A stretch of 51,276 nucleotides of DNA from Rhodospirillales bacterium (GTDB lineage Bacteria; Pseudomonadota; Alphaproteobacteria; BOG-932; Roseiterribacteraceae), in contig PLTD01000153.1 of assembly GCA_003165335.1 (NCBI GenBank), positions 1 through 51,276 of the forward strand. Reading direction: 5' to 3'. Shown piece by piece: positions 1 to 51,276 of the stretch. Numbering within the stretch: position 1 is the first letter of the stretch; each line of letters begins with the position of its first letter. Both the position numbers and the translations under genes were made by a program. The notes beneath the pieces were generated by a model, which made no database searches, was not told the DNA's origin, and was given only the letters and a program-made list of their open reading frames with translations.

Positions 1-75
1 CTTATTAATCAACAGGCCCTTAGGTAATTCGGAACTATCGGCACAAGGTCTCAGGCGACCATTCTTCGCTGGTGC

Positions 76-1315
76 TTAGGGAGCATAGCGCGGACGAACT
101 TGTCCCATTTCTTCATACCGGCGCGCTTCTCGGGCATGTAGCTCCCAGCGGTCGTAGGCCTTTGAGCTGACGTCCTGCAGAGCGTGGTTCTGGATACGGT
201 CGCGTATCTCCTTGGACACGCCGGCTTTGCCCGCCAGAGTCTTCCAGGTCCGCCGCAGGTCGCGGTTGGTGACGACCGGGATCACCTCTCGGTCACGGTG
301 ACGCCAAATGAACGCATAGAGCGTTCCATGGCTGACCGGCTTCGATGGGTCCATCGCCGACGGGAAGTACCAGCCGTGTGCGTTGGACGTGATCGACTCG
401 ACGAGTTCCGCAGCCAGATCGGGCAGGGGAACGGCATGGGGCCGACTGTTCTTGGTCCGCGACCAGTCGATGATCCTCTCCGATGCGTCCCACTGCGTCT
501 TGTGTAAGGTTGCGATCTCCTCCACCCGCTGCCCCGACAGCATGATCAACTGGACAGCTCTTAGATAAGGTGGATGCACAGGCACGTCGGGACATTCGAG
601 CCAGCGATAGAGCTGAACCCATTCGTCCTCGTCCAGCCAGCGCGTTCCCGCTACCTTTGGTTCCGTCGGAATGCCGGCAGCCGGATTGAACACCAGCTTG
701 AAGCGGTGGGGCGAGCGGCTGCGATAGTCGTGCTCGGACTTCATCCCCCAGGAATAGGCTGACCGGATATAGCAGCGGACATGATCCGCCCCTCGATCGA
801 GCGCCGCGTTGATAGATCGGACGAATCACACCCAGAACGTCATCGGGGAGAATCTCGCGGGCCAGGCGATTGCGCCCCAGCGTATCGGCGATCTTGTTCA
901 GTCCCTTCTCGGCTTCCCGCCAGGAAGCCTTACCCGAATCCTTCAGATGCGCGACATAGCCCTCGAACAGATCCGCCACTGTACCCGGCCGCGTGTCGCC
1001 GGCGATCTTAATGCTGCTCCCGCGCTGGATGACGTCGGCGTAGTCCCGCTTGAACACCTCGCGGGCGTCGGCCAGGGCCATCGACGGATAGTCGCCGATC
1101 TTGGCCTTGGTCCGCTTCCCGTCGCGCCACTGCTGAGCCATCCACTCCGCGGTCACCCGCGTCGGCATCGGCTTTAGGATCAGGACCAGGCGACCGACCC
1201 CGCGGCCTTCGCCGTCGGAAAGCGTCTTCTGCTTCTTCGTCTTCTCGACCGTCTTGATAGCAGCGCGGATCGCGCCATCGGTCAGGCTGCCCACGGAGCT
1301 CTCCGAGGCTGCCAA
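76..1315 (-). pseudogene. Tyrosine-type site-specific integrase, frameshifted
   Basis: Integrase of the phage/genomic-island family that joins DNA through a catalytic tyrosine. The N-terminal half (1315 down to about 793) has an arm-binding region (RTKAKIGDYPSMALADAR) and a core-binding region (GTVADLFEGYVAHLKDSG) and reads to IYQRGARS. The C-terminal half continues in another frame (ADHV, then YIRSAYSWGMKSEHDY onward) to the stop at 76. It carries catalytic-domain signatures SGQRVEEIATL, TNRDLRRTWKTLAGKAG and the terminal NHALQDVSSKAYDRW with the tyrosine. Removing one base from the CCCC run at 789-792 restores a single frame of about 410 residues, so this is one broken gene, or a sequencing error. 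The H of the HxxR box is N here; related integrases often have RDLRRT without that H. It marks the edge of an integrated element. Family assignment is sure; whether it is truly dead is not. Confidence 0.85.
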
Positions 1316-1428
1316 ACTGGGGACAGTAGTCCACCGGCGAGTGGGGTCTGTTGAGTGTCCATACCCCGGAGGCTATGGTCTCAATCACGATCAGTCAAGA
1401 TACTCTAAATACTCAGTGATTATCCATT

Positions 1429-1530
1429 ATGCAGCGTGATCCAACGTGATCGAAAAGCCAGACATCGGATGGTTGTGGATCATTGTTAGTCGCGCTTCGT
1501 CACGGAAGATCACGTTCGATCACGCTGCAT
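1429..1530. repeat. Inverted pair of double GATCACG repeats
   Basis: The left arm 1429-1451 and right arm 1508-1530 are inverted copies matching at 22 of 23 positions, separated by 56 bp. Each arm holds two copies of the heptamer GATCACG or its complement exactly 10 bp apart (1435-1441 and 1445-1451; 1508-1514 and 1518-1524). A weaker third copy (1498-1504) continues the 10-bp phase on the right. One-helical-turn spacing suggests a protein-binding array beside the integrase, such as integrase arm sites, excisionase or repressor sites. The binding protein is unknown. Confidence 0.6.
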
Positions 1531-1603
1531 CATTCTCGCGACGCTCGAAAGCGAAGGCTTGAACCCTTGGCAAGGTCACTCACAGGCAGCTCGAGTCACC
1601 CAC

Positions 1604-1620
1604 GATCACGGACGATCACG
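1604..1620. repeat. Third GATCACG pair, 10-bp period
   Basis: GATCACG occurs at 1604-1610 and 1614-1620, again exactly 10 bp apart and in the same orientation as the right arm of the inverted pair upstream. It is preceded by a partial copy (GAGTCACC) in phase. It appears to belong to the same binding array. Confidence 0.5.
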
Positions 1621-2050
1621 TCGAGTAAAGCAGCAGAGGGTGAATTCCGGGTGCCCGACGCTATGCGATTAAAGCCAAACAATATCTCTCGAATGGGGCC
1701 GGTAATCAGGAGCAGTGAGTAGGATGTTCGCCAACAATGATCGAATTGGCCGCGATGATGTCGATTTCCTGCATCCCGATGATGAGCTTCGTGGTGACCG
1801 CATTCTCACCGTAGTCGGGGAACAGATCTGCAGCTGTCTCATTGAACCGCGGCGAGCACCACTTCACCAGCTTGACTTCGGTGACAAACAAATCGTGGTC
1901 TTTTGCCGGAAAGAACTCTCGCCTGAATCTTTGGCCTGTGGAATCACGTTATTCGAGCCATGGTACAAACCATTGCGAGGCCAAACAGACCGGGAACCGT
2001 TGGGTGTCGCGCATTTCGCGGGATGAGTTTGACCAGGATAGCGCTGAAGC

Positions 2051-2093
2051 GACGGAATGGGAATCTTCAAGCCCGAAGGTGACCCATTCCGTC
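2051..2093. repeat. Perfect 11-bp inverted repeat, hairpin-forming
   Basis: GACGGAATGGG at 2051-2061 is exactly complementary to CCCATTCCGTC at 2083-2093. Inside the 21-nt spacer a smaller stem CTTC/GAAG (2065-2068 with 2075-2078) can form. No T-run follows, so it is not a classical terminator. It lies in the gene-poor region between the broken integrase and map. Confidence 0.5.
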
Positions 2094-2214
2094 AGTTTGC
2101 GGAGATTATCGATGCAGCTGGTCTCGGTCACATCAAATAGGCGGGAGCGAGTGCACTACGAAACCCACTATGTCCGGCTTGCGGTGTTCGAATGACAACA
2201 GATCGGGCTGCGCG

Positions 2215-3048
2215 TCACGCAGCAGTTAGTATGTAAGGCGGCTTGGTGAAGCCCAGGGGCGACAGGGTAAAGATTTCCACGCCCGTGTCGGTAACGCCGA
2301 CAGTATGTTCGAACTGTGCCGAAAGTGATCTGTCGCGGGTAACGGCGGTCCACCCGTCATCCAGAATTTTGACCTCATGGCGACCGATATTCACCATCGG
2401 CTCCACGGTAAAAATCATTCCCGGCTTAAAGATGAGGCCTTCTCCAGGCCGGCCGTAATGCAAAACCGATGGCGCCTCATGAAAGATTTTGCCGGTACCG
2501 TGGCCGCAAAAGTCTCGCACCACGGAAAAACGGTGGGATTCGACGAAACTTTGAATAGCATGCCCAAGGTCGCCCAAGGTTGCCCCCGGCTTGATCATCG
2601 CAATTCCGCGCATCATAGCGTCATAGGTCACGTCGACCAGTTTGCGGGCGCGTAGGGGTATGCGGTCGCCGGCCAGGTACATTCGGCTTGAGTCGCCGTG
2701 CCAACCATCGACCGTCGGCGTCACGTCGATATTGACGATGTCGCCGTCCAGCAGCTTCCGGTCGCCGGGAATTCCGTGGCAAACAACATGATTGATCGAA
2801 ATGCAAACCGATTTGGGATAGCCCTTATAGCCCAAGGGTGCTGGAATGCCGCCCCGGTCGCGCTGGAACTGTTCGCACTGCCGGTCTATTTCTGCAGTGG
2901 TCACGCCGGGCACGACGTAGGGCGTAATGAAGTCGAGCGTTTCGGCTGCCAGCCGCCCTGCGACGCGCATCGCGGCAAAATCGGCGGGGCCGTGAATCAC
3001 GACAGCTGGGTCGTGCGCGGGTTCGCGGTAGGCGGTTTGACGGTTCAT
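2215..3048 (-). CDS. map: Type I methionine aminopeptidase
   Basis: Cytosolic metalloprotease that removes the initiator methionine from new proteins. The 277-residue protein covers the whole peptidase M24 (pita-bread) fold. The five metal ligands are visible: D108 (VNIDVT), D119 (WHGDSSRM), H183 (FCGHGTG), E216 (FTVEPMV) and E247 (AQFEHTV). H91 in INHVVCHG is the usual substrate-positioning histidine. The length is slightly above the approximately 260 residues usual for type Ia enzymes owing to a short N-terminal extension (MNRQTAYREPAHDP). The start ATG at 3048 leaves a 101-bp divergent gap to the CinA-like gene. Assignment is firm; many alphaproteobacteria carry more than one map copy, so this need not be the only one. 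Confidence 0.96.
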   Translation of the reverse strand: MNRQTAYREPAHDPAVVIHGPADFAAMRVAGRLAAETLDFITPYVVPGVTTAEIDRQCEQFQRDRGGIPAPLGYKGYPKSVCISINHVVCHGIPGDRKLLDGDIVNIDVTPTVDGWHGDSSRMYLAGDRIPLRARKLVDVTYDAMMRGIAMIKPGATLGDLGHAIQSFVESHRFSVVRDFCGHGTGKIFHEAPSVLHYGRPGEGLIFKPGMIFTVEPMVNIGRHEVKILDDGWTAVTRDRSLSAQFEHTVGVTDTGVEIFTLSPLGFTKPPYILTAA

Positions 3049-3149
3049 CTAACGCTCGATTGGATAATATTGCCTTCACCATCGGCCAACCGGTCGACGG
3101 GATCAAGATTTGGATCGCCCGATAGCAGGAAACAAGAATAGATTACGCA

Positions 3150-3917
3150 ATGCCCGAAGAAACTTCCGCTCCCGCCGTTACAGCAGCCGTCCTGATTATC
3201 GGCAATGAAATCCTTTCGGGTCGTACACAGGATACGAACCTGAATTGGATCGCCGCACGGCTGACGGCCAAAGGAATTCGGCTGGCTGAAGCGCGGGTTG
3301 TGCCAGACATCGAAGACGAAATCATCGCCGCGGTTCGTGCGCTCTCGGGTCGGTACAATTATGTGTTCACAACCGGCGGCATCGGGCCGACTCATGACGA
3401 TATTACCGCCGAGGCGATTGCCAAAGCCTTCGGAAGGCCACTGATCGTCGATGCGCAGGCGGCTGCACGCCTTGAACGGCATTATGGCGCGGGAAATGTG
3501 TCTCCCGCTCGGCTGCGCATGGCGCGTGTGGCTCAGGGGGCCGCGCTGATCGACAACCCGGTTTCGGCTGCACCGGGCTTTCGTATCGAGAATGTTTTCG
3601 TTATGGCGGGGGTCCCGGCGATCATGCGTGCCATGGTAGACGGTATCGTGCCGGCACTCGACGGCGGACCGGTTGTTCTTGCCCGCTCGATCGCCTGCCA
3701 GGTTGCCGAGAGCATTTTGGCCGAACCGCTCGGCGCCATTCAGGCGGCCCATCCTGCCGTCGACATCGGCAGTTACCCCTGGTTTCGCGGCGGCCGGTTC
3801 GGCGTCAGCCTCGTCTCTCGCGGCACCGATGCCGCACTGCTGGACGACGTTGCGGGCGAGATCTCTCAGATGGTGCGTAACCTCGGTGGAGAGCCGGTAG
3901 ACGAGGACTCTACCTGA
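3150..3917 (+). CDS. CinA/MoaB-like molybdopterin-binding domain protein
   Basis: Stand-alone N-terminal (MoCF, COG1058) domain of the competence/damage-inducible protein CinA; 255 residues. Recognised from VLIIGNEILSGRTQDTN near the N terminus and the TTGGIGPTHDD signature near residue 75, the pterin-binding core of the MoaB/MogA fold. The C-terminal nicotinamide-nucleotide deamidase domain of full CinA is absent. Proteins of this short type occur as separate genes; their substrate is not settled, with nucleotide-pyrophosphatase activity reported for the CinA family. It is divergent from map and convergent with the permease gene, with only four bases between the two stop codons. Confidence 0.85.
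   Translation: MPEETSAPAVTAAVLIIGNEILSGRTQDTNLNWIAARLTAKGIRLAEARVVPDIEDEIIAAVRALSGRYNYVFTTGGIGPTHDDITAEAIAKAFGRPLIVDAQAAARLERHYGAGNVSPARLRMARVAQGAALIDNPVSAAPGFRIENVFVMAGVPAIMRAMVDGIVPALDGGPVVLARSIACQVAESILAEPLGAIQAAHPAVDIGSYPWFRGGRFGVSLVSRGTDAALLDDVAGEISQMVRNLGGEPVDEDST
3896..3914. other. Small hairpin at the cinA-like/permease 3' junction
   Basis: GGTAGA (3896-3901) pairs with TCTACC (3909-3914) over a 7-nt loop, at the very end of the cinA-like reading frame and beside the converging permease stop. There is no U-tract, so terminator activity is only a possibility. Confidence 0.25.
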
Positions 3918-3921
3918 GCCT

Positions 3922-5352
3922 TTACGCCGCCGCCTGCACAACGGCCGCCGGGCCGCGCTGGCGGCGGCTATAACCGAAATAGACGGCAAAGCCGATCAGC
4001 AGCCAGACGATCAGCCGGATCCAAGTCTCGATGCCGAGCGACACCATCATCGCCAGGCAGACGATGATTCCTGCAATTGGAACCAGCGGCACCCACGGGG
4101 TCTTGAACGGGCGGGGCAAATCCGGCCGGGTCCGTCGCAGCACCATCACTCCGAAGCAGACGATGATGAAGGCCAGCAGCGTGCCGATGGAAGTCATCTC
4201 ACCCAGGACCGATATCGGAATGAAGCCTGAAAACAGGCTGACGAACACCATGAATAGCAGGTTGGAGCGCCAGGGTGTGCGCCAGACCGGATGAATGTCG
4301 CTAAAGAATTTGGGCAATAGGCGATCTGCTGACATCGCGCGAAACACGCGCGACTGACCGAGCAACATCACCAGAATCACCGAAGTTTGACCGGCGACAA
4401 TTCCGAATTTGACCAGCACTTTCAGGATGGGAAACGGCGTCATGTTGATTGCGGTCGCCGTCGGCGCCGAATCGCCTCGCAGCGCCTGGTAGTTCACCAT
4501 GCCGACCAGAACCAGGGAGAAAGCGATATAGAGGATCGTGCAAATCGCGAGCGATCCCATGATGCCCCACACCATATCCTTTTGGGGGTTCTTGGCTTCT
4601 TGCGAGGTGGTGGAGATTGCATCGAAACCGATATAGGCAAAGAAGATGATGCCGGCGGCGCGGAAGATGCCGCTGATGCCGAATTCGCCGAAATGGCCGG
4701 TATTGGCCGGAATGAAGGGCACGTAATTGGCCGTTTTGACGAAGAAGACACCGACGCCGATGACGGTCAGCACGATCGCAACCTTTACGACGACGATCGC
4801 CATATTGGCTTTTGCCGACCCGGCTATGCCGCGCATCAGCAAGACCGAAATTGCGATAATGACGAAGATCGCACCGAAATTGACCGGAACACCGGCAATG
4901 GGGACGATCGCGTGCAGAGTCATGCCCAGACTGTCGAACAGTTCGACGAGATGTCGCGACCAACTCACGGATACTGTCGCTGCGCCGATCGCATATTCCA
5001 GCACCAGATCCCAGCCGATGATCCAGGCTACCAACTCGCCCATCGTTGCCTGGGCATAGGTATATGCGCTGCCCGAAACCGGGATCATCGACGCCAACTC
5101 GCTGTAGCATAGTCCCGCTAGGCCGCAGCCGATTGCTGCGATGATGAACGAGAGAACGACCGCCGGCCCCGCATTTTCACCGGCGGCCACGCCGGTCAGC
5201 GAGAACAGGCCTGCTCCGATGATCGCGCCGATCCCGAGCGCCAACAAGTTGAACGGGCCTAGGATACGCTTCAGCTTATATTCGCCTGCCTCCCCATCCG
5301 CGCACACATCTTCGTAACTTTTGACGGCGAACAGGGATTTTTGCGGCTGCAT
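3922..5352 (-). CDS. APC-family amino acid permease (cationic amino acid transporter type)
   Basis: Inner-membrane amino-acid transporter of the APC superfamily, CAT/YfnA branch. TM1 carries the typical unwound-helix motif GIGAIIGAGLFSLTGVAAG, followed by AGLCYSELASMIPVSGSAYTY in TM2, and about 12-14 hydrophobic segments in total. The late loop ...FKTPWVPLVPIAGI is typical of CAT members. I chose ATG 5352 (MQPQKSLFAVKSYEDV) because the reverse strand has AGGA a few bases before it and family members start near there; an upstream ATG at 5400 or 5415 would add 16-21 residues. Substrate is probably a neutral or cationic amino acid but cannot be read from the sequence. Convergent with the cinA-like gene and divergent from the esterase. 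Confidence 0.9.
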   Translation of the reverse strand: MQPQKSLFAVKSYEDVCADGEAGEYKLKRILGPFNLLALGIGAIIGAGLFSLTGVAAGENAGPAVVLSFIIAAIGCGLAGLCYSELASMIPVSGSAYTYAQATMGELVAWIIGWDLVLEYAIGAATVSVSWSRHLVELFDSLGMTLHAIVPIAGVPVNFGAIFVIIAISVLLMRGIAGSAKANMAIVVVKVAIVLTVIGVGVFFVKTANYVPFIPANTGHFGEFGISGIFRAAGIIFFAYIGFDAISTTSQEAKNPQKDMVWGIMGSLAICTILYIAFSLVLVGMVNYQALRGDSAPTATAINMTPFPILKVLVKFGIVAGQTSVILVMLLGQSRVFRAMSADRLLPKFFSDIHPVWRTPWRSNLLFMVFVSLFSGFIPISVLGEMTSIGTLLAFIIVCFGVMVLRRTRPDLPRPFKTPWVPLVPIAGIIVCLAMMVSLGIETWIRLIVWLLIGFAVYFGYSRRQRGPAAVVQAAA

Positions 5353-5465
5353 CGGGGTCCTAATGTCGGATTTGGCGCTCTCTCGAACCTTCCCCGACAT
5401 CGCCTCAAATGGCAAGCATTGCGACAGTGCGATTCAGCAATAGACAATGAGCGGCCCGCGCAACT

Positions 5466-5499
5466 ACGTTGGCCCCAATTCTAGCGTTGGGCCCAACGC
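5466..5499. promoter_or_regulatory. Operator-like palindromes upstream of the esterase
   Basis: A perfect 16-bp palindrome, GCGTTGGGCCCAACGC, spans 5484-5499. A near copy of its core (TTGGCCCCAA, 5469-5478) lies 18 bp upstream centre to centre. Two related palindromes about 1.7 turns apart, in the divergent gap between a permease and an esterase and ending 17 bp before the first possible start, look like sites for a dimeric repressor such as a TetR or MarR protein. No regulator gene adjoins it in this window. Confidence 0.5.
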
Positions 5500-5515
5500 C
5501 TGAATTTGAAGAAAA

Positions 5516-6529
5516 GTGGGAATGGAAATGAACGATCACGCCGCTGGCACAGCCTCGACCGACGGGGTTCACCTGTCCGCCCGCACTATTCCGGTGCCCA
5601 AATCGATCAGCCCGGAAGCGCAAGCATCGCTCGCGATGCCCCGGCCAGCCCAATCGCCGTTTCCCGACATTGCCGACAAGGCCGGCTGGCTTGCCCGCAT
5701 CGATCAGATGAATACCGGGATGGCGGGCATGATGCGCGAACCGCTTTTGGCATTGCCGGTTCGCTCGTCGAGCGAAGTCATCGCCGGCGTCCCGGTATTC
5801 GTGACCGAGCCCTACGACGTTCCGGAGAAGAACCAAGACAAGGCTTTGCTCTATTTCCATGGCGGCGGCCTTGTGCTCTTGGGGGGCGAGGCAACCGGCC
5901 TGTTCGCGCGCATGGAAGCTTTTGCCAACCGCTGCAGAGTTTTCGCCGTGGATTACCGAAACCCGCCCGATCATCCCTATCCCGCTGCACTGGACGACTG
6001 TGTCGCGGTCTATCGAGAGCTGCTCAAGGCTTACCGAGCCGATCAGATCGTCATTTCCGGTGCATCTGGTGGCGGGAATCTGGCGGCTGCTGTGCCGCTG
6101 AAGATCCGCGATCTCGGCCTGCCGTTACCGGCGGCGGTCGGGTTGTTCACACCTGAGGTTGATCTGACCGAATCCGGCGATACGTTCAACACCAACCGCG
6201 ATATCGATGTTGTGCTCAGGGGCGGCCTGCCCGAAATGAACGCGCTTTATGCCAACGGGCACGATCTGGCCCACCCCTATTTGTCTCCGCTGTTCGGGGA
6301 TTTCACCAAGGGATTTCCACCCACCTTCATACAAACGGGCACGCGCGATGTTTTCCTTTCCAATTCCGCACGATTCCATCGTGCACTCAGGCGCGCGGGT
6401 CTCGAGACAGAGTTGCATGTATGGGAGGCGATGCCTCACGGTGGATTCGGCAATGCCCCCGAGGATAAGGAAATGCGCGTCGAGTTCGCACATTTCCTGG
6501 CAAAACACGCGGGCTGGGCCAAACCATAG
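5516..6529 (+). CDS. Alpha/beta hydrolase, HSL-family esterase/lipase
   Basis: Serine hydrolase of the hormone-sensitive-lipase (family IV, alpha/beta hydrolase 3) group, 337 residues. The oxyanion-hole motif HGGG is at residues 115-118 and the nucleophile elbow GASGG places Ser184. The acid lies in GTRDVFLS (about 278) and the base in AMPHGGFG (about 308), so the triad is complete. No signal peptide is visible; it is probably cytosolic, acting on short acyl esters. Three possible starts lie together (GTG 5516, ATG 5522, ATG 5528); the first two lack a clear advantage, so the N terminus may be up to four residues shorter. A palindromic operator-like site lies immediately upstream. Confidence 0.9.
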   Translation: MGMEMNDHAAGTASTDGVHLSARTIPVPKSISPEAQASLAMPRPAQSPFPDIADKAGWLARIDQMNTGMAGMMREPLLALPVRSSSEVIAGVPVFVTEPYDVPEKNQDKALLYFHGGGLVLLGGEATGLFARMEAFANRCRVFAVDYRNPPDHPYPAALDDCVAVYRELLKAYRADQIVISGASGGGNLAAAVPLKIRDLGLPLPAAVGLFTPEVDLTESGDTFNTNRDIDVVLRGGLPEMNALYANGHDLAHPYLSPLFGDFTKGFPPTFIQTGTRDVFLSNSARFHRALRRAGLETELHVWEAMPHGGFGNAPEDKEMRVEFAHFLAKHAGWAKP

Positions 6530-6628
6530 GCGGTCTGGACACCTAAGCTCTGGCAATCGCCGATGACGGGTGGTAATGAGCCGCCCTTACTTCTTCAACG
6601 AAGCTAACGAACGATTGCGGAGCGAGTT

Positions 6629-7075
6629 ATGGCCGAGGCCCAAATTATGGCAGTGTCCCCCGAGCAGCTGGGCGAAATCATGCAAAGCGCCGGCTATCGG
6701 ACCGAGCACCGCACCGACAATAACGGCACGCCGCTGATTGCCAGTGCCACCGCCGGCATCAGCTTTAATGTTCGCCTGGGCAACCGCGCACCTGCGCCGG
6801 TTGAAGGCTTTCTCGACTTCACCTACCTGACGGTCATCAAGATCGACGGCGAGTTCCCGCTGGAGCGGGTCAACGACTGGAATCGCAACAAGCGCTTTGC
6901 CCGTCTGCACAAAGTCGATGACTTTATCGTCATGGACATGGATGTTGTCGCCGCCGCCGGCGTTACCGTGAACCATATTCGCGCCACCATGGAGCTGTGG
7001 GATCGGTTGCTCCAGGAACTGATGGCCTGGCTGCGCGGCGACAATGCCGCCGTTGGAGCCGCCAACAACGCCTGA
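6629..7075 (+). CDS. YbjN domain-containing protein
   Basis: Small cytosolic protein (148 residues) with the YbjN-type fold, a type III secretion chaperone-like domain whose role in bacteria is poorly understood. Seen features are the alpha-helical start (MAVSPEQLGEIMQSAGYR), a central beta segment (FLDFTYLTVIKIDGE) and the WNRNKRFARLHKVDDFIVMDMDV stretch (given as key residues W, N and R around 90), which is the most conserved part of the family. No catalytic motif. Flanked by single genes on the same strand with separate gaps, so probably its own unit. Confidence 0.75.
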   Translation: MAEAQIMAVSPEQLGEIMQSAGYRTEHRTDNNGTPLIASATAGISFNVRLGNRAPAPVEGFLDFTYLTVIKIDGEFPLERVNDWNRNKRFARLHKVDDFIVMDMDVVAAAGVTVNHIRATMELWDRLLQELMAWLRGDNAAVGAANNA

Positions 7076-7252
7076 TCTTCCGGCGGCCGGTCTCTCAGAC
7101 CACCGACAGCATATATAAACGTTCTTGCCGCATGATGCAGGCTCACATGGGCCTGCTCATGTGTTAGTGAGTTGCGAGCTTGCGCCGGATTGGTGTGGGC
7201 TTGCCGTTTTATGCGACAAGCGCTTCCGTGCGCGTCGGTCAGGGGTATCTGG

Positions 7253-9181
7253 ATGGCGCTGCGGCTGCAGAGGATACGGCGAAGCGACCCGGCATTACAG
7301 AACGGGTCGGCGATCGAAGCGCTGGCGATCGTCGCAGCAGTTGCGACGGCTCTTTATCTCGGCCGTGGCATCGCCATCCCGATTGCTATCGCCGTATTGA
7401 TCAGCTTTTCTCTCGGTCCGCCTGTCAGCTGGTTGCGGCATCATCACGTCGGTCGGATTCCGGCGATCATCGCCGTCGTCGTACCTGTGCTTCTGGCTCT
7501 TGTAGCATTCGCCTATGTCGTGACCACTGAGGTCGGCCGCCTCGCTGGCAACATTCCCGCGTACAGCAGTAACATCGAAAGCAAGGTCAACGGCGTCGCG
7601 GATGCACTGCCGTCGCGAGCCATGCTGGATCGCGGCACAGCATTCTTGCGCGATTTGCGCAAAGGGTCACAGCGCGGCACGCCGGTGACTCGCGGGTCAC
7701 ACGGGCGAGATTCGCTGAGCGGCGAAAGCAAGCCGATCGCAGTCGAGATACAAAATCCCGACATCACCCCTGTCGATATTGTCCAGGCTGTTGTTGGTCC
7801 CCTTGTGGAACCTATCTCGGATGCCGGTCTGGTGCTTCTGTTCGTCATCTTCTTCCTGGCGGAGAAGGAAACACTTCGAGACCGGGTCATCCGTTTGGCC
7901 GGCGTGCGTGACCTCCACCGCACAACGATGGCGATGGATGAGGCCGGCACCCGCGTCAGCCGCTATCTGCTGCTCCAAACTTTGGTCAATTCCGGCTTCG
8001 GCGTGGTTCTGACACTGGCTCTATTCGCATTGGGCTTGCCCAACGCAGCCTTGTGGGGCGGCCTCGCCGCTGTTTTGCGCTTCATTCCCTACTTAGGTGT
8101 CGTCGCTGCGGCCATTCTGCCGCTTGCTTTGGCTTTTGCAGTCGATCCGGGCTGGACGACCCTAATATGGACTGCAGGTGCATTTCTAAGTCTTGAGCTG
8201 CTGATCGGCAACGTACTGGAGCCATGGCTTTATGGGTCCAGTACCGGACTATCTGCCGTGGCTTTGGTGCTTTCGGCGATCTTCTGGACTTGGTTGTGGG
8301 GCACTATCGGCCTGCTGCTCGCAACACCCCTAACAGTCTGTATCGCGGTAATCGGGCGTTATGTCCCGCAATTGGCCTTTCTGGATATATTGCTGGGGAA
8401 CCAGGCACCGCTCCAGCCCGAAGAGGCCTTCTATCAGCGCCTGCTCGCGGGACATCCCGACGAAGCAGCCAGCCAGGCGGAAGAATTTGTCAAAACCCAC
8501 TCGCTGTCTGAGTTTTTTTCACAGGTTGCATTGCGGGCATTGCTCCTCGCTGAGCGGGACCGGTTGCGCGGCGAGCTTGAAGGCGCTTACGTGTCCCAAG
8601 TGGCTGTTGGCGTGAAGACCGTCGTCGAGAGTCTGGACGCGACAAAAAAGCCGGTCCCAAAGAAAGCTCCGGCAAAGGGCCGGACGAAGCGAAATGCGGC
8701 GGTCGACAATTCCGACCTCGTAGTCTGCGCGGCGGGCCGCAGCGAACTCGACGAAGCTGCCGCAATGCTGCTTGCCCGGATGTTGGAAGGAGAAGGAAGG
8801 ACCGTCGTGATGCTGCCCTATTCTGCGGCGATTCATGTGGCACTGCCCGATATCGACCCGTCGCGCATCAAGACCGTCTACTTGTCCTATCTTGATCCCG
8901 ACGCTGTGCCCCATGCTCGTTATCTCGCCCGCAGATTCCGACGCCGGATCGAGTCGGAAATATGTCTCATCGCCGCCTTTTGGGGCATGGATCATGATAA
9001 CGCTCGGATCGAGAACGCGCGCGCAGAAACCCGTGCCGACGTGATAGTGCTGACATTGCAGGAAGCTGTTGAGGCGATCGATCAATCCGCACGAAGCGCA
9101 AACAAACTCGATGCGGCCGAAGAGCCCGAACTCAGAGAACTGGCCAATCGAATATCCCAAGCCATTGGCGGTACCGTCTGA
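7253..9181 (+). CDS. AI-2E/PerM-family transporter with long C-terminal soluble region
   Basis: Multi-spanning inner-membrane protein of the AI-2E transporter (PerM/TqsA) family. Paired hydrophobic segments fill the first 390 residues; after a hydrophilic stretch of about 130 residues comes the characteristic block with LLFVIFFLAEKETLRDR, then LWGGLAAVLRFIPYLGVV and GNVLEPWLYGSSTGLSAVAL. The last 250 residues are not membrane: a helical stretch, a Lys/Pro/Ala linker (KKPVPKKAPAKGRTKR), then an alternating alpha/beta domain (VVCAAGRSELDEAAAMLLAR). Start chosen at ATG 7253, preceded by AGGGG seven bases before; a TTG at 7172 would add an implausible 27 residues. Family members export small molecules; substrate here unknown. 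Confidence 0.85.
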   Translation: MALRLQRIRRSDPALQNGSAIEALAIVAAVATALYLGRGIAIPIAIAVLISFSLGPPVSWLRHHHVGRIPAIIAVVVPVLLALVAFAYVVTTEVGRLAGNIPAYSSNIESKVNGVADALPSRAMLDRGTAFLRDLRKGSQRGTPVTRGSHGRDSLSGESKPIAVEIQNPDITPVDIVQAVVGPLVEPISDAGLVLLFVIFFLAEKETLRDRVIRLAGVRDLHRTTMAMDEAGTRVSRYLLLQTLVNSGFGVVLTLALFALGLPNAALWGGLAAVLRFIPYLGVVAAAILPLALAFAVDPGWTTLIWTAGAFLSLELLIGNVLEPWLYGSSTGLSAVALVLSAIFWTWLWGTIGLLLATPLTVCIAVIGRYVPQLAFLDILLGNQAPLQPEEAFYQRLLAGHPDEAASQAEEFVKTHSLSEFFSQVALRALLLAERDRLRGELEGAYVSQVAVGVKTVVESLDATKKPVPKKAPAKGRTKRNAAVDNSDLVVCAAGRSELDEAAAMLLARMLEGEGRTVVMLPYSAAIHVALPDIDPSRIKTVYLSYLDPDAVPHARYLARRFRRRIESEICLIAAFWGMDHDNARIENARAETRADVIVLTLQEAVEAIDQSARSANKLDAAEEPELRELANRISQAIGGTV

Positions 9182-9271
9182 TCCCGGTTGGTACTGCCAA
9201 TCCAAGCGCAATGTTGGCGTTCGCAACGCGACCCGTTAGCATTGGTCGTCTCGCTTCATTGGGGTTGGTCT

Positions 9272-9628
9272 ATGCGGAATGTCCTACGCGGTCCGGCGCT
9301 AGCCGCCGCAAGCTTCTTTATCGTGCTCCTTGTCGCTCCGCTTGCCGGCGCCGAATGCGCTAAGTTGCCAAAGGCGCCCCAAATGCCTCAGGGCGCGACC
9401 GCCAGTGAAGACGATATGAAAGAGGGGCACGACGCGCTCCAGAAATTCGTGAACGCACTTCAGGTTTACGAAAGCTGCATGCTGCAGCAGATCAAGGAAG
9501 CGCCACCCGACACAAAGCCCGAGATGAAGCAACAATGGCAGGCAAATGCCGATGCCGCCAATGACGTCGCCCACCAAATCGCCGATGTCTATTCGATTCA
9601 GCTGCGCGCATTTAAATCGCGACAGTAG
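9272..9628 (+). CDS. Small secreted protein of unknown function
   Basis: No family recognised. From ATG 9272 it encodes 118 residues beginning with a clear Sec signal peptide: MRNVLR, a hydrophobic core (AAASFFIVLLVAPLAG) and a cleavage-like AGA-E site near residue 27. The mature part is about 90 residues, charged, largely helical, with two cysteines (one right after cleavage in AECAKL, one in YESCML) that could form a disulfide in the periplasm. A longer frame opens at 9188 but would bury the signal peptide 28 residues in. Lies between the AI-2E family gene and a strong promoter for the next gene. Confidence 0.65.
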   Translation: MRNVLRGPALAAASFFIVLLVAPLAGAECAKLPKAPQMPQGATASEDDMKEGHDALQKFVNALQVYESCMLQQIKEAPPDTKPEMKQQWQANADAANDVAHQIADVYSIQLRAFKSRQ

Positions 9629-9660
9629 GTTTAATGGGAAACTCGGGCTAATAAACGCGC

Positions 9661-9690
9661 TTGACGCAACACACCGTTGCACCATATAAT
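9661..9690 (+). promoter_or_regulatory. Sigma-70-type promoter for the fatty acid hydroxylase-family gene
   Basis: TTGACG at 9661-9666 and a perfect TATAAT at 9685-9690 are separated by 18 bp. Transcription would begin near 9697, leaving about 58 nt before the preferred start codon at 9755. It is the best housekeeping promoter match I found in the window. Confidence 0.65.
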
Positions 9691-9754
9691 CCGGTGTCAG
9701 ATGTTCTAAAAGACGATGGTCGCGTCCGGCGCCGCTTCGTCAGGGGGAAGCAGG

Positions 9755-10705
9755 ATGGATTGGTCGAGCATTACCAATATCGGTGAGACCGAGGTCGCGG
9801 AGTTTCTCAAATTCTGGGCTCAGGGTACGGCTGCAATTCTGGGACTGCTCATCGCTTCAGAAATCATGCTGCGCGCGCTCGCCTGGTGGGAGCATCGCAA
9901 GGACGAGACACCCCGTCCTCTGGTCCCGCACGATGCGCCGGCAAATTTTGTGCTGTTTCTGCACGCCATCCTGATCGACGGCATCTGGGGCAACGGTCTG
10001 ATCCTCGCCGGATTGTACCTCGGCCAGCGGCTTAGTCACTGGCACATCCCATTCAATATCTACACCATCCCGCTCTACTTCCTGGCGGGTGAGTTCTGGC
10101 ACTATATCTATCATCGGATGGGGCACGAGGTGCGCGTCTTGTGGGCGGACCATTCGATCCACCACAGCCAGCGCGAATATGAATTCTTCACCTCTTGGCG
10201 TCTGCCGCCCGGCACCTTTGCCTATAAGGCATTGTGCGTGATCCCGATGGGCATGCTCGGCTTTTCACCGATTGCGTTTCTGCTTTTGTCGAAAGGCATT
10301 TCGTTCCAAACTTTCATCCACACGCGCCGGATCGGCAGCCTGGGCTGGTTCGATAAATGGTTCTGCTCTCCCGCCAACCACGCCATCCACCATGCCTGCA
10401 ACCCGCAGTATATGGATAAAAACTACGGCGGCATGACTATGATTTTCGACCGCTTGCTCGGCACGTTCATCTTGGAGAACGATGAGAAAATCAAATTCGG
10501 CATTACCAAGGACGTGAACTCACACAACCCCTTCGTCATCTGGGCATTCGGATTCAAGCAATTGCTGCTTGATGCAGTCCACGCCCCGGGCATCGGAGGC
10601 AAGCTGGTGGTGTTCTTCGGCAAGCCGGGCGAGACCTACAACCATGTTCCCCAGCCCAAAGGCCTCGTCACCGCCGACGATCCGATATTTGCTTCAGCCG
10701 AGTAA
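9755..10705 (+). CDS. Fatty acid hydroxylase/sterol desaturase family protein
   Basis: Membrane di-iron oxygenase family (PF04116) that hydroxylates or desaturates lipids. The histidine clusters are present: HYIYHRMGH, then HSIHH, and later HAIHHACN, consistent with the eight-histidine metal site. Hydrophobic segments precede and lie between them. ATG 9755 is preferred: AGGGGG stands seven bases upstream and the promoter leaves room; ATG 9716 in the same frame adds 13 residues. Substrate unknown; in related bacteria such enzymes act on carotenoids, sterol-like lipids or fatty acyl chains. Followed 24 bp later by a small membrane protein gene, and probably cotranscribed with it. Confidence 0.87.
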   Translation: MDWSSITNIGETEVAEFLKFWAQGTAAILGLLIASEIMLRALAWWEHRKDETPRPLVPHDAPANFVLFLHAILIDGIWGNGLILAGLYLGQRLSHWHIPFNIYTIPLYFLAGEFWHYIYHRMGHEVRVLWADHSIHHSQREYEFFTSWRLPPGTFAYKALCVIPMGMLGFSPIAFLLLSKGISFQTFIHTRRIGSLGWFDKWFCSPANHAIHHACNPQYMDKNYGGMTMIFDRLLGTFILENDEKIKFGITKDVNSHNPFVIWAFGFKQLLLDAVHAPGIGGKLVVFFGKPGETYNHVPQPKGLVTADDPIFASAE

Positions 10706-10729
10706 CCATCTAATTCCGAGAATCCGGCA

Positions 10730-11182
10730 ATGGCCGTCAATCTATATACACCGCTCGCTGTCATCCTTTTCTTCACGATGCTGTCGACGCTTCGGTTTTC
10801 CTTCACCGGCACCCTAAAGGCAAAGGATCCGGTGACGCGGTTCTTCACACATCCGGCTTGGCTCTATCCGTTGGTCCTGGAAGGCGGCTATGTCCTGGGC
10901 TCTTTCTATCACGGGACTATGTCGCCGTGGCCGCCCGCGACATTTGAGGCGATATCGCAGCGGGCCGGGTTTTGGGCTGCTGCTACCGCGACGGAGGGGG
11001 CTATCACGGCCGATATATGGCTGCTTTGGGCTACCGCGACGACCTTCAAGACCTTCTCGCCTCCACACGACAAGCGGATGGTCAAATATTATTACGTCGT
11101 CAATTTCGTCATCGGTGCTTATCTGATGGCCCGCTTCCTCCATGTCATCGACATGGGGAAAGCCGGAATCATTCCGGGTTGA
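10730..11182 (+). CDS. Small four-helix membrane protein, unknown function
   Basis: No family recognised. The 150-residue product has an N-terminal hydrophobic helix (TPLAVILFFTML), a second around residues 45-60 (LYPLVLEGGYVLGSF), a third near 80-105 (FWAAATATEGAITADIWLLW) and a fourth near 120-140 (YYYVVNFVIGAYLMARFL). It follows the hydroxylase-family gene by 24 bp and precedes another small membrane protein by 10 bp, so the three probably form one transcript and may act together on a lipid. Confidence 0.6.
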   Translation: MAVNLYTPLAVILFFTMLSTLRFSFTGTLKAKDPVTRFFTHPAWLYPLVLEGGYVLGSFYHGTMSPWPPATFEAISQRAGFWAAATATEGAITADIWLLWATATTFKTFSPPHDKRMVKYYYVVNFVIGAYLMARFLHVIDMGKAGIIPG

Positions 11183-11192
11183 AGGTGGTATC

Positions 11193-11447
11193 ATGAGCAC
11201 AGTGTCAGAACGCGCAGAGCGGCAAGCCGAAGTCTCGGCCGAAAAGACTCGCGCCGTCCTAATGCCGGTCGCCGTCGCGGTCCTGTTGTTTGTGGCGATC
11301 GTCTTTATCCAGTTCTCGCTTGTGTTGGGCCAGTATGGCTTTTTCGCTGAATTGCCTCTCGGGATCGGCTTCTATTATTGCTATGCTTGGCATGGCAAAC
11401 TCGCAGCCAGGGCTAATGCCCATGCGGAGAAACTAAAAAAGGGCTGA
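11193..11447 (+). CDS. Small two-helix membrane protein
   Basis: No family recognised. From ATG 11193 (GAAGG six bases upstream) it encodes 84 residues: a charged, soluble N terminus, then TM1 (LMPVAVAVLLFVAIVFI) and a second hydrophobic segment (ELPLGIGFYYCYAWHG), ending in a basic tail (ANAHAEKLKKG). Same strand and close behind the preceding small membrane protein; likely part of the same transcript as the hydroxylase-family gene. Confidence 0.55.
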   Translation: MSTVSERAERQAEVSAEKTRAVLMPVAVAVLLFVAIVFIQFSLVLGQYGFFAELPLGIGFYYCYAWHGKLAARANAHAEKLKKG

Positions 11448-11475
11448 TCTTACGGCCCGTTTTGGGGGCAAGATC

Positions 11476-13197
11476 GTGTCCGGCACTTTCGATAAGAGTA
11501 GACTACCCAGCCGACATTCCACCCAGGGTCCGTCCCGGGCGCCGCAACGCGCGATGATGTATGGCGCGGGCGTTCCCCCAGGCGGAGTCGACCTGCCGCT
11601 GGTCGGGATCTTTACGACTTGGAATGACGGCTCGCCCTGCAGTTTGGGCCATCGCGACCAAGCCCATGCCGTGCGGGGCGGCATCAAGGCAGGCGGCGGA
11701 ACGCCGTTCGAATTCACCACGATCTCAGTCAACGACGGCATCTCCAACGGCCACCAGGGGATGAAGGCGTCGCTCGTGTCGCGCGAACATATCGCCGATT
11801 CGGTTGAACTGGTGATGCGCGGCCACGCCTATGATGCGATGGTCTGCATCGGCGGCTGCGATAAGAACCTGCCGGCGATGATGATGGCGATCCTGCGCCT
11901 GGATGTGCCCGCGATCTTCCTCTATGGCGGTTCGACAATGCCGGGCCGCGACGGCGGCCGGGACATCAACATCATCACTGTGTTCGAGAATGTCGGCGCT
12001 CATGCGATGGGCAAGATCGACGATGCACGCCTAGCCGATCTGGAGCGTGTGGCGGTGCCGACAGGCGGCGCCTGTCCAGGCCAATTTACCGCAGTGACCA
12101 TGGCCTCAGTGTCCGAGGCGATCGGCCTAGCCCCGCCGGGGTCGGCGACAGTGCCGTCCGTCTATTCCAGCCGGCTCGGCATGTGCGAACAAGCCGGGCG
12201 GCAGGTGATGACGCTGGTCGAAAAGAACATCCGTCCCCGCCAGATCGCCACCCGAAAGGCCTTCGAAAATGCCGCTGCCGTCGTTGCCGCCACCGGTGGA
12301 TCGACCAACGCGGCGTTGCATCTGCCGGCGATGGCGCATGAGGCAGGGATCGAATTCAACATGTATGACGTGGTAAAGGTTTTCGACCGCACGCCCTATA
12401 TCGCCGACCTGCAGCCGGGCGGGCGCTATCTGGCCAAGGACCTGGACGAAATCGGCGGCGTGCCTGTGTTGATGAAGGTACTGCTCGACGGTGGCTATCT
12501 GCATGGCGACTGCCTGACGGTTACCGGCAAAACGGTTGCCGAGAACCTAAAGGATGTTGTGCTGCCGCCGGGGCAGGACGTCATCCGCCCGCTCAGCCAG
12601 GCGTTCAGCCCAAGAGGCGGCATCGTCGGGCTGAAGGGAAACCTCGCGCCAGACGGCGCGGTCTGCAAGGTGGCCGGGTTGAAGCGGCGCACCTTCACAG
12701 GTCCGGCCCACATATTCGAATCCGAGGAGGATTGCCTTAACGGCATCTTGGCCCAGTCCTATAAGGAAGGTGAGGTGCTGGTGATCCGCAATGAGGGACC
12801 GCGCGGCGGACCGGGAATGCGGGAAATGATCTCCGCGACTGCAGCGCTCTATGGTCAGGGGATGGGCGAAAAATCCGCGCTGATTACCGACGGGCGCTTC
12901 TCGGGCGGCACACGCGGGCTGTGCGTCGGCCATATCGGTCCTGAAGCCGCGCTTGGCGGCCCCATTGCGCTGCTGCGCAACGGCGACATCATCCATATCG
13001 ATACCGAAAAAGGCGCGATCGACGTCGAACTCCCCGACAGCGAACTCGCCGCCCGGCGCGACGCTTGGCGGCCGCGGCCTGCCAATTCAGGCTCCGGCGC
13101 GCTGTGGCGCTATGCTCAGATCGTCGGCGACGCCGCCCATGGTGCGATTACCCACCCCGGGGCGGCAATGGAGGGCAAGCCTTACGCCGAAATCTGA
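11476..13197 (+). CDS. ilvD: IlvD/Edd-family dihydroxy-acid dehydratase
   Basis: Iron-sulfur dehydratase; as dihydroxy-acid dehydratase it makes the 2-keto acids that precede valine, leucine and isoleucine. The 573-residue protein spans the whole family. Cluster cysteines are C55 (DGSPCSLGH), C128 (CIGGCDKN) and C200 (TGGACPGQF), and Mg2+-binding DK follows C128. The terminal ITDGRFSGGTRG and HIGPEA segments are typical. Start is GTG 11476, 28 bp after the preceding gene. Sugar-acid dehydratases share this fold, so an aldonic-acid substrate is not excluded; sequence style fits IlvD better. Its 3' end overlaps the converging dehydrogenase gene by 16 bp. Confidence 0.85.
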   Translation: MSGTFDKSRLPSRHSTQGPSRAPQRAMMYGAGVPPGGVDLPLVGIFTTWNDGSPCSLGHRDQAHAVRGGIKAGGGTPFEFTTISVNDGISNGHQGMKASLVSREHIADSVELVMRGHAYDAMVCIGGCDKNLPAMMMAILRLDVPAIFLYGGSTMPGRDGGRDINIITVFENVGAHAMGKIDDARLADLERVAVPTGGACPGQFTAVTMASVSEAIGLAPPGSATVPSVYSSRLGMCEQAGRQVMTLVEKNIRPRQIATRKAFENAAAVVAATGGSTNAALHLPAMAHEAGIEFNMYDVVKVFDRTPYIADLQPGGRYLAKDLDEIGGVPVLMKVLLDGGYLHGDCLTVTGKTVAENLKDVVLPPGQDVIRPLSQAFSPRGGIVGLKGNLAPDGAVCKVAGLKRRTFTGPAHIFESEEDCLNGILAQSYKEGEVLVIRNEGPRGGPGMREMISATAALYGQGMGEKSALITDGRFSGGTRGLCVGHIGPEAALGGPIALLRNGDIIHIDTEKGAIDVELPDSELAARRDAWRPRPANSGSGALWRYAQIVGDAAHGAITHPGAAMEGKPYAEI

Positions 13198-14225
13198 CCC
13201 AGCCAGCGCGGATGATTAAGTGCCGTCTGATTTACTAGATTGCCCGGCCGCTGCCCCGACGCCACTGCGACCACAGACCGGAACGCGCTTTCTGCGATCA
13301 TGCGATAACACTCGTCGGTCCAGCATAGCGAGTGCGGAGAGACGATCACATTGTCGAGCTTCAGGATCGGGTTATTCTGAGGAACGGGTTCCTGCTCGAA
13401 AACGTCCAGCGCCGCCCCGGCGATTTGACCTTCGGCCAAAGCCCTATAAAGCGCTGCCTCGTCGATGATCTGTCCCCGTCCCGTATTGATCAGGTAGGCC
13501 GTCGGCTTCAGCAGCCCCAGTTCGTGCGCGCCGATCATACCTCGGCTCGCGGGCGTCAGGGGGCAATTTATGCAAACGAAATCCGCTTCGCGGAGCAATG
13601 TGTCGAGATCGACTTCACGCACATTCAATGCCCTGGCCTCCTCGGGGTGCCGATGGGGCGAATAGGCAAGGTGAAGCATATCCAAGGGGGCCAGCAGGCG
13701 GAATGCTTCTTGCGCGATGCTGCCGAAGCCGATCGAGCCCACCACTTTTCCGACCAAACCTTCGCCCATAAAGCGCGTACGATCCCCCCAGCGGCCGGTG
13801 CGCGTCAGCCGGTCTTTGATCAGGAGCTTGTGGGCAAGAGCCAAGATGAAGGTTAGAATCGTCGTCGCAACAGGACGCCGAACGCCATCGGGCGTGTTGC
13901 TGACCAGAACGCCGGCCCGATCGCAGGCAGTCAGGTCGACATTGTCATAGCCGGCTCCGAACCGGGCCAGCAGTTTCAGGCGGACGTTCTCACTGGCTAG
14001 GCTCTGCGCGGTCAGAGCCGGCAGCAGGCAGAGTATGGCGTCATAGCGTGCAGTGTCGGCCTTTGAGATTTCTTGGGAATAGTCACCCAGGAATTCCCAA
14101 CTCAGGCCCGGCACTGCGTCCAATATTGCAAAGGCCCTGCTGTCGAAGGCTGGACGGTCACCGTCGGGCGCAAGGCAGTCACGGGTTATGCCCAGTCGGA
14201 AGGCGGATGTGTCGCTCGATCTCAT
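13182..14225 (-). CDS. NAD-dependent D-2-hydroxyacid dehydrogenase
   Basis: Cytosolic oxidoreductase interconverting a 2-hydroxyacid and its 2-keto acid. The 347-residue protein has the bipartite substrate domain and an NAD-binding domain with VGSIGFGSIAQEAF (GxGxxA). Catalytic residues are visible: R in NTGRGQI, E in DVFEQEP and H in VSPHSLCW. Family members include glyoxylate, glycerate, phosphoglycerate and phosphonate dehydrogenases; which substrate is used here cannot be told. It heads away from a minus-strand block with the transglutaminase-like gene 72 bp upstream, and overlaps the end of ilvD tail to tail by 16 bp. Confidence 0.9.
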   Translation of the reverse strand: MRSSDTSAFRLGITRDCLAPDGDRPAFDSRAFAILDAVPGLSWEFLGDYSQEISKADTARYDAILCLLPALTAQSLASENVRLKLLARFGAGYDNVDLTACDRAGVLVSNTPDGVRRPVATTILTFILALAHKLLIKDRLTRTGRWGDRTRFMGEGLVGKVVGSIGFGSIAQEAFRLLAPLDMLHLAYSPHRHPEEARALNVREVDLDTLLREADFVCINCPLTPASRGMIGAHELGLLKPTAYLINTGRGQIIDEAALYRALAEGQIAGAALDVFEQEPVPQNNPILKLDNVIVSPHSLCWTDECYRMIAESAFRSVVAVASGQRPGNLVNQTALNHPRWLGQISA

Positions 14226-14297
14226 TCAAAAGCACCGTCAAGGTAAGGCGGAGATCCTACTGGATCGCGCCGCCCTGCGCGACGGGTGCAGCGCCCC

Positions 14298-15113
14298 TCA
14301 CGGCGTGTTTTTCACCTCGTCCGTCCAGACCTTGAACTCGATCAGAGCATTGGGTCCGAAAACATTGCTGATCGCCACATCCGTTGCGTCGCGACCGCGC
14401 GCAATGAGGACGCGACCGATGCGGGGAATGCGATTGCGTGCGTCCATCGTGTACCACTCCCCGTCCAGATACACCTCGAACCAGGCGGAGAAATCCATCG
14501 GATCGGGCGATACTGGGACCCCGATATCACCCAGATAGCCTGTGCAATATCGTGCGGGAATATTCATGCAGCGGCAAAAGGCGACAGCCAGATGGGCATA
14601 GTCGCGGCAAACGCCGATCTGTTCGTTGAACGCCTCCCAGGCGGTGCGCGTTGCGCGCGCATTTTGGTACCCAAACTTAATGTGGCGGTGAACATAATCC
14701 ACAATCGCCTGCGCGCGCGCCCATCCTGCAGGGTAGTTTCCGAACAGGCTCCACGCGATGTCGGACAGCCGGTCGGTCTCGCAATATCGACTGCCTAACA
14801 GAAAGACCAAAATATCATCCGGCAAACGTTCGACAGGCACTTGCCCCACGTGCGGTAGTACCCTATCGGGCAGGCCGCTGTCGCGCACGGTTGTATCTGC
14901 TGTGATCGTAATCGGGCCGGCGGGTGCGACTAACCGGCTGCACCAATTGCCGAAACCGTCCCGATAGCCGGTGATGGGCACCGTGGGGTTTGTGGTCATG
15001 ATATCGGGTGCGAAAAGGTCGTCGACTCGCGAATGATGGATGTTCAGCATCAACATCATCGGTGTCGGCTGGAAGCAGTTGTAAGTAATCTGGTAGCCGA
15101 GTTTGATGTCCAT
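14298..15113 (-). CDS. Transglutaminase-like cysteine protein, catalytic His replaced by Ser
   Basis: 271-residue cytosolic protein with an N-terminal beta domain typical of transglutaminase-like proteins and a transglutaminase core from about residue 160. The nucleophile is in QIGVCRDYAHLA. At the histidine position the usual HAWFEV reads FSAWFEVYL, and the acid is in YTMDARNRIPRIGR. Loss of the His is shared, as far as I know, by a group of alphaproteobacterial homologues, so it is probably not random decay, but amide-bond chemistry by the normal triad is doubtful. Sits between the dehydrogenase and the N-formylglutamate amidohydrolase genes on the same strand; a partner is not obvious. Confidence 0.8.
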   Translation of the reverse strand: MDIKLGYQITYNCFQPTPMMLMLNIHHSRVDDLFAPDIMTTNPTVPITGYRDGFGNWCSRLVAPAGPITITADTTVRDSGLPDRVLPHVGQVPVERLPDDILVFLLGSRYCETDRLSDIAWSLFGNYPAGWARAQAIVDYVHRHIKFGYQNARATRTAWEAFNEQIGVCRDYAHLAVAFCRCMNIPARYCTGYLGDIGVPVSPDPMDFSAWFEVYLDGEWYTMDARNRIPRIGRVLIARGRDATDVAISNVFGPNALIEFKVWTDEVKNTP

Positions 15114-15260
15114 AGTTTCGATCTTCCTGGGCTGGAGTTATGCCGGTGACAGTGACCGTTACGTCCAGACCGAGGAATGACGCGGCGGGGCCGATTAGTT
15201 CCCAGAGAACCGACGAACCCAGTTAAGGGCGCGGCTTTGCTTCAATGTTGGTGCGCAAGC

Positions 15261-16037
15261 TTACGGCGATATCATGTCCAACGACAATGCCAGAAGACGG
15301 GCTATCCGCTCTGCCCAGACGATTTGTCCCGCTTCATCGCCGATAAGGTCCTGCCGAATCTCGATTTCGCCGTGGGGCAAGCCGCGCCGCTCACCGTGGA
15401 CAGGGATTGTGTAGTCGGATTCGTCGCTGACCGCATACGGCTGGTTGTCGCCTACAACGAGCCCGCCCTCTCGGTTCAGCAACGTCATCAGCGGTCGTGA
15501 GAGACGATCATCTCGATTGTAGAGAAGCCCGACATGCCAGGGTCGGCCGACCCCGCGATAGACAGGCGTAAAGCTGTGCACCGCCACGATCACCGTCGGG
15601 ATATTACCGGCTTGCCTGCGATCAAGCTCGGCGACGATGCGATTGTGATAGGGATTGAATATCTCCGCGATCCGGCGCTCCCGGTCGGCAAACGAAAGCT
15701 GCCGGTTGCCGGGAATTTCCGTGTCCTCGCTGACCGTGACAATTGAGCTTTCGACCGCCGGCGAGCGATTGCAATCGATCACGAGGCGCGAATAGTTCTG
15801 CAAGATCGCAAAGGCACCCAGCCGATCGCTCATCATCCTTACAACGGCTGCTGCGCCGATATCCCAAGCGATGTGGCGCTGGCGTTCGCTGGCCGATACG
15901 CCCAGAGAACCCAGCCGATGCGGCAGGCGATTTTCGGCATGGTCGCACAGAAGCAGAAAAGGGCCATCGTTGGGCTGCCCCAGTGTAATGCAGGCAGGCG
16001 GATCCGACGATGTGAGCAATGTATCTACCCCGGTCAT
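15261..16037 (-). CDS. N-formylglutamate amidohydrolase family protein
   Basis: 258-residue metal-dependent hydrolase of the FGase family (PF05013), which in histidine breakdown releases formate from N-formylglutamate. Key segments are LLCDHAENRLP with the metal-binding region near the N terminus, HIAWDIGAA, YSRLVIDCNR and VHSFTPVY. No hut genes lie nearby, so a role in histidine use is unsupported; many such homologues have unknown amide substrates. Start is ATG 16037; the frame remains open further upstream, but that part is antisense-free folD sequence and not family-like. It lies 62 bp behind folD on the same strand and may be cotranscribed. Confidence 0.85.
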   Translation of the reverse strand: MTGVDTLLTSSDPPACITLGQPNDGPFLLLCDHAENRLPHRLGSLGVSASERQRHIAWDIGAAAVVRMMSDRLGAFAILQNYSRLVIDCNRSPAVESSIVTVSEDTEIPGNRQLSFADRERRIAEIFNPYHNRIVAELDRRQAGNIPTVIVAVHSFTPVYRGVGRPWHVGLLYNRDDRLSRPLMTLLNREGGLVVGDNQPYAVSDESDYTIPVHGERRGLPHGEIEIRQDLIGDEAGQIVWAERIARLLALSLDMISP

Positions 16038-16099
16038 CCGAGAGCCCCTTGGTGCCGCCACGAGCGTCGAGGTGAACCGCCCGCTATTAAGCTTCTCGC

Positions 16100-16981
16100 T
16101 CAAGCGGCTACAGACAATCCCAGCCTCAACCTTGCGCAGGTAAGGGTGTTGGCCAGAAGGCAGGCAATTGTCATCGGGCCGACACCGCCGGGAACGGGGG
16201 TGATCGCGCCTGCGACTTCTACAGCTTCGTCGAAAGCGACATCGCCAACCAATCGCGTGCCGCCGCCATCCTTCGGCACGCGATTTATGCCGACATCGAT
16301 CACCGTCGCTCCCGGCTTGATCCAGGCGCCTCTTACCATTTGCGGCCGGCCGACAGCGACAACAAGCAAATCGGCCCGCCGGCATGTCGAAGGCAGGTCG
16401 CGCGTTTGCGAGTGGGCGATCGTGACAGTGCAATTTTCTCCCAGCAAAAGTTGGGCGACAGGGCGTCCGACCAGAACGGATCGACCGACGACCACTACAT
16501 CCAATCCTTGCAGGCTCTCGTGAACCGTTTTTGCCAAAATCACGCAACCCAGCGGCGTACAGGGCACCAGTCCGGCCTTGCCCGCAGCGAGATAGCCCAC
16601 ATTAATTGGGTGCAGACCGTCTACATCCTTTTCGGGCGCGATCGCAGTGAGAATGCGTTCAGACGAAATTTGTGGAGGCAATGGCAATTGCACCAGGATA
16701 CCATGCACGTCGGGGCGAGCGTTCAGTTCACCGATCAATTCCAGAAGTGCATGCTCAGATAGGCTTTCCGGCAGTCGATACTCGAATGAGGCCATGCCCG
16801 CCTCACGCGTTTGCGTGGCCTTATTGCGGACATAGACCTCGCTGGCCGGGTCGTTGCCGACCAGGACTACGGCAAGGCCTGGGACGACGCCGTGGTCCCG
16901 CTTGAGTTCTGCGACATCCACAGCAATTTGCGCCCGCAGTCTAGCCGCCTCGGCCTTTCCGTCGATGATACGCGCCGTCAT
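16100..16981 (-). CDS. folD: Bifunctional methylenetetrahydrofolate dehydrogenase/cyclohydrolase
   Basis: Cytosolic one-carbon enzyme: NADP-dependent oxidation of 5,10-methylene-THF, then hydrolysis to 10-formyl-THF. The 293-residue protein has the [15 protein letters not shown] segment with the catalytic Lys and Tyr, the family signature [10 protein letters not shown], the DVDGLHP and [12 protein letters not shown] (NADP-binding) motifs, and the terminal signature [12 protein letters not shown] chose ATG 16981 ([11 protein letters not shown]), which matches other FolD starts and has GGGAGA upstream; ATG 17002 adds seven residues. It is divergent from the sensor kinase gene across a 311-bp gap. 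Confidence 0.95.
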
Positions 16982-17112
16982 CCGTTCAATTCTCCCGCTC
17001 ATCTCTTCGCGAAGCCCTTACGATCTCGCGCCGAACATGCCAGTTCGGGCGGCTCGCGGAAACCCCCTAAAGAGACTCGCAGAACTTTGTCGGTCGGCGA
17101 GCATATCTAAAT

Positions 17113-17138
17113 AAATCATGTGATTTCAATAATATAAT
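17113..17138. promoter_or_regulatory. Dyad AAATCA-TG-TGATTT next to a TATAAT box
   Basis: A perfect 6-bp-arm dyad (17113-17126) is followed 6 bp later by TATAAT (17133-17138) and then by the 8-bp palindrome TGACGTCA (17145-17152), in the AT-rich gap between folD and the sensor kinase gene. No good -35 box stands at the right distance from the TATAAT, so a regulator bound at the dyad could be needed for promoter use. The regulator is unknown. Confidence 0.4.
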
Positions 17139-17151
17139 AAACAGTGACGTC

Positions 17152-17283
17152 ATGACTCGCCTAGTCGAATTATCGATTTCGGACTTGAATGCGATTTCAG
17201 TTGCAAATGCCATCGGCGCTGTACTAGGGGGAAAGCCGGCCTGGAGCGGACAAATCCTTTATGTGCGGCGCTCGTCGGAGTAA
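17152..17283 (+). CDS. Possible 43-residue leader or small protein before the kinase
   Basis: An ATG frame of 43 codons (starting MTRLVELSISDLNAIS, ending YVRRSSE) lies between the AT-rich promoter-like region and the kinase, stopping 9 bp before the kinase ATG. Spacing would allow translational coupling. There is no clear ribosome-binding site, codon use is not decisive, and I recognise no family. It may be only untranslated leader. Confidence 0.25.
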   Translation: MTRLVELSISDLNAISVANAIGAVLGGKPAWSGQILYVRRSSE

Positions 17284-17292
17284 TGCTTAAAC

Positions 17293-19752
17293 ATGGAAGC
17301 CGCCTCAATGTTCGTCGATCGAACCGCCGTTCCTTTTCCGGCGGGAAACGGGGAGATGGCGGGGCGTGTGCGCGATTTCGACTGGTCCGCGACTGATCTT
17401 GGCCCGATCACGCTTTGGTCGCAAAGCCTAAAGACCGCTGTCGAACTGATGCTCGCCTCACCTTTGCCAATGGTGATGCTGTGGGGCGTTGACGGGGTCA
17501 TGCTTTACAATGACGGCTATGCTTCCTTTGCCGGGCACCGCCATCCCGCCTCCTTCGGGGCAAAAGTGTCTGACCATTGGCCGGAGGCCGCAGATCTCAA
17601 CCGCAGAGTCATTGCCACTGGCCTGGCAGGAAGCCCGATATCGTTCGAAGGTCAGCATCTTGTGCGCAATCGAAACGGTGCCGTCGCAGATGCATGGGTA
17701 AACCTTACTTACGTGCCGGTTCGCGATGAACGCGGGATACCCATCGCAATATTGGGTTCGGTCATCGAAACTACGGACGAGGATGTCGCCAAGCAGCGGC
17801 TCAAGGAAAGTGAAGAACAGTTTCGCACCTTGGCCGAGGCGATTCCCAATCATGCCTGGGCCGGTGAGCCCGATGGAATGCTCAACTGGTTCAACCGACG
17901 GGCCTACGAATATACCGGTGCCGCGCCCGGAGAACTCGACGGAGAAAACTGGGCGAAGGTCGTTCATCCCGAAGATTTGTCGCGCACGACGCAGGCCTGG
18001 GCGCGCTCAATCGCAAACGGAAGTCCCTATGAGGTTGAGTTCAGGTTAAGACGCGCCGACGGGGCCTATCGCTGGTTTCTTGCCCGCGCCACCCCGGTGC
18101 GCAACGACACCGGCAGGATCGTACGCTGGATCGGGACCAATACCGATATTATGAGCCAACGCGAGTCTGCAGAAGGGCAGCGGGCGCTGAATCAATCGCT
18201 TGAGGCCCGCGTCGCAGAGCGGACGGCCGATCGCGACCGCATGTGGCGACTAAGCCAGGACCTGATGGTTGTGGTCGCCGACGGGGACGATGTCGTAATT
18301 GAAGCTGTGAATCCCGCCTGGCTGCGTTTGCTGGGCTGGACCGAAGCCGAACTGGTGGGGCGGTCGGCAGTCGATTTTGTGCATCCCGACGATATGACTC
18401 TCGCACGCTCAAATCGCCGCCCCTATGTGGAGGAAATCGACGAAGACGGACGAACCCTGCGGCGTTACCATAATCGTTATCGCCACAAGCAGGGCGGTTG
18501 GCGGTGGATTTCATGGACGGTCGTTGCTGCCGACGGAGTTCTTCAGGGAGTAGGCCGCGACGTCACCGAAGAGCGAGAGCAGGCAGAAGCCCTTGCGCTC
18601 GCCGAGTCACAATTGCGGCAGGCACAAAAGATGGAAGCCGTTGGGCAGTTGACCGGCGGGATTGCGCACGATTTCAACAATATGCTTTCGATCGTAATCA
18701 GCAGCCTTGGCCTCCTGAAGCGACGGTTGGCTAAGGGTGATTCTAATGTCGAGCGATTTGCCGACAGCGCCTTGGAGGGCGCCAATCGCGCTGCTTCGCT
18801 GACCCATCGCCTGCTCGCGTTCTCGCGGCAGCAGCCGTTAAAGCCCGAGCCGATCGAGCCAGGAAGGCTGGTTTCCGGGCTCGCAGAAATGATAATGCGC
18901 ACGCTCGGTGAGACGATAAAGGTTGAAACTGTTCTCGGGGCGGGGCTTTGGCGCACGCATGCCGACCCCCACCAACTCGAAAGCGCTATTCTGAACCTAG
19001 CCGTCAACGCGCGGGACGCCATGGCGGACGGCGGGAAACTGACGATCGAAACGGCCAACACAGATATGGATGCGCGCTACGCCGCCCAGCATCCGGGCGT
19101 CGCGGCCGGGCAGTATGTGATGATCGCGGTCACCGATACTGGCTCCGGAATGGATGCCGATGTGGTCGCCAAGGCCTTTGAACCTTTTTTTACGACAAAG
19201 GATGTAGGCAAGGGAACCGGACTCGGTCTCAGTCAGGTCTACGGTTTCGTCCGGCAGTCTGGCGGGCATGTAAAAATTTATAGCGAGGTCGACCACGGGA
19301 CAGTGGTCAAACTTTACCTTCCCCGATTTATGGGCGGACAACGAGACCTGACCGAAATGGCGCCCAAATCGTTGGTCTACGCTGACGAGGCGATCACAAT
19401 TCTATTGGTCGAAGACGAGCCTGCGGTAAGGCAGCTTGGCGTCGAAGCGTTAAACGAGCTCGGCTATCGCGTGTTGGAAGCAGATAACGCGGCCTCTGCC
19501 CTGCAGCTCTTGGAGCGGCACGACGATATTTCGCTGCTGTTCACCGACGTCGTAATGCCCGAGGTCAATGGCCGAAAGCTGGCGGAAGAGGCGATACGCA
19601 GAAGGCCCGGGCTGAGAGTACTTTTTACCACCGGATATACGCGTAACGCCGTTGTTCATAACGGGGTGCTGGATCCGGGGGTCGAGCTGCTGGGAAAACC
19701 TTTCACGATCGAACAATTGAGCGCGAAGCTTCGCGCGGTTTTAGAGGCCTAA
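17293..19752 (+). CDS. Hybrid sensor histidine kinase with PAS domains and receiver
   Basis: 819-residue soluble signalling protein. An N-terminal PAS-like region (about 15-160) is of the type FDWSATDLGPITLWS, followed by a PAS/PAC domain (about 170-295), a short coiled coil (LEARVAERTADRDRM), and another PAS (about 315-430). Then comes the histidine kinase core with phospho-acceptor H459 in GIAHDFNN, N box NLAVNARDAM, G1 DTGSGMD and G2 GTGLGLSQ. The C-terminal receiver has acidic VEDEP, phospho-acceptor D752 (LFTDVVMPEVNG) and GKPFT. No membrane segment, so it reads a cytosolic cue such as redox state, ligand or light. No separate response-regulator gene adjoins; output may go through a distant partner. 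Confidence 0.93.
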   Translation: MEAASMFVDRTAVPFPAGNGEMAGRVRDFDWSATDLGPITLWSQSLKTAVELMLASPLPMVMLWGVDGVMLYNDGYASFAGHRHPASFGAKVSDHWPEAADLNRRVIATGLAGSPISFEGQHLVRNRNGAVADAWVNLTYVPVRDERGIPIAILGSVIETTDEDVAKQRLKESEEQFRTLAEAIPNHAWAGEPDGMLNWFNRRAYEYTGAAPGELDGENWAKVVHPEDLSRTTQAWARSIANGSPYEVEFRLRRADGAYRWFLARATPVRNDTGRIVRWIGTNTDIMSQRESAEGQRALNQSLEARVAERTADRDRMWRLSQDLMVVVADGDDVVIEAVNPAWLRLLGWTEAELVGRSAVDFVHPDDMTLARSNRRPYVEEIDEDGRTLRRYHNRYRHKQGGWRWISWTVVAADGVLQGVGRDVTEEREQAEALALAESQLRQAQKMEAVGQLTGGIAHDFNNMLSIVISSLGLLKRRLAKGDSNVERFADSALEGANRAASLTHRLLAFSRQQPLKPEPIEPGRLVSGLAEMIMRTLGETIKVETVLGAGLWRTHADPHQLESAILNLAVNARDAMADGGKLTIETANTDMDARYAAQHPGVAAGQYVMIAVTDTGSGMDADVVAKAFEPFFTTKDVGKGTGLGLSQVYGFVRQSGGHVKIYSEVDHGTVVKLYLPRFMGGQRDLTEMAPKSLVYADEAITILLVEDEPAVRQLGVEALNELGYRVLEADNAASALQLLERHDDISLLFTDVVMPEVNGRKLAEEAIRRRPGLRVLFTTGYTRNAVVHNGVLDPGVELLGKPFTIEQLSAKLRAVLEA

Positions 19753-19884
19753 TCATCGCCTTCGGCCTCGCGGCCATGCGGGAACATCAGCCGCTAACAT
19801 TGCAAAGGCGCAGGCTTTCTGGCAGCAACCCGCTTGGGCTGGTTGGGAAAGGGCGAACTGCCCGACCGGACGACACAGCGCACC

Positions 19885-19912
19885 TTACCAGCCGACGAAC
19901 CTGCGATATAAA
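19885..19912 (+). promoter_or_regulatory. Candidate promoter of the glycan cluster
   Basis: TTACCA (19885-19890) and TATAAA (19907-19912) with a 16-bp spacer sit about 50 bp before the ABC permease start. It is the best match in the 208-bp gap between the sensor kinase and the cluster, but both boxes and the spacer are off consensus. Confidence 0.35.
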
Positions 19913-19960
19913 GGCAGGCAATCGGGCCGATGAGCAATTCAGCACCCAATCAGGAAATAG

Positions 19961-20821
19961 ATGACACAGTTCGAAATTGGTGACGGCGCAATCGAAGGAG
20001 CCGGCCCGCTACCAAAGCCGCCAACAATGGCCGTACATTTGGCGCTGGCCTGGAATGATTTCGATACCAGCCTGAGCAGTTGGCGTATGTGGCTGCTGCT
20101 CGGGATGAACGATATCCGTCAGCGTTATCGCCGGTCACGTTTAGGTCAATTTTGGATCACGCTTGCCATGGCGACGACCATCGTCTCTTTGGGCCTGCTC
20201 TATGCCTATTTGTTCAAACAACCCTTGGCTCAATATCTGCCTTACCTGGGAACCAGCTTTGTCGTTTGGGGGCTCTTGTCCAGCGTCGTCTTGGACTCAT
20301 GTTGGGTATTTATCAGCGCCGAGGGGTTTTTGAGGCAGGTGCCGCTTGCGAAATCCGTTTTTGTGCACCGTATGCTCGTTCGAAATGGCGTTATTTTTCT
20401 GCATAACATCATCATCTTGCCGCCGATCTATCTGATATTTGGCGTTCCCCTGGGCTGGACATTGATGCTGGCGTTTCTTGGAATCGCTCTAATCCTACTT
20501 AACGGCGTTTGGATCGGCCTTCTTCTTGGCACGATCTGCGCTCGCTTTCGCGATATGCCCCAGATCATCGCGAGCTTAATGCAAGTTGTATTTTACCTGA
20601 CACCGGTGATGTGGCGTCCGTCGCAATTGCCGCAACGGGTCAGTTGGTTGACTAACTTCAACCCGTTTCAGAGCTTTCTCGATATTGTACGGGACCCTTT
20701 GCTGGGCAACCTGCCGCCCCTGATTGCCTGGAAAGTGGCTGGTGCGGTCACGCTCGTTGGTTTTGCCGTGGCGACCCTGATTTTCTCGCGCTTTCGGGCG
20801 CGCATCGTTTATTGGCTGTAA
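19961..20821 (+). CDS. ABC-2 type permease for polysaccharide/polyol-phosphate export (Wzm/KpsM-like)
   Basis: Inner-membrane subunit of an ABC glycan exporter, 286 residues. After a hydrophilic N terminus the family motif around NDIRQRYRRSRLGQFWITL stands at about residue 45-65, followed by six hydrophobic segments; the FYLTPVMWRP segment and the late FNPFQSFLDIVRDPLLG loop are typical of Wzm/KpsM proteins. It is followed after 4 bp by its ATPase gene, so the two form one transporter. It would move a lipid-linked or otherwise finished glycan across the inner membrane, consistent with the glycosyltransferases and acyltransferases downstream. Confidence 0.9.
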   Translation: MTQFEIGDGAIEGAGPLPKPPTMAVHLALAWNDFDTSLSSWRMWLLLGMNDIRQRYRRSRLGQFWITLAMATTIVSLGLLYAYLFKQPLAQYLPYLGTSFVVWGLLSSVVLDSCWVFISAEGFLRQVPLAKSVFVHRMLVRNGVIFLHNIIILPPIYLIFGVPLGWTLMLAFLGIALILLNGVWIGLLLGTICARFRDMPQIIASLMQVVFYLTPVMWRPSQLPQRVSWLTNFNPFQSFLDIVRDPLLGNLPPLIAWKVAGAVTLVGFAVATLIFSRFRARIVYWL

Positions 20822-20825
20822 CCTT

Positions 20826-21572
20826 ATGGCATCCATCACTCTCGACCGCGTTACCGTCGACTTTCCGATCTACAACGCGAAAAAACGGTCGCTGAAATCC
20901 GAAATCTTCCGGCGTACTGTCGGCGGCCGCATTGAGGCAAACCAGGACAGCCGCGTGTCGGTAATGGCTCTGCGCGACATCAGCATGCAGATTAATGATG
21001 GTGACCGGCTGGGCCTCATAGGGCGCAACGGTGCCGGTAAGTCCACATTGTTGCGCGTTCTGTCCGGTGTGTACGAGCCGCCGATCGGGCGAACTGTGAT
21101 CAGTGGTACGGTTTCGTCTCTAACCGATATTGCGATGGGGATGGATCCAGAGGCGACGGGATATGAGAATATTCTGTTGCGCAGCGTTTTCCTGGGCGTG
21201 TCGGTTAAGCAAGCCCATGCAAATGTAGCCGAGATTGAGGAATTCACCGGGCTGGGCAATTTTCTCAAGCTGCCGATGCGCACCTATTCGAGCGGGATGA
21301 TGGTGCGGCTGGCCTTTGCCATCAGCACGGCTGTAACACCCGAAATTCTGATTATGGATGAGTTAATCGGGGCCGGCGATGCTGCTTTTTTTGCCAAAGC
21401 GGAGGAGCGGCTAAACCGTCTAATAGGAAGTACCCGCATCCTTGTGATCGCATCGCACGCGGACACCATGCTGCAGCGGCTTTGCAACAAAGCTGCGCTG
21501 ATGGATGAAGGAAGACTGCAGATGATCGGTCCTGTCGATGAAGTTCTTGCCGCTTACCAGGCGATGGTCTGA
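20826..21572 (+). CDS. ABC transporter ATPase for polysaccharide export (Wzt/KpsT-like)
   Basis: ATP-hydrolysing partner of the preceding permease, 248 residues. Walker A is GRNGAGKST, the signature is in the form YSSGMMVRLAFA typical of KpsT/Wzt, Walker B is EILIMDE and the switch His is in VIASHAD. It ends right after the nucleotide-binding domain, so it lacks the C-terminal carbohydrate-binding domain by which long Wzt proteins recognise a capped O-antigen. Substrate selection must therefore lie elsewhere, or export is not coupled to chain-end capping. The 158 bp after it hold no gene that I can support. Confidence 0.92.
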   Translation: MASITLDRVTVDFPIYNAKKRSLKSEIFRRTVGGRIEANQDSRVSVMALRDISMQINDGDRLGLIGRNGAGKSTLLRVLSGVYEPPIGRTVISGTVSSLTDIAMGMDPEATGYENILLRSVFLGVSVKQAHANVAEIEEFTGLGNFLKLPMRTYSSGMMVRLAFAISTAVTPEILIMDELIGAGDAAFFAKAEERLNRLIGSTRILVIASHADTMLQRLCNKAALMDEGRLQMIGPVDEVLAAYQAMV

Positions 21573-21730
21573 GATGTTTATCGGGCTATCGATACGTCGC
21601 GTGATCATGCCTTGATCGTCGAAAGATGTATGTCTAGGTTGCCGAACAAATAGTGCTGCACCATCGCGAGGCGGATACCACCGAAGCGGATGTATGTGCC
21701 GTAACGCTTGGAAATCGATAAGTCCATTAT

Positions 21731-23587
21731 ATGGATGAGGTAAAAGAACGTCAGATTGCCATGAGGTTTATTCTCCACTCAGAGATCGATGCAAATTCCA
21801 TACGAGAGAATTTAGGCAAGCCGGAATACAGCTATTATTTCGTGCTGGAGGCGTTTCGTCCTGTCCTTGAACTGTTGGGGCCGGTCACGCTAGTTCGACG
21901 TCCTGAGGAAGAGGTCGATACGATATTCGAAGCTTCCGCGGCGAAAAGTGAAAGCTGCGTCTTCATCTCGTTCTCACCACCGAACGCAGTTCCGCTTGAT
22001 CTCAAATGCCCGACCATCGTCGTTTTCGCGTGGGAGTTCAGCACTCTTCCCGATGGCGGGTGGGCTAATGCCGATCCGCGCGACGACTGGCGGTTAGTGT
22101 TCGCGAAGCTAGGCTTTGCGATCTCGCTGTCGACCTATACGGCGCAGGTCGTGAGGGCGGCTATGGGTGAAGATTTTCCGATCTTTGCGATCGCGGCGCC
22201 AGTGTGTGACCGTCTGCCTAGACCGGCTTTTCCCGTCGACTCAAGGCCCGTCATCCCGGCTTGCGAAGTCCTGATTCGCGGCACTGTGATCGATAGCGGC
22301 GACTATGCGCTTTCGCCAGACCAAGTGATTGGGCCGATTTTTCCACCGCCGTCGATAAGACCGACGCTCATGGACCTGGCGGCTGAGGAAATGGCCCCGG
22401 TATTGGCCGCGGCAGCCGCGAAGGCGGCAGCAGCCGAAGCGGCTGCAATCGCGGAGGCGGCTGCGGCAGAGGCGGCTGCAATCGCGGAGGCGGCTGCGGC
22501 AGATGCCGCAAGGATGGCTGCTGCTGCGGCAGCCGAAGCGGCAGCGGTGCTTACCATCATCGCGCAGCGCCGCAGGCTTCGCTACCGTCTCGCCGCGACA
22601 AAACGCTATGCCCTGGAATGGTACCGCGAGGTGATTCGGGATTTGCTGCCGCGCTGGCTGTCGCTCGGCATCGGCCGTGGGGGCGCGTTGGCGGAAATGG
22701 TCTATCGGCGCCTTTCCGGCTCGACACAGCCTCCATCGCCACCACCTCCACCTCCACCTCCACCACCACCGCCTCCTCCTCCTCCTCCTCCTCTTCGGCC
22801 ACCACCACCACCACCACCACCGCCGTCTGCTCCGCCATTGCGGGTGCGATTGGGGGGCGTGGTCTATACCTCGATGCTGAACCCCACCGATGGACGTAAA
22901 AACTGGCACGACATACTAACGGCGTTCTGTTGGGCATTCCGCGACGTCGAAGACGCGACGCTGGTGCTGAAAATGGTTAAGGGTGATCCGCACTCTTATC
23001 GGCGGGACCTGTTCCTGATTCTGGCGCGACTGTCACCATTCAAGTGCCGGGTCGTCACGATGGACGGGTTTCTCGAGGACGCCGACTATCGCCTGTTGAC
23101 CGAAGCCACGAGCTTTTACGTCAATGCGTCGAACGCTGAAGGTCTTTGTTTGCCGCTGATGGAATTCATGTGCGCTGGAAAGCCGGTGATAGCGCCGCGC
23201 CACACCGCGATGGCCGATTATATCGACGATACCGCCGCCTTCATCGTCGGCGCGACTCCCGAGCACAATGTCTGGCCAAACGACCCGCGGCACCTTTACT
23301 CCACAATGCGCATGCGCCTCCAGTGGGATACTCTGGTCGCCGCTTTCGAGGAGAGTTACCGTGTCGCGACGCACGCGCCCCAACGGTATGCGGACATGGG
23401 ACGCAACGCCGCCGCGATCATGAGCCGCTATTGTTCCGACGCGGTGGTGAAAGAACAACTGCGCATGGTCCTGGACCAGGTGGTTAAAGCGGGAGTGCGA
23501 CAGCAGGCGGAAGAGAGCAAGCCAGCGACCGCTAAGATTGTGGATCCGGGTTTGACCCCGGCCGTCGCAGAGCCGGAAGCAATATGA
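21731..23587 (+). CDS. Glycosyltransferase with Ala-rich and polyproline insertion
   Basis: 618-residue GT4-like glycosyltransferase, paralogous to the next gene. Shared parts are the N terminus (KPEYSYYFVLEAFRPVLE), VFAWEF, DWRLVF, then the C-terminal donor domain from about 370 (DGRKNWHDI, FKCRVVTMDGFLEDADY, and the EGLCLPLMEFMCAGKP E-x7-E motif). Between them (about 200-370) lies material absent from the paralog: an Ala/Glu helix with an 11-residue tandem repeat, a basic segment (RRRLRYRLAATKRY), and 18 prolines, Leu-Arg, then 9 prolines. The extra block could act as a spacer, coiled-coil or docking element. ATG 21761 aligns with the paralog's start and is a good alternative. It ends in an ATGA overlap with the next gene. 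Confidence 0.8.
   Translation: MDEVKERQIAMRFILHSEIDANSIRENLGKPEYSYYFVLEAFRPVLELLGPVTLVRRPEEEVDTIFEASAAKSESCVFISFSPPNAVPLDLKCPTIVVFAWEFSTLPDGGWANADPRDDWRLVFAKLGFAISLSTYTAQVVRAAMGEDFPIFAIAAPVCDRLPRPAFPVDSRPVIPACEVLIRGTVIDSGDYALSPDQVIGPIFPPPSIRPTLMDLAAEEMAPVLAAAAAKAAAAEAAAIAEAAAAEAAAIAEAAAADAARMAAAAAAEAAAVLTIIAQRRRLRYRLAATKRYALEWYREVIRDLLPRWLSLGIGRGGALAEMVYRRLSGSTQPPSPPPPPPPPPPPPPPPPPPLRPPPPPPPPPSAPPLRVRLGGVVYTSMLNPTDGRKNWHDILTAFCWAFRDVEDATLVLKMVKGDPHSYRRDLFLILARLSPFKCRVVTMDGFLEDADYRLLTEATSFYVNASNAEGLCLPLMEFMCAGKPVIAPRHTAMADYIDDTAAFIVGATPEHNVWPNDPRHLYSTMRMRLQWDTLVAAFEESYRVATHAPQRYADMGRNAAAIMSRYCSDAVVKEQLRMVLDQVVKAGVRQQAEESKPATAKIVDPGLTPAVAEPEAI
22437..22503 (+). repeat. 33-bp tandem repeat coding for AEAAAIAEAAA
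   Basis: Two near-identical copies of a 33-bp unit run in frame inside the glycosyltransferase gene, with a 30-bp identical block at 22441-22470 and 22474-22503. The period is 11 codons, so gain or loss of a unit keeps the frame. Flanking codons are also Ala/Glu-rich, giving a continuous predicted helix. Confidence 0.8.
22739..22825 (+). repeat. CCN triplet tract: 18 Pro, Leu-Arg, 9 Pro
   Basis: A triplet microsatellite of CCA, CCT and CCG codons: 18 prolines (22739-22792), CTT CGG, then 9 prolines (22799-22825). Slippage in threes would alter the linker length without breaking the gene. Translation through such a run is expected to depend on elongation factor P. Confidence 0.9.
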
Positions 23588-24888
23588 TCATCATCATCTA
23601 TTCCGAAACCTACAAAGGTGCGGTGGCCAAGCGGCTGGGTGAATCCGAATACAGCTATTATTTCGTGCTGAAGGAATACCGCCCGGTTCTTGAACGGCTT
23701 GGCATCGTGGTTGCGGTCGGCGATCCCGCCAACGAGGTTGACGCGCTCTATCGCAGCGCCGCCGCCCACGGCGAATCCTGCATCTTCCTGTCCTTTACGC
23801 CGCCCCATCAGACGCTGATCGATCTGGAGTGCCCGACGATCCCGATCTTCGCTTGGGAATTCGACACGATTCCCAGCGAAGTCTGGCACGGCGATGCGCG
23901 CAACGACTGGCGCATAGTGTTCGATAAGCTGGGCCGGGCGATAACGCATTCGGACTTCGCTGTTCGAACGGTTAAGGCGGCGATGGAGCAGGACTATCCG
24001 ATCGTGACCATTCCTGCGCCGGTTTGGGATCGTTTCGACGCTGTGCGGCAAAGAATTACGCCCTGCCCCATCTGCGCCGGAGTGGATATTAGCGTGATCG
24101 GAACCGTGGTCGACACGTTCGCGCTCGATTTTCAGGCCGAGGCACGACGGTTGCCAGCGCCGGCGGGCCCTGAGGCGCCCGCGCGCTTTACGCTGGACGG
24201 CGTCATCTATTGTTCGGTCTTCAACCCTCGGGACGGCCGCAAGAATTGGCATGACATGCTGTGCGCGTTCTGCCTCACGTTCCGCGAAAATCCGGACGCC
24301 ACGCTGGTGTTCAAGCTGACCCATCATGATCGCGCCCTGGCGTTCGAGCATATGTTGGAGACGATCTACCGGGTCTCGCCCTTCAAATGCCGGGTCATTC
24401 TCATCCTGGGTTATCTGGAGGAAGCCGATTACGAAAAAATGGTCGGCGCCACCAGCTATGCCCTCAATGCGTCGGCGGGCGAAGGGCAGTGCCTGCCGCT
24501 GATGGAATTCATGTCGGCGGGAAAACCATCGATAGCACCCCGAAACACCGCGCTGACCGATTATCTGAACGACGACAACAGCTTTCGGATCGCGTCGAGC
24601 CTCGAACCCTGGTGCTGGCCGCACGATCCGCGCCAGGCCTTCCGCACGCGACGGCACCGCATCGATTTCGCATCCCTGATGCAGGCTTACCGCGACAGTT
24701 ACGACGTCGCGAAAACCGATCCCGAGCGCTATCGGCTCATGTCCGAGCGTGCCAATCGCGATCTCGGGGCGCATTGCTCCCAAGAGTTGACCGAGGGTCG
24801 ACTGCGAGCATTTCTCGGGATCGAATCACCGTTTGCGGAGGCGAACAAGGCTCAAGCGCGCGTCGCGGCCGAAGACCTGATCACATGA
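23584..24888 (+). CDS. Glycosyltransferase (GT4-like), paralog of the preceding gene
   Basis: 434-residue cytosolic glycosyltransferase without the insertion seen in its neighbour. It starts directly with the Rossmann strand MIIIIYSETYKG and carries the same landmarks: SEYSYYFVLKEYRPVLERLG, FAWEFDTIP, DWRIVFDKLG, DGRKNWHDM, FKCRVILILGYLEEADY, and the donor-binding EGQCLPLMEFMSAGKP E-x7-E motif. Start overlaps the previous stop as ATGA and its own stop overlaps the next start the same way, so it is translationally coupled on both sides. A 24-bp stretch (23647-23670) is identical to 21824-21847, evidence of tandem duplication. Sugar and linkage are unknown. Confidence 0.87.
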   Translation: MIIIIYSETYKGAVAKRLGESEYSYYFVLKEYRPVLERLGIVVAVGDPANEVDALYRSAAAHGESCIFLSFTPPHQTLIDLECPTIPIFAWEFDTIPSEVWHGDARNDWRIVFDKLGRAITHSDFAVRTVKAAMEQDYPIVTIPAPVWDRFDAVRQRITPCPICAGVDISVIGTVVDTFALDFQAEARRLPAPAGPEAPARFTLDGVIYCSVFNPRDGRKNWHDMLCAFCLTFRENPDATLVFKLTHHDRALAFEHMLETIYRVSPFKCRVILILGYLEEADYEKMVGATSYALNASAGEGQCLPLMEFMSAGKPSIAPRNTALTDYLNDDNSFRIASSLEPWCWPHDPRQAFRTRRHRIDFASLMQAYRDSYDVAKTDPERYRLMSERANRDLGAHCSQELTEGRLRAFLGIESPFAEANKAQARVAAEDLIT

Positions 24889-26057
24889 CGGCGCCGGCTC
24901 AGGCTGTATCGTCCGGCAGGATCGCCGATATCGAAATGCTGCGCGGCATCGCCGTGATCTTCGTCCTGATCCAGCATGCGCCGGTCGTGTTGTTTCCCTG
25001 GCGGACCAACGATGATGGGCATCTTTATGTCTATTTTGGATTCTGGACGGGCGTCGATCTGTTCTTCGCGATCTCCGGATTCGTCATAGCGCGTAGCCTG
25101 CTGCCCACTTTGGAAGCGACCCGCGACAATACTTCGTTCTTTAACGCCACTTTGGCCTTCTGGGTTCGCAGGGTCTGGCGTCTATTGCCGTCGGCATGGC
25201 TCTGGCTGGCGGTCATCCTGTTCCTGGTCGAATTTTTTAACCGATCGGGCGCATTCGGCACCTTTCGCGGAAACTTCGAAGCCACTGTGGCATCCGTTCT
25301 CGACGTCGCCAATTTCCGAGTTCTGCTCGTTCTGATGACCGCCGAACACGGGGTGAGCTTTCCCTATTGGAGCCTGTCGCTGGAAGAGCAGTTTTATATC
25401 CTGCTGCCGATCTTGGTCTTCGTGTCGCGGCGGTGGTTTCCCTATATTCTGGCCGTCAGCATCCTGGCGCAATTATTTGTGACGCGCTTCGGCCCGGGAA
25501 CCACCGAATTCGGCAATCTGCTGAATGTCACGCGTAGCGACGCTCTGATGCTGGGCGTGCTGATCGCGCTCTGGAGCCGCCATCCGACCTATCGCCTGTT
25601 CGAGCCCGTTGCGTTGAAACAATGGCCGATCGCCGGTCCGGTCCTGCTGAGCCTTCTCCTCCTCTGTCTCGCCGCGTCGGGATCGACCCATCTTAACCTC
25701 GTCTCGTTTCTGGTCGGACTTGTCGCGCTGCTATCAGCTGCGCTGGTGCTGATCGCTTCATATGATGGGGATTATCTTTTACCGGGCAGCGCGGCGAAGC
25801 GGGTTATGGTGTGGGTCGGGAGCCGCTCCTACGCGCTTTATCTGATCCATATGCCGGCCTATCTATTTGCCCGCGAGATCTGGTTTCGGCTGGAACCGGC
25901 CGGGACGATATTCGGAGCGAACTATACGCTGCGCTTTACGCTGACCGCGCTCCCGATGCTCGTCGTGCTGGCGGATTTGAATTATCGTCTCGTCGAGACA
26001 CCGCTGCGCCGGCGCGGTGCGCGTATCGCCGCACACCTGGCAGAGCGTGCGGCATGA
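24885..26057 (+). CDS. Acyltransferase 3 (OafA/YrhL type), copy 1 of 3
   Basis: 390-residue multi-spanning inner-membrane O-acyltransferase that transfers acetyl or similar groups to sugars. Landmarks are IADIEMLRGIAVIFVLIQHAP (His of TM1), GVDLFFAISGFVIARSL, the basic segment WVRRVWRLLPSAW, and YWSLSLEEQFYILLP (key residues SLEEQFY). About ten hydrophobic segments are present and the SGNH domain of longer OafA proteins is absent. It begins at an ATGA overlap with the glycosyltransferase and ends at another with the second copy. It is closer to copy 3 than to copy 2. Likely decorates the glycan made by the adjacent glycosyltransferases. Confidence 0.92.
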   Translation: MTAPAQAVSSGRIADIEMLRGIAVIFVLIQHAPVVLFPWRTNDDGHLYVYFGFWTGVDLFFAISGFVIARSLLPTLEATRDNTSFFNATLAFWVRRVWRLLPSAWLWLAVILFLVEFFNRSGAFGTFRGNFEATVASVLDVANFRVLLVLMTAEHGVSFPYWSLSLEEQFYILLPILVFVSRRWFPYILAVSILAQLFVTRFGPGTTEFGNLLNVTRSDALMLGVLIALWSRHPTYRLFEPVALKQWPIAGPVLLSLLLLCLAASGSTHLNLVSFLVGLVALLSAALVLIASYDGDYLLPGSAAKRVMVWVGSRSYALYLIHMPAYLFAREIWFRLEPAGTIFGANYTLRFTLTALPMLVVLADLNYRLVETPLRRRGARIAAHLAERAA

Positions 26058-27307
26058 CGGCGGAAGACAGGATCGGTACCGCCAGCCCCGGCGTAGCCGT
26101 CAGACCAGGCGCCGAGATTCGGCCGGTTCCCGTGGCGGGCGGCCGAATCGCCGATATCGAAGTTCTACGCGCGATCGCGATTATCTTCGTGCTGATCCAC
26201 CATGCACGAGGCAACCTGATTACATGGCCCACGCCCGTATTCGACCGGCTGTACTCCTATCTGCAGTTTTGGCCGGGCGTTGACCTGTTTTTCGCGATTT
26301 CCGGTTTCGTGATTGCGCGCAGCCTCGTCCCGGCCCTGCGGCGCAGTGAAAACAGAACCGCTTTCATCAAGACCACCATTGCGTTCTGGATCAGGCGCGC
26401 CTGGCGGCTGCTGCCCTCGGCTTGGCTGTGGCTTGCATTGATTTTGATTGCGTCGGCGGCCTCAGGCGAAACGGGCCTATTCGGCAGTTTCAGAACCAAT
26501 TTCGAAGCGACGATCGCGGCTGTTCTCGACGTCGCGAATTTCCGGCTGGCGTCGTGCTTTATGCAGTATCCCTGCGGCAGCAGCTTTGTTTATTGGAGCT
26601 TGTCGCTTGAAGAGCAGTTCTACATCCTCTTGCCTATCGTGATACTGCTGGCGGGACGCCGACTAACAGTCTCGATCGGCATTTTCGTCGTTGTTCAATT
26701 TTTCATCCCGCGCATCGCGCCGATTCTGCAAATGCTGCGGACTGACGCTCTCCTGCTCGGCGTCCTGCTCGCGATTTGGAGCTCGGATGCCACCTACCGG
26801 CTCTGCGAGCCGCTCGTTTTGAAAAGGAGCGGTCTCGCGCGTTGGGCTGTTCTAATTATGCTCCTCGCGGGAATAGCGGCGCTCGGTTCCGACGATCTGC
26901 ATATCGTTCAGTTCCGCTACGGAATGATCGCTCTGCTGTCCGCCGTGCTCGTCATGATCGCGTCCTACGATCAGGATTACCTTTGGCGTGACAGCCAGGT
27001 AAAGCGGGTTTTTATATGGATCGGCAGTCGATCGTATGGACTCTATCTGATGCATGTGCCGCTCTACTATGTCACACGGGAAATTTGGTATCGGATCGAC
27101 GGGCGACTGCCGTCTTCCCGCATTGATGACCTGGGGATTCTCGCTACGGCGGCGGCCCTGCTTCTGTTGCTCAGCGAAATCAATTTTCGTGTGATCGAGG
27201 ATCCCCTACGGGCGCGGGGCGCGCGAATCGCCAGGCGATTTAGCGAACGCCCCTTACATCACAGCATTGCGGGCATCACGCGCACCACCGACTTGCTGGT
27301 AAAATGA
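26054..27307 (+). CDS. Acyltransferase 3 (OafA/YrhL type), copy 2 of 3
   Basis: 417-residue paralog of the flanking acyltransferases. A longer soluble start (about 30 residues) precedes IADIEVLRAIAIIFVLIHHAR; then GVDLFFAISGFVIARSL, WIRRAWRLLPSAW and YWSLSLEEQFYILLP follow in order. The region after the sixth hydrophobic segment diverges most from its siblings, and the C-terminal tail (RPLHHSIAGITRTTDLLVK) is longer. ATG 26054 overlaps the previous stop as ATGA; its stop overlaps copy 3 the same way. The divergence suggests a different acyl donor or acceptor position, which is inference. Confidence 0.92.
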   Translation: MTAEDRIGTASPGVAVRPGAEIRPVPVAGGRIADIEVLRAIAIIFVLIHHARGNLITWPTPVFDRLYSYLQFWPGVDLFFAISGFVIARSLVPALRRSENRTAFIKTTIAFWIRRAWRLLPSAWLWLALILIASAASGETGLFGSFRTNFEATIAAVLDVANFRLASCFMQYPCGSSFVYWSLSLEEQFYILLPIVILLAGRRLTVSIGIFVVVQFFIPRIAPILQMLRTDALLLGVLLAIWSSDATYRLCEPLVLKRSGLARWAVLIMLLAGIAALGSDDLHIVQFRYGMIALLSAVLVMIASYDQDYLWRDSQVKRVFIWIGSRSYGLYLMHVPLYYVTREIWYRIDGRLPSSRIDDLGILATAAALLLLLSEINFRVIEDPLRARGARIARRFSERPLHHSIAGITRTTDLLVK

Positions 27308-28533
27308 GCCGGCAGCTCGAAAAGACGGGATCGCAATACGCGCGCGGTGCCGGGCATGAATCGGCGAGCGCATCTCACGGGACAATTGTCGACATCGAAT
27401 TGCTGCGCGCCATCGCCGTGCTGTTTGTTCTTGTCGAACATGCCAGGATCAATCTCTTCACCTGGGTCGGCGGCGTGCATGAGCCCCTTTATGTCTATTT
27501 CGGCTTCTGGACGGGTGTCGATCTCTTCTTTGCAATCTCGGGCTTCGTCATTGCACGCAGCCTGTTGCCAAAGTTAGCCGCTGCCAACGACAGCACAGCG
27601 TTCTTTAACGCCGTGCTTGCCTTCTGGGTTCGGCGTGCTTGGCGTCTGCTCCCGTCGGCATGGCTCTGGCTCGGCATCATCATGCTGTTGGTGATCATCT
27701 TTAACAGGTCAGGCGCATTTGGAACATTCCGGGCCAATTTTGAAGGGACGATTGCCGCGATCCTGTATGTAGCCAATTTCCGGATCGTTCACGTGTTTTT
27801 GCGCGCCCCGACGGGTGCGAATTTCCCCTATTGGAGCCTCTCACTGGAGGAGCAGTTTTATATCTTGCTGCCGCTGGTTGTCTTCGCGGCCCGTCGTTGG
27901 CTGCCCTATGTCCTCGGAGCCGCGGTTCTGGCGCAGCTGTTTGTGCAGCGATCCGGCAACTTGGGTATCGGCCTGTTGCTCAATCAAATCCGCAGTGATG
28001 CTTTGCTACTTGGTGTTCTTATTGCGATCTGGAGCCGTCATGCCACATATCGCCTCTTCGAGCCGGTTGGTCTGCGTCAACATCCGCTTGTTAGCGTCAT
28101 AGTTCTGGCAGGCTTGGTGTTTGCGCTCGCCGCCGCAGGCTCAGAGGGTCTAAATCTGGTGCCTTTTCGGATCGGGCTCGTCGCTATCCTATCGGCGGCA
28201 CTAGTCCTGATCGCATCCTATGATCAGGACTATCTGTGTCCGAACGGTCCGCTCAAGCAAATCATGCTGTGGATCGGTGCGCGGTCCTACGCACTCTATC
28301 TGACCCACATACCGGCCTACCTCGCGGCACGGGAAATCTGGTTTCGGATAGAGCCGCCCGACACGGTTTTCGACAGCGCCTACGGTCTTCGTTTGGGCCT
28401 GACCGCGACAGTGCTGCTGCTGTTGTTTACGGAAGCGAATTATCGCTTCATCGAAGTTCCATTCCGCCGGCGCGGGGCGCGCATCGCCGAGCGTCTCGGT
28501 CGTCGTGTGGCCGCGTACCCGGCCGAACCATAA
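27304..28533 (+). CDS. Acyltransferase 3 (OafA/YrhL type), copy 3 of 3
   Basis: 409-residue inner-membrane O-acyltransferase. It has TIVDIELLRAIAVLFVLVEHAR, GVDLFFAISGFVIARSL, WVRRAWRLLPSAW and PYWSLSLEEQFYILLP in the normal order, and ends with the basic segment PFRRRGARIAERLGRRVAA also found in copy 1. Start is the ATGA overlap with copy 2. Eleven bases separate it from the methyltransferase gene, so the operon continues. With copies 1 and 2 it forms the largest acyltransferase run I can see in this window. Confidence 0.92.
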   Translation: MSRQLEKTGSQYARGAGHESASASHGTIVDIELLRAIAVLFVLVEHARINLFTWVGGVHEPLYVYFGFWTGVDLFFAISGFVIARSLLPKLAAANDSTAFFNAVLAFWVRRAWRLLPSAWLWLGIIMLLVIIFNRSGAFGTFRANFEGTIAAILYVANFRIVHVFLRAPTGANFPYWSLSLEEQFYILLPLVVFAARRWLPYVLGAAVLAQLFVQRSGNLGIGLLLNQIRSDALLLGVLIAIWSRHATYRLFEPVGLRQHPLVSVIVLAGLVFALAAAGSEGLNLVPFRIGLVAILSAALVLIASYDQDYLCPNGPLKQIMLWIGARSYALYLTHIPAYLAAREIWFRIEPPDTVFDSAYGLRLGLTATVLLLLFTEANYRFIEVPFRRRGARIAERLGRRVAAYPAEP

Positions 28534-28543
28534 GGAATCGGTC

Positions 28544-30271
28544 ATGTGGGAACGGTCAGCCGAAACGGACCACACTCTTGTCGGACTTCGAGACGTCCTC
28601 GACAGTGGCGGTTTGAACTATCAAACGGGGGAACTGCGGCCGGGGTTTTTAATCAGGGCCGACGATGTCGTGGTCGACGTTGGCTGTGGCGAAGGCAACG
28701 AAAGCCTGTTTTGTGCTCGACAGGGGGCTCACGTCATCTATGCGGACGCCGATCCCGATCAGATCGCCATCGCCAGCCGCAATCTGGAGGGCGCCGGCGC
28801 CCGTATCCTCACGCCGATCATCAGCGACACCAATCCGCTGCCCCTTCCGGACGGGGTTGCTTCGAAAGTCATCGCGGCTGAAGTCATCGAACATGTCGAC
28901 GATCCGGCGCAGTTTATCAGCGAATTGGTTCGGGTGGGGCGGCCCGGCGCGCAGTATTTTTTTGCGGTGCCGGATGCGGCGTCGGAAGAGCTGCAAAGGG
29001 GCTTGTCGCCGGATAGCCATTTTCAAAAGCCCAATCATATCCGCGTGATCGGGCGCGACGAGTTCGCCCGGATGGTCACCGATGCCGGGTTGGTGATTGA
29101 AGATCGCGGCTTCTATGGGTTTTATTGGACAGTCTGGTGGATGTTCTTCTGGATTTGCAGGGTCGACCTGTCCGCTCCGCACCATCCTCTGCTGGAAAGC
29201 TGGGCCCGCACCTGGAGCGCGCTGCTCGACACCCCGAACAGCGGCGATGTCAGGCGGGCGCTGGATGCGCTGTTGCCCAAAAGCCAATATATCGTGGCGC
29301 GCAAGCCCGGTGGCCTAGGTCCAGCGGCAATCGCGCCGGAGAAATCGGTCGCATCCGTTGCGGGAGGATTGCACATCGCATTTGCTGCCATCCGACGTTT
29401 CTTCTCGCCTCCACCGCAGGCCATCCCGCCGGTAGCTACGGCATTAACTCCGGAGCCTTTGCTTGCTCCGGTCGCCGTGGACGATCCGATCGATTCTGTA
29501 ACTGTCGGCCTGCACGATGCCGTTGAAAGCGGGTGGTTCAGGAACGATCAGCATGAACTGTTCAAAGGCTTTGCCATTCGACCGGAAGATGTCGTGCTTG
29601 ATGCTGGATGCGGCCAGGGCAACTATTCCGCCCTCTGCGGACAATGGGGGGCACATGTCATTTTCAGCGACACCGACCCCGATAACGTCGCCATCACGGA
29701 ACGACGGCTTGCCGAAACCAACGCACGCGCGATTACACCGATCGTTGGCGACGCTAGCCCTCTGCCGCTGGATGACGAGGTCGTCACCAAGGTCATCTCG
29801 ACCGAAGTGATCGAACATGTCGATGATCCCCGTCAGTTCCTGAATGAACTGGTGCGAGTCGGCAAGCCGGGGGCGCTCTATCTGTTGGCGGTTCCCGATC
29901 CCGTTCAAGAAGGCCTGCAACGGCGGTTGGCCCCGCCCGCATTTTTCCTGAAACCAAAACCTGGGGAGGGGACCATCCGCGGCCTCTCCAGCGGACATCT
30001 GCGAACAATCGGCCGCGAAGAGTTCGAAGAGTTGGTGACGCAGGCTGGGCTGGTGGTAGAGCAGCATCACTATGTCGGTTTTTACTGGGCGTTGTGGTTT
30101 GTGTTTTTCTGGGTCTGCAATGTCGACTTTTCGGCGCCCGGGCACGCGTTGCTGGCGCGTTGGGCGCGAACCTGGAAAATGGTCCTGGACGCGCCGGACG
30201 GGCACAGAGTTAAAGCCCCGTTCGACGCGTTTATGCCCAAAAGCCAGATCATCATCGCAAGAAAGCCATAA
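28544..30271 (+). CDS. Tandem double SAM-dependent methyltransferase
   Basis: 575-residue protein made of two homologous class I methyltransferase units. Unit 1 (about 1-260) has VVVDVGCGEGN and AAEVIEHVDDPAQF; unit 2 (about 320-575) has VVLDAGCGQGN and STEVIEHVDDPRQF, both with intact SAM-binding glycine motifs and an acidic residue after strand 2 (ADADPDQ, SDTDPDN). Each unit ends with the same aromatic-rich hydrophobic stretch (FYWTVWWMFFW and FYWALWFVFFW) and a PKSQ-I-ARKP tail. A Pro-rich linker joins them. The start ATG has AAGGA eight bases before. Likely methylates glycan sugars; two active units in one chain suggest two methylations or a pseudo-dimer. Confidence 0.85.
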   Translation: MWERSAETDHTLVGLRDVLDSGGLNYQTGELRPGFLIRADDVVVDVGCGEGNESLFCARQGAHVIYADADPDQIAIASRNLEGAGARILTPIISDTNPLPLPDGVASKVIAAEVIEHVDDPAQFISELVRVGRPGAQYFFAVPDAASEELQRGLSPDSHFQKPNHIRVIGRDEFARMVTDAGLVIEDRGFYGFYWTVWWMFFWICRVDLSAPHHPLLESWARTWSALLDTPNSGDVRRALDALLPKSQYIVARKPGGLGPAAIAPEKSVASVAGGLHIAFAAIRRFFSPPPQAIPPVATALTPEPLLAPVAVDDPIDSVTVGLHDAVESGWFRNDQHELFKGFAIRPEDVVLDAGCGQGNYSALCGQWGAHVIFSDTDPDNVAITERRLAETNARAITPIVGDASPLPLDDEVVTKVISTEVIEHVDDPRQFLNELVRVGKPGALYLLAVPDPVQEGLQRRLAPPAFFLKPKPGEGTIRGLSSGHLRTIGREEFEELVTQAGLVVEQHHYVGFYWALWFVFFWVCNVDFSAPGHALLARWARTWKMVLDAPDGHRVKAPFDAFMPKSQIIIARKP

Positions 30272-30279
30272 ATCGCTTT

Positions 30280-32640
30280 ATGTCAAAATTGATTGAAAAA
30301 GTGGGGGCGACCTCGGATGCGGGTAAAACTGTGCTCGCGCTCTTTCCTCTTCTCTACCTCGTTACTGCATTTTGGAAGCCGGCGCTGTTCGATCATAAGT
30401 CGCTGATTAACGGCGACGCGATCCTTCACGGTCTCGCACTTGTCGACCTGCAGGCACATTCGTTGGGTCATCTCGGACAATTGCTTTGGTCCGACAAAAT
30501 CTATGGCGGTCATCCTTTATTTGCCGAGGGGCAGGGCGCTTTTGCCGATCCCTTGAACATGTTTACGGCATGGATCGCCGCGCCCGTTTTTGGCTCGATC
30601 TACGCCATGAATCTATTTCACTTTCTGGCGATGATGTTGGCGGGCATCGGCGTTATGGGTCTTTGCCGCAGCTTGGGATCGAGCCGCGCCGCCGCCAGTT
30701 TCGCTTCGATTGCGGTGGTTTACTCGTCGATTTGGATCAGCGACGCGCAGAACCTGACGATCTCGGGCGCACTGGCGTGGGTTCCATGGACATTTTGGGC
30801 GATGGACCGGTGGTTGAAACAACCGACCGTCCGGTCTGCCATTCTGCTGGGTGGCGCGGTCGCCTCGCTGGTCCTCGCCGGATATCCGCAGGCGTTCCAT
30901 GGCGCAATCATGTACATATCCGCTGGCTTGATCACCATTCCATGCCAAACCCAAGCCAGACATGAATGGATCGCGAATTGGCGCAAGCGGCTAAGTACGG
31001 CGGCCATTGCCGTCCTGTTCTGCGCTGGCATCAGCGCGATCCAATGGTTGCCACTGCTTGAATTGACGGCGCTATCGCACCGCAGCGACGGCGTTAGCAT
31101 TTTCTTCAACTCGCCGATCGCGACATATTTTCGTGGATTCTTGTTTACTTGGCAGGGTTTGGACGCGTCGTCGGATTATTTCGCCGGAACGGGCAGTCTC
31201 CTCGTAACCGTCCTAGCATCGCTCGCCCTGGTCATCGGCCAGCCCGCGCGAGTCAAAGGTCATCTGATCTCCACGATTTTCGTTCTTCAGATGGGGTTCG
31301 AGCGAGGTTCGCCGCTGTTTCGACTGCTCTACGATCATCACATCATCCCTGGCTTGCGATATTTTCGTACGGTCCATCTCTATTTCGACATCGCGATTAT
31401 CGGCATGGCGGTGTTGGCCGCGTTTGCGATCGACGGGATCAGTCGGTGGATCACGACAGAATCGGGCCGCAAGCGCTTGGCCTGGGCGGCACCCACCAAC
31501 GGGATTCGTGTGAAGCTGGGGCTATTTGCCGTCATGTTGTGGATTTTGGTCGCGGTTTGGATGCGTCCTGCCGAAGGGCGGATGGTGTGCCTCGCGGTCG
31601 TGGTCCTTGCCGCGGTCGGCTCGATGTTGTTAATCCTCGCGCGACGGGGATCGCTCGTGCCGTTTCTAATGATCGCGTTGCTAATGGGTGAATGCCTGAA
31701 CCTCAGAGCACACAGCTTCCGTTTCTATGAAACCGCGTATGCCGGGAAACCGTCGTCGGTGACGGCGATAGAGGCAGTGGACGGCTGGCGCAATTACAAG
31801 CTGTTCGACGATTCGATCGCCAGCGCCTATGCCTTTACCGACTCCCGATCTCCGGCCTTACCCGATCGAATGCGGCGCATGATGGAATCGATCAGCGCCA
31901 TGACAAATTTGATGTGGGACCTGGGATCGTTCAACGCGGCGCTGGCGCTTCCCATGCAGCGACAGACCGTGGCCGAGAAACTGATGCGCGATGAGATTCG
32001 AGGGCAAACATCAAATCCGGCGGGCGCTCGTCTGATTGATCTGCTCGCGATCCGCTTTATTTCCGTCGATCGAGTGCCGGTCACGGCTGCATTCCGGTCA
32101 TTTTGGAGCGACCCTGCGCTAAACGCGCAAATCATGGAAAATACAGCGGCCCGGTCACGTTTCCAGCTTTACGCGAACCACGTTACCGTTGGTTCGGCCG
32201 ACGAGGCGATCGCGGCGCTTAAGTCTCTACAGTCTCCGACGCTGGTTATCGAAAACCCTCCGAACCTGCATCAGGTCGAACCGCTGGACGAGGGCGATGC
32301 CCTGGCTGACGTGAAATCTTATGCAAGTTTTAACGTCTTGAAAGCCACATCGACCCAATATCGCGTCGATATCACTGCAACGCATCCCGTGTGGTTCTTT
32401 ATCGCCGATGCCAACTACCCCGGCTGGAGAGTCACGCTCGACGGCAAGCCGGCGCCGCTGTTTAGCGCTCAGATGCTGGGTAAGGCTGTCGGTGTCCCAG
32501 TCGGCGACCACCGGCTGGAAATCCGCTTTGTCTCGATGACGTTTCGCTGGGGCATGGCAATTACTCTTATGTCGCTCGTTCTGATTGCACCGACATTTTT
32601 AGTTGCTCGCCGGCAACACAAGTACGGCTCAACGGTCTAA
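30280..32640 (+). CDS. YfhO-like multi-spanning membrane protein
   Basis: 786-residue inner-membrane protein resembling the YfhO family, which is related to GT-C glycosyltransferases that use lipid-linked sugars. An N-terminal helix is followed by a luminal-type loop (INGDAILHGL, GGHPLFAEGQGAF), then about a dozen hydrophobic segments to residue 480, and a soluble beta-rich region (about 500-740) with the family-typical PGWRVTLDGKPAP near the C terminus, followed by a last transmembrane helix. It follows the methyltransferase gene by 8 bp. A role in adding a sugar on the periplasmic side is plausible but unproven. Confidence 0.75.
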   Translation: MSKLIEKVGATSDAGKTVLALFPLLYLVTAFWKPALFDHKSLINGDAILHGLALVDLQAHSLGHLGQLLWSDKIYGGHPLFAEGQGAFADPLNMFTAWIAAPVFGSIYAMNLFHFLAMMLAGIGVMGLCRSLGSSRAAASFASIAVVYSSIWISDAQNLTISGALAWVPWTFWAMDRWLKQPTVRSAILLGGAVASLVLAGYPQAFHGAIMYISAGLITIPCQTQARHEWIANWRKRLSTAAIAVLFCAGISAIQWLPLLELTALSHRSDGVSIFFNSPIATYFRGFLFTWQGLDASSDYFAGTGSLLVTVLASLALVIGQPARVKGHLISTIFVLQMGFERGSPLFRLLYDHHIIPGLRYFRTVHLYFDIAIIGMAVLAAFAIDGISRWITTESGRKRLAWAAPTNGIRVKLGLFAVMLWILVAVWMRPAEGRMVCLAVVVLAAVGSMLLILARRGSLVPFLMIALLMGECLNLRAHSFRFYETAYAGKPSSVTAIEAVDGWRNYKLFDDSIASAYAFTDSRSPALPDRMRRMMESISAMTNLMWDLGSFNAALALPMQRQTVAEKLMRDEIRGQTSNPAGARLIDLLAIRFISVDRVPVTAAFRSFWSDPALNAQIMENTAARSRFQLYANHVTVGSADEAIAALKSLQSPTLVIENPPNLHQVEPLDEGDALADVKSYASFNVLKATSTQYRVDITATHPVWFFIADANYPGWRVTLDGKPAPLFSAQMLGKAVGVPVGDHRLEIRFVSMTFRWGMAITLMSLVLIAPTFLVARRQHKYGSTV

Positions 32641-32902
32641 CGGGAGTACAAATCCAATTCTGACCGCACGGAGATGTTGCGAAAACATGCGGTTCGCTGC
32701 AACTTATCCGCGCGTCATACGCAACGCTGGTCGTGAACATTTGACGCCGAGACTAACCAACGTGACGCGAATGATAATTTTATCGATAGGGCCGCGATTT
32801 TTGGGGAAAAATCAAAATTTGAGTGGTCGATCGGTCCCGCGGTTTTTGAGCAGCGTTGGCGTGGCCAAGAGGTTTCTGCCTTGCGTTGGAAAGCGTTAAC
32901 GC
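32641..32902. other. 262-bp gap with an AT-stem hairpin
   Basis: I see no gene here. GATTTTT (32796-32802) and AAAAATC (32807-32813) form a perfect 7-bp stem with a GGGG loop. The stem is all A-T except its closing G-C pair, so it is weak as RNA and could instead be a protein site. The gap probably separates the transcript of the last glycosyltransferase from the coupled genes upstream. Confidence 0.4.
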
Positions 32903-34453
32903 GTGGCTGTTAAACTCTGGATCGACGTTGAAGACCTGTTCGAATATGCACGGGGCAACCCGCGGCCGAGTGGTATCCAACGTCTTGCATTCGAGATTTA
33001 TAAGGCCTTGCAGGCACGACCCGACGCTGCCGACTTTGTGCGGTTCGTTCGGCATGACACGCCTCGCAACAGCTTCTACGTCGTTCAATGGGCTGAAGTC
33101 GTATCCTTGTTCTCGGGGTTAACCGAGTCTGTGCCGGAGCCCGCGCAACCGCTTCCGCCGGGCCCTATTCTTCCCCATGCGCCGTCGCGACAATTCATCC
33201 GCAAACTGGTTCACCGGCTGCCCTTTTCGATCCGCGCGCATGTGACCAACTTGATGCTCACCCATTCTTGGGCGTTGCACGCCTGGATCAATTTTTTCAA
33301 CGCAATGGCGCTTGGGGTGAAGATACGCCTGATGAGGCTTGTCCGGCGTGTACGACCGGCCCCCCAGCCAAAGCCCTCCCAGCAAACGTCGACTCCCTCA
33401 GAGCCCGAACTCGTGAAGCCCGAGTGCTTTGACGCCTTCGGTCGGGATGCTGCCCCAGACGACATTTTGCTTGTATTGGGATCGCCTTGGTCACATCCGG
33501 ATTATGCCAAGCTGATCCAAGCCCAACAGCGGCGGGGCCTCCGCTTTGCCTTGCTGGTCTACGATCTAATCCCTCTTCGGAGGCCGGAATGGTGCGATCG
33601 GGGTCTGGTGCGCGTCTTTCGAGCTTGGTTCGACACAGTTTTCCCTCTATGTGACCAAATATTTGCGATCTCGCGCGCGACTGCCGACGATGTTGAAGCC
33701 TACATGCTTGAGCGCAGCATCGCACTGCCTAGTCGGGTGCATCCTATCCCAATCGGCACCAGTTTCGGCGTTACTGATGCTCGCGTTTCGGCCCGGCGCA
33801 CCGCGCGGCTGCCGATACCTGGCAGCTATGCTCTCATCGTCTCGACGATCGAGGCTCGCAAGAATCACATTTTATTATTCCGCATCTGGCGCCGGATGCT
33901 GGAGGAAATGCCACCCGAACAGGTGCCGACCCTGATTTTCGCGGGGCGGGTTGGCTGGCTGGTCGACGACCTGATGCGGCAGATCGCCAACACGGACAAT
34001 TTGAACGGCAAGCTGATTCTAATAGAGAATCCGACCGACGCGGAATTGCTGGCGCTCTATGAAGGCTGCCAGTTCACGCTTTTCCCGTCTTTCTTCGAAG
34101 GATGGGGCCTGCCGGTCACCGAAAGCCTCGCTCTGGGCAAGCCATGCCTGACGTCCGACCGCACATCGCTGCCGGAATCCGGTGGCAATCTCGCGCGCCG
34201 GTTCGATCCCGACAATCTGCATGACGCGTACAGCGCGATCCGCGGTGTTGTCGAAGACCCCGCGGGTCTTGCCCGATGGGAGGCGCAGGTGCGCCGGGAA
34301 TTCAAGCCGGTATCCTGGTCGGTAACCGCCGAGGCTCTGCTGGCCGGGTTGGAACACCCGCTGGCCGTCCGCACCGAACCCAGCCTGCCGCAGATGGTGG
34401 AGGAAGAGGCCGATCTTTCGGCCCCGATCCGGCTCGGAATGCGGGCGCGATAA
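32903..34453 (+). CDS. Glycosyltransferase family 4-like protein
   Basis: 516-residue cytosolic glycosyltransferase. It opens with KLWIDVEDLFEYA and GIQRLAFEIYKAL, a start seen in GT4 enzymes of O-antigen and exopolysaccharide clusters. An unusually long middle (about 90-180), partly Pro/Ser-rich, precedes FALLVYDLIPLRRPEW. The donor domain has ALIVSTIEARKNH and the E-x7-E motif FFEGWGLPVTESLALGKP, followed by TSDRTSLPES. Start is GTG 32903. It follows the YfhO-like gene across a 262-bp gap and probably extends the same glycan. It is unlike the paralogous pair upstream. Confidence 0.88.
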   Translation: MAVKLWIDVEDLFEYARGNPRPSGIQRLAFEIYKALQARPDAADFVRFVRHDTPRNSFYVVQWAEVVSLFSGLTESVPEPAQPLPPGPILPHAPSRQFIRKLVHRLPFSIRAHVTNLMLTHSWALHAWINFFNAMALGVKIRLMRLVRRVRPAPQPKPSQQTSTPSEPELVKPECFDAFGRDAAPDDILLVLGSPWSHPDYAKLIQAQQRRGLRFALLVYDLIPLRRPEWCDRGLVRVFRAWFDTVFPLCDQIFAISRATADDVEAYMLERSIALPSRVHPIPIGTSFGVTDARVSARRTARLPIPGSYALIVSTIEARKNHILLFRIWRRMLEEMPPEQVPTLIFAGRVGWLVDDLMRQIANTDNLNGKLILIENPTDAELLALYEGCQFTLFPSFFEGWGLPVTESLALGKPCLTSDRTSLPESGGNLARRFDPDNLHDAYSAIRGVVEDPAGLARWEAQVRREFKPVSWSVTAEALLAGLEHPLAVRTEPSLPQMVEEEADLSAPIRLGMRAR

Positions 34454-34489
34454 CGCCGCACGGCAGCAAAAGAATCCAATGGGGGGACC

Positions 34490-36202
34490 GTGAAATATAA
34501 CGCTGCCGAAGCGACAAAGCTGGGCGTCGCCATCGAAGATCCGCTTGTTGTCGAAAATCCCGACGCATTCTCATGGGATGAGACCGCGGATCTGGTCGTT
34601 GTCGGGCTCGGAGGCGCTGGAGTGGCGGCTGCGCTAGAGGGGTTGGAGCGGGGGCTCAAGGTCACTGCCGTCGACCGCTATGAGGGCGGCGGATCCACAG
34701 CGGCCAATGGCGGCATTTTCTATGCGGGCGGTGGTACCAAGATTCAGAAAGAAGCGGGAGAAGACGATTCGCCCGAAGAAATGTACAAATATCTCAAGAT
34801 TGAGGTCGGTGACGTCGTCTCGGATGAGACGCTGCGCAAGTTTGTCGAGGAAAGCGTCGAAACGGTCGACTGGATTCTGGCCAATGGCGGCAAACTGAAC
34901 AGCAAAGTCTGGAAGAAAAAGGCGTCCTATCCGCCCTTGGCCTATTTTCTCTATCACCCCGACAATTCGCTGGTCGCCTCCTATGTCGCGCGCGCGAAGC
35001 CGGCGGCGCGCGGCCACCGCGCCCATATTAGCAACGGCAAGAAGGCCTGGGGCGTGGGAATCGGCATCTGGGGCCCGTTGCGCGATTCCGCGATGGCCAA
35101 GGGGCTGAACTTCCACCGCTATTCCGAGGCGCGGCAGCTCGCGCGCGATGGCACCGGCCGGGTGATCGGAGTCAAGATATTGTCGATCCCGGCGGGTTCG
35201 TCCGCCGCGGCGAAGTTCGGCAGCTTCATCAAGACGGCGGACCGGCTATTGGCGATGCTGCCGCCCACGTTACCCTTCGCGGCGATCACCATCGGGCTGG
35301 GCAGTTGGTACTTACGGCGCGCTGCCAAGATCGAGGCTGCGCACCGCCAGGAACGCTGGATTCGCGCAAAAGAAGGCGTCCTGCTCAGCACGGGCGGGTT
35401 CATTATGAACAATACGATGGTTCGCCATTTCGCCCCGACCTATGCGACGGGCATGCCGAACGGCACTTTGGGAGACCAGGGCCAAGGCATCATGATGGGG
35501 GCCGGTGCAGGTGGACAACTGGCGCTGATGGATAAGATCAGCGCCTGGCGCTTTATCAATCCGCCCAAGGCTTGGTCGGACGCCATAGTCGTCAATTCCA
35601 AAGGCAAGCGCATGATCGACGAGACGGTCTACGGCGCCAGCCTGGGCGAGCAGATCGGCGATCATAACGGTGGCGTCGGCTATATCATCTATGACAAGAA
35701 TCTGCGCAAACAGGCGTTCAAGCAGGCCCTTGACCCGCTGATCGTGCCGTTTCAACGCGATATCACGCTACTGAATCTGTTGTTCAACTATAAGAAAGCT
35801 GATTCGATCGACGAGTTGGCCCATAGGTCCGGCATCGACCCTTTAGGGCTTATCGATACCGTTGCCGCCTATAATCGCGGGGCCCGCGGCGAGCAGCCCG
35901 ATGCCTTCGGCAAACAGATGGACGACATGGTCCCGATCGTGGCGCCGCCCTTCTATGCGATGGATATCTCCATCAACAGTCGGTTTTTGCCATTGCCGGT
36001 TATCACCTTTGGCGGCTTGCGGATCGATGAGAGGTCGGGTCTGGTGTTGGATGAAGCGGGGCAGACGATACCCGGTCTCTATGCTGCCGGTCGCACGGCA
36101 GTGGGCGTCGCCTCGAACACTTATGTCAGCGGACTCTCCTTCGCCGATTGCGTATTCTCGGGCCGCCGCGTCGCCCGACATATTGCCCGCGCCAATCGTT
36201 GA
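34490..36202 (+). CDS. FAD-dependent oxidoreductase, KstD/fumarate-reductase flavoprotein family
   Basis: 570-residue flavoprotein of the FAD-binding 2 group. The N-terminal dinucleotide fold is DLVVVGLGGAGVAAALEG with EGGGSTAANGGIFYAGGGT; the C-terminal FAD segment is TIPGLYAAGRTAVGVASNTYVSG. The pattern is nearest 3-ketosteroid dehydrogenases and 3-oxo-5-alpha-steroid 4-dehydrogenases, though substrate residues cannot be judged by eye. An insertion with a hydrophobic stretch (PPTLPFAAITIGLGSWYL, about 255-275) may allow membrane contact. Start is GTG 34490 behind GGGGG. It heads a four-gene operon with a phosphotransferase-fold protein, suggesting breakdown or modification of a steroid- or terpenoid-like compound; that pathway is inference. 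Confidence 0.82.
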   Translation: MKYNAAEATKLGVAIEDPLVVENPDAFSWDETADLVVVGLGGAGVAAALEGLERGLKVTAVDRYEGGGSTAANGGIFYAGGGTKIQKEAGEDDSPEEMYKYLKIEVGDVVSDETLRKFVEESVETVDWILANGGKLNSKVWKKKASYPPLAYFLYHPDNSLVASYVARAKPAARGHRAHISNGKKAWGVGIGIWGPLRDSAMAKGLNFHRYSEARQLARDGTGRVIGVKILSIPAGSSAAAKFGSFIKTADRLLAMLPPTLPFAAITIGLGSWYLRRAAKIEAAHRQERWIRAKEGVLLSTGGFIMNNTMVRHFAPTYATGMPNGTLGDQGQGIMMGAGAGGQLALMDKISAWRFINPPKAWSDAIVVNSKGKRMIDETVYGASLGEQIGDHNGGVGYIIYDKNLRKQAFKQALDPLIVPFQRDITLLNLLFNYKKADSIDELAHRSGIDPLGLIDTVAAYNRGARGEQPDAFGKQMDDMVPIVAPPFYAMDISINSRFLPLPVITFGGLRIDERSGLVLDEAGQTIPGLYAAGRTAVGVASNTYVSGLSFADCVFSGRRVARHIARANR

Positions 36203-37185
36203 ACGAGGACATCGCTGAGCGGCTACGAAGCTGGCTGGCCGAAGAATTGGACGACCCTGCCGTTCGCATCGAAGGGATGCGGCGTACTTCCGTCGGCTAT
36301 TCGCGAGAAAACTGGGTCTTCGATGCTTGCTGGAAAGCCGACGGCCAGGACCGAATGGGAGCGTTCATCGCCCGTAGGGATCCAACCGGAAGTGTACTCG
36401 ACACGGACCGAAGGGTGGAATTCGCCGTGCTGCTCGCCTTGTCAAACTCTCACGTGCCTGTGCCCAAAGTTCGCTGGCTCGATGCGCAGGGCACCCGGTT
36501 GGGCCGACCTTCGATCATAATGGATTTGGCCGACGGCGTTTGCGACTATCTCGCCCTGAATGGCAAGCGCCCTGCAGGTCGCAGGCTTGCGATCGCCCAC
36601 CAGCTTTGTGATCGTCTGGCCGATATTCATGGGCTCGATTGGCGGGCGCAGGGCCTAGGCGCTGTCCTTGACGACCCAGGTCCGCGCGCGCCGATCGTGG
36701 CCCTGGATCACTGGCAGTCAGAACTGAGGCGCGTTCAGCTCGAACCGGAACCTGAACTGGAATTGGTGTTGGCCTGGCTGCGCGGGCATGCTCCGGCGAA
36801 CCCGGTCACGACCCTGGTCCATGGCGACTTCAAACCTGGAAATGTACTGATGCAGGGCGACGACGTAACTCTGGTGCTGGATTGGGAAACTGCCCATCTG
36901 GGCGACCCACTTGAGGACATAGGCTGGGTTACTAACCCGCTGCGGGCGGGCGAGCACCGGATCGCTGGCCTATGGGAACCGGCCCAGTATATCGAGCGAT
37001 GGTGCCGGCGCACCGGTTTTACGGCCGACGCAACGGCAATCCATTGGTGGAATGTGCTGGCCAACCTAAAGCAAGCGATCACGGTTCTCACCGGCGCACG
37101 CTCTTTCGTTGATGGCAGATTTGACCGGGTGCTGCATTCGCCAGTCGTGATCTATCGTTTGCTGCTTCAACTCATCGAATCTTGA
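36199..37185 (+). CDS. Aminoglycoside-phosphotransferase-fold kinase (ACAD10/11-like)
   Basis: 328-residue cytosolic protein of the APH family. The kinase core shows the ATP-binding N lobe, catalytic LVHGDFKPGNVLM (Asp acting as base) and the metal-binding segment LVLDWETAHLGDPLEDIGW. Such proteins, often near acyl-CoA dehydrogenases and oxidoreductases, phosphorylate hydroxyacyl intermediates rather than antibiotics. The best start is TTG 36199, which overlaps the preceding stop as TTGA; an upstream in-frame ATG at 36148 would read back into the flavoprotein gene. There is no reason to call it a resistance gene. Confidence 0.85.
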   Translation: MNEDIAERLRSWLAEELDDPAVRIEGMRRTSVGYSRENWVFDACWKADGQDRMGAFIARRDPTGSVLDTDRRVEFAVLLALSNSHVPVPKVRWLDAQGTRLGRPSIIMDLADGVCDYLALNGKRPAGRRLAIAHQLCDRLADIHGLDWRAQGLGAVLDDPGPRAPIVALDHWQSELRRVQLEPEPELELVLAWLRGHAPANPVTTLVHGDFKPGNVLMQGDDVTLVLDWETAHLGDPLEDIGWVTNPLRAGEHRIAGLWEPAQYIERWCRRTGFTADATAIHWWNVLANLKQAITVLTGARSFVDGRFDRVLHSPVVIYRLLLQLIES

Positions 37186-37188
37186 AAC

Positions 37189-37662
37189 ATGCGCCCCTCC
37201 GTAACTGAGCAACTTGAGGGACTTGCCCGCATCCTGGCCGAGGTCATCGCGCCTGAGGTCGAGGCGCCTTATGCGGCGGAAATGCTTGGCGGGGTAATCG
37301 GTTCGCTCGACTCGCTGAAAACTGCTTGGGCGACGGTTCCCGCATTTCTTCTCTGGGATATCGCATCGACAGAGGCTGTCCTGGCCGCTGCGCTGCCTGT
37401 TCTTGCCGAGGATCTGTTCGCTGAAATCTCAGCGCTCGTAGCGGATGCTGCGGGCGATACGCTGGATTGGTCGGCGCTCGAGATTCGCCAGGTTCGTTTG
37501 CGCGAATTGCTGGCCAGGGCGGTTCCGGCAATTCTTGAGCATCGAGAGGATAGCAACGCCTACGCACTTATGGTCGAACTGTTTCGCGATCGGGCCGAAC
37601 GGTTCCCGTTTTCCATGTCGGCGCGCCCGCCTGCAAAAAAGCCTGCACCGACGGAGAAATAG
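37189..37662 (+). CDS. Small helical protein of unknown function
   Basis: No family recognised. The 157-residue product is acidic and almost wholly helical by composition, rich in Ala, Leu and Glu (EQLEGLARILAEVIAPEVEA; VLAAALPVLAEDLFAEIS), ending in a Lys/Pro tail (ARPPAKKPAPTEK). There is no signal peptide or membrane segment. It starts 3 bp after the kinase-fold gene and stops directly before the next ATG. Its fixed place between the kinase and the CrtC/AttH-like gene suggests a partner subunit of one of them. Confidence 0.7.
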   Translation: MRPSVTEQLEGLARILAEVIAPEVEAPYAAEMLGGVIGSLDSLKTAWATVPAFLLWDIASTEAVLAAALPVLAEDLFAEISALVADAAGDTLDWSALEIRQVRLRELLARAVPAILEHREDSNAYALMVELFRDRAERFPFSMSARPPAKKPAPTEK

Positions 37663-38784
37663 ATGCTGACACCGCTGGATGATTCCCTTTGGCATCAGTT
37701 GCCGACCACCTTCGATCATGTCGGCACCAGTGACCCCAGGTTTTTCGACCGGCTATGGTTCGCAGCGTCGGACCCGCGGGGCGGATCGACTTTGCAATTT
37801 ACCATGGGCGTCTATCAGAACATGAACGTCGTCGATGGCGGGGTCGTCGTTGTCGTCGATGGGAAGCAGCATAATTTGCGGGTTTCGCGGCAACTGCGGC
37901 CCACTTACGAGACGACTTGCGGTCCGCTCCGGATCGAAATCGCCGAACCGCTCAAACATGTTCGGCTTCATATCGCGCACGACGACTTTCAAGGAGAACT
38001 CGACTGGAGGGCGACACTGCCGCCGCAGGAGGAGCGACAGCATTACCGACGTTCCGCCGGTCGCGTCATCGAGGATTACAGCCGTTATGACCAGGTCGGA
38101 ATCTGTTCGGGATGGCTGGAACTTGCGGGCACAAGACTTAAACTAGATGAATGGTGGGCTTGCCGCGACCATTCCTGGGGTGTGCGTGAGCGCGTCGGTA
38201 TCGCCGAGCCTCGCACCGGCGAAACACCGCCCCCGACGGGCGGACTTTTCTCCTTTCTATTCTATTCGACAGATCTCTTCGGCGGCCATATACAGGTCGC
38301 CCGGGGAACCGACCGGACGCGCTATTTGTCTGCCGCGATCCTGGATCGGGCAACGGGCGCGACGCGCTGGATCGGCGACAGCGCCGAGATCGAGGCGGAC
38401 TTCGTAGATGATACTCGTCCGCGCCGCATGAAGACGGCGGTTTTCGATGTTACGGCCACCAACGGTGAAAAGACACGTATTCAAGTTGAGGCTGCCGGGC
38501 CATCGCTTGCCATGCCGGGCTTGGGTTATGGCGGCTATCATGACGGTCTCGGGCTTGGGGTCTGGCGCGGGATCCAGCATCTAGAGGCCGAAATCTGGGA
38601 TGTGTCGCACCATGCCGAAGTGCGCTACCCAGATGGAGTGGTGGGGCGTCCGGTCCACAGGATTCAGCCTGTGCGTGTTATACAACATACATCTGATGGG
38701 ACGAGTAAGGGTTTCGGCAGCCTGACCTTCATAGCCGAGGGGCCCCTAGACGAATTGGCAATTCGTACATCAGCAGCGCGTTGA
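37663..38784 (+). CDS. CrtC/AttH-like (lipocalin-type) protein
   Basis: 373-residue beta-rich protein resembling the AttH/CrtC (hydroxyneurosporene synthase-like) group now often listed under DUF7064/DUF7065. Landmarks are GGSTLQFTMGVYQN, the mid-protein WWACRDHSWGVRER, SFLFYSTDLFGGHI and GYGGYHDGLGLGVWRG. CrtC hydrates a carotenoid; AttH-type relatives have unknown substrates. ATG 37663 follows the preceding stop with no gap, so it is translationally linked. With the flavoprotein and kinase it suggests oxidation, phosphorylation and hydration of a hydrophobic acyl or terpenoid compound, an inference from gene order. Confidence 0.7.
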   Translation: MLTPLDDSLWHQLPTTFDHVGTSDPRFFDRLWFAASDPRGGSTLQFTMGVYQNMNVVDGGVVVVVDGKQHNLRVSRQLRPTYETTCGPLRIEIAEPLKHVRLHIAHDDFQGELDWRATLPPQEERQHYRRSAGRVIEDYSRYDQVGICSGWLELAGTRLKLDEWWACRDHSWGVRERVGIAEPRTGETPPPTGGLFSFLFYSTDLFGGHIQVARGTDRTRYLSAAILDRATGATRWIGDSAEIEADFVDDTRPRRMKTAVFDVTATNGEKTRIQVEAAGPSLAMPGLGYGGYHDGLGLGVWRGIQHLEAEIWDVSHHAEVRYPDGVVGRPVHRIQPVRVIQHTSDGTSKGFGSLTFIAEGPLDELAIRTSAAR

Positions 38785-38991
38785 CAGTCCGCAGATGGTG
38801 TACCGAAAATCCTCGCAGGTCTATTTATGGAACGCCAGTTCTTACCGGACACCCAGATCGAAGCTCTCGAAAGGCCTGAGTTCAATTCTGAGAGATAGAG
38901 CAAAAAATGCGCCATACTCCGAGTGTGGGGATCGAAGCGGCCGTACTCGCGTTTAGGCTGAATAATAATGAGAAAATGGAGGAAACTTACG

Positions 38992-39852
38992 ATGGGTTTG
39001 CGCGCAATATTGCTCCCGGTAACGGGACATCATGCTGACGATGTCGCCCTGCGCATCGCCTTCGAAATAGCCCAAACTTTCGAATCCCACCTGACGGCAC
39101 TGTGTTTGAGACCCGATCCAGTTGATATTGCCCGGTATGTCGCCGATTGGACCGCCCCTGTTATGACCGGGGAACTTGTCGCAGCCGTAGAAAATGAAGC
39201 CGCAGCAGCAGCACAGGATGCTGGCCGATCATTCGATGAATGGCGGGCTAGACATGGATTGCCGACCGGGCCGGCAATCGTCGGCGAACACGGCGTATCA
39301 GTGTCCTGGGAGGAGAGAACCGGGGCTTCCGGTGTAATTCTGCGCGATGCAGCCCGCTTTGCCGACCTTGTAGTAATGCGAGGACTTGGTCCAAACGGTC
39401 CGGTCGATGGCGATGCGATGCTTGAGGCGGTCCTATTCGATGCAGGACGACCGGTACTGCTGGCCCCGCAGGTGGCTCCTGCGAGCCTATTCGAGGGAGC
39501 CTTGATAGCTTGGGCAGGCGGAAGGGAGGAAATGCGCGCCATTTCAGTGGCACTGCCACTACTAAGTCGAATGAAGCGGGTCGATGTGCGTACGATCGGA
39601 TCCGATGAAACGACGAAGACCGACGAGTTGGTCGCCTATCTGAATTGGCACGGTGTGGTTGCCAATGCCGCAAGAATGGTGCCGGGCGATCGTCCGAAAT
39701 CTGAGGTGCTGTTGGCCGAGGCGCGTGCCCTGGGGGCTAGCCTGCTCGTGATGGGGGGCTATCATCACAGTCGCACGCGCGAGGCAGTCTTCGGCGGCAC
39801 GACCCGAAAGATCATCGCCCAAGTTGAACTGCCGGTACTGCTGGCGCACTGA
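38992..39852 (+). CDS. Universal stress protein (UspA) family protein
   Basis: 286-residue cytosolic protein with two Usp-like halves. The first begins LRAILLPVTGHHADD; the second ends with the nucleotide-binding pattern LLVMGGYHHSRTREAVFGGTTRKI (G-2x-G-9x-G-S/T type, read as GGYHHSR then FGGTTRK), which is complete only in the second half. Start ATG 38992 is preceded by GGAGGAAA eight bases before; the in-frame ATG 38968 lacks a site. The 207-bp gap upstream shows no gene. It converges on the siroheme gene with an 8-bp gap. Role in stress survival is general to the family. Confidence 0.87.
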   Translation: MGLRAILLPVTGHHADDVALRIAFEIAQTFESHLTALCLRPDPVDIARYVADWTAPVMTGELVAAVENEAAAAAQDAGRSFDEWRARHGLPTGPAIVGEHGVSVSWEERTGASGVILRDAARFADLVVMRGLGPNGPVDGDAMLEAVLFDAGRPVLLAPQVAPASLFEGALIAWAGGREEMRAISVALPLLSRMKRVDVRTIGSDETTKTDELVAYLNWHGVVANAARMVPGDRPKSEVLLAEARALGASLLVMGGYHHSRTREAVFGGTTRKIIAQVELPVLLAH

Positions 39853-39860
39853 TCGAGAGG

Positions 39861-40466
39861 TCAGACCGGGGGCAGCCAACCGTTCCCGTCGATCAGTATG
39901 TCGGTGGCCTTACTGATTTCCGGCATGCTGGCGCCCTGGGAGCGCATGTTTTCGCGCAGAGTAGTGATTTGTACGAGCCGCTCGGCCCATTCAGCCGGCA
40001 GCAAGTCGCTGAGCCAGGTGCAGAGCCTGCGCGCCGCCGTCGGACTTGACCCGCCGGTGGAAATGGAAATCGCAAGCTCGCCTCGCCGCAAAATGGCAGG
40101 AACGTGAAAGTCGCAAAGTGGCAACGCGTCCTCGACATTCACAAGGACACGGTGATCGCGTGCAAAGGCAGCCAACTCGGCCGACTGTATGAACGGCAGG
40201 CCCGCTACAAATAGCACCCTGCAGGCTGCAACCTCAGTCTCGCTCGGCAGGCGCGGGACTAAGCGCTCACCGCTCATTTGAGCGATACCAGGGTCTAGAT
40301 CGGTCGAATAGACAGTCAAACCAGGGATGCGTTCGCTATCCAGCAGGGTTAGCCGCTTAACCAGCGCGGGGCCGCCGCCGGCAAGAGCCACAGGCAGAAG
40401 CGCCAGATCGAGCGCTAGGGGAACGGTCACCGTCAGTTGCGTCCATGGCGTTGGCGTGCAATCCAC
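39861..40466 (-). CDS. Siroheme synthase N-terminal domain (precorrin-2 dehydrogenase/ferrochelatase)
   Basis: 201-residue protein equal to the N-terminal half of CysG: NAD-dependent oxidation of precorrin-2 to sirohydrochlorin followed by iron insertion. An NAD fold near the start (LLPVALAGGGPALVKRL), the central VLVNVEDALPLCDFHVPAI and the LAISISTGGSSPTAARRLC segment are typical of Met8p/CysG-N. The uroporphyrinogen methyltransferase half is absent, so precorrin-2 must come from a separate cobA/sumT gene outside the window. Last gene of the minus-strand operon; its start overlaps the DUF934 gene by 34 bp. It makes siroheme for CysI. Confidence 0.87.
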   Translation of the reverse strand: MDCTPTPWTQLTVTVPLALDLALLPVALAGGGPALVKRLTLLDSERIPGLTVYSTDLDPGIAQMSGERLVPRLPSETEVAACRVLFVAGLPFIQSAELAAFARDHRVLVNVEDALPLCDFHVPAILRRGELAISISTGGSSPTAARRLCTWLSDLLPAEWAERLVQITTLRENMRSQGASMPEISKATDILIDGNGWLPPV

Positions 40467-40927
40467 GGACGGCTGTCTTCAGCCGGCTGGTAGAAAAGGT
40501 CGAATTCGGAAAGCGCAGCCAGCCAATCTTCTGTAAGCGCCTTTTCGGGAAGCTCGAACGCATCGATCCCGCAGCGCTGCATGAATTGCAATTGGTCGCG
40601 CACAACGCTTCCGATAGCTCGAATTTCGCCTTTAAATGCTGCACGGCTACGCAAAATGCGAGCCTGAGAGTAGGCGCGCCCATCGCCGATATTGGGGTAT
40701 GTAACAGTAATCAGGCCGAAACGACCGGCATCCGCACCGACATCGTCCGCAGCGATCGTGTTGGGCAGCCTCACTCCCAGTTCGCTCGGGCCTCGCGTTA
40801 TTGAATCCCGTTCGCTTAGCCAACGCGCCCACGAAATCGTAACGGCGCCGGCTTGCGGCAGTGGATCGGTGTCTTCGATGTGCTGCCAATAGTCGGATGC
40901 GACCTGGCCGTTCTTAACGAGTACCAT
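40433..40927 (-). CDS. DUF934 family protein, sulfite-reduction accessory
   Basis: 164-residue cytosolic protein of the DUF934 family, found next to cysI across alphaproteobacteria and commonly described as a probable sulfite-reduction component. Seen features are ITVTYPNIGDGRAYSQARILR, FKGEIRAIGSVVRDQLQFMQRCGIDAFEL and a C terminus rich in Arg (RPWIARQRHGRN). ATG 40927 starts it inside the last codons of cysI (14-bp overlap). A longer frame begins at 40990 but would read over cysI. No catalytic residues are obvious; it may deliver electrons or siroheme. Confidence 0.85.
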   Translation of the reverse strand: MVLVKNGQVASDYWQHIEDTDPLPQAGAVTISWARWLSERDSITRGPSELGVRLPNTIAADDVGADAGRFGLITVTYPNIGDGRAYSQARILRSRAAFKGEIRAIGSVVRDQLQFMQRCGIDAFELPEKALTEDWLAALSEFDLFYQPAEDSRPWIARQRHGRN

Positions 40928-42566
40928 AGACGGCCTCCTTGAACGGCTCCATTCCGATCCGCCGAAATGTTGCCGGCAGATCCTCGCCATCGTCTCGCTG
41001 CGCCAGATACACGTCCAAAAGCTTGTCCACAGCGCCGTTCACCTCGTCGCTGGGGACGGCGCGACCGACGATGATGCCGACGGCCGACAACTCGTCGGCG
41101 CTTCCGCCGACAGTAATCTGGTAAAACTCCTCGCCGTTCTTATCAACTCCCAGAATGCCGATATGGCCGACATGATGGTGTCCACACGCATTGATGCAGC
41201 CCGAAATCTTAATTTTCATCGGGCCGATCTCTTCTTCGCGTGCGGCAAGATGCTCGCCCAGCCGCTCCGCGATCGGTATCGATCGAGCATTGGCCAGACT
41301 GCAGTAATCCAATCCCGGGCAAGCGATGATGTCGCTTGCCAGGCCAATATTGGCGGTGCCGAGGCCAGAGGAGGCCAGACTGGCGTAAAAAGCCACTAAG
41401 TCGCCGCGCCGAACATCCGGGAATACGACATTTTGCTCGTGCGTGACCCTGACCTCGCCAAACCCGTGTCGCTCTGACAGCTCGGCAAGAAGGTCGAGTT
41501 GATCCGCCGTTATGTCGCCGGGTGGCTTGCCCGGCGGCTTAAGGGAGACTGTCGCAATCGAATAGCCGGGCTGCTTGTGGTTCGCGACATTGTGCTTAAG
41601 CCAGCGCGAGAACTTCTTATCCGCGGCAATCGCCGTGTTGATAACCGCATCATCATCGCGTTCCGGCTTGCCATATGCCGGGGGGGCGAAATGCTTGTAG
41701 ATCCCAGCAATCGTTTCTTTGGTGAGGTCGAGTGGCTCATGATCCATCTTCGACCATTCCGCTTCGACAGCGTCACGCATCTTATCGATGCCCAAAGCTT
41801 GAACGAGAATTTTTATGCGGGCCTTGTAGATATTATCTCGGCGTCCGTATTCGTTATAGACCCGCAGAGCTGCCTCTAAATATGACAGAAGATCTTGCTT
41901 AGGCAGGAAATCGCGCAGCACCTTTGCCATGATTGGCGTGCGTCCCAGACCACCGCCGACTAGAACCTGGAAGCCGACCTCTCCTGCCGCATTCCTCACC
42001 AAATAGAGGCCGATATCGTGGACATGGACGGCCGCGCGATCCTTGGCGGATGCTGAGACTGCGATTTTGAATTTACGCGGGAGCCAGGAAAATTCTGGGT
42101 GCAAAGTCGACCATTGCCGGATGATTTCGCAATAGGGTCTGGGATCCTCAATTTCGTCGTCAGCAACGCCGGCGAACGGATCGGATGTCGTGTTGCGAAT
42201 ACAATTGCCGCTGGTCTGGATGCTGTGCATCTCGACGCTCGCCAAATCCGCCATGATGTCCGGCGATTCTTCCAGTTTGATCCAGTTGAACTGAATATTT
42301 TGGCGCGTAGTGAAGTGGCCGTAGCCGCGGTCGTATTTGCGGGCGATATAAGCCAACATCCGCAACTGTGCCGGCGATAAGGTTCCGTACGGGATCGCAA
42401 TCCGATACATATAGGCGTGCAATTGCAGGTAAAGCCCGTTGCGCAGTCGAAGCGGCCGGAACTCTTCTTCTGTCAATTGACCAATCAGACGCCGGCGCAC
42501 TTGGTCGCGATATTGCGCGACCCGTTCCTCAAGAAAGCGCCTGTCGAATTCGTCGTAGCGATACAC
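40914..42566 (-). CDS. cysI: Sulfite reductase hemoprotein (NirA/CysI type)
   Basis: 550-residue siroheme and iron-sulfur enzyme that reduces sulfite to sulfide with six electrons. Two ferredoxin-like halves (GHFTTRQNIQFNWIKLEE; GFGEVRVTHEQNVVF) frame the siroheme pocket. The [4Fe-4S] cysteines lie in ACPGLDYCSLANA and KISGCINACGHHHVG. No cysJ flavoprotein is nearby, so electrons probably come from ferredoxin or another donor, as in related alphaproteobacteria. It lies 39 bp behind the DUF2849 gene and overlaps the DUF934 gene by 14 bp. The nitrite reductase alternative is less likely given the sulfur context. Confidence 0.92.
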   Translation of the reverse strand: MYRYDEFDRRFLEERVAQYRDQVRRRLIGQLTEEEFRPLRLRNGLYLQLHAYMYRIAIPYGTLSPAQLRMLAYIARKYDRGYGHFTTRQNIQFNWIKLEESPDIMADLASVEMHSIQTSGNCIRNTTSDPFAGVADDEIEDPRPYCEIIRQWSTLHPEFSWLPRKFKIAVSASAKDRAAVHVHDIGLYLVRNAAGEVGFQVLVGGGLGRTPIMAKVLRDFLPKQDLLSYLEAALRVYNEYGRRDNIYKARIKILVQALGIDKMRDAVEAEWSKMDHEPLDLTKETIAGIYKHFAPPAYGKPERDDDAVINTAIAADKKFSRWLKHNVANHKQPGYSIATVSLKPPGKPPGDITADQLDLLAELSERHGFGEVRVTHEQNVVFPDVRRGDLVAFYASLASSGLGTANIGLASDIIACPGLDYCSLANARSIPIAERLGEHLAAREEEIGPMKIKISGCINACGHHHVGHIGILGVDKNGEEFYQITVGGSADELSAVGIIVGRAVPSDEVNGAVDKLLDVYLAQRDDGEDLPATFRRIGMEPFKEAVYGTR

Positions 42567-42605
42567 TCTCGTCTCCTAAACCGCTCGGCAACATGCCGTT
42601 CGATA

Positions 42606-42908
42606 CTATGCCGTCGGACCGAATGCGCGAATCTGTTCCTTGATCCCGATAGGGCGAACGGCGCCCTCAGCAAGGCGGACTTCAATTACATAAACGCCTA
42701 CGGCCTCTAGCGGCAACGGGCCGCGGATTGCTTCGGCCAGCAAGGTCTCGCCATTCTCTGCCGTGACTGAATCTCCGATATTGGGCGACCAACTGCCCCC
42801 GCCGGCGAAATAGATCGGAATTCCATCGCGGAGGCGATTAGCCGTAACAGCTTGATGAGAAGTTTCGTTGGTCACGACGTTCGGTTCGCTTTCATGTGAG
42901 GCGGCCAT
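42606..42908 (-). CDS. DUF2849 family protein
   Basis: 100-residue protein whose core (AVTANRLRDGIPIYFAGGGSW, key residues TANRLRDG) is the DUF2849 signature; the rest (GVYVIEVRLAEGAVRPIGIKEQIRAFGP) fits the family. No activity is known. It is the first gene of the operon DUF2849-cysI-DUF934-cysG N-domain, a gene order typical of alphaproteobacterial sulfite reduction, so a role in handling sulfite or siroheme is likely. The ATG at 42908 is one of several possible starts; the conserved part begins near residue 18, so a shorter form is possible. Confidence 0.85.
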   Translation of the reverse strand: MAASHESEPNVVTNETSHQAVTANRLRDGIPIYFAGGGSWSPNIGDSVTAENGETLLAEAIRGPLPLEAVGVYVIEVRLAEGAVRPIGIKEQIRAFGPTA

Positions 42909-43253
42909 CTTAGACTGTCCAGCCGGGCGTGCGCCAGTTGCGGTCGGGTAGACTATGGTAGGTGTTTTTGCATGCCGAAACGCTCATGGCTGTCATGAAA
43001 TATTCGCAAGTTGGCGGTTCTCGCCGGTTCGAATTATGCGCCACAAATCAATTTTCGAGCGTTTAGCGGCGCTTTTCCTACCTTTGGCAAATGCGCAGCC
43101 TAAAATAAGCAGGTAAACACTAATATATTGTAAATCATCTTATTCCACAGACTCCTTGAAGAGTTGCAATATCGCCCAATCATATGCCAATGTGCAATGC
43201 ACAAAAATAACGATACTTGAGTGTTAAATACGATCAGGACCTGAGTTTACAAA
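42909..43253. promoter_or_regulatory. Divergent control region of the two sulfur operons
   Basis: This 345-bp gap separates the cysI operon (leftward) from the CysH-CysD operon (rightward). The middle (about 43060-43220) is AT-rich and holds a 13-bp palindrome TGTGCAATGCACA at 43191-43203, about 50 bp before the CysH-CysD start. I see no riboswitch-like structure and no clear consensus promoter. A regulator of the CysB/LysR kind is the natural candidate but cannot be shown from the sequence. Confidence 0.5.
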
Positions 43254-44825
43254 ATGTCAGTCCCGCCCACCGATGCGTCGCATCAATCCATTCCCGTAAC
43301 GTCCGATATTATCGTCGACGGTGCCGGATTGCGGGCCAACGATCTCGTTGCGCGCTATGGCCATCTCGATGGCTCGGAATTGATGCGTGTTCTCCTCACA
43401 CAGGAAATGCCGGGCCAGATTGCGCTCGTGTCGTCTTTCGGGGCGGAGTCCGCCGTTCTTTTGGCGATGGCTGCGGAAATCGACCCTGCGGTTCCGGTTG
43501 TGTTTCTCGACACAGGTAAATTGTTCGGCGAAACGATCACGTATCGCGACAAGTTGGCTCGCATACTGGGCCTTACCAATATCCAAACCTATCGGCCAGA
43601 TCCGGCGACAGAGGCTGCGCAAGACACTCCCGGAACATTATGGCGCGACAATCCGGATGCTTGCTGCGCTTTGCGCAAGGTCGAACCGCTGGAGCGTGCT
43701 CTCAGGCCGTTTGCCGGCTGGATTACCGGTCGCAAGCGCTTTCAAAGCAGCAGTCGTGCCGCCCTTCCGGTCATTGAGGTGGAAGACGGTAAGCTCAAAA
43801 TCAACCCCCTTGCCAATTGGGGCGCCAAGGAGATCGAGGCCGAGTTCAAGCGCCGCGAACTGCCGCGCCACCCTCTAGTCGCCGATGGCTTCCTATCCAT
43901 CGGTTGCATGCCCTGCACCCAGAAGGTCGCGCCTGGCGCCGATGCGCGCTCGGGTCGGTGGGCCGGATTGGAGAAGACAGAGTGCGGTATTCACCTCTCA
44001 CGCATCCCAGCCAAACGGCCGCCTCGCGCGCCGCGTCATCTAATCGAACTTGAGAATCGTAGCATCTACATTTTGCGCGAGGCCTTCGCGCGGCTGCCGA
44101 AACTTGCAATGCTGTGGTCGGTCGGTAAGGACAGCAATGTCCTGATCTGGCTGGCGCGCAAGGCGTTTTACGGTCGGATACCCTTCCCAGTCGTCGAACT
44201 GGACACGGGAATGGAGTTGCCGTCAGTTTATGAATTCCGCGATCACTATGCCGCCGAATGGGGACTGGATTTACGGGTCGAAGTCTGTCCGCCAATAGAA
44301 GATATCGATCCTAGCCTTCCACCCTTTGCCCGGGCCGCAGCGCGCAAGAGCGCCGGGCTGAAGTCGATAATTCATCGTGAAAAATTGAACGGAGTAATTG
44401 TCGGAATTCGCAGAGACGAGCAATCGACCCGCGCAAAGGAGAGGGTGTTCAGCCCACGGTCCGAACAGGGTGACTGGGACATCTCGCATCAACCGGCTGA
44501 ATTTTGGGACCATTACAAGGCCAAAGTCGCCGATGATGCTCATGTCCGCGTCCATCCCCTTCTCGGCTGGACCGAACTCGATATCTGGCGATACACTAAA
44601 TCCGAGAATATACCTGTTGTCCCGGCATATCTGGCGCAGGACGGTATGCGGTATCGTTCGCTGGGCGAACAGAATATCACTCAGCCGATGGAAAGCACTG
44701 CCGCTTCAATCGATGCCATTATCGCCGAACTCGAAGCCACCAGCGTGCCAGAACGCGCAGGCCGCACAATGGACCATGAGGCTGAGGACTCTTTCGAGAG
44801 GCTGCGTAGCGGCGGCTATATGTGA
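43254..44825 (+). CDS. CysH-CysD fusion: APS reductase joined to sulfate adenylyltransferase subunit 2
   Basis: One 523-residue chain with two PP-loop enzymes. Residues about 25-250 are a CysH reductase: PP-loop SSFGAES (60-66), C137-C138, C218-x2-C221 and the catalytic ECGIH (C244). The CC/CxxC set is that of iron-sulfur APS reductases. After a basic linker (RIPAKRPPRAPR), residues about 262-523 are CysD, the ATP-sulfurylase catalytic subunit: SVGKDSN (289-295), IPFPVVELDTG and IVGIRRDEQSTRAKER. The frame is open throughout. CysD normally forms a separate gene. The stop overlaps the CysN-CysC start. The fusion would pass APS straight from CysD to the reductase. Confidence 0.92.
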   Translation: MSVPPTDASHQSIPVTSDIIVDGAGLRANDLVARYGHLDGSELMRVLLTQEMPGQIALVSSFGAESAVLLAMAAEIDPAVPVVFLDTGKLFGETITYRDKLARILGLTNIQTYRPDPATEAAQDTPGTLWRDNPDACCALRKVEPLERALRPFAGWITGRKRFQSSSRAALPVIEVEDGKLKINPLANWGAKEIEAEFKRRELPRHPLVADGFLSIGCMPCTQKVAPGADARSGRWAGLEKTECGIHLSRIPAKRPPRAPRHLIELENRSIYILREAFARLPKLAMLWSVGKDSNVLIWLARKAFYGRIPFPVVELDTGMELPSVYEFRDHYAAEWGLDLRVEVCPPIEDIDPSLPPFARAAARKSAGLKSIIHREKLNGVIVGIRRDEQSTRAKERVFSPRSEQGDWDISHQPAEFWDHYKAKVADDAHVRVHPLLGWTELDIWRYTKSENIPVVPAYLAQDGMRYRSLGEQNITQPMESTAASIDAIIAELEATSVPERAGRTMDHEAEDSFERLRSGGYM

Positions 44826-46708
44826 TGGATGACGCGCTTGAACCGCTTCGCGTCGTAATTGTCGGCAATGTTGACCACGGTAAATCGACGCTAATTGGGC
44901 GGCTGCTCAACGAATCAGGCGCGCTTGCCGAGGAACGGGTCAAAGCCCTCGCCGAAATGAGCCGAAAGCGCGGTGTCGATTTCGAATGGGCGTTCGTTAT
45001 CGATGCGCTCCAGATAGAGCGCGATCAGGGAACGACTATCGATACCAGCGAAGCTGTGTTTCGGACGGCGAGGCGCAACTTCGTGATCATCGACGCACCG
45101 GGACAGGACGAATTCCTGCGCAATATGGTGACAGGAGCGGCATCGGCCGATCTGGCCATCGTAGTCGTCGATGCGACCGAGGGAACACTGGAGCAATCGC
45201 GCCGGCACTTGTATCTGCTGACGCTTCTCGGCATCCGCCGCATAATTGTCGTTGTTAACAAGATGGATAAGGTCAGTTTTTCTGCCGACAGGTTCTCGGC
45301 GACTGCCAAGCAAGTACGAGACTATCTTGCTCAGATCGATGTCGCTGCAACCGCGATTATCCCGGTTAGCGCTCGCCACGGCGATATGATCGCGGCCCGG
45401 ACACAGGGTCTGGATTGGTATCACGGGCCAACCTTGCTCGAAGCGCTTGACCGTATCGAACCTGACGCCGTCAGTTCGGATCTTTTGGCGCTGCGCTTTA
45501 CCGTCCAGGACCTATACAAGTTCGATGAACGCCGAATTTTGGCAGGTCGCATTGAAAGCGGCGTGTTGAGGGTGGGCGATGCACTCTCGTTCGCGCCGGG
45601 AGGTTCGGTCGCCCGAGTTGCCTCAATCGAGGATTGGAACCAGCCGACCCGGCGACTGACAGCCTCGGCCGGCGATACAATCGGCATCACGCTGGATCAG
45701 CGCGCCTTTGTTGAGCGTGGACATGTTGCGGCGCCGGCATCCGAGCCGATTCGGCTCGCACGACGTTTGACGGTTCGTATGTTCTGGCTTGCGCCGGATC
45801 CGCTGAAGGTTGGGCGCAGTATCGTCCTGCGCATGGCGGCCGGCGAATATCGCGCGAAAGTATGGGCGATAGATGCCGTGATCGACTACGATACGCTGGA
45901 AAGGCGTATTGCGGACCGCGTTTTGACCAATCAGGTGGCTGAGATCGTTATCGAGGCTTCCGATCCCATACCGGTCGATCGTTACGCCGCCCTTCCGCGG
46001 ACCGGCCGCGCAGTATTGACAGAGGATGGGGATGCTCTTGGTGGTGCGATCGTTATCGATTTCGTAGAAGCCGAAACCACAACCGAGCTTAAAGCGATCT
46101 ATGCCGGAGTATCACGCGAAGAGCGAGAGCGCCGTTATCGCCATCGTGGTGCTGTGCTGTGGCTGACCGGCTTGCCGGGCTCTGGAAAGTCGACGCTTGC
46201 GGCGGCTTTGGAGCGTGCGCTCTTCGAGGGCGGAATGCATGCTGTAGTTGTCGATACCGATATGATCCGCCAGGGCCTTTCCCATGACTTGGGCTTCGCT
46301 CCCTCCGAGCGCACCGAGAATACGCGCCGAGTTGCCGAGACGGCGAAACTGCTGGCCGACGCCGGCAATATAGCCATAGCCGCGCTGGTGTCCCCACTGC
46401 AGTCTGACCGTGATCTCGCCCGTGCCATAGTGGGCGACAGCTTTGCAGAAATCTTCATTCGCGCTGACCTAGACCTGTGCGAGGCGCGCGATCCGAAGGG
46501 GTTATTCGCGCGGGCACGCCGCGGAGAGATCAGATTCTATGCTGGCGTCGATTCCGCTTATGAGTCACCGATGGCGCCAGACTTGGTGGTCGACACAGGT
46601 AAACTCGATATCGCAGAGGCAGTCGACCTTCTGGTCGGATTCGTCGACGCACGCTTCCACGATCCCCGTATCGACCAAAAGCTGGTCGAACCGGATTGGA
46701 GCGTATGA
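44825..46708 (+). CDS. cysNC: Bifunctional sulfate adenylyltransferase subunit 1/adenylylsulfate kinase
   Basis: 627-residue fusion. Residues about 1-430 are CysN, the GTPase that drives ATP sulfurylase: P-loop GNVDHGKST, DAPGQDE (G3) and VVNKMDK (G4), then beta-barrel domains. Residues about 440-627 are CysC, which phosphorylates APS to PAPS: P-loop GLPGSGKST (about 449-457), VVDTDMIRQGL and ARDPKGLFARAR. The usual DGDN motif reads DTDM and the usual FISP reads LVSP, which may affect kinase activity. Start ATG 44825 overlaps the CysH-CysD stop by one base; a GTG at 44822 adds one residue. With its neighbour it places the sulfate-activation steps on two chains. Confidence 0.93.
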   Translation: MDDALEPLRVVIVGNVDHGKSTLIGRLLNESGALAEERVKALAEMSRKRGVDFEWAFVIDALQIERDQGTTIDTSEAVFRTARRNFVIIDAPGQDEFLRNMVTGAASADLAIVVVDATEGTLEQSRRHLYLLTLLGIRRIIVVVNKMDKVSFSADRFSATAKQVRDYLAQIDVAATAIIPVSARHGDMIAARTQGLDWYHGPTLLEALDRIEPDAVSSDLLALRFTVQDLYKFDERRILAGRIESGVLRVGDALSFAPGGSVARVASIEDWNQPTRRLTASAGDTIGITLDQRAFVERGHVAAPASEPIRLARRLTVRMFWLAPDPLKVGRSIVLRMAAGEYRAKVWAIDAVIDYDTLERRIADRVLTNQVAEIVIEASDPIPVDRYAALPRTGRAVLTEDGDALGGAIVIDFVEAETTTELKAIYAGVSREERERRYRHRGAVLWLTGLPGSGKSTLAAALERALFEGGMHAVVVDTDMIRQGLSHDLGFAPSERTENTRRVAETAKLLADAGNIAIAALVSPLQSDRDLARAIVGDSFAEIFIRADLDLCEARDPKGLFARARRGEIRFYAGVDSAYESPMAPDLVVDTGKLDIAEAVDLLVGFVDARFHDPRIDQKLVEPDWSV

Positions 46709-46777
46709 TGCGCACACCGAAATATCGAAAAGGGCGCTGTTGCTGAAAGGCTTTACCCATTGCCTTTTGCCGCCATT

Positions 46778-46795
46778 CTTTCGAAAGAGATCTCT
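46778..46795. promoter_or_regulatory. Two overlapping palindromes between cysNC and cysT
   Basis: CTTTCGAAAG (46778-46787) and AGAGATCTCT (46786-46795), both perfect 10-bp palindromes, share two bases and end right before an ATG. Upstream, AAAGGC (46746-46751) pairs with GCCTTT (46762-46767). The 155-bp gap may hold a processing site, weak terminator or an operator for the transporter genes. Confidence 0.35.
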
Positions 46796-46867
46796 ATGTT
46801 CCGCTACCTTCTTCGAGCTCATGCCGGGCATTTTTTGCTCCCCAACGTAATTGGCGCCGACCGGTGA
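46796..46867 (+). CDS. Possible 23-residue leader peptide coupled to cysT
   Basis: An ATG frame of 23 codons (MFRYLLRAHAGHFLL to GADR), preceded by AAAGAGA, ends in TGA that overlaps the GTG start of cysT as GTGA. This is the arrangement of a translationally coupled leader. It has no family and contains no cysteine or methionine run, so attenuation by sulfur amino acids is not suggested. It could be chance. Confidence 0.25.
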   Translation: MFRYLLRAHAGHFLLPNVIGADR

Positions 46868-47715
46868 CAGCCGCGATCGCTCGTAAGCCATTCCGCCGCT
46901 GGAGCGTTCTTCCCGGCTTTGCTCCGGCGCTTGGATTCACGCTCACCTATTTGTCTCTGATTGTTATCATTCCTCTCATCGCTTTGTTCTTGAAGGCATC
47001 CCAGCTAGACATGGCGTCGATTTGGCGCATTCTGGACAACCCCCGTGTATTCGCCGCATTTCGTCTGACCTTCGTTGCTTCTGCAGTTGCTGCTGGCATC
47101 AATGCCGTCTTCGGTCTGGTGATTGCCTGGCTGTTGGTGCGCTACCGATTCTGGGGCCGGCGGATTGTCGACGCTTTGGTCGATCTTCCCTTTGCGCTAC
47201 CCACAGCGGTCGCCGGTGTATCGCTTTCGGCGTTAATGGCTCGAAACGGCTGGGTCGGAGCGCTCTTCGCTCCTTTCGGAATCGACATCGCCTACGCGCC
47301 GCCAGGCATTGTCATCGCATTGATATTCGTTGGCTTGCCGTTCGTCGTGCGTACCGTCCAGCCGGTTCTGCAGGATTTCGAGCCTGAGTTGGAAGAGGCT
47401 GCCGCAACGCTGGGCGCCGACCGCTGGGTAACTTTCTTGCGGATTACGTTCCCTGCACTTGCGCCGGCAATGCTGACAGGCTTCGCACTCGCCTTTGCCC
47501 GGGCAATCGGGGAATATGGCTCAGTTATTTTCATTGCAGGCAACCGTCCGGGACTAACCGAAATTGTCCCTCTGCTGATCGTGATCAAGCTTGAGGAATT
47601 TGACTATCGCGGTGCTTCGGTGATCGCGGTTGCTTCACTAATCATCTCGTTCAGCTTGTTGATTCTGATCAACTTACTACAACGTCGGCTCGGTGAGCAT
47701 CATGAGCGGGGATAG
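46864..47715 (+). CDS. cysT: Sulfate/thiosulfate ABC permease CysT (CysU)
   Basis: 283-residue inner-membrane permease of the sulfate importer. Six hydrophobic segments are seen, with the coupling EAA motif EEAAATLGADRWVTFLRITFP (key residues EEAA, LGA) that contacts the ATPase, and the characteristic LPFALPTAVAGVSLSAL and FARAIGEYGSVIFIAGN segments. GTG 46864 is the start; the gene overlaps cysW by 14 bp or more. A periplasmic sulfate-binding protein (Sbp/CysP) would normally precede cysT but none is in this window, so it must be encoded elsewhere. Confidence 0.94.
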   Translation: MTAAIARKPFRRWSVLPGFAPALGFTLTYLSLIVIIPLIALFLKASQLDMASIWRILDNPRVFAAFRLTFVASAVAAGINAVFGLVIAWLLVRYRFWGRRIVDALVDLPFALPTAVAGVSLSALMARNGWVGALFAPFGIDIAYAPPGIVIALIFVGLPFVVRTVQPVLQDFEPELEEAAATLGADRWVTFLRITFPALAPAMLTGFALAFARAIGEYGSVIFIAGNRPGLTEIVPLLIVIKLEEFDYRGASVIAVASLIISFSLLILINLLQRRLGEHHERG

Positions 47716-48556
47716 GCGCGACCGTCCGGCGCTGCGCGAACCTCGTTGGGCTCGCTGGGCCATATTTGTCGGTGGCATTGGCTTTTTGGTGGTTTTTGTC
47801 GTGCTGCCATTGGCGACGGTAGCGGTTGAGGCATTGCGCAAGGGCTTCGACGTCTACCGGCATTCGCTAAGCGATCCCGACACGGTTTCTGCCATTCACA
47901 TGACGCTGGCAGTCGCCGCCATCGCTGTGCCGCTGAATTGCGTTTTCGGTGTCGCTGCGGCCTGGGCTTTTGGTAAATTCGATTTTCGCGGAAAGACCAT
48001 TCTGGTCTCGTTGATCGATTTACCGTTTTCTGTGTCGCCGGTGATCGCCGGCATGGTCTTCCTGCTGATGTTTGGCCTCCAGGGTTGGTTCGGCTCGTGG
48101 CTGCGGGACCATCATATTAAGATCGTATTCGCTCTTCCGGGCCTGGTGCTGGCGACTATATTCGTGACACTCCCCTTTGTTGCCCGCGAGCTGATCCCTT
48201 TGATGCAGGAGCAGGGAACCGACGAAGAAGAGGCCGCGCGAATGTTAGGCGCCGGGGGTTTCCGGATATTCTGGAGCATTACACTGCCCAATATTAAGTG
48301 GGCGCTGCTCTATGGCGTACTGCTCTGCAATGCCCGCGCAATGGGTGAGTTCGGCGCGGTGTCGGTCGTTTCCGGCCATATCAGGGGACTAACCAACACC
48401 CTGCCGCTTCAAGTCGATATTCTTTACAATGAGTACAACATGGTCGGGGCCTTCGCGACCGCATCGCTTTTGGCGGGCTTGGCGCTGATCACTCTTGCCG
48501 CCAAATCCTTCCTGGAGTGGCGCTATGCCGACCAACTCGCCTTGACGCGGCGCTGA
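47702..48556 (+). CDS. cysW: Sulfate ABC permease CysW
   Basis: 284-residue second permease of the sulfate importer. It shows [22 protein letters not shown], the coupling motif [17 protein letters not shown], and [20 protein letters not shown], all typical of CysW. ATG 47702 is chosen; GTG 47693 would add three residues. It overlaps the end of cysT and is followed after 7 bp by cysA, so the three are translated together. It pairs with CysT to form the channel across the inner membrane. Confidence 0.94.
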
Positions 48557-48563
48557 GGACAGA

Positions 48564-49610
48564 ATGACGATCGAAGTACGGAATGTTTCGAAGTCGTTCG
48601 GCGCCTATCACGCGCTGAAAAATGTAAGCCTGACCGTCGAAGACGGCGAATTGATGGCGCTGCTCGGCCCTTCGGGTTCGGGGAAAACGACATTACTTAG
48701 AATTATTGCCGGGCTGGATCAGCCGGATTCCGGCGAAGTTCTGATTCATGGGCAAGATTTGTCTAAGCAGGCGGTGCGCGACCGTCGCGTCGGTTTTGTC
48801 TTTCAACATTATTCCCTCTTTAAGAACATGTCGGTGTTTGAGAATGTGGCTTTTGGACTGCGTGTCCGGCCGCGCCATCAGCGCCCAAGCGACGTCGAGA
48901 TAAAGCGGCGGGTGGATGAATTGTTGGGGTTGGTCCAGCTTGATCCATTTGCCAGCCGGTATCCGGCACAACTGTCGGGCGGCCAACGGCAGCGCGTGGC
49001 ATTGGCTCGGGCATTGGCGATTGAGCCTAAGGTTCTGTTGCTTGATGAACCCTTTGGCGCCCTCGACGCGCGAGTTCGCAAAGAGCTTCGACGCTGGATG
49101 CGCAAGCTGCATAAGGAAATCAACGTTACCAGCGTCTTTGTGACCCACGACCAGGAAGAGGCGCTGGAACTGGCAGACCGGATAGCGATCATGAATGCCG
49201 GCCAGATTGAGCAGGTGGCGACACCGTCGGAAGCATACGATCGGCCTGCGACGCAATTCGTCTCGGAATTCCTCGGCTTCGCCAACCGGCTCGCCTGCCA
49301 GGTGGAAAACGGCGTTGCGCGCGTCGGAGGGTTTGCCTTGCCGGTTGAACTTGAAAACTACGCTGGCGATGCGGTCGCCTATATTCGACCCCATGAGATC
49401 GGTCTGGCGCGTGCGAACGGCCACGATATTGCGAAGGCAACCATCGATTCAATTGTTGCCCTTGGCCCCAGCGCCCGGGTGGACCTCGCCTTCGGGGACG
49501 ACCGGCTGGAGGCGCTTATTGATCGCGAACGCTTGGCTGAACTTGGGCTGTCGGTAGGCGATGATTGTGCCATCACCATTACGCGCGCCCATGTTTTTAA
49601 ATCCGCCTGA
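48564..49610 (+). CDS. cysA: Sulfate/thiosulfate ABC transporter ATPase CysA
   Basis: 348-residue ATPase of the sulfate importer. Walker A is GPSGSGKTT, signature [15 protein letters not shown], Walker [12 protein letters not shown], and switch His in [11 protein letters not shown]. The C-terminal regulatory part (about 240-348: [19 protein letters not shown]) is of the TOBE-like kind found in CysA. It ends the CysT-CysW-CysA set and the rightward sulfur operon; 24 bp follow before the dehydratase gene, which may be on the same transcript. Confidence 0.95.
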
Positions 49611-49634
49611 TCAGCCACTGTCGTCGATACTGCG

Positions 49635-50612
49635 ATGACCGATCTTCCTGGTTACCGTGACGTCGTCCAAGCCGCCGAGCGATTGAGCGGGGTTGCCGTA
49701 AAGACTCCGCTGTTGCGTTCGGATGTGCTCGACGAACTGACCGGGGGCCGCATATTGCTGAAACCGGAGGTACTGCAGCGGACCGGTTCGTTCAAGATCA
49801 GGGGTGCCTATAACCGATTGAAGCAACTGTCGGATGCAGGACGTGCGGGCGGCGGGGTCGTGGCCTTTTCCTCTGGTAACCATGCCCAAGGTGTAGCCGC
49901 AGCGGCTCGCCTGCTGGGCATGAAGGCAGCGATCGTTATGCCCAGCGATGCGCCGGCGCAGAAAATCGAGAATACGCGGCGGCTGGGCGGTGAGGTCATA
50001 CTCTATGACCGCTGGAACGAGGATCGCGAAGCGATTTCGGCCAAGGTTGCAGCCGAGCGGAGGGCAACATTGGTGCCGTCCTTCGATGATGCCGGCGTGA
50101 TTGCAGGCCAGGGTACGGTCGGACTTGAGATGGTCGCGGATGCCGTGGCGATGGGATTGACGCTTGACGCGGTCTATGTACCGACTAGCGGGGGCGGTCT
50201 TGCTGCCGGAATCGGTCTGGCGATTACTCCCGCGACAGCACTCTATACAGTAGAGCCGGAATCCTTCGACGACCACGCTCGGTCGCTTGCTGCCGGGGCG
50301 CTGATGCACAACGATGCCGCTGCACGGTCGATCTGCGATGCACTACTGGCGCCCAGGCCGGGACAGATGACATTCGCGCTCAATCGGGCCCGGCTCTCCG
50401 GCGGCATAACGGCATCGGACGATGGCGTGCTGCGCGCAATGGCCGTCGGCTATGCGGTGCTGAAACTGGTGATCGAGCCGGGCGGTGCGGTAGCGCTCGC
50501 AGCGCTGCTTGAGGGCAGGATCAATGCTCGGGGCAAGACCATCGGTATTGTATTGTCGGGAGGCAATGTCGCGCCCGATCTCTTCGCCCGCTGTTTGGCT
50601 CTTGCTTCTTAG
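49635..50612 (+). CDS. PLP-dependent threonine/serine dehydratase
   Basis: 325-residue fold-type II PLP enzyme that deaminates threonine or serine to a keto acid and ammonia, or acts as serine racemase. The PLP lysine lies in GSFKIRGAYNRL, the phosphate-contacting loop SSGNHAQGVA follows, and the glycine-rich loop SGGGLAAGIGLA and the late VLSGGNV are typical. The regulatory ACT domain of biosynthetic IlvA is absent, so it is the short catabolic type. It lies 24 bp behind cysA and converges on dnaA with 4 bp between them. It does not belong to sulfur assimilation by function. Confidence 0.88.
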   Translation: MTDLPGYRDVVQAAERLSGVAVKTPLLRSDVLDELTGGRILLKPEVLQRTGSFKIRGAYNRLKQLSDAGRAGGGVVAFSSGNHAQGVAAAARLLGMKAAIVMPSDAPAQKIENTRRLGGEVILYDRWNEDREAISAKVAAERRATLVPSFDDAGVIAGQGTVGLEMVADAVAMGLTLDAVYVPTSGGGLAAGIGLAITPATALYTVEPESFDDHARSLAAGALMHNDAAARSICDALLAPRPGQMTFALNRARLSGGITASDDGVLRAMAVGYAVLKLVIEPGGAVALAALLEGRINARGKTIGIVLSGGNVAPDLFARCLALAS

Positions 50613-50616
50613 GCGG

Positions 50617-51276
50617 TTAGCCCGCCAGCGTGCGGCGCAGTAATTCGATATCCTCGGCGAAGCCATGATCACTGGCCATCAGCTCTTCGATCTTTTTCAC
50701 CGCATGCATCACTGTTGTGTGATCGCGTCCGCCGAATTTCCGGCCGATCTCAGGCAGCGAGCGCTGGGTCAAATTCTTGGCCAGGAACATGGCGACTTGT
50801 CGTGGGCGGGCGACTGCGCGGGCCCGTCGCTCCGAATGCATATCGGCAACGCGCATATTGAAATGTTCGGCGACCTTGCGCTGAATTTCGTCGATGGTAA
50901 CCCGACGGTCATTGGCGCGCAGCAAATCACGCAACAGTTCCTGCGTTGTCTCGATGGTGACGGGGCGACCGACCAGATCGGCGTGGGCGACGATGCGATT
51001 AAGTGCGCCCTCGAGTTCGCGGACATTTGAGGTGATCTTGTGGGCCAGGAACTCCATGACCTTCGGCGGGACTTTCAGGCGGGAGTTGTCGACCTTTGCC
51101 TGAAGAATGCCAAGGCGCAGTTCATAGGTCGTAGGATGAATGTCGGCAACGAGGCCCCAGCCCAAGCGGGACCTCAGTCTTTCCTCCATCCCTTCGAGGT
51201 CTGAAGGGCTCTTGTCGGCCGAGATCACGATCTGCCGGTTCTGGTCGACCAGCGCGTTGAAGGTGTGGAAGAATTC
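50617..51276 (-). CDS. dnaA: Chromosomal replication initiator DnaA, C-terminal part
   Basis: The 219 C-terminal residues of DnaA; the gene continues past the right end of the window. It begins in the AAA+ domain ([39 protein letters not shown]-like [10 protein letters not shown]), passes the lid helices ([13 protein letters not shown]) and ends with the DNA-binding domain [22 protein letters not shown], and [19 protein letters not shown], which contact the DnaA box. The first ATG-like codon near 51228 is internal (GTG, Val) and not the real start. It binds the origin to start replication. No DnaA-box cluster or origin is visible in this window. Confidence 0.95.

Follow-up and report, generated by a model that had tools for sequence, protein, structure and literature searches.

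A modular, modification-rich Wzm-Wzt glycan locus that most likely directs an O-antigen-like surface polysaccharide

Polysaccharides exported by the ABC (Wzm/Wzt) pathway need neither wzx, nor wzy, nor Wzz. The Pseudomonas CPA (A-band) locus, rmd-gmd-wbpW-wzm-wzt-wbpX-wbpY-wbpZ plus PA5455-PA5459, relies on the single glycosyltransferases WbpX, WbpY, and WbpZ to make its polymer, and we take PA5457-PA5459 to be methyltransferases and an acetyltransferase. The eight-gene CPA operon of P. aeruginosa adjoins the five-gene operon PA5455-PA5459; making CPA requires PA5455 and PA5456 but not PA5457 or PA5458 (PMC5297154). Terminated O-antigens go together with a carbohydrate-binding domain (CBM) on Wzt (PMC11231755). 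The Klebsiella O1/O2 transporter operates without CBM coupling, and its specificity is relaxed enough to admit side chains, acetate groups, and additional polysaccharide (PMC10629545). AT3 enzymes move acyl groups across the membrane (PMC9833829) and YfhO-type GT-C enzymes use an undecaprenyl-phosphate sugar donor (PMC8035078).

Ten open reading frames between positions 19961 and 34453 were confirmed on the forward strand of the window (the whole stretch of 51,276 nucleotides analyzed here). Their families, assigned with Pfam and NCBIfam, agree with the initial annotation of an ABC-2 exporter, three glycosyltransferases (GTs), three acyltransferases (ATs), a double methyltransferase (MT), and a YfhO-like protein on one strand:

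19961-20821, + strand: wzm, ABC-2 polysaccharide export permease, 286 aa
20826-21572, + strand: wzt, ABC export ATPase, 248 aa, without a C-terminal carbohydrate-binding domain
21731-23587, + strand: GTa, GT4-like GT-B glycosyltransferase with an insert of ~180 aa
23584-24888, + strand: GTb, second glycosyltransferase of the tandem pair, 434 aa
24885-26057, + strand: AT1, AT3-family membrane O-acyltransferase (PF01757, E 1e-24)
26054-27307, + strand: AT2, AT3-family membrane O-acyltransferase (PF01757, E 4e-23)
27304-28533, + strand: AT3, AT3-family membrane O-acyltransferase (PF01757, E 4e-18)
28544-30271, + strand: MT2, two fused SAM methyltransferase domains (two Methyltransf_11 stretches)
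30280-32640, + strand: YfhO-like polytopic membrane protein, candidate GT-C glycosyltransferase (weak PF09586)
32903-34453, + strand: GTc, GT4 glycosyltransferase, 516 aa (PF00534, E 2e-12)

The genes were said to be joined mostly by ATGA overlaps, which is an overstatement, as 4-base overlaps occur at four of the nine junctions (GTa/GTb, GTb/AT1, AT1/AT2, and AT2/AT3). Three further junctions have gaps of 4-10 bases and the remaining two have large gaps, 158 bp between wzt and GTa and 262 bp between the YfhO-like gene and GTc. A promoter and terminator scan returned fewer sites than did shuffled sequences and was thus uninformative on transcription units. A foreign origin was not seen in the composition, since both the GC content and the third-position GC of the cluster match those of its flanks.

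The pairing of a Wzm-type permease with a Wzt-type ATPase identifies the route as ABC-transporter-dependent polysaccharide biosynthesis. Because Wzm and Wzt define this mode of export, the lack of wzx/wzy and of a Wzz-type regulator is expected, and the earlier reading of that lack as a sign of a small product does not hold. Wzm matches ABC2_membrane (E 2e-12, Pfam) and galactan_ABC_perm (260 bits, cut-off 380) and Wzt matches galactan_ABC_ATP (298 bits, cut-off 400), so that both fall under the curated NCBIfam cut-offs of the galactan export equivalogs NF050108/NF050109. The closest solved relatives are 9qfx_A for Wzm (E 1.7e-61) and 9qhw_C/9qfx_C for Wzt (E 6e-75); the 9qfx family carries the labels RfbE/O-antigen transport and, going by the names RfbD/RfbE, is presumably the mycobacterial galactan exporter. 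These matches place Wzt in the galactan-exporter lineage. Pfam gave no match to Wzt_C (PF14524) in the 248 residues of Wzt, which therefore lacks the C-terminal domain that characterizes terminated (WbdD/CBM) O-antigen systems; PF14524 is present on the Wzt relatives in two genomes described below, G531 and G718. When the genome collection was scanned with Wzm, just distant relatives (≤47% identity) with different neighbors were found.

GTa has a weak GT4 match in Pfam, and its AlphaFold model (mean pLDDT 70) has a GT-B fold with the GT-B enzymes GlgM, PimB', and HepE as best PDB matches; the insert lies between its two domains and comprises an Ala-rich helix, a conserved amphipathic segment, and poly-Pro. 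GTb alone matches no Pfam family and is a paralog of GTa (43% identical). A search with GTb in 385 genomes of the class found relatives in three besides its own, and a pair-profile search in 398 genomes across the phylum found five besides its own, G334 being in both sets; a plasmid search with GTb gave no match. In all eight genomes with the pair (seven others and this one) GTa and GTb are adjacent. This constant tandem, together with the AT and MT relatives that recur alongside it, indicates an association beyond chance. Within the class, G334 has an AT gene next to the pair and G278 has an MT and a GT4 with it, and no wzm/wzt was seen in the examined region around the pair in G355, G334, or G278. 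Four phylum genomes outside the class (G531, G718, G436, and G387) carry the pair and the same MT family near wzm-wzt, three of them also with the same AT family. The orders are GTa-GTb-AT-MT-rmd-like-gmd-manC-wzm-wzt(Wzt_C)-GT-GT-GT in G531; pair-MT-AT-MT-MT-rmd-like-gmd-manC-wzm-wzt(Wzt_C)-GT in G718; pair-MT-AT-MT and, farther along, two unscanned genes followed by manC-wzm-wzt-GT in G436; and pair, MT, multi-domain GTs, wzm, wzt in G387. Between the pair and wzm-wzt, manC is thus present in three of these genomes, and gmd with the rmd-like gene in at least two. These four are O-polysaccharide loci.

The decoration genes differ from those of G531. All three ATs match PF01757 well above its gathering score of 31 (87, 82, and 66 bits), which assigns them to the AT3 family, and retain the R-x10-H of the first helix (in AT1, RGIAVIFVLIQH). 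They are 52-64% identical to one another (AT1 and AT3 64%) and nearly as close to the AT of G531, which has just one (50-55%; AT3 55%); the acyltransferase is triplicated in the window. The two halves of MT2, for which a start at ATG 28544 is favored over GTG 28505, share 53% identity, resemble the lone MT of G531 at 57% and 54% identity, and both keep the SAM motif. The YfhO-like protein has ~10 hydrophobic segments and matches PF09586 on its last 80 residues alone (E 1.7e-4; 20.5 bits, gathering score 28.5), and its structure model (mean pLDDT 34) is too poor to confirm a fold. Its one full-length relative is in G334 (36% identity), on a contig other than that of the GT pair of that genome, and the two have I-x-G-D-A in the first loop in common.

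Two genomes of the same genus show variation in the cluster. In G002 (97% complete) the flanks are syntenic and the cluster is absent, with ~270 bp between folD and the FAD gene. In the window a histidine kinase gene precedes the cluster, and the gap resembles two parts of that gene, its start region and its final ~27 codons (alignment scores of 42 and 56, shuffle maxima of 35 and 47). Since the similarity to the kinase gene is retained, the kinase was probably ancestral at this site, and the difference would be the glycan cluster as a unit, which may have been gained in the window or lost in G002. The gene for an FAD-dependent oxidoreductase at 34490, downstream, is part of another block, conserved in a congener. 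In G001 (65% complete) the orthologs of wzm, wzt, and GTc are contiguous without the seven intervening genes (Wzm 65% identical; GTc 611 bits) and are flanked by a peptidase M24 gene and sarcosine-oxidase-like genes. The complete ten-gene set was not found elsewhere in the 385 genomes of the class or the 398 of the phylum (the sets overlap). Joint conservation, which the initial annotation had proposed as a check, is consequently lacking for the whole set in the sampled genomes, but holds for its sub-blocks, wzm-wzt-GTc in G001 and GTa-GTb-AT-MT in other genomes.

We favor, with reasonable confidence, the interpretation that this is an accessory ABC-transporter-dependent O-polysaccharide (O-antigen-like) locus, whose genes most likely assemble a surface polysaccharide of O-antigen type, add methyl and acyl groups to it, and export it. 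This is consistent with the initial view of a single modification-rich glycan export cluster whose product is probably acylated and methylated. The basis is the gene families, the recurrence of the module, the missing CBM, the KpsC/S absence noted below, and several genes elsewhere in the genome. Contig C32 carries gmd (TIGR01472, 426 bits, cut-off 415), followed by a gene with 39-40% identity to its rmd-like counterparts in G531 and G718, which is assigned by this similarity and passes no equivalog model. The claim that there are no sugar-nucleotide genes therefore stands for the cluster, in which gmd, rmd, and manC were not found, but not for the genome. Three Wzy_C/ligase-family proteins are also encoded in the genome and could, judged by family, include the ligase. 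Counting against this interpretation, family searches of the cluster revealed neither an initiating phosphoglycosyltransferase nor a ligase, and neither a multi-domain polymerase nor any sugar-nucleotide gene; the regions examined around the pair in G355, G334, and G278, without wzm/wzt, count against it as well.

In such an O-polysaccharide pathway, GTa, GTb, and GTc would build or extend the glycan on the inner side of the membrane, with undecaprenyl-pyrophosphate as the primer and with sugars that are probably GDP-mannose-derived 6-deoxy sugars (of the D-rhamnose type) supplied by genes elsewhere in the genome. MT2 would O-methylate these sugars in the cytoplasm before Wzm-Wzt exports the lipid-linked chain. 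Wzt, having no carbohydrate-binding domain, would be indifferent to the chain end, needing no particular terminus and accepting variably decorated chains. Once the chain is in the periplasm, AT1-AT3 would acylate it, probably with acetyl groups, the YfhO-like protein may attach a branch sugar taken from an undecaprenyl-phosphate donor, and an O-antigen ligase encoded elsewhere would join the chain to lipid A-core. A further point against this reading is that the exporter of the window is unlike those that accompany GTa-GTb elsewhere, so that any function common with the other GTa-GTb loci would be shared through the cassette only. We tentatively entertain an origin by exporter swap, in which a CPA-type cassette, found elsewhere with an end-recognizing, CBM-type Wzt, was joined to a CBM-less exporter of the galactan lineage and the decoration genes, thus freed, multiplied; under this proposal the Ala-rich/poly-Pro insert of GTa may have taken over the setting of chain length.

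The arrangement in G001, where wzm-wzt-GTc is contiguous without the cassette, raises the alternative that the cluster is two units, a minimal export and synthesis unit (wzm-wzt-GTc) and, inside it, a decoration cassette from GTa to the YfhO-like gene that modifies either the glycan of this unit or the polymer of another locus. The only two large gaps border the cassette, the pair is apart from wzm-wzt in G355, G334, and G278, and this genome has further wzm-wzt pairs on contigs C18 and C15, the former being an example of a locus whose polymer could be modified. We nevertheless regard two units as unlikely, because the order on one strand with the exporter suggests common use and because a comparison of the spacers of G001 and the window for an insertion point gave no significant similarity. 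A product in which each GT adds one sugar, giving a short oligosaccharide or glycolipid, both acylated and methylated, that Wzm-Wzt exports, would fit the presence of three single-module GTs alone, with no recognizable multi-module polymerase or chain-length ruler enzyme, and the ratio of three acyltransferases and two methyltransferase domains to three GTs. However, the exporter is of a long-polymer galactan lineage, the GTa-GTb-AT-MT cassette is found elsewhere in O-polysaccharide loci, and the CPA enzymes make a polymer with single GTs, and we consider a short product rather improbable.

It is very unlikely that the product is a capsule or extracellular polysaccharide made by the same ABC pathway and unlinked to LPS, even though transporters of the Wzm/Wzt kind are also used for capsules and galactans and the cluster itself has no ligase gene. 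Ligase-family proteins are present in the genome, from which the KpsC/KpsS family (PF05159) is absent; a group 2 capsule with a Kdo linker is thereby ruled out.

Our best reading is of a modular, accessory O-polysaccharide locus in which an exporter without a CBM permits heavy decoration. It connects an unannotated pair of glycosyltransferases with O-polysaccharide loci from across the phylum and provides a concrete case for asking whether loss of the Wzt CBM permits heavy O-antigen decoration. That such loci are assembled from exchangeable blocks is illustrated by the three-gene core in one congener (G001) and the missing cluster at the same site in another (G002). The gain lies in linking the still unnamed GT pair and in an exporter-swap idea that can be tested, rather than in a new class of system.

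The initial annotation recognized no described system of this composition, a statement that is not supported, given the recurrence of the GTa-GTb-AT-MT cassette beside gmd/rmd/manC/wzm/wzt in other genomes, with the gene content of the CPA locus. The similarities of the YfhO-like protein to the YfhO/CsbB/GtcA glycosylation systems are its polytopic nature, YfhO-like C-terminus, and conserved acidic first-loop residue, but the cluster has no CsbB/GtrB or GtcA/GtrA partner and the Pfam score is below gathering. For both exporter subunits the nearest solved relatives by sequence are those of the presumably mycobacterial galactan exporter RfbD/RfbE (9qfx and others), whose host, envelope, and glycan differ, and the window proteins are under the NCBIfam galactan cut-offs. 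The Klebsiella O1/O2 galactan exporter, which tolerates side chains and acetate, likewise has a CBM-less Wzt, although the GTs differ and the cluster has no glf or galactofuranosyltransferase genes.

With the Pseudomonas CPA locus the cluster shares Wzm/Wzt export, GT4 enzymes, and a tandem GT pair accompanied by an AT3 acyltransferase and one or more methyltransferases; its genome also has gmd and an rmd-like gene, though on contig C32. It differs in that its Wzt is of another lineage and has no Wzt_C, in that rmd, gmd, and wbpW/manC are not in the cluster, in that GTc alone follows the cassette in place of the three rhamnosyltransferases WbpX, WbpY, and WbpZ, and in that the AT is triplicated, the MTs are fused, and a YfhO-like gene is added. 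With local gmd/rmd/manC, a CBM-type Wzt, and three downstream GTs all missing, we make no claim that the cluster belongs to the CPA family. The gene content of the G531/G718/G436/G387 type appears to match the CPA locus with PA5455-PA5459, the correspondence to PA5455-PA5459 being drawn from order and domain content in G436, G531, and G718. The cluster in the window would then be a shuffled version of a known cluster type, with a modification cassette like that of the Pseudomonas A-band locus and a different, putatively less selective exporter.

The two GT-B domains of the GT4-like glycosyltransferase GTa (21731..23587, + strand) are separated by an insert of ~180 amino acids (window 22300-22840), which includes the following features:

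22409-22503, 15/33-bp DNA repeats that encode an Ala-rich helix
22739-22821, poly-Pro run

Also present in the insert is a conserved amphipathic segment, RYRLxxTKRxALEWYREAxxDLLPRP, common to G355 and G334, two other genomes with the tandem GTa-GTb pair. The insert could be a membrane module, a partner-binding module or a length ruler.

Downstream of the glycan cluster is a conserved block (window 34490-38784) that looks catabolic and unrelated to the cluster, encoding:

FAD-dependent oxidoreductase, FAD_binding_2 family
phosphotransferase, APH family
protein with a weak DUF7065 match

In G002, a congener without the cluster at this site, what looks like the remains of a gene for a hybrid histidine kinase lies at about 14845-15112 (L038, G002:C292), flanked by folD and the FAD gene. 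Beside the O-polysaccharide locus of G718, a genome from outside the class, lie an insertion-sequence integrase and a gene for a sulfotransferase, together with a short fragment of an acyltransferase (L075 3258-5812).

Besides the pair in the window, two more wzm-wzt exporter pairs are found in the same genome:

L034 (G000:C18) 7876-9584
L035 (G000:C15) 1-1055

Wzm proteins ~40% identical to that of the window are present in G002 and in both sampled sister-genus genomes.
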